Origin: a virus
Strand: one strand, 5' to 3'
DNA length: 22,667 nucleotides
Virus record (IMG/VR): IMGVR_UViG_3300045738_001537
Location: 1-22,667 of that record
The position numbers and the translations under genes are program-made. The notes under the pieces were generated by a model. That model did not search any database and was not told the origin of the DNA. It saw only the letters and a list, made by a program, of their open reading frames with translations. Below, in pieces: positions 1 through 22,667 of the stretch; positions within the stretch are counted from its first letter, which is position 1, and every line of letters begins with the position of its first letter.

Positions 1-140
1 TGGCGTTGATTGTTGATGCATGCAGCCTGCCATCCGGTTTGTTTGGCTGAGCTTAACGCAGGAAGGAGAAGAGCGGCTAGGATCGCAATAATAGCTATAA
101 CAACCAGCAGCTCAATCAAGGTAAACCCTTTTGTTTTCAT
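1..140 (-). CDS. Prepilin-type N-terminal domain protein (partial, runs off left edge)
   Basis: Reading leftward from the ATG at 140-138, the first 46 codons are open. They begin [20 protein letters not shown] and continue through [10 protein letters not shown] to a Cys-Ile-Asn-Asn stretch. This is the class III prepilin signal: a short basic leader, Gly5 before the Phe6 cleavage position, Glu10 (the conserved Glu5 of the mature protein) and a hydrophobic helix. The [10 protein letters not shown]...CINN pattern after the helix is typical of the large pseudopilin-like families of PVC-group bacteria. In such families the leader is cut by a prepilin peptidase, which a phage would have to borrow from its host. 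The start lies two bases after the stop of the MscS-like gene, implying one transcript and translational coupling. The rest of the protein, and so its function, lies outside the window. The N-terminal call is very sure; the role is unknown. Confidence 0.9.
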
Positions 141-142
141 TT

Positions 143-574
143 TTACTCTTTTTCGATATTTTTCTCTATATTGGGATGTTCTTTCATTTTTTCCCTTATA
201 GCTCTTTGTTCTTCGTACCCTTGCTCTCCACCTTTATGTAGATAGTGAAAGCCTCCATTTAGTGGTAGCTTTTTTTCTATTATTAATAGCTTTAATCTAT
301 CATTTGGGACAATCATCTTAGTCCCGCGGTCTGTCATGTAAAAAATCGTTTTCAAAAATCCTACCCTAACTATTCTGGCTTGTCGGCCGCTTATGTATAA
401 GACGTCGTCATTGCAGAAATCTTTACCAACACATATAATAAGCCCTTCTGCAGCTTTATGTATCGCGTCTTTAAATAGGATTCCCAAAAAAGCTATAATC
501 AGCAACCAGCCGTATGAGCCTATTAATTGTTCTGCGGCTTGCTGTATTTCTGGATTTGCTAGTTTTTCATTCAT
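143..574 (-). CDS. Small MscS-like (mechanosensitive channel beta-domain) membrane protein
   Basis: The product is 143 aa with one clear hydrophobic segment (about residues 21-35, [14 protein letters not shown]). A stretch resembling the MscS pore-helix end follows ([13 protein letters not shown]), then the MscS beta-domain pattern: a [11 protein letters not shown] turn-and-strand, an aromatic strand (TIFYMTDRG) and the hallmark V-P-N (MIVPNDRL, about residues 88-95). The C-terminus is a charged helix. Full MscS proteins have at least three membrane helices and are about 280 aa, so this is a minimal version lacking TM1-TM2 and most of the C-terminal cage. It could form a small channel, modify a host channel, or use the Sm-like beta domain only as a scaffold. 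It is the first gene of a leftward operon with the prepilin-like gene and is preceded by a GTGTAA element, which ties it to the phage promoter set. Family resemblance is fairly clear by eye; channel activity is unproven. Confidence 0.7.
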
Positions 575-588
575 TTCTTACATTATAG

Positions 589-595
589 GTTACAC
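589..595 (-). promoter_or_regulatory. Putative promoter element GTGTAAC for the MscS-prepilin operon
   Basis: Read on the minus strand, GTGTAAC is followed by CTATAATGTAAG and then the ATG at 574, 15 bases beyond the hexamer. It matches the element before position 13593 closely: 16 of the first 18 bases are shared, including ATAATGTAA. No good Shine-Dalgarno site lies between. This is one of seven such elements in the window. Confidence 0.5.
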
Positions 596-615
596 CACTT
601 AAGTTATCAGTGTAA
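590..615. repeat. Inverted TTACAC/GTGTAA pair in the divergent promoter region
   Basis: TTACAC at 590-595 and GTGTAA at 610-615 form an inverted pair with a 14-base spacer containing the palindrome CTTAAG (598-603). Each arm faces one of the two diverging genes, so the pair is most simply two back-to-back promoter elements in a 50-base intergenic gap. An operator bound by a dimeric regulator is an alternative. Confidence 0.6.
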
Positions 616-616
616 T
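610..616 (+). promoter_or_regulatory. Putative promoter element GTGTAAT for phoH
   Basis: GTGTAA ends nine bases before the ATG at 625, and the spacer TAGCTTATA has no Shine-Dalgarno sequence. If TGTAAT is the -10 hexamer, transcription would start at about 623-625 and the mRNA would be essentially leaderless. A perfect TATAAT at 621-626 overlaps the start codon and so cannot be the -10 box for this start. Confidence 0.5.
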
Positions 617-624
617 AGCTTATA

Positions 625-1380
625 ATGCCTAAAGTAAAGCGCTTTGATAGCTTGGTCTTTGATGGAGAGAACAACGTTAGAATCCTTCAAAGAGAATCAA
701 TAAGACCCAGAGATAAAATACGAATTAGAGACTTTAATTGGACAGATAAGCAAAAACAGTTCATAAATTTAGCTTCTTCAAAAAATACTAAAATAATATT
801 AGTAAAAGGCCCCGCCGGATCATCAAAGACGCTTATATCTGTATACTCTGCATTACATTTGCTTAACGATGCTAAGGTGTCGGAAATCATATACCTAAGG
901 TCCGCAGTGGAAAGTTCTGATGCTAGGTTAGGGTTTCTTCCGGGAGATGCGGATCAAAAGCTTCATTTTTTCAACTTACCATTCATGCATAAAATGGAAG
1001 AACTCATAAACGAATCAGATAGTAAAAAGCTCCAAAAAGATGAGCGCATAAGCTGTTATCCTGTAAATTTTTCGAGAGGTATGAGTTGGGACGGCAAATG
1101 CATGATTATGGACGAAGCTCAAAATAGTTCCGTAAGGGAGATAATTACTGTTTTGACTAGATTAGGGATGGGCTCCAAGTGTTTTGTGTTGGCTGACCCA
1201 AATCAAACCGACCTAAAAAACGGATCAAGAGGGGGCTTTAATAAAATTTACGATGTTTTGAACGATAAAAAAAGTAAAGATAACGGTATTTTCACTTTCG
1301 AGTTCGCAGAGAAAGATATCGTTAGGTCGGATTTAGTTAGGTTTTTAGTGGGTAAACTGGGTAACATAATAAATGGCTAA
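625..1380 (+). CDS. phoH: PhoH-like ATPase
   Basis: The product is 251 aa. Residues 62-69 (GPAGSSKT) are the Walker A loop, with Lys68. Residues 159-166 (CMIMDEAQN region) are Walker B, with Asp163 and Glu164, and LADPNQTDL is the PhoH motif that follows. A phage-type RSAVES segment and the RGMSWDGK segment fit the superfamily-1-like PhoH fold. PhoH-like genes are very common in marine phages; in bacteria the family is linked to phosphate stress and RNA metabolism, but its phage role is not settled. No PIN nuclease domain is fused to it, so this is the short single-domain form. It heads a rightward operon and its stop overlaps the next start by eight bases. It has no Shine-Dalgarno site but has a GTGTAA element just upstream. 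Confidence 0.92.
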   Translation: MPKVKRFDSLVFDGENNVRILQRESIRPRDKIRIRDFNWTDKQKQFINLASSKNTKIILVKGPAGSSKTLISVYSALHLLNDAKVSEIIYLRSAVESSDARLGFLPGDADQKLHFFNLPFMHKMEELINESDSKKLQKDERISCYPVNFSRGMSWDGKCMIMDEAQNSSVREIITVLTRLGMGSKCFVLADPNQTDLKNGSRGGFNKIYDVLNDKKSKDNGIFTFEFAEKDIVRSDLVRFLVGKLGNIING

Positions 1381-1579
1381 TAGATACTTTTCATCTAAGA
1401 AGACCGGTCCAAAGAAAACGTTTAGTTTGCTAAAAGCCAAACGTATAGGGATTTTGGAAAAACTCAACGAAATGGACTTCTCTAAAAAAGAAGCACTAGA
1501 GGAAACTGTCCTACAATTTGAAAACCAAGGATTGAAAGTTATAGCGGAGAACTTGGAAAACGTTTTCAAGGGAAAGTGA
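1373..1579 (+). CDS. Hypothetical protein, 68 aa, Lys/Glu-rich
   Basis: I do not recognise this protein. It is small and basic at the N-terminus (ANRYFSSKKTGPKKTF), followed by two predicted amphipathic helices rich in Lys, Glu and Leu. There are no cysteines and no membrane segment. Its ATG sits inside the end of the phoH gene in the overlap ATGGCTAA, so its translation probably depends on ribosomes finishing phoH; no Shine-Dalgarno site is evident. The overlap and the open reading frame that fills the gap to the next element support it as a real gene. Confidence 0.7.
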   Translation: MANRYFSSKKTGPKKTFSLLKAKRIGILEKLNEMDFSKKEALEETVLQFENQGLKVIAENLENVFKGK

Positions 1580-1583
1580 TGTA

Positions 1584-1590
1584 GTGTATA
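1584..1590 (+). promoter_or_regulatory. Putative promoter element GTGTATA for the zinc-ribbon/sigma genes
   Basis: GTGTATATATTTG begins four bases after the stop of the 68-aa gene and ends 15 bases before the ATG at 1605. It is the T-variant of the GTGTAA motif seen before other genes. No Shine-Dalgarno site is visible in the short leader. Confidence 0.45.
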
Positions 1591-1604
1591 TATTTGATTG
1601 AGTC

Positions 1605-2000
1605 ATGAAGATGTATTGCGAGAAATGTGGGGCAGCTACAAGCTATAATATGAGCAAGCCTAAATTTTGCCAAGAATGCGGCGATCCGTTTTCAGGAACA
1701 GCTCCAAAACGGAGGCCCAACAAAAAAGAAAAAGCTACTAGTAAAAAAACCAACAAAGCTGAGGAAAAGAAGGAGCCAATAAAAAAGGAATCTATTCCCC
1801 AAAATATAAATAAATTAGAATTCGACACAGTCGGAACACTACAAGTAAAAGGTGCACCCTTAGGGCAATTAGTAGGAACTTCCGATGACGGAGTAGATTC
1901 GGAAAGGGAACCAAGTCCAAGGCGTAAATTTAACAAAGAAGAATTTCTAAAGGGATTTAGAAAAGAAGCTGGGACTAGCCGTCCTAAGATAGATGGCTAA
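1605..2000 (+). CDS. Zinc-ribbon protein with disordered charged middle
   Basis: The product is 131 aa. The first 25 residues form a zinc ribbon with two CxxC knuckles (MYCEKCG, Cys5 and Cys8; FCQECGDPF, near residues 21-24). A Lys/Glu/Pro-rich, probably disordered stretch of about 45 residues follows, then a region with short beta-like and helical parts ending near GTSRPKIDG. No catalytic domain is visible. The ribbon suggests nucleic-acid or protein binding. Its stop overlaps the sigma-factor start in ATGGCTAA, so the two are likely co-translated, and a role as partner or regulator of that sigma factor is possible but only inferred from position. Confidence 0.75.
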   Translation: MKMYCEKCGAATSYNMSKPKFCQECGDPFSGTAPKRRPNKKEKATSKKTNKAEEKKEPIKKESIPQNINKLEFDTVGTLQVKGAPLGQLVGTSDDGVDSEREPSPRRKFNKEEFLKGFRKEAGTSRPKIDG

Positions 2001-2685
2001 TAAAAGGAAGACGCAGAAACAATCTTTTGAATCAAGGATAGACGAAATAGATTCCGAGATAAAAAAAAGGAGAAGCAGATGGAGATTATCTTCTTTGTCT
2101 TGGATGGATTATGACGATATATCTCAGATACTAAGGATACATATATTCAAAAAATGGTATCTATACGATGAGAATAAACCTTTGGCTCCTTGGTTAAACA
2201 GAATAATTTCTAATCAGATAAAAAATCTAGTAAGAAATAATTATGGAAATTATGCTAGACCGTGTTTGAAGTGTGCCGCTGCTGAATCCGATAGTCTATG
2301 CGTTATATACGGTTCTCAAGGTCCTGACTGCCCGTTGTATGTTAATTGGGTAAGAACAAAGAAAGCTGCACATGATTTAAAAATAACAGTACCTATAGAA
2401 AACCACCATAAAGAAATACATTCCCAAGAGTACGACGTTGCCTTCACTGAAATGTCCGTAGTTAAGATTCATAACAGAATGAAGCAGGTACTAAAGACGC
2501 TAGAATGGAAAGTCTATAACTTTTTGTATATACAAAACTTCTCAGAAGAGAAAACTGCGAAATTAATGGGGTATAAAACAACAGAAAAAAATAGAAGCCC
2601 GGGATACAAACAAATTAAAAACATTAAAAAATCAATAATAGCGAAAGTTAAGAAGTGCTTAAGGAACGATGAAATAGATTTATAA
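1993..2685 (+). CDS. Divergent sigma-70-family factor with Cys4 insertion
   Basis: The product is 230 aa. Residues about 38-85 look like sigma region 2: DYDDISQILRIHIFKKWYLY, then PLAPWLNRIISNQIKNLVRN, matching the region 2 pattern of an aromatic/acidic patch, W-L-x-x-I and N-x-x-x-D/N-x-x-R. The C-terminal part, about residues 155-225, resembles region 4: LKTLEWKVYNFLYIQNFSEE, a T-A-K-L-M-G helix-turn-helix core and a basic recognition helix. Between them lies an insertion with Cys91, Cys94, Cys103 and Cys113 (C-x2-C-x8-C-x9-C), a likely zinc site that is unusual in sigma factors. In phages such small sigma factors direct host RNA polymerase to late promoters, as T4 gp55 does. The GTGTAA-type elements in this window are candidate targets; that link is inference. 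Confidence 0.72.
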   Translation: MANKRKTQKQSFESRIDEIDSEIKKRRSRWRLSSLSWMDYDDISQILRIHIFKKWYLYDENKPLAPWLNRIISNQIKNLVRNNYGNYARPCLKCAAAESDSLCVIYGSQGPDCPLYVNWVRTKKAAHDLKITVPIENHHKEIHSQEYDVAFTEMSVVKIHNRMKQVLKTLEWKVYNFLYIQNFSEEKTAKLMGYKTTEKNRSPGYKQIKNIKKSIIAKVKKCLRNDEIDL

Positions 2686-2687
2686 TT

Positions 2688-3809
2688 ATGGACGAGCCTG
2701 AATACAATTCGCTAACAGAGGAACATAAGCGAAAAGCTTTGGACGAATGGAATAGCCGCCCGGAGAGTCCTCCGTCACAACAAGAAATTATAAACGCCAC
2801 AGGGTTCAAGAGTCCTGATGGGACCATTCCTGATGGGAGGACTAAATTTGGGAGGGCGCTTATGAGTTTTATGGCTAGCAGGCAATGCAAACCTAAAGGG
2901 GCTCATGAATACAGAATCAAAGGACCCGTTGATCTTTCGGAAGAACAGAGAGAATATATAAAAAGTAATAATAATTATATGAGCGCATTCGAAATGGCTA
3001 AGATACTATTCGGAAATCATATAACACCGTTAAGTAGGGAAACCATTACTATAAACGAATATTTGGCTTCCGTTGGGATAGAAGGTGGTTCCCGTAGGCA
3101 AAGGGAGGCTTATAGGGCGGAACATAGAACGGAATATAGGTCTCCGAAAACTTTCGATAAGGTCCTGTCAAGATATAATAAATATTTTTATTTAAATCCT
3201 TTCGATAAGGAATCCATGCTTTCGAAGGATAAAAAAGGTATCGATACCTTGATGAACTATATGAACACTTACAGATTTGTTCATCAAATCAACACCTATA
3301 ATTCCCAAACGGATAGAGAGCTGTTCGAAAGCAGTTTCGTAAGGTACACCTACAACAAGGTTGACCTTACTCAGGAAGAGGTGGACCAGTATATCGTTAT
3401 GTGCATAGAGGTTGTTATAGCGTCGAACATTCAGACGAGAGTAGAGAGGCTGCAAAACATGTTGGACGACACAGCTGACGATACAGACGGAAGAAGAATA
3501 TCCATGGGGTTGGTTGAAGCTATAAGCTCTAGGCAATCTGAATATAATCAATGTGTTAATAGACAACAGAAATTACTCGAAAGTCTAAAGGAAAAAAGAA
3601 GCGCCAGACTCAGCAAACAAATAAAAGAAAACGCAAGCATACTCAACTTGGTTGAATTATGGAAAGATGAAGAGAGTAGGGGAAAGCTCATCAAACTAGC
3701 GGAATTAAGAAAAAAGTCCTTAAAGAAAGAAATAGAAAATCTATCTACTATGGACGAAGTAAAATCAAAAGTATTAGGCCTTTCGGAAGAAGAGGTGCTA
3801 AATGGTTAA
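2688..3809 (+). CDS. Helix-turn-helix/coiled-coil protein, candidate small terminase or packaging factor
   Basis: The product is 373 aa and belongs to no family I can name firmly. The N-terminal 60 residues carry a PSQQEIINATG segment like a DNA-binding helix pair. Around residues 84-130, LSEEQREYIKSNNNYMSAFE followed by a MAKILF helix and TITINEYLASVG resembles a helix-turn-helix with the pattern EQ..yI..n...ms..EiAk.lF. The second half is charged and helical (QSEYNQCVNRQQKLLESLKE onward), with heptad-like spacing. The gene lies two bases after the sigma gene and is followed by an ERCC4 nuclease and the large terminase. Small terminases usually sit just before the large subunit and combine a helix-turn-helix with a coiled-coil oligomer domain, but they are normally under 200 aa, so this remains a candidate only. 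Confidence 0.5.
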   Translation: MDEPEYNSLTEEHKRKALDEWNSRPESPPSQQEIINATGFKSPDGTIPDGRTKFGRALMSFMASRQCKPKGAHEYRIKGPVDLSEEQREYIKSNNNYMSAFEMAKILFGNHITPLSRETITINEYLASVGIEGGSRRQREAYRAEHRTEYRSPKTFDKVLSRYNKYFYLNPFDKESMLSKDKKGIDTLMNYMNTYRFVHQINTYNSQTDRELFESSFVRYTYNKVDLTQEEVDQYIVMCIEVVIASNIQTRVERLQNMLDDTADDTDGRRISMGLVEAISSRQSEYNQCVNRQQKLLESLKEKRSARLSKQIKENASILNLVELWKDEESRGKLIKLAELRKKSLKKEIENLSTMDEVKSKVLGLSEEEVLNG

Positions 3810-4743
3810 TTGTAAAATATGCGAAAAAGAGTTCGGGGAAGACAGGCAGCTTCACGCTCACCTAAAAGCTCATAAATTGAGAATGGCAGGATATTACCAA
3901 AAGCATTTCCCAAGGAAGGATCTATATACAAAGGAAATTATAAAATTCAAAAACAAGAATTATTACTTCTCTAATGATTTCAATTCAAGAATAAATATGA
4001 AAAAATGGCTAAAGGATCAACCGATCGAAAAAGCCAAAGAATATACTAAAAAAATACTTACCAATAGGGCGGAGAGAAAAAATCTGGAATACACGCCAAG
4101 TCAAGTAGAGCTAAGAACGATAATGAGCCCCCCAATCCAATATTTTAATGAATTGTTTGGGGATTACTATTCCGTATGTGAAGAGATGGGTTTAAAAAAT
4201 AGGTTCATAAGCTACCCCAAGGAAAATAGTTTCTCTATAGTTGATTACTCCAATCAAAAAAATTTAGAAATACTAGTGGACACCAGAGAGCAATTTCCGC
4301 TTAAGTTGGATTTTCCATTCCAGATTAAAACATTAAAATTCGGAGACTATACTTTAAGCGATAGAGAAGTATGCTGCGACTGCTACATAGAAAGAAAATC
4401 AATAAAAGATTTCGTGGGGACTTTAAGTGGTGGATTAGAAAGATTTAAAAGGGAAATAGAAAGAGCCCTCGAAAACGAAGCCTATCTCGTAGTTTTAGTA
4501 GAGACCCAAATAAGTAAGTGCATGGCGTTTGACAAGCTTCCTTACGTTAGCAAAAAAATAAAAGCCACTCCGGAGTACATATTTAGGAATGTAAGGGATA
4601 TTTGCCAACAATACGACCATCTTCAGTTTTTGTTTGTAGACGGGAGAAAAGAAGCCGTAAGGGTTATGAAGAAAATACTTTTTTGCGGATGTCTATATAA
4701 AGATTACGACCTACAACTTTCTTACGATTTAAAAATTCTTTAA
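3802..4743 (+). CDS. C2H2 zinc finger plus ERCC4/XPF-type nuclease
   Basis: The product is 313 aa. Residues 4-24 form a textbook C2H2 finger: Cys4, Cys7, Phe11, Leu17, His20, His24. A basic helical linker follows, with a segment (about 92-135) containing TPSQVELRTIMSPPIQYFNE. Residues about 157-300 are an ERCC4 nuclease domain: VDTREQ (Asp160, Arg162), GDY at 181-183 and IERKSIKDF with Glu197, Arg198, Lys199 and Asp203, i.e. the GDYx(n)ERKx3D catalytic signature. No helicase domain is present. XPF-type nucleases cut branched or flap DNA next to a junction. Placed directly before the large terminase, it could trim branches before packaging, as T4 endonuclease VII does by a different fold; that is inference. 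It overlaps the preceding gene in ATGGTTAA, with AGAGG a few bases upstream. Confidence 0.85.
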   Translation: MVNCKICEKEFGEDRQLHAHLKAHKLRMAGYYQKHFPRKDLYTKEIIKFKNKNYYFSNDFNSRINMKKWLKDQPIEKAKEYTKKILTNRAERKNLEYTPSQVELRTIMSPPIQYFNELFGDYYSVCEEMGLKNRFISYPKENSFSIVDYSNQKNLEILVDTREQFPLKLDFPFQIKTLKFGDYTLSDREVCCDCYIERKSIKDFVGTLSGGLERFKREIERALENEAYLVVLVETQISKCMAFDKLPYVSKKIKATPEYIFRNVRDICQQYDHLQFLFVDGRKEAVRVMKKILFCGCLYKDYDLQLSYDLKIL

Positions 4744-4746
4744 CAA

Positions 4747-6570
4747 ATGTGGTTCTGCCCTGATAAATACAACATACCGATACATAAAGTCAACCAGCAG
4801 ATGTCCGAATTGAAGGGCGAGCTGGAAGACGAACAAGCCAAGATTAGTTTGGCTAAATTCCTTAGGGCTAATTTAGGAATAACCACAGAACTTGTTTCAG
4901 GGATAAAGCTAGCTCATTACCAAGAAATAACTTTGAAAGGTTTTTTCAATAGAAACTTTAGCATGTGTGTTTGGGGACGAGGATGCGGAAAAACTTTCAT
5001 AGCGGCTGTATACTGTTTCCTACAGTGTATATTTGAACCCGGCACAAAAATACTAATAGCTGGACCAACATTTAGAACAGCAAGATTCATATTCAATAAT
5101 TTAGAAAACTTGGTAGATACAAAAGGCGCACAATTATTAGCTCAAGCTTTCGGAGCTAAGTCAAAACGAAACGATCAATACGAATGGAAAATAAACGGAG
5201 GAAGTATAACCGCTATACCATTAAGTGGGGAAAAAATAAGGGGATTTAGAGCCAATATTTTGGTACTTGACGAATTCATGCTTTTACCGGAAGAAATAAT
5301 AAGAAATGTCCTAATGCCTTTCTTGGTAGCTCCACAAGACATTGCCGAAAGGATAAAAATTAGGGAATTGGAAGATGAGCTTATATCTAACGGTTCAATG
5401 AAGGAGGAGGACAGAATCAAATTCGGAAACAATTCAAAAATGATAGCCCTTTCGTCGGCTTCCTACACTTTTGAAAATTTATATAAGGTATATAAAGAAT
5501 GGATGGCGAAAATATACTCCAGAGAATCTGGAGACTCAAAGTATTTCATTTCGCAATTAGGCTATGAAGCCTTGCCGGAAGAAATGATAGACAAAACAAT
5601 TATAGACGAAGCCCAGTCTGACACCTCCTCATTGTCGTCTTTCCAAAGGGAGTATTGCGCCATGTTTACGGACGGCAGTGATAGCTATTTTAGCGCCAAA
5701 AAAATGCATGAATGTACGGTACCGGATGGGGAGGAACCAAGCATGAGGATAATAGGAGATAAAGGTAGCGAATATATTCTAGCTATTGACCCTAGTTTTA
5801 GCAACAGCCCTACGTCTGATTATTTCGCTATGTCAGTTATGGAAATCGATAACGAAGCGAAACAAGGGACTTTGGTTCATTGTTATGCGGTAGCTGGAGG
5901 AGATCTTAGGGATCATATAGATTATCTTTTTTACTTAGTCAAAAATTTTAATATTATAATGATAATAATTGATAATGCTGGTTATCAATTTTTAGATAGC
6001 GCGAACGAGTCTGAAATGTTTCTCAAGGACAACATTAATTTGAAATTTTTTGATTTCGACACCGATAAGGATGGGGAAGAATACGATAAGGAATTAAAGA
6101 GAGCCAGAAGGAATTACAATCTACAAGATAAAAGAATATGCATTAAGCAGCTTTTCTCCACTAGTTTCATAAGAAAAGCCAACGAACAATTACAAGCGGA
6201 CATAGACCATAGAAAAATATGGTTCGCTTCCAGAATAACTGCTGACGGTTCCATATTCAATAAAGTCTCAGTACAAAGAGTACCATTAAAAATGACAAAA
6301 CACGAAACAATATTAGATTTAATAGAGTTTCAAGACGATTTCGTTTACCAAACAAAAAAACAATGCTCCCTTATAGAAGTGAAAAGCACGTCTAAGGGGA
6401 CTCAAAGTTTCGATTTACCCCAACATTTAAGAAGGAGTACGTCGCCAAGTAGAGCCAGAAAAGATAATTATACCACCTTAATGTTAGGAAATTGGGCAAT
6501 TAAAAGGTATCATGACATGATGAATATAAAAAATGAATCTGAGACTACTTTTGCTCCAATATTGATTTAA
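4747..6570 (+). CDS. terL: Terminase large subunit
   Basis: The product is 607 aa, the motor and nuclease for packaging DNA into the prohead through the portal. The N-terminal ATPase shows Walker A GRGCGKT at residues 77-83 (Lys82), Walker B ILVLDE with Asp175 and Glu176, and the SSAS coupling motif at 236-239. The C-terminal RNase H-like nuclease shows its first acidic residue Asp348 in AIDPSF, a second at Asp409 in IIIDNAG and a likely third at Asp524 in HETILDL. All expected motifs are present and in order, so the protein should be active. The start is three bases past the nuclease gene stop and lacks a clear Shine-Dalgarno site, suggesting coupling. The portal gene follows after a 52-base gap. 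Confidence 0.95.
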   Translation: MWFCPDKYNIPIHKVNQQMSELKGELEDEQAKISLAKFLRANLGITTELVSGIKLAHYQEITLKGFFNRNFSMCVWGRGCGKTFIAAVYCFLQCIFEPGTKILIAGPTFRTARFIFNNLENLVDTKGAQLLAQAFGAKSKRNDQYEWKINGGSITAIPLSGEKIRGFRANILVLDEFMLLPEEIIRNVLMPFLVAPQDIAERIKIRELEDELISNGSMKEEDRIKFGNNSKMIALSSASYTFENLYKVYKEWMAKIYSRESGDSKYFISQLGYEALPEEMIDKTIIDEAQSDTSSLSSFQREYCAMFTDGSDSYFSAKKMHECTVPDGEEPSMRIIGDKGSEYILAIDPSFSNSPTSDYFAMSVMEIDNEAKQGTLVHCYAVAGGDLRDHIDYLFYLVKNFNIIMIIIDNAGYQFLDSANESEMFLKDNINLKFFDFDTDKDGEEYDKELKRARRNYNLQDKRICIKQLFSTSFIRKANEQLQADIDHRKIWFASRITADGSIFNKVSVQRVPLKMTKHETILDLIEFQDDFVYQTKKQCSLIEVKSTSKGTQSFDLPQHLRRSTSPSRARKDNYTTLMLGNWAIKRYHDMMNIKNESETTFAPILI

Positions 6571-6603
6571 TAAACAAAATATAGGGTTAATATAACTTTA
6601 AAC

Positions 6604-6610
6604 GTGTAAT
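6604..6610 (+). promoter_or_regulatory. Putative promoter element GTGTAAT for the portal/FtsZ genes
   Basis: GTGTAATTTTAG lies in the 52-base gap after the terminase gene and ends 13 bases before the ATG at 6623. No Shine-Dalgarno site is visible. TGTAAT as a -10 box would give a leader of about five bases. Confidence 0.5.
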
Positions 6611-6622
6611 TTTAGTTACGAT

Positions 6623-8569
6623 ATGGCAGTCTCAAAAAAGAAACAAGTTGACAATTCGATAACGCCATTAATGGCGGCTTACGGGGGGAAGGAATCTCTT
6701 GCTGTTCAGGCTACCAGAACGAGAAGAAATAAATCCGGAAGTATTGAAAGAACGGACCGTTTCCAAAATATCAATGACGGATTGGTGCCATTTAAATATA
6801 CGACAAGCGGTAGTTATAATACCAGCAATTTGGATGTTAGGGACGCGGTTGTTTTATGTCAAAAGGCTTATTATAATTTTTCTATATTCAGAAACACTAT
6901 AGATCTGATGACAGAATTTTCCGTCAGTGCTCTTTATTTCACCGGAGGGAGCAAGAAATCTAAAGGTTTTTTTGATGCGTTTTTCAAAAAAATTAATATT
7001 AGTTCTCTTTTAGATAGATTCTTTCGGGAGTATTATAGATCTGGAAACGTTTTTATTTATCGTTTTGACGCTGTTATAACTCCCGCAGATATAGTTAAAA
7101 TATCTCAAACATTTGGAGCTGACGATTATTTAAAAGAATCTGATAAAATAATGATACCATCTAGGTATTGCATTTTGAATCCTGCCGACATTCAATTAGG
7201 GGGTAATATATCTTTTGTTTCCGGTAAGTACTATAAACTTCTTACGGACTACGAATTGGAAAGGTTGAGGGATCCTAGGACGGAAGAAGATTTGGAAGTT
7301 TTAGATAACCTTCCTTCCGAGATCAGAAAAAAAATAAAAGAGCCTAAAAATTCATCAATAGTATTGCCATTGAATTCCGATAAAATAACGGCTGTATTTT
7401 ACAAGAAGCAAGACTACGAACCATTTGCTGTTCCAATGGGGTATCCAGTTTTAGAAGATATCAATTGGAAACAAGAGATGAAAAAGATGGACATGGCTAT
7501 AACGAGGACCACCCAACAAGTTGTTCTTCTCGTCACCATGGGAACAGATCCAGATAGAGGTGGAGTTAATCAAAAAAATCTAGAAGCCATGAGAACCTTG
7601 TTTGAAAACCAATCTGTTGGGAGGGTTCTTATAGCTGATTACACTACCAAGGCTGAATTTGTAGTTCCCAATATCGCAAGTATCCTTGACCCCAAGAAAT
7701 ACGAGGTAGTCAACAGAGATATACAGTTGGGGTTAAATAACATATTGATAAGTGGAGACGAAAAATTTGCCAACGCTCAGATTAAAACCCAAGTTTTTGT
7801 AGAAAGACTTAAGCAGGGAAGGGATATTTTCATAAGCGATTTCTTGTTACCGGAAATAAAGAGAATATCAAAATCATTAGGTTTTAGAAATTTTCCAATT
7901 CCTCATTTTACAGAAATAGAACTGAAGGATGATAATACCTATTCCAGAGTTTATACAAGACTGATAGAATTAGGAATATTGACACCAGAAGAAGGGATAG
8001 AAGCTATCAATACTGGTAGGCTTCCGACAAATGAAGAATCATTAGAAAGCCAAGAAGACTATAAGAAATTAAGAAATAAAGGTTTCTATGAGCCAATAAT
8101 GGGTGGCCCGAGCACCCAAAAACAAATGGCGAAAGAGAAAGAAAAAAATCAACCCGTAGTTTCCCCAGTTAACCCTAATGAATCTCAAACAGGTAGGCCG
8201 TCTGGAACAAAAGGGATCCCTCAAGAAACTAAAAAAGTAACACCTATAGGTGGATCAACACAATTTAGTCTAACCAAAATAAAAGATAGTCTAATCCAAG
8301 CGCAAGAACTGGTTCCGGAAATAGAGTGCTTCTTAAGGAAGATGCACAAAAAAAGAAAACTAAGCAAACAGCAAAAAGAAGTCGCTAGTGAAATAGCGTC
8401 AATCATTATAGCTAACGAGAACCCTAAAGATTGGAGTTCAAAGGTAAACGAGTACTGTAGTAACCCTGTAGACACAGATAAAGAAAGAATAGATGAAATA
8501 AGAGAAATAGCTTTCGAGCATCAGATAGATGATTACTTAGCTTCGATTTTATACAACAGCAAGGCATAA
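6623..8569 (+). CDS. Portal protein
   Basis: The product is 648 aa, the twelve-subunit ring at one capsid vertex through which DNA enters and to which the tail attaches. The portal pattern is visible: a helical wing (FRNTIDLMTEFSVSALYFTG), a segment with YYRSGNVFIYRFDA, a beta part with LNPADIQLGG, a long helix pair (MKKMDMAITRTTQQVVLLVT), then a C-terminal polar, Pro/Gln-rich stretch (about residues 500-560) and a final helical domain. Length is in the usual range. The position directly after the large terminase and before the prohead protease is the normal place for a portal gene. No single catalytic motif exists for this family, so the call rests on overall pattern and context. It ends four bases before the FtsZ-like gene. 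Confidence 0.85.
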   Translation: MAVSKKKQVDNSITPLMAAYGGKESLAVQATRTRRNKSGSIERTDRFQNINDGLVPFKYTTSGSYNTSNLDVRDAVVLCQKAYYNFSIFRNTIDLMTEFSVSALYFTGGSKKSKGFFDAFFKKINISSLLDRFFREYYRSGNVFIYRFDAVITPADIVKISQTFGADDYLKESDKIMIPSRYCILNPADIQLGGNISFVSGKYYKLLTDYELERLRDPRTEEDLEVLDNLPSEIRKKIKEPKNSSIVLPLNSDKITAVFYKKQDYEPFAVPMGYPVLEDINWKQEMKKMDMAITRTTQQVVLLVTMGTDPDRGGVNQKNLEAMRTLFENQSVGRVLIADYTTKAEFVVPNIASILDPKKYEVVNRDIQLGLNNILISGDEKFANAQIKTQVFVERLKQGRDIFISDFLLPEIKRISKSLGFRNFPIPHFTEIELKDDNTYSRVYTRLIELGILTPEEGIEAINTGRLPTNEESLESQEDYKKLRNKGFYEPIMGGPSTQKQMAKEKEKNQPVVSPVNPNESQTGRPSGTKGIPQETKKVTPIGGSTQFSLTKIKDSLIQAQELVPEIECFLRKMHKKRKLSKQQKEVASEIASIIIANENPKDWSSKVNEYCSNPVDTDKERIDEIREIAFEHQIDDYLASILYNSKA

Positions 8570-8572
8570 ATT

Positions 8573-9709
8573 ATGAGTGAAAATGTAGATATAGGCCAAT
8601 ACGTATCAGGGGCAGACATATCCTTACCGGATATTCCGATGCCGGAACCAGTAGAGGAAGAAAAAAAAGTAGTGAACGACGAAGTTGAAGTTGCTTACAA
8701 TTTTTGCTTTATAGGGTCGGGACAAGGAGGTTCCAGATTAGCGGAAACTTTTCACGGATTAGGTTATAGGAAGGTATGCGCTTTAAATACCGCAAAACAA
8801 GATCTGAACACTATCAAATTGGAAAATAAGCTTTGCATAGGGGACGGAGGGGCAGGAAAAGACCCCGAAGTAGCGAGAAAAGTTTTCGAGTCTAAAAAGG
8901 AAGATGTTTTGGATTTTATGAGATATTCTTTTGGCGAAAATTTTGATAGGATTTTTATCTGCGTTGGGGCTGGTGGGGGGACAGGAGCAGGAACGCTTGC
9001 TCCATTAGTGAGAACTTCAAAAGATCTTCAGGAAACCCTTGGTATCGAGAATAATAAAGTTGGGGTTATCGTAGCCTTACCCAAGAACTCCGAAGGTAAA
9101 AGGGTAAACGCTAACGCTTATGAGTCATTAAAAGAAATTTATAAATTGGTTGAGTCCGGTGACGTTTCTCCGTTGATAATAGTCGACAACGAAAGAATTA
9201 GTAAACTATACCCCGGTTTGGTTGTGTCGAGCTTCTGGCAGACGGCGAATAGGAGTATGGCCGGTTTGTTCCATCTATTTAATTTGACAGCAGCCAAAGA
9301 CAGTACTTATACGTCTTTTGATTCCAAGGATTATTTGAGCATACTGGACGCTGGGTTAATGGTATTTGGAGCTGCTCCAGTTAAAGATTGGAAAGATCCA
9401 GTGAGCATATCTAGATCCGTTAGAGACAACCTTAAGGGAAATATCTTGTCTGGAGGTATAGATTTGGGATCAGGGACATGTGCAGGAGTTGTTATTGTAG
9501 GAGGGAAAGAGGCTCTAGACAACGTGCCCCAATCTAATTTAGATCAGGCTTATGCTCAATTATCAAGGATGCTGAAACCTAATAGCACAGTTCACAGGGG
9601 TATATATAGTGGGGACAAAGAAGGGTTAACTGTCTATAGTTGTATAGGGGGATTGGCCGAACCTAAAGAGAAGCTGGAAGAGCTTGAAAAATTAGGAGAT
9701 CTAACTTAA
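8573..9709 (+). CDS. FtsZ/tubulin-superfamily GTPase
   Basis: The product is 378 aa. After an acidic, Pro-rich extension of about 42 residues come FtsZ landmarks in order: IGSGQGGSRL (glycine loop T1, residues 47-56), ALNTAKQDL (T2-like), GDGGAGKDPEVARK (T3-like), GAGGGTGAGT at 132-141 (the tubulin/FtsZ signature loop T4), a VGVIVALP strand, and an FDSKD segment with Asp250 and Asp253 spaced like the catalytic acids of the FtsZ T7 loop (NxDxxD). Both nucleotide-binding and hydrolysis residues therefore look intact, so it may polymerise. There is no FtsA/ZipA-binding C-terminal tail, so it is unlikely to be a simple captured cell-division gene. Phage tubulins such as PhuZ position or treadmill capsids, but this one sits between portal and prohead protease. 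AAGG at 8561-8564 is a plausible Shine-Dalgarno site. Confidence 0.9.
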   Translation: MSENVDIGQYVSGADISLPDIPMPEPVEEEKKVVNDEVEVAYNFCFIGSGQGGSRLAETFHGLGYRKVCALNTAKQDLNTIKLENKLCIGDGGAGKDPEVARKVFESKKEDVLDFMRYSFGENFDRIFICVGAGGGTGAGTLAPLVRTSKDLQETLGIENNKVGVIVALPKNSEGKRVNANAYESLKEIYKLVESGDVSPLIIVDNERISKLYPGLVVSSFWQTANRSMAGLFHLFNLTAAKDSTYTSFDSKDYLSILDAGLMVFGAAPVKDWKDPVSISRSVRDNLKGNILSGGIDLGSGTCAGVVIVGGKEALDNVPQSNLDQAYAQLSRMLKPNSTVHRGIYSGDKEGLTVYSCIGGLAEPKEKLEELEKLGDLT

Positions 9710-9718
9710 CCAGAAATA

Positions 9719-9726
9719 GTGTATAA
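9719..9726 (+). promoter_or_regulatory. Putative promoter element GTGTATAA before the capsid-assembly genes
   Basis: GTGTATAATTCC begins ten bases after the FtsZ-like stop and ends 16 bases before the ATG at 9741. It combines the shared GTGTAT with TATAAT at 9722-9727, so an ordinary sigma-70 -10 box is also possible here. AGGAA at 9734-9738 is close to the start codon, with only two bases between. Confidence 0.5.
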
Positions 9727-9740
9727 TTCCTCTAGGAATA

Positions 9741-10205
9741 ATGAGGAAAAACACTGTAGAGATCGACCTCTTGGATGAATGGATTTTTCCGGAGAAGAAA
9801 GACCCCTATATAGAACTATCGGGCAAGATAGTTGACATTCTTCAAAAAAAAGTAAAAAAATACAATAAGCTCTACTCCCCGAACAGAACAAACATAAAAC
9901 AGCTTAAGCAGGCTTTCGTCGCTGGGGCCTCAGGCGAAAATCTTAAGGATCGGGAATTGATTGAATCAGGATTCTCTAGGGTCAAAAGCTTTTTGAACGG
10001 AAAAAAACTTGAATTCAAAAAAGAAAATTTCGCTATTCATCAAAACGGAAATTCAAAAGAGTTCGAGATAACATACGCAAGCCCTAAGGATCCGTGTTTA
10101 GAGAAAGAGAACGAAACGGAAGAGCATAATTTGTGTGACTACCAAGTAAACAGCATAGACGAACTATATCTTGAAGATTACAAAAGGAACAATATCTATT
10201 ATTAA
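9741..10205 (+). CDS. Hypothetical protein, 154 aa
   Basis: I do not recognise this protein. It starts with an acidic/hydrophobic segment (TVEIDLLDEWIFPEKKDPYI), continues with a basic helix (KIVDILQKKVKKYNKLY) and a segment with QAFVAGASGE, and ends in an acidic tail rich in Glu and Asn with Cys118 and Cys131. There is no membrane segment and no enzyme motif. It lies between the FtsZ-like gene and the prohead protease, so a capsid-assembly or FtsZ-partner role is possible by position only. It has its own upstream promoter-like element and ends ten bases before the preferred protease start. Confidence 0.75.
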   Translation: MRKNTVEIDLLDEWIFPEKKDPYIELSGKIVDILQKKVKKYNKLYSPNRTNIKQLKQAFVAGASGENLKDRELIESGFSRVKSFLNGKKLEFKKENFAIHQNGNSKEFEITYASPKDPCLEKENETEEHNLCDYQVNSIDELYLEDYKRNNIYY

Positions 10206-10215
10206 AAAAGGAAAA

Positions 10216-11760
10216 ATGAAAGACTTTAAATATAAAACCACCTTCAGCTCCTCTATCAGGCCGATGGTCTCGGAAGAAAGAGACAAACACTTGGCGCTAG
10301 CTTCATTGGTGGATGTGGGAAATTTTTTACCAGACATCGACACAGAGAAAAATATCGACCTGCTTCCTATAGCTTTCAACGCGTTCGTGGTAAATAGGGT
10401 AAACAGGAATGGGGACGTCATAAATACGGAAACTGCGTTGGCAGCATATAAATCTTTTAAGAATAAGCCGATTAACATAGAACATAACAGAGACAAAGTC
10501 TTAGGAACAGTACTAACCGCCGGTTTTTCTAAATTTGGTTCTGACGAGCCAATGACCGAAGACGAAGTTAGAGGAATGACTGAGCCATTTAACGTAACGC
10601 TTGGGGGAGTCCTGTGGAGGGTGGTTAATGAGGAATTAGCGAATATAATTGAAAATTCAAGCGATCCCACCAGCGAGGATTATATGAAAATCAGCGCTAG
10701 TTGGGAATTAGGATTTGAAGATTACAACATAGCCGTAATGGAAAATGAAGAGGAAAAGAATATAGAAAATGCCTTGGAAATAATTTCCGCAGAGAAAGAG
10801 GTCGATGAATTATCGAAATACCTTAAATCAGAAGGAGGAAAAGGAAAAATAGAAGAAAGAGGCTTTGTGTATAGACAAGTTATTGGGGAGGTCGTGCCTT
10901 TGGGTATTGGACTTACCGAGGCTCCCGCTGCTGACGTCAAAGGAATCGTTACGGAAAGAACCCTAGAGGAGTGCGGTATTCTTAAGGAAGATAAAGAAAT
11001 AGGAGCTTCCGAAATAGAAGAAAACTCTTCCCAAAAGGAAAATAATGTTGTAAGTAAAAATACACAAGAGGGAATCATTATGATGAAACTGACAAATATT
11101 AACGATATTACAGATGAATCCTTGAAGACTGTTTCTGCCTCTGCTGTTACGGATTTTATTCAAGAAGAGCTCAAGCGGGCTTCCGAAAACTTCTCTGAAG
11201 AAAAGACTAAGGTAGACACGGAATTAGCCTCAACCAAGGAAGAGTTAGATACCGTTTCTTCTGCGAGCCAAAAACTCAAAGAGGAAATGGACAAAATCAA
11301 GGCTGCTCTTGAGCAGCTCGAGAAGGAGAAGTCCGAAAAAATCAAGGAAGAGAAATTTAACCAACGCATGGCTTTCATGGATGATACTTACGTTTTGTCC
11401 GACGATGACCGTAAGGTGGTTGCTTCTCAGGTTGGTGATTTGGGTGACGAAGCTTTTGAAGATTACCAAAAGGAAATGTCAATTCTTCTCTCCTCCAAGA
11501 ATAAAGAGGAAATCGAGAAGCAGGCCAAAGAAGCAAAAGCTACTGAAGAGGCCGAGCAAGAAAAACCTAAGGAAGAGGCTGAAGCTTCTGAGGAAACTCG
11601 AGAAGAGGATCCAAAAGAGGTCGTTGAACAGATCGTGGAACAGGCCAAGGAAGAGCCGGAAGAAGTTCCGGTTTCAGTTACGGCGTCTGACCCCTCTGAT
11701 ACAATTTACGATAAGTATAGAAAAGCTTTTGATATCGAGAATTTCGAAATCAAACTATAA
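10216..11760 (+). CDS. Prohead protease-scaffold fusion
   Basis: The product is 514 aa from the ATG at 10216, chosen over an upstream in-frame ATG at 10171 because AAAAGGA (10206-10212) lies at the right distance and the longer form would overlap the preceding gene. Residues about 30-250 look like a phage prohead serine protease: NAFVVNRVNRNGDVI, KPINIEHNRDKVLGTV with candidate catalytic His90, ISASWELGF with candidate Ser160 or Ser162, and GLTEAPAADVKGI. From about residue 289 the sequence becomes a long Lys/Glu coiled coil (SASQKLKEEMDKIKAALEQL) with a Glu-rich linker and a short C-terminal end, typical of a scaffold. The protease would cut the scaffold out during maturation. Codon choice changes at the join, and a Met-Met with an upstream GAGG suggests separate scaffold synthesis. 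Confidence 0.75.
   Translation: MKDFKYKTTFSSSIRPMVSEERDKHLALASLVDVGNFLPDIDTEKNIDLLPIAFNAFVVNRVNRNGDVINTETALAAYKSFKNKPINIEHNRDKVLGTVLTAGFSKFGSDEPMTEDEVRGMTEPFNVTLGGVLWRVVNEELANIIENSSDPTSEDYMKISASWELGFEDYNIAVMENEEEKNIENALEIISAEKEVDELSKYLKSEGGKGKIEERGFVYRQVIGEVVPLGIGLTEAPAADVKGIVTERTLEECGILKEDKEIGASEIEENSSQKENNVVSKNTQEGIIMMKLTNINDITDESLKTVSASAVTDFIQEELKRASENFSEEKTKVDTELASTKEELDTVSSASQKLKEEMDKIKAALEQLEKEKSEKIKEEKFNQRMAFMDDTYVLSDDDRKVVASQVGDLGDEAFEDYQKEMSILLSSKNKEEIEKQAKEAKATEEAEQEKPKEEAEASEETREEDPKEVVEQIVEQAKEEPEEVPVSVTASDPSDTIYDKYRKAFDIENFEIKL
11080..11760 (+). CDS. Candidate internally started scaffold protein (226 aa, same frame)
   Basis: In the frame of the protease gene, ATGATG at 11080-11085 is preceded by AGAGGGA (11067-11073) at about Shine-Dalgarno distance. 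The reading frame from here encodes only the coiled-coil scaffold part. Upstream codons favour AGA, AGG and ATA; downstream codons shift towards CGC, CGT, ATC, AAG and GCT, as in the decoration and capsid genes. This is what would be expected if the scaffold part is made in larger amounts than the protease. The arrangement resembles lambda C/Nu3, where the scaffold starts inside the protease gene. The internal start is inference from sequence only. Confidence 0.55.
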   Translation: MMKLTNINDITDESLKTVSASAVTDFIQEELKRASENFSEEKTKVDTELASTKEELDTVSSASQKLKEEMDKIKAALEQLEKEKSEKIKEEKFNQRMAFMDDTYVLSDDDRKVVASQVGDLGDEAFEDYQKEMSILLSSKNKEEIEKQAKEAKATEEAEQEKPKEEAEASEETREEDPKEVVEQIVEQAKEEPEEVPVSVTASDPSDTIYDKYRKAFDIENFEIKL

Positions 11761-11764
11761 CAAC

Positions 11765-11769
11765 AGGAG
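11765..11769 (+). promoter_or_regulatory. Strong Shine-Dalgarno site of the decoration-like gene
   Basis: AGGAG lies nine bases before the ATG at 11779, in a short A-rich gap. It contrasts with the many genes in this window that have no such site and fits a highly made virion protein. Confidence 0.75.
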
Positions 11770-11778
11770 AAATAAATT

Positions 11779-12342
11779 ATGGCTACAACATGTGACTTAA
11801 GACCCTTTAGGGACTATTCAGAACATAACGTAATTAATCTCTTTGCGTGGAGTGGAGCCGTGCCAGTCAAGAAAGGAACAGTCGTTAAGGTTGTTCCCGG
11901 TAGTGAAGGGCATGGTGGCTGGAAAGCAACTGACGAATTATCAATGCTAGGTGATGTGGGCGCTGCTTACACCAATACTGTTTCAGAACGGTATGGTGTG
12001 GTTGCTCAAGTTACTGCGGCAGTTAACGGTGATGAAGATGATGCTATCGGCATGTTGCTCTACGATGTCAAAGAGACTGACGAAAATGGGGAGAAGCTAA
12101 TCTTCAACCCGAGGAAGGCTGCCGAATTACAGGTTGCCTTGAGCGGACAAGCGGTTCCGATCGTTTCGAGAGGCGTATTCCTTTACAAGGGCGTTGACGG
12201 AACTCCGGCCGCTGGTGGAAAAGCGTATCTTGGAGCTGGCGGATTAGTTAGCGCTACAGCTGGATCAGCACCAAACGTGGTGGGGTCTTTCTTGGGCGCC
12301 AAGGATGCCGACAGTAACGTGTTGATTAAGCTCGAACTGTAA
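11779..12342 (+). CDS. Capsid decoration/stabilisation-like protein
   Basis: The product is 187 aa, mostly predicted beta strands and Gly/Ala-rich loops: SGAVPVKKGTVVKVVPG near residues 25-41, VSERYGVVAQVTAAV near 69-83, and a C-terminal GSAPNVVGSFLGAKDADSNV followed by LIKLEL. There is no membrane segment or catalytic motif. A small beta-rich protein between scaffold and major capsid genes, with a strong AGGAG site and the same codon style as the capsid, is the usual profile of a head decoration or head-stabilising protein (lambda gpD position). The internal motifs do not allow a firm family name, so a different minor head protein remains possible. Confidence 0.65.
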   Translation: MATTCDLRPFRDYSEHNVINLFAWSGAVPVKKGTVVKVVPGSEGHGGWKATDELSMLGDVGAAYTNTVSERYGVVAQVTAAVNGDEDDAIGMLLYDVKETDENGEKLIFNPRKAAELQVALSGQAVPIVSRGVFLYKGVDGTPAAGGKAYLGAGGLVSATAGSAPNVVGSFLGAKDADSNVLIKLEL

Positions 12343-12353
12343 TATTTAACTAT

Positions 12354-12358
12354 AGGAG
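12354..12358 (+). promoter_or_regulatory. Strong Shine-Dalgarno site of the major capsid gene
   Basis: AGGAG lies eight bases before the ATG at 12367, in a 24-base gap after the decoration-like gene. The gap holds no promoter-like GTGTAA element, so the two genes probably share a transcript. Confidence 0.75.
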
Positions 12359-12366
12359 ATAAAATT

Positions 12367-13485
12367 ATGAATTTGAAACTTAAAAACACACCAGAACAAA
12401 TTGAACTTATCAAAGCCATGGGCTCTAAGGATAGAGCCGTTGCTATAGAGGCTCAGGAAGCTTTCGCGGCTTTTCTAGGCCCTGTAGTGAGACAGGTTTT
12501 GCAACAGGCAGGTACAACTGGGGCGATCTATAGCGACGTTCCTTTTGATGAGGACGACTCACCGAGTTATCCTTTGGATCTGTATTATGACGAGGGAGAC
12601 AACTATGTCCAGACTTGGTCTCAGTCAGTCGCTGGCGGTCTTCCGACCAGTGCTGTCGAGGGTATGTCAGAACTGAAGATCTCTACTTATAGGATCGACA
12701 GTGCTGTCAGTTTCCTCGCCAAGTATGCCCGTCGCGGTCGCTTGGATGTCGTTAGCAAGGGTGTCGAGAGAATGGCTCAGGAAGTTCTTATCAAACAAGA
12801 ACGTAACGGATGGGCGGTTATCCTTAAGGCTTTGGCCGAGGGTACAACCAGCTCTTTGAGACATGTCGAAGTTGGCACTACAGCCAATGAGTTCCAATTG
12901 CATGACCTCAACAAACTTGTGACCAGAGGTCGCAGGATTAATGAGTCGTTTGCAAACGGTACCCCGGACTCTGCTTATAGCAAGGGTGTTACGGACATGT
13001 ATGTGAGTCCTGAGATCATGCAAAACGTGAGAGCGTTTGCTTATCAGCCGATGAACACACGGTCCGCTGTTGGAACTGCCGATAAGGATTCCACTAGTAT
13101 TCCGTTGCCTGACAATATCCGTTCAGACATCTATAACGCTGCTGGTACCCAAGAAATATACGGTATCAACCTCGTTGAGATGAACGAATTCGGAGTGAGT
13201 AAGAAGTATAACGATTTGTTCGATACTTTCGCTACCCACACAGATATTAACGGTCCCGGTGGATCGGACTTTGCTACCGGTACAGACGAGATTCTTGTTG
13301 GTATTGACAACAGCAAGGGGGCGTTTATTCGTCCGTTGGCTCAGAACGCCGATAGCGGATCTACGTTCAATGCTTCTCCCGATGATCAATGGAATGCCAG
13401 AGCCGAGAAGATCGGTTTCTACGGTGCTCTTGAAGAGGGTCGGGTTTGTATTGACGCCCGTGCGGTTGTTGGTATTACCATCTAA
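12367..13485 (+). CDS. Major capsid protein (HK97-fold type)
   Basis: The product is 372 aa, the main shell subunit. A helical N-terminal arm (about residues 1-45, NTPEQIELIKAMGSKDRAVA) is followed by a mixed alpha/beta body: a strand-rich segment with SELKISTYRIDSAVSFLAKY, a long spine-like helix (GVERMAQEVLIKQERNGWAV), a segment with VTDMYVSPEIMQNVRAF, and a C-terminal GFYGALEEGRVCIDARAVVG strand pair. Length and layout fit a small HK97-fold capsid protein without added domains. Placement after protease, scaffold and decoration-like genes, the strong Shine-Dalgarno site, Arg codons CGT/CGC and the strong terminator directly after it all agree with the most abundant virion protein. Confidence 0.88.
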   Translation: MNLKLKNTPEQIELIKAMGSKDRAVAIEAQEAFAAFLGPVVRQVLQQAGTTGAIYSDVPFDEDDSPSYPLDLYYDEGDNYVQTWSQSVAGGLPTSAVEGMSELKISTYRIDSAVSFLAKYARRGRLDVVSKGVERMAQEVLIKQERNGWAVILKALAEGTTSSLRHVEVGTTANEFQLHDLNKLVTRGRRINESFANGTPDSAYSKGVTDMYVSPEIMQNVRAFAYQPMNTRSAVGTADKDSTSIPLPDNIRSDIYNAAGTQEIYGINLVEMNEFGVSKKYNDLFDTFATHTDINGPGGSDFATGTDEILVGIDNSKGAFIRPLAQNADSGSTFNASPDDQWNARAEKIGFYGALEEGRVCIDARAVVGITI

Positions 13486-13508
13486 TAAAGCTCGTTAAGA
13501 GATTATAC

Positions 13509-13539
13509 GAAAGTCCGGCTTCGGTCGGACTTTTTTTTT
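13509..13539 (+). terminator. Strong intrinsic terminator after the capsid gene
   Basis: AAGTCCGGC and GTCGGACTT pair as a nine-base stem (one G-T pair) closed by a C(TTCG)G tetraloop, followed by a run of T to 13539. This is an especially stable hairpin. It lies 23 bases after the capsid stop; the flanking A and T runs might let it act in both directions. Confidence 0.93.
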
Positions 13540-13562
13540 ATTTCCCATTGAATTTTCCCCCC

Positions 13563-13569
13563 GTGTAAG
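13563..13569 (+). promoter_or_regulatory. Putative promoter element GTGTAAG
   Basis: GTGTAAGCGATAATGTAA follows the capsid terminator and ends well before the ATG at 13593. It shares 16 of 18 bases with the minus-strand element at 595-578. This is the only one of the seven genes that also has a Shine-Dalgarno-like AAAGGA (13579-13584). Confidence 0.55.
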
Positions 13570-13592
13570 CGATAATGTAAAGGAACAAGGAT

Positions 13593-14024
13593 ATGAAAAA
13601 TAAACCTAAGACCACGGCGAAAAGGACTTCGGCAAAAAAAAAGACTATAGCTAAGAGAAAGACTAGCTCCGGAAAGAAATTGAAGAACATGTCTCAAACT
13701 CACGGAAAAAATGAGGAAGCCGTGTTTGAACCCAGAACATTAGATCAAATTTGGGGGGACACAGGATTGGGGAAATATAAGACGTTCGACGAGACTATTT
13801 ATAAGGATAGGCTGGACAATATGGCCAAAACAGACCTTCAAGCTCACGCTACTAGAGTGGGATTAGTGCCTATTGATAACAGATCGACACTGACGCAAAG
13901 GCTAATGAGGGAGTTTAGGAAGCATATAAACTCATTCAAACCCACAAACATAAAAATCAGTAAATCTATAGCTAAAGATTCATTACCTCTGGGAGTGAGA
14001 AAAACCTTGGACGAAGGTAAGTAA
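13593..14024 (+). CDS. Basic SAP/HeH-like protein, 143 aa
   Basis: The first 35 residues are extremely Lys/Arg-rich (KTTAKRTSAKKKTIAKRKTS), like a nucleic-acid-binding tail. Residues about 78-112 (MAKTDLQAHATRVGLVPIDN and the following RSTLTQRLMREF) resemble a SAP or HeH helix-extended-helix DNA-binding unit: short helix, turn with a Gly-Leu, then a second helix ending in Leu. No enzyme motif is seen. It is probably a DNA-binding or head-completion protein. It is insulated: a terminator and promoter-like element precede it and a second terminator follows, so it is likely made from its own single-gene transcript. The SAP-like match is weak and by eye. Confidence 0.65.
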   Translation: MKNKPKTTAKRTSAKKKTIAKRKTSSGKKLKNMSQTHGKNEEAVFEPRTLDQIWGDTGLGKYKTFDETIYKDRLDNMAKTDLQAHATRVGLVPIDNRSTLTQRLMREFRKHINSFKPTNIKISKSIAKDSLPLGVRKTLDEGK

Positions 14025-14049
14025 AATTCACCTTTTATATTGTCTTTAT

Positions 14050-14078
14050 AAAGCGCCATTGTGGCGCTTTTTCTTTTT
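14050..14078 (+). terminator. Intrinsic terminator
   Basis: AAAGCGCCA (14050-14058) and TGGCGCTTT (14062-14070) form a perfect nine-base stem with a TTG loop, followed by TTCTTTTT. It ends the transcript of the basic SAP-like gene. Confidence 0.92.
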
Positions 14079-14106
14079 ATATTTATGCTATATTTTCTGC
14101 GCTAAG

Positions 14107-14113
14107 GTGTAAT
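14107..14113 (+). promoter_or_regulatory. Putative promoter element GTGTAAT before the tail-fibre operon
   Basis: GTGTAATTCCATGTAATATG holds TGTAAT twice and ends at the start codon at 14124. It lies downstream of the second terminator, so a new promoter is needed here. No Shine-Dalgarno site is present; the predicted leader would be only a few bases. Confidence 0.5.
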
Positions 14114-14123
14114 TCCATGTAAT

Positions 14124-14501
14124 ATGGCAACTAGCTACGATTTTACCGTTACACAAGGTTCAGAGCTTGATGTTCAGCTTAAAGTTACCGACGAGAATGG
14201 GGTGGCTCTAAATCTCAGTGGTTTTGACGTTAGGGGTTCCGTAAAATATAAATACGGTGATACGGGTTCTTTGATTGATTTGGATCCAGTTATAGCTACG
14301 GGAACAGATGGTGACGGTTATGCAAGTGGTTTAATTGACGTTTTTTTAAGTGGGGTACAAACTAAAACATTACCAGTAACTGACGCTCTATACGATGTGG
14401 AAAGGTTTCATTCTGGGTTAGGGGAAGCGTCTCCTAGCGTTATAAAACTAATGAAAGGTAAATTTAGCATCTATCCCGAAGTAACAACAGCGACATCTTA
14501 A
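14124..14501 (+). CDS. Small beta-sandwich-like virion protein, 125 aa
   Basis: The protein starts ATSYDFTVTQGSELDVQLKV and alternates short strands: NLSGFDVRGSVKYKYG, GYASGLIDVFLSG, LPVTDALYDVERF and a final LMKGKFSIYPEVTT. The pattern (early strand, L.GF.vrg.vky, then T..LP...a.YDVE, then ..kLm.GkfsI.PEVT) is one I associate with small phage structural proteins encoded near tail-fibre genes, probably an Ig-like fold that may join the fibre or baseplate. I cannot name the family firmly. It has its own promoter-like element and its stop overlaps the Shine-Dalgarno site of the fibre gene, so the two are probably co-expressed. Confidence 0.7.
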   Translation: MATSYDFTVTQGSELDVQLKVTDENGVALNLSGFDVRGSVKYKYGDTGSLIDLDPVIATGTDGDGYASGLIDVFLSGVQTKTLPVTDALYDVERFHSGLGEASPSVIKLMKGKFSIYPEVTTATS

Positions 14502-14511
14502 GGAATAGATT

Positions 14512-17500
14512 ATGCCGGTATCAGTTAATGTAACAGTTCCATCGAAAGTCACGACTTCGGTTTTCGCAGAGTCTACTAAGACCAGTTCGAGCATTACTAT
14601 TGGCAGACAAGGACCTCCCGGTGCAGGGTTTATAAATGTAGACACTAACTCTAAATGGGGCGTCACCAAGTCCGTTAGACCAACTTCCTCAGGGGTATAC
14701 GATTTAGGAACAGCTTATTACCCGTTTAATGATTTTCATTCTCAAAACGGAAATTTCTATGGAGATTTAAATATACAAGGTAACGTTAGTATAACTGGAA
14801 GTCTTGGTTTAAGTGGTAATTTTATTATAGGGGACGATACCACGGATAGTATAACAACTAGAGGAGACTTGTTTGTGGAGGATGATGCGTTTTTCTCCGA
14901 TAACGTTAATATAACCGGTAATTTAACAACCAGAAACGTTTACCCTGAGACAACTACTAATTACAATTTAGGTTCAGCTACAAAAAAATGGGATAATATT
15001 TACGCCAAAACAGTTCATATTGATGGAAGCACTTTGGTGATGGGTACAGAAGGAGCCCAAGTAAAAGTAGTTAGCAACAGGCTTCAATTTCAAGGCAACA
15101 CAGCAAGTGATGGTGCATATTTTGTAGGCGATACGTATATTGACGCGGGAACGCTTTTTACTCAAAAAGCTTTCGGCCCACAATTTAAAATACTTAATAC
15201 TAATTCCACAAATAGGTATGAATTTGAATTAGATGATAATGGGCACCTTAACATCACGGGAAATTTAAATGGAAATGTAAAGTTTGCAAACGATATCCTA
15301 CCCGCATCTAATGGAGCAAATATAGGAGACGGTTCTTCAAAGTGGAATTATTTGTATTCAGTTTCTGGATACATAGATAAACTAGCAGTAGGCACCTCGG
15401 ATACCACTAAGACGCTCACGGTAGGAGGAGATACAAAAATTTTTGGTGACGTCGACATATACGACGAAAATAATACGACCAACAAAATAGTTGCAATATA
15501 CGACAATATTGACGAAGGAAGAATAGACATAAAAAATGCAAACTCCACGACGATAAGGTTGGCGAGCAATTCCAATAGTTATTTTTTAAATGGCAACATA
15601 GGTATCGGTGAAGCCAACCCATCAGTAAAATTAGACATAAATTCAAACGACGCAATAAAGATTCCCGTAGGAACAACCTTGCAGAGGCCAGCAACTCCAG
15701 CGGACGGAATGGTCAGGCTAAATTCAACGGAATGCATAAATGGAATAGGGAAATACGAAGGTTATAATGACGGTCAATGGAGATCATTGGAAGGGGTCGT
15801 AGATCTCGATTGTGATACCTACGTGACCACTGAGAAAACATCGGATGACGATAAGTTATACTTTTATACTTCCGGAATAGAAAGAGCTACCGTAAGCAAG
15901 CAGGGAGATGTTTATATAGCAAACGACCTTACTGTATCTGGAGACTTAAGCGTAAGCGGTAATTTTAATTTAGGAGACTCGACAACCGACAAAATAACAA
16001 CTCAGGGTGATTTGTTTGTTTTGGATGATGCATTTTTTGGAGATTCAGTAACTATAACTGGGGATCTTACATCGAGGAATGTTTATCCGGCAGCTAGCGG
16101 TCTATATAATTTAGGAAGCGAGAGTCTAAAGTGGGGCCAAGTTTATGCGAAAACAGGTAATTTTGATGGAGGCACCATCAATCTAGGAGTGGACGGAGCA
16201 AGAATTGTTACCTCCTCTAATGGAAATATAAATATGGTTGGAGAAGATGGGGTGACTTCAGAAGGTCTCAGGCCCAGTCCAAGCATAAAAGGAAATGTAT
16301 ACGTAGAGACAGGTGCGTATATTACCGGCAGCCTAAACGTAGCAGAAGACGCAACTATAAGCGGAAGTATTTACACGGACGGAACCGTAACAGCTTCGAC
16401 GCCAACTCAAAACGGCCATTTAACGACGAAGTCTTATGTGGATTCCGCAGATAGTACTTTAACGACTAATCTAGCGGCAACGGGAAGTAACCTTGAAGCG
16501 CAGATAACTAACAACGATGCCGATTTGTCAGCCCTGCAAACGGCTACTGGAAGTCTACAGACTCAGGTCACAAGTAATGACGGAGATATAACTGACTTAA
16601 ACACTAAGGTTACAGATTTGAGCGGCGACGCTGTGTTTACGACTGGGGATCAAACTATAGCAGGCAACAAAACTTTTTCAGACGACGCAGTTTTTAGTAG
16701 CGGCGTAACGATATTAGGCGCTCTTGGAGTAAGTGGGAATTTCACATTAGGAGATAGCACAACAGACAGCATAACAACAAGAGGCGATTTATTTGTGGAA
16801 GACGACGCCGTATTTAGCGACGATATAACTGTTACCGGTAACGCGCGCTTCGTTGGCAACATTGGCATAGGTGTAGGGTCGGCGACCCCTAGCGCTCATT
16901 TAGAATTAGGCTCTGACGGAGGATCTGCAAGATATATAAGATATAAGGATACAGCCGGTTCCCCTACTAAATATAATTTCGAACTAGGAGTTCAAAGAGT
17001 CGACCAGTCTTGGTCGGTAACTCCCTCAACGGCTGCTGGAGGAAGCACGTTCAGTTCTCCTGCGTTAGTGGTGAAGAATACCGGAAATGTAGGTGTAGGT
17101 ACATCAAGTCCTACTAGAAAATTTCAAGTTGAGTCATCCAGTAATCAAATCAAGCTGACTGACACCGGCCAAAGCGGATCTAGTAATCGACACGCTATAT
17201 TTAATTTTAGTGATTCAAGCGACAATTCATTGGATATTCTTACAGCTTATACTGGGGGGACGGCTAACAAAATAACATTATCGCCAGCCGGTTCGGTAGC
17301 AATGACTTTGCTGCAAGGAGGTAAGGTTGGTATAGGAGTTGATGTTCCCACACAAACGCTTCATGTCGATGGTAATTTACGTTTAACAGGCGCGATATAC
17401 GATACAAATAATTCTGCCGGTACCAACGGTCAAATTTTAATATCTACTGGATCAGCTATAGATTGGAAATCTTTGAGTGAGATAACCGGTGTCGATGGAA

Positions 17501-20500
17501 CTGGTACGGCAAACTATATTCCTAAATGGAGTGATACAGACACTATTGGAAATTCTATTATATATGACGATGGAACAAAAGTTGGTATAGGTAGTGCTTC
17601 ACCATCATATAGACTGGATGTACAGGATTCTTCAGATGCGACTTTCAGATTACAGGCGGGATCAACATCAGACGCTACAATACGGTTAGATCAAGATGGT
17701 ACCCAACAAGCCACTATTGGTTATGATCATAGCAGTTCTTTATTAAAGTTAAATAATAATAGTAATTTCGGAGGAACCGACCATTTAGTAATCAACTCGG
17801 ACGGCAATATCGGCTTGGGTACAACAACCCCAAGTGTTCAGTTACAAACAACCGGTGACGTTATAGTCGGAGGAAACCTTACTGTTTCCGGAACTACATT
17901 TACCGTCGATACGTCCAACGTTCTTGTCGAGGATCCAGTTCTCTTGCTCGCCAAGAATCAAACAGGCGGAGCAGCCTTGGATGCTGGGTTCATTGTTGAA
18001 CGTGGCTCCGACCAAAACGTTGGTTTCATTTGGGATGAATCCTCGGATCATTTTACATTCATCAACACGAACGAAATCGCGGATGATAACGACATTACTA
18101 TAGCCAGCTATGCAAATATAAAAGCCGCAAACGCTATAGTGGCAGACCTGACTTCCTCTAATGGTTATTTTGATTGGACGCGGAATTCAACTGGAGTAGC
18201 TGCCAAGATAACTCAATCCGGGACAGGAGACATTTTAAACTTATTTGACGGAGCTTCTAATATTCTTTCTGTCTTGGATGGCGGTAATATAAAAGCAACT
18301 GGAAATTTTGGTATAGGTACGGACCCAAGCTTAATTAAAAGCATAAACATTTTAAGGTCTGGTGGCTCTAATATAACAACGGATTCCTATGGGCTTCATA
18401 TTTCTAATACCCAAATAAGTGTTGCAGCTAATTTAGATAAATATGGAATTAGGGTAGATAGCTCTGGAAACACTTGGTCTGGGAGTAGTTCGAATTCTTA
18501 CGGAATATACGTGAACAGTTCGACAGGATCGGCAACTACAAATTATGGACTCTATGTGTCCGTTGCTGGAGGATGGGTTAATAACGATATTGGTTTATAC
18601 GTGACTGGTGAAGATAGAAACTATTTTTCCGGTAACGTCGGAATAGGAACAACTGCGCCGACATACAAACTTCAAGTAGTTGGAACTAGTCATTTTAGCA
18701 GCAAGCTAATAGCGGCTGGTAGCGTTGGTATAGGAGTAACTAATCCTTCAGTTTCTCTTGAAGTTGTAGGAACAGATGCAATTAGAGTTCCCGTAGGTAC
18801 CGACGCACAAAGACCAACACCGGCGGATGGTATGGTCCGTTTGAATACCGACAGTAATCAGTTTGAGGGTTATAGCAGTAGCAATTGGCAGGGTCTAGGA
18901 GGCGTTATAGACGTAGACCAAGATACCTACGTTAGTACAGAAAAAACCACCGATGACGATACTTTGTTTTTCTATACGTCTGGAATAGAAAGGGCAAAGA
19001 TTGATAAATCGGGAAATACTTTTGTTGCCGGAGACCTAACTATTTCAGGAAGCCTTGCGGTAAGCGGGGACTTTACATTAGGAGACACAACAACCGACAG
19101 GATAACTACGAGAGGCGATCTTTATGTCGAAGATGACGCTTTCTTCGCTGATGCTGTTGAAATAACCGGAAGTTTAACTGTAGATGGTACAGCTTCCGCA
19201 GCTACCCCGACTCAAAACGGACACCTAACTACAAAGCTTTATGTAGACTCTGCTGATAATACGCTAACTACTAATTTAGCGACTTCAGGAACTACCCTAC
19301 AAAATCAGATCACTAGTAACGATTCCGACATAACGGCGTTAAATACCGCGACTGGAAGCCTGCAGACTCAAGTTACGAGCAACGACTCTGACATCTCTAC
19401 GTTAACCACGAATCTCGCTGCAACCGGTAGCAACCTGCAGACTCAAATTACTAGTAACGACGGCGACGTATCAGCTTTACAGACGGCTACTGGAAGCTTG
19501 CAAACGCAGGTCTCTAGTAACGATACCGATATTGCGACTATCAATACTAACATTACCAGTCTTAGTGGCGATGCCGTTTTGTTAGCCGGAAATCAAACTA
19601 TAGCGGGCGATAAAACTTTTTCAGATGACGTAACGATATTGGGTGATCTAGCTGTAAGCGGCGACTTCACTCTAGGAGATGCAACGACCGACAGGATAAC
19701 CACCAGAGGTGATCTCTATGTTGAAGACGACGCGGTATTTAGTGATACCATAAGTGTTACCGGTGTTGCGCATTTTGCTGCAAACGTTGGCATCGGTACA
19801 GCTTCTCCTTCTGTGGCTTTGGATATTTCAACTACCGACGCCATTAAGATTCCGGTCGGTACAACAGCCCAAAGACCAGCGACTGTTGATGGTTTGATGC
19901 GCCTCAATACCACCACTAATCAATTTGAAGGATATCAAAATAGCAACTGGCAGGGACTTGGTGGAGTAATCGATGTCGATCAGGATACTTACGTCAGCAC
20001 AGAGAAGACTTCTGATGATGATACATTATTCTTTTATACTGCGGGTTCAGAAAGAGCGCGTTTAACGTCAGCAGGTCTCTTCGGCATTGGAACTACTAGT
20101 CCTAATCAAAAATTAGATGTAAATGGAGCTGTCGTAATATCGCCTAATACTGATGGCAAAGACACTCACCATTTTACGACCAATGCGTCTAATGATGGTC
20201 GTTACCTAATCAAATCTAACACGACAACTAAAGTTGATATACAAGCAAATGGAAGTTCATACTTTACTGGAGGAAACGTCGGCATCGGGACCGCTACACC
20301 GTATTCACAATTAACTGTTGGATCAAGTAGTTCGGATGGACGCTTACAGATATTGGGTGACGCAAATCCTTCTAGTGGAGATGGTCTTGAGATAGGTAGC
20401 AATGCTACAGATGGTACTATTGTTTCTTACGATAGAACAAACAGTCATTACAAAGGATTTAGATTTAACGCATCAGATTTTAGAGTTGATATTAGTGGTA

Positions 20501-22667
20501 CAGAAAAGTTTAGAGTTCATAGTGACGGCAAAGTTGGTATCGGGACTGCTGCACCAGATAGTCCGCTACATATAAAAACTACAACAGCAAATACTCACCT
20601 CAATATAGAAAATGATACAAAGCCGTGGATCATTGGAGTACGAGACGATGCTACAGATGGTCTAGTTTTCAGACAAGCCAGCACGAATCATGTAACAATA
20701 AGACATACAACTGGCAGTGTCGGCATCGGGACCGTTACACCAGCAGAGAAACTTGAGATTAGCGGCGGCAATATAAGACTAACTGATGCTAACTCCATTC
20801 AATGGGGAAGCGCAAATAATAGAATACTTGGTAATGACATAGCAGACTTCATGCGGTTTGATGTGAATGGTGCTGAAAGAGTACGTATCATCTCTAGCGG
20901 CAGTGTTGGGATAGGAACAGCAACTCCAACCGCTCAACTACAAACAACTGGCGATGTTATAGTCGGAGGCAATCTTACTGTTTCTGGAACAACATTTACA
21001 GTCGATACATCAAATGTCCTTGTGGAAGATCCGGTTCTCTTGCTTGCCAAGAATCAAACGGGTGGAGCAGCTTTAGACGCAGGATTCCTCATTGAGCGCG
21101 GCACTGATACAAATGTTGGATTTATTTGGGATGAGTCTGCTGATCAATTTGCAGTAATCAATACAACTGAAATAGCCGACGACAATGATATAACTATAGC
21201 GAGTTATGCGGCTTTTAAGGCTGGAATTACAACATTGACGGGAGCGCTGACGGCTACGAGCGCTACCTTTAGTGGAGAAGTAGATATTGCTGACGGACAA
21301 TTTTTAGATTTTGGTAATGGCGGGTTAAAGATACGAACCAACGCTAATAATGCTTACATTACAGAAGGTACTTCTGGCAAACTAGCTATACAGGGCCAGA
21401 ATATAGAGTTATCCGACGCTTCTGGAACTGATACTTTTGCCTATTTCGCCAAAGATGGTGCAGCAACACTTTATTATGACAACGCAGCCAAACTAGCCAC
21501 AGATACGGCTGGAGTTAGTGTGACAGGCAACATTTACACGGATGGTAATGTTAATTTAACAGCGGATAATAAAAAAATAAGGATCGGGGCGGGCGAAGAC
21601 CTTCAGCTTTACCATGATGGTTCTAATAGCTATATTGATGAAACAGGTACTGGTAATCTTAGAATAAGGGCAAACGATCAAGTAAAGATTCAGAAATATA
21701 CTGGTGAGAACATGTTTGTTGGCATAGCAGACGGTGCAGCATCAATGTATTACGACAACGCTCAGAAAATAGCCACAACCTCTACCGGGGTTATCGTAAC
21801 AGGTGGCGCTACGTTTAGTGGTGACATAACCCGTAGCTCTGGCACATTAAACATTAACGGATCAAGCCTAGCTTTAAATAATGCCGCAGCAACTAAAACA
21901 TATCTGCTTGGAACAGATGGTGGATCGGTTCAGATACGGCATAATGACAGCACTAAATTTGAAACAACTTCAACCGGCGTAACGATAACAGGTACAGCCG
22001 TAGCAACATCATTTACTGGAGCGCTAACTACCGCAGCACAACCAGCTATTACAAGTGTTGGAACTCTCACGACACTTACTGTTGATGATATTACTATTAA
22101 TGGTTCTACTATATCTGATGGTGGTGATTTAACGCTAGATGTAGCAGGAGATATTTTATTAGACGCTGGTGGTGCAGATATACGGTTCCTAGATGATGGA
22201 GCAGATTATTTTAAATTTACTAAGGAGGGTAATAACTCAGTAATTAAATCTCAAGTATCAGATGGAGATCTTATACTCCGAGGCAGTGATAACGGTGTTG
22301 CTACAGATGCTCTTACTTTTAATATGTCAGAGTTGGGCGAGGCTACATTTAATAGTGACGTATTTCTTAAAGATAATAAAAATGTACGGTGGGGAGATGG
22401 TCAAGATTTTAGAATCTCCTTTGATGGTGCTAATGCCGTTATTTATAACGCTGCTGCTAACTCAGACATTATTTTCAAGGGGAACAATGGTTCTCTATTT
22501 ACTGCTCTTACTCTTGATATGTCAGATGCAGGTACTGCTATTTTTAATCACGATATAGTACTTGGAGATAGCGGTGAGATTCAGTTTGGTGCAGGGGCGG
22601 ACCTTAAAATTTACCATGATGGAAGTGATTCTTATATAAAAGATACAGGAACAGGAAGTTTATTTAT
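14512..22667 (+). CDS. Giant repeat-rich tail fibre (partial, runs off right edge)
   Basis: The frame is open from the ATG at 14512 to the window end: at least 2,718 codons. AAGGA (14500-14504) precedes the start. The N-terminus has a short collagen-like GRQGPPGAG (residues 31-39), probably near the virion-attachment part. The body is a mosaic of modules: five ungapped 36-residue LGD.TTD.ITT.GDL units, fifteen VGIGT.SP..L-type units, three IPVGT..QRP..DG cassettes, two stretches of LQTQVTSND coiled-coil repeats, two copies of a 101-residue unit, and toward the right edge YYDN and YHDGSNSYI.DTGTG modules. Trimeric fibres of this style bind the host surface. The C-terminal end, often an S74 self-cleaving chaperone, is not in the window. 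No frameshift was seen at the points checked. Confidence 0.93.
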   Translation, partial: MPVSVNVTVPSKVTTSVFAESTKTSSSITIGRQGPPGAGFINVDTNSKWGVTKSVRPTSSGVYDLGTAYYPFNDFHSQNGNFYGDLNIQGNVSITGSLGLSGNFIIGDDTTDSITTRGDLFVEDDAFFSDNVNITGNLTTRNVYPETTTNYNLGSATKKWDNIYAKTVHIDGSTLVMGTEGAQVKVVSNRLQFQGNTASDGAYFVGDTYIDAGTLFTQKAFGPQFKILNTNSTNRYEFELDDNGHLNITGNLNGNVKFANDILPASNGANIGDGSSKWNYLYSVSGYIDKLAVGTSDTTKTLTVGGDTKIFGDVDIYDENNTTNKIVAIYDNIDEGRIDIKNANSTTIRLASNSNSYFLNGNIGIGEANPSVKLDINSNDAIKIPVGTTLQRPATPADGMVRLNSTECINGIGKYEGYNDGQWRSLEGVVDLDCDTYVTTEKTSDDDKLYFYTSGIERATVSKQGDVYIANDLTVSGDLSVSGNFNLGDSTTDKITTQGDLFVLDDAFFGDSVTITGDLTSRNVYPAASGLYNLGSESLKWGQVYAKTGNFDGGTINLGVDGARIVTSSNGNINMVGEDGVTSEGLRPSPSIKGNVYVETGAYITGSLNVAEDATISGSIYTDGTVTASTPTQNGHLTTKSYVDSADSTLTTNLAATGSNLEAQITNNDADLSALQTATGSLQTQVTSNDGDITDLNTKVTDLSGDAVFTTGDQTIAGNKTFSDDAVFSSGVTILGALGVSGNFTLGDSTTDSITTRGDLFVEDDAVFSDDITVTGNARFVGNIGIGVGSATPSAHLELGSDGGSARYIRYKDTAGSPTKYNFELGVQRVDQSWSVTPSTAAGGSTFSSPALVVKNTGNVGVGTSSPTRKFQVESSSNQIKLTDTGQSGSSNRHAIFNFSDSSDNSLDILTAYTGGTANKITLSPAGSVAMTLLQGGKVGIGVDVPTQTLHVDGNLRLTGAIYDTNNSAGTNGQILISTGSAIDWKSLSEITGVDGTGTANYIPKWSDTDTIGNSIIYDDGTKVGIGSASPSYRLDVQDSSDATFRLQAGSTSDATIRLDQDGTQQATIGYDHSSSLLKLNNNSNFGGTDHLVINSDGNIGLGTTTPSVQLQTTGDVIVGGNLTVSGTTFTVDTSNVLVEDPVLLLAKNQTGGAALDAGFIVERGSDQNVGFIWDESSDHFTFINTNEIADDNDITIASYANIKAANAIVADLTSSNGYFDWTRNSTGVAAKITQSGTGDILNLFDGASNILSVLDGGNIKATGNFGIGTDPSLIKSINILRSGGSNITTDSYGLHISNTQISVAANLDKYGIRVDSSGNTWSGSSSNSYGIYVNSSTGSATTNYGLYVSVAGGWVNNDIGLYVTGEDRNYFSGNVGIGTTAPTYKLQVVGTSHFSSKLIAAGSVGIGVTNPSVSLEVVGTDAIRVPVGTDAQRPTPADGMVRLNTDSNQFEGYSSSNWQGLGGVIDVDQDTYVSTEKTTDDDTLFFYTSGIERAKIDKSGNTFVAGDLTISGSLAVSGDFTLGDTTTDRITTRGDLYVEDDAFFADAVEITGSLTVDGTASAATPTQNGHLTTKLYVDSADNTLTTNLATSGTTLQNQITSNDSDITALNTATGSLQTQVTSNDSDISTLTTNLAATGSNLQTQITSNDGDVSALQTATGSLQTQVSSNDTDIATINTNITSLSGDAVLLAGNQTIAGDKTFSDDVTILGDLAVSGDFTLGDATTDRITTRGDLYVEDDAVFSDTISVTGVAHFAANVGIGTASPSVALDISTTDAIKIPVGTTAQRPATVDGLMRLNTTTNQFEGYQNSNWQGLGGVIDVDQDTYVSTEKTSDDDTLFFYTAGSERARLTSAGLFGIGTTSPNQKLDVNGAVVISPNTDGKDTHHFTTNASNDGRYLIKSNTTTKVDIQANGSSYFTGGNVGIGTATPYSQLTVGSSSSDGRLQILGDANPSSGDGLEIGSNATDGTIVSYDRTNSHYKGFRFNASDFRVDISGTEKFRVHSDGKVGIGTAAPDSPLHIKTTTANTHLNIENDTKPWIIGVRDDATDGLVFRQASTNHVTIRHTTGSVGIGTVTPAEKLEISGGNIRLTDANSIQWGSANNRILGNDIADFMRFDVNGAERVRIISSGSVGIGTATPTAQLQTTGDVIVGGNLTVSGTTFTVDTSNVLVEDPVLLLAKNQTGGAALDAGFLIERGTDTNVGFIWDESADQFAVINTTEIADDNDITIASYAAFKAGITTLTGALTATSATFSGEVDIADGQFLDFGNGGLKIRTNANNAYITEGTSGKLAIQGQNIELSDASGTDTFAYFAKDGAATLYYDNAAKLATDTAGVSVTGNIYTDGNVNLTADNKKIRIGAGEDLQLYHDGSNSYIDETGTGNLRIRANDQVKIQKYTGENMFVGIADGAASMYYDNAQKIATTSTGVIVTGGATFSGDITRSSGTLNINGSSLALNNAAATKTYLLGTDGGSVQIRHNDSTKFETTSTGVTITGTAVATSFTGALTTAAQPAITSVGTLTTLTVDDITINGSTISDGGDLTLDVAGDILLDAGGADIRFLDDGADYFKFTKEGNNSVIKSQVSDGDLILRGSDNGVATDALTFNMSELGEATFNSDVFLKDNKNVRWGDGQDFRISFDGANAVIYNAAANSDIIFKGNNGSLFTALTLDMSDAGTAIFNHDIVLGDSGEIQFGAGADLKIYHDGSDSYIKDTGTGSLF
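16393..16686 (+). repeat. Short coiled-coil stalk cassette, copy 1
   Basis: The block encodes ASTPTQNGHLTTKSYVDSAD, then LTTNLAATGSNLEAQITNND and about one more LQTQVTSND unit, ending in QTIAGNKTFSDD. It has about two units of the 22-24-residue repeat, against about four in the related block at 19192. Confidence 0.8.
17812..18114 (+). repeat. 101-residue duplicated fibre unit, copy A
   Basis: This unit aligns without gaps to 20908-21210. About 88 of 101 residues match by hand alignment. It contains GDVIVGGNLTVSGTTFTVDT, then a VEDPVLLLAKNQ strand, GFIVERGSDQNVGFIWDES and an IADDNDITIASYA end. Confidence 0.93.
19192..19629 (+). repeat. Long coiled-coil stalk cassette, copy 2
   Basis: The block starts with the same TPTQNGHLTTK segment and carries about four units of a 22-24-residue repeat containing LQ(T/N)Q(V/I)(T/S)SND.D(I/V), ending in QTIAGDKTFSDD. 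Leucine spacing suggests a trimeric coiled-coil stalk. The unit number differs from copy 1, as expected for in-frame expansion. Confidence 0.8.
20908..21210 (+). repeat. 101-residue duplicated fibre unit, copy B
   Basis: This is the second copy of the unit at 17812-18114, offset by exactly 3,096 bases. Over 50 central codons the protein is identical to copy A while I count 24 codons that differ by silent changes. Confidence 0.93.
21571..22667 (+). repeat. YHDGS/DTGTG and YYDN fibre modules at the right edge
   Basis: Two copies of a G-A-G-x-D-L-x-(L/I)-Y-H-D-G-S-(N/D)-S-Y-I-x-(E/D)-T-G-T-G module lie near 21571-21675 and 22570-22667, the second cut by the window end. Between and before them are YYDNA.K.AT..(A/T)GV.VTG units (near 21475 and 21750) and a related H-N-D-S-T-K-F-E-T-T-S-T-G-V unit (near 21940). 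This module set is widespread in marine phage fibres. Confidence 0.85.

Follow-up and report, generated by a model that had tools for sequence, protein, structure and literature searches.

The gene at positions 8573-9709 of the window (the whole stretch of DNA analysed here, 22,667 bases long, which is the full IMG/VR virus record IMGVR_UViG_3300045738_001537) was confirmed by sequence comparison and structural modelling to encode a tubulin/FtsZ-superfamily GTPase with an intact predicted active site. Its ATG starts 3 nt after the stop codon of the portal gene, and its product very probably forms GTP-dependent filaments in infected cells. The reading that we prefer, while giving it a little less than an even chance, is that a GTP-driven filament is made late in infection together with the heads and positions or transports proheads. 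The relevant features of the window are:

4747-6570, plus strand: terminase large subunit (PHROG terminase, E 1.3e-25; Pfam Terminase_6N, 6.5e-7)
6623-8569, plus strand: portal, the translationally coupled upstream partner of the tubulin (PHROG portal, E 7.3e-7)
8573-9709, plus strand: tubulin-superfamily GTPase, 378 amino acids, ATG start (Pfam, AlphaFold2, Foldseek)
8615-8644, plus strand: N-terminal short linear motif, residues 15-24, DISLPDIPMP (D15 and P24 invariant in 32 of 32 relatives)
8714-8734, plus strand: T1 nucleotide loop, residues 48-54, GSGQGGS (G48, G50, Q51, G52 and G53 invariant)
8846-8866, plus strand: T3 loop, residues 92-98, GGAGKDP (G92, G93, G95 and K96 invariant)
8966-8992, plus strand: T4 tubulin signature loop, residues 132-140, GAGGGTGAG (G135, G136, G138 and G140 invariant)
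9317-9331, plus strand: T7 synergy loop, residues 249-253, FDSKD (F249, D250 and D253 invariant)
9741-10205, plus strand: o9741, a conserved 154-amino-acid gene between the tubulin and the putative protease
10216-11760, plus strand: putative prohead protease fused to a coiled-coil scaffold (invariant H93 and S163/S165, A2 numbering)
12367-13485, plus strand: putative major capsid protein, MCP (position, size, conservation; 103 IMG/VR relatives)

The 378-residue protein matched the Pfam Tubulin family above its curated cut-off (E 5.4e-12) and gave one weak match in the PHROG library, to a family of unknown function. Invariance counts and the AlphaFold2 model were based on an alignment of 32 diverse tubulin relatives. 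The model was confident (pLDDT 87.1, pTM 0.86) and, when compared with the PDB by Foldseek, was closest to TubZ (TM 0.78, E 2e-24), followed by CetZ2 (0.72) and FtsZ (about 0.65). Profile searches gave the same order, with Bacillus cereus TubZ first (E 6e-22) and CetZ and FtsZ next. The initial annotation, made from the sequence alone, had claimed a signature loop and T7-loop acids; both are present, the loop at residues 132-141 (GAGGGTGAGT), and the catalytic acids D250 and D253 are kept in all 32 relatives. The tubulin GTPase domain that it had predicted was likewise recovered by fold prediction and structural search. Its wording 'FtsZ-like' is not quite exact, since fold and profile both rank TubZ first. 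FtsZ carries a C-terminal disordered linker and conserved peptide that are absent from the phage protein, which ends in a short helix (residues 365-374 in the model) directly after the last strand.

In a maximum-likelihood tree the phage tubulins form one family (support 99/99) whose sister is a pair of tubulins from Chloroflexota metagenome-assembled genomes (97/97 together), and FtsZ stands apart (100/100). Recent capture of a host FtsZ, which together with a lack of related phage loci would have counted against the annotation, was rejected on this tree. TubZ, phage G and PhuZ are placed only weakly because of their long branches; the plasmid TubZ sequences in particular are long-branched and split, with weakly supported forks. 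The two Chloroflexota proteins are the closest relatives outside the family (35% identity) and come from a class in which 2 of 298 genomes carry a TubZ-like gene. In one of them, the complete sequence L269, the tubulin lies directly behind a helix-turn-helix (HTH) gene and near an FtsK-like ATPase (L269:677-4110), in a stretch that also holds serine recombinases by our own reading and thus resembles an integrative element. The module in L269 and L270 looks, judging by gene content, like the tubulin-based partition module of such an element. The likely history is that phages took up such a TubZ-like gene from a mobile element long ago and that it later became independent of its DNA adaptor, with transfer presumably in that direction. 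The phage tubulin family is old. Its gene is evidently functional and constrained, since dN/dS is low, which indicates strong purifying selection: in the close pair L001-L002 the tubulin has a value of 0.022, lower than those of portal (0.028), terminase (0.041), protease (0.066) and MCP (0.090). Between relatives and the window itself, synonymous sites were saturated in tubulin, portal and terminase.

The neighbourhood of the gene is that of a head operon. On its 5' side, Pfam and PHROG matches identified genes for a PhoH-like protein, a sigma-like factor, an ERCC4 nuclease, the large terminase and the portal; on its 3' side follow the 154-amino-acid gene, the putative protease-scaffold, a small gene, the putative MCP and a very long tail-fibre-like ORF. 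This last ORF (14512-22665) exceeds 2718 amino acids, leaves the window and contains many repeated tail-fibre-like blocks. Near the other end, a 143-amino-acid protein encoded at 143-574 on the minus strand gave a below-cut-off match to a mechanosensitive channel beta domain (E 0.013); its gene adjoins phoH and is conserved in close relatives. The terminase is 24-30% identical to those of Bacillus phages including SPbeta (tblastn), which are distant relatives of this type. Relatives of the portal matched the PHROG portal family in 7 of 14 cases (best E 6.7e-9), and the portal profile gave a weak match to SPbeta YonE (E 0.0074). The sequences of terminase and portal together thus point weakly to SPbeta-type phages. 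The putative protease is without a Pfam or PHROG match; its low-confidence model shows a beta domain followed by a long helix, and its top Foldseek match, T4 gp21, is non-significant. Its likely identity as a prohead protease rests on the assemblin-like His/Ser pattern and on that gp21 match. For the putative MCP family, neither PHROGs nor the phage collection (E up to 0.01) gave a match, and the PDB gave nothing significant; some of its relatives lie on contigs of more than 140 kb. Occurrences of a T4-type late promoter (TATAAATA) were at about chance level, and none was accepted near the tubulin gene.

A single-sequence scan of IMG/VR yielded 46 tubulin loci and a profile scan found relatives on at least 358 contigs. 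Among 103 non-redundant loci, the distance from portal stop to tubulin start is between -28 and +12 nt in 73; since these loci were fetched mostly via the tubulin itself, that fraction describes where the tubulin is located and not how prevalent it is. The gene lies further downstream of the portal, with other genes between, in 16 loci, has no portal of the window's family nearby in 13, and begins the contig in 1. The order terminase-portal-tubulin-o9741-protease-o11779-MCP is kept in relatives down to about 55% tubulin identity. The survey of portal-tubulin synteny that the annotation had proposed thus found it to be widespread, with 16 loci to be added to the 73 directly coupled ones. Its description of a gene 'between portal and prohead protease' holds for the position directly behind the portal but not for adjacency to the protease, from which the 154-amino-acid gene separates it and whose identity is itself unproven. 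Linkage to head genes is not universal, because of the 13 portal-less loci, in which the tubulin is surrounded by glycosyltransferase, replication or other genes. Outside the clade, phages such as L032, L034, L036, L038, L205, L206, L217, L220 and others, some of them with large genomes, carry the tubulin (about 50-60% identity) among glycosyltransferase or replication genes or genes of no assigned function. In three of them the gene directly behind the tubulin (L034:8150-8611, L205:10679-11134 and L206:8388-8837) begins with a short amphipathic leader with an L-x-E-type ending, for example MSSIFKKQFERILIEQDD, which by our own reading looks like the capsid-targeting leaders of internal proteins of T4-type phages. 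Similar leaders were seen near the tubulin in L029, L035 and L036. No gene adjoining the tubulin was constant enough to qualify as a dedicated partner, and o9741 is not one because it also occurs in tubulin-less relatives.

The relation between the tubulin and the head was also examined on a tree of MCP and protease, built from 75 non-redundant loci that contain all three of portal, protease and MCP and came from tubulin-seeded and capsid-seeded scans. The tubulin is present in 50 of these and absent from 25; its distribution requires 4 changes (3 of them forced by well-supported branches) compared with 21 for shuffled labels. It has therefore been lost or gained about four times on the capsid-gene tree and retained through a deep clade. 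Because 25 non-redundant relatives with the same head lack it, the tubulin is not needed to build this head. Two tubulin-less relatives, L118 and L119, are nested beside the tubulin-bearing L053 and have a gap of 57-58 bp at the site, and L165 has a gap of 45 bp behind the portal. Searches of the whole records of tubulin-less relatives (34 records, several above 100 kb) gave no tubulin match, which is no proof of true absence because many of the records are fragments. Across the clade (L117-L191) the interval separating portal and o9741 is a highly variable slot: it is empty in L118, L119 and L165, at 45-58 bp, and elsewhere reaches over 8 kb with diverse gene content. In tubulin-less relatives it holds lysis-like genes (by our own reading small lipoproteins, holin-like and endolysin-like genes) and structural or fibre genes. 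Several tubulin-bearing relatives also have lipoprotein or fibre-like genes in the slot. Since the slot is variable, position behind the portal proves no head function by itself; a real link between tubulin and portal is nevertheless argued for by the place of the tubulin, which in most cases opens the slot at near-zero spacing. The annotation had taken placement as favouring a role in virion assembly: the placement among head genes is borne out, but what can be concluded from it is weakened by the 13 portal-less loci, the variable slot and the 25 tubulin-less relatives.

The N-terminal arm is a second distinguishing feature of the family. The acidic N-terminal extension described in the annotation is confirmed. 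Within its otherwise variable, acidic sequence lies a conserved motif with the pattern D-[IV]-[SE]-[LIVM]-P-[DE]-[ILM]-x-[MILV]-P and hydrophobic alternation. In the model the first 11 residues are disordered and the motif is modelled only moderately well. The motif is also kept in genomes where the tubulin is unlinked to the portal. It is absent, together with the whole extension, from the Chloroflexota sister L269 and from L230, a relative of phage G, both of which begin at the fold. The arm looks like a docking peptide gained by the phage tubulins. A likeness of the D-I-P core to the C-terminal peptide of FtsZ was considered and discarded, the core not being conserved across the family.

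Compared with known systems, the phage tubulin is most like plasmid TubZ, its best fold and profile match, with 24-28% identity over most of the protein; the TubZ reference loci were taken from environmental plasmids, leaving aside virulence-associated plasmids and a toxin-converting phage. In contrast to the TubZRC systems of Bacillus plasmids and phage-plasmids, it comes without TubR, tubC or the long C-terminal tail, carries the N-terminal motif instead, and has its gene among the head genes of uncultured tailed phages. No homologue of TubR of the plasmid or element type was found by phmmer in the viral ORFs of the fetched loci, and there was no direct-repeat array of the tubC iteron kind in window positions 3500-14500, so a TubRZC partition cassette was rejected. 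Directly upstream of tubZ the plasmid loci have an ORF of 103-138 amino acids, where the phage gene has the portal. L269 also differs, being a cellular mobile element with an HTH gene directly upstream and neither extension nor motif.

PhuZ of phages phiKZ and 201phi2-1 is likewise a phage-encoded tubulin, but a very remote one (phiKZ PhuZ, E 0.003; Noxifer PhuZ fold, TM 0.52); orthology was ruled out on these values, in agreement with the annotation, to which the T3 segment and the N-terminal extension had looked unlike PhuZ. In phiKZ, moreover, phuZ sits between gp38 and a phosphatase gene and not behind the portal. By treadmilling, PhuZ filaments bring capsids to the phage nucleus (PMC9067925). 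The protein is dispensable, and 24% of known chimalliviruses lack it (PMC11724907). A single-sequence phmmer search with phiKZ gp54 gave no match to a chimallin-like shell in the fetched loci, which are partial genomes, so the phage nucleus that goes with PhuZ may well not apply here. The gp138 protein of Bacillus phage G ('putative FtsZ-like') is of similar size and 27-29% identical, but belongs to a separate branch and lies among nucleotide-metabolism genes; the 175 kb IMG/VR record L230 carries a tubulin 66% identical to it. The best viral fold match, A0A6J5RW92 ('FtsZ Cell division GTPase', uncultured Caudovirales phage, BFVD), has 28% identity and differs in its length of 452 amino acids; it is probably a distant phage relative. 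A study of a hot spring lists protein clusters of the tubulin/FtsZ type among phage genes (PMC8597652). Searches of the open-access literature gave no description of a portal-coupled tubulin family.

These observations can be accommodated in the following model. The tubulin and the portal would be translated as a pair when the late genes are expressed, and tubulin subunits would stack head to tail, the T7 acids of one completing the GTPase site of the next, so that the filament would turn over. The gene probably descends from a TubZ-like gene that worked with a DNA adaptor on a mobile element; in its phage form, which has no detectable adaptor or centromere and a short C-terminus, it would have gained the acidic arm with its DISLPDIPMP-type peptide. 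This peptide may couple the filament to a late-phase cargo, most likely proheads or portal complexes, which would be moved to replicating phage DNA or clustered for packaging, as PhuZ does for capsids. The filament would be an efficiency factor and not an essential part, since relatives with the same head do without it. From what is shown, namely the fold, the active-site residues, the coupling to the portal gene, the constraint and the pattern of presence and absence, we infer polymerisation, dynamics, timing and cargo; the filament is well supported, the cargo presumed. The position among head genes may also reflect a slot that tolerates late genes, since the content of the slot varies among relatives.

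Alternative roles have to be weighed against this model. A TubZ-like filament might segregate or centre the phage DNA through an unrecognised adaptor, the head neighbourhood being incidental. TubZ is indeed the closest protein in fold and profile, the Chloroflexota sister lies directly behind an HTH gene in what is a tubR-tubZ layout, and some of the phage tubulins are found away from head genes; nevertheless, with neither a TubR homologue in the viral ORFs of the fetched loci nor an iteron array near the gene, with a short C-terminus in place of the long TubZ tail, and with the gene in a head operon and not in a partition operon of its own, we regard partition as unlikely. Slightly lower still we rate an organiser of the phage factory, acting early or throughout infection, whose gene entered a cargo-tolerant slot behind the portal. 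The range of that slot, from 45-58 bp to over 8 kb, would suit such a history, as would the presence of the tubulin at other loci in other phage lineages, but in 73 of the 89 loci that have the portal upstream, the tubulin comes first in the slot at near-zero spacing, and is steadier there than the other slot genes.

That the protein co-assembles with host FtsZ or titrates it, and so blocks septation, seems to us improbable. Blocking FtsZ is a known phage strategy (lambda Kil, T7 gp0.4), the protein belongs to the same superfamily, and it is 34% identical to Escherichia coli FtsZ over 148 residues. However, identity to FtsZ is only about 30%, over a stretch of about 150 residues, and the family branches deeply and separately; the invariant active-site and T7 residues would be needless for a mere poison, and with the C-terminal peptide of FtsZ the motif shares only the D-I-P core, which the family as a whole does not conserve. 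Least of all do we expect the tubulin fold to serve as a static scaffold in the virion or prohead: such a component could explain the near-zero spacing to the portal gene, but not why relatives with homologous portal, protease and MCP have no tubulin, nor why the GTPase site is conserved.

Our preferred reading thus remains a late filament that positions or transports proheads. To our knowledge, hardly any tubulin cytoskeletons built by phages are known besides those of PhuZ in nucleus-forming jumbo phages and of TubZ in a few phage-plasmids. Phage tubulins as such are therefore not new, but the portal-coupled lineage falls outside FtsZ, outside PhuZ and, as regards partner and centromere, outside TubZRC. 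A more far-reaching view, which we consider possible but rather doubtful, is that phages possess here another large cytoskeletal lineage, separate both from PhuZ and from TubZ partition of the plasmid type, whose N-terminal peptide attaches filaments straight to proheads or portals and thereby provides active capsid trafficking in widespread uncultured phages that have no phage nucleus. The similar head operons of L053, with the tubulin, and of L118 and L119, without it, offer a natural comparison for the benefit that a filament may bring. If the tubulin is tied to the portal in hundreds of uncultured contigs, assembly of particles under active spatial control would be common in ordinary tailed phages.
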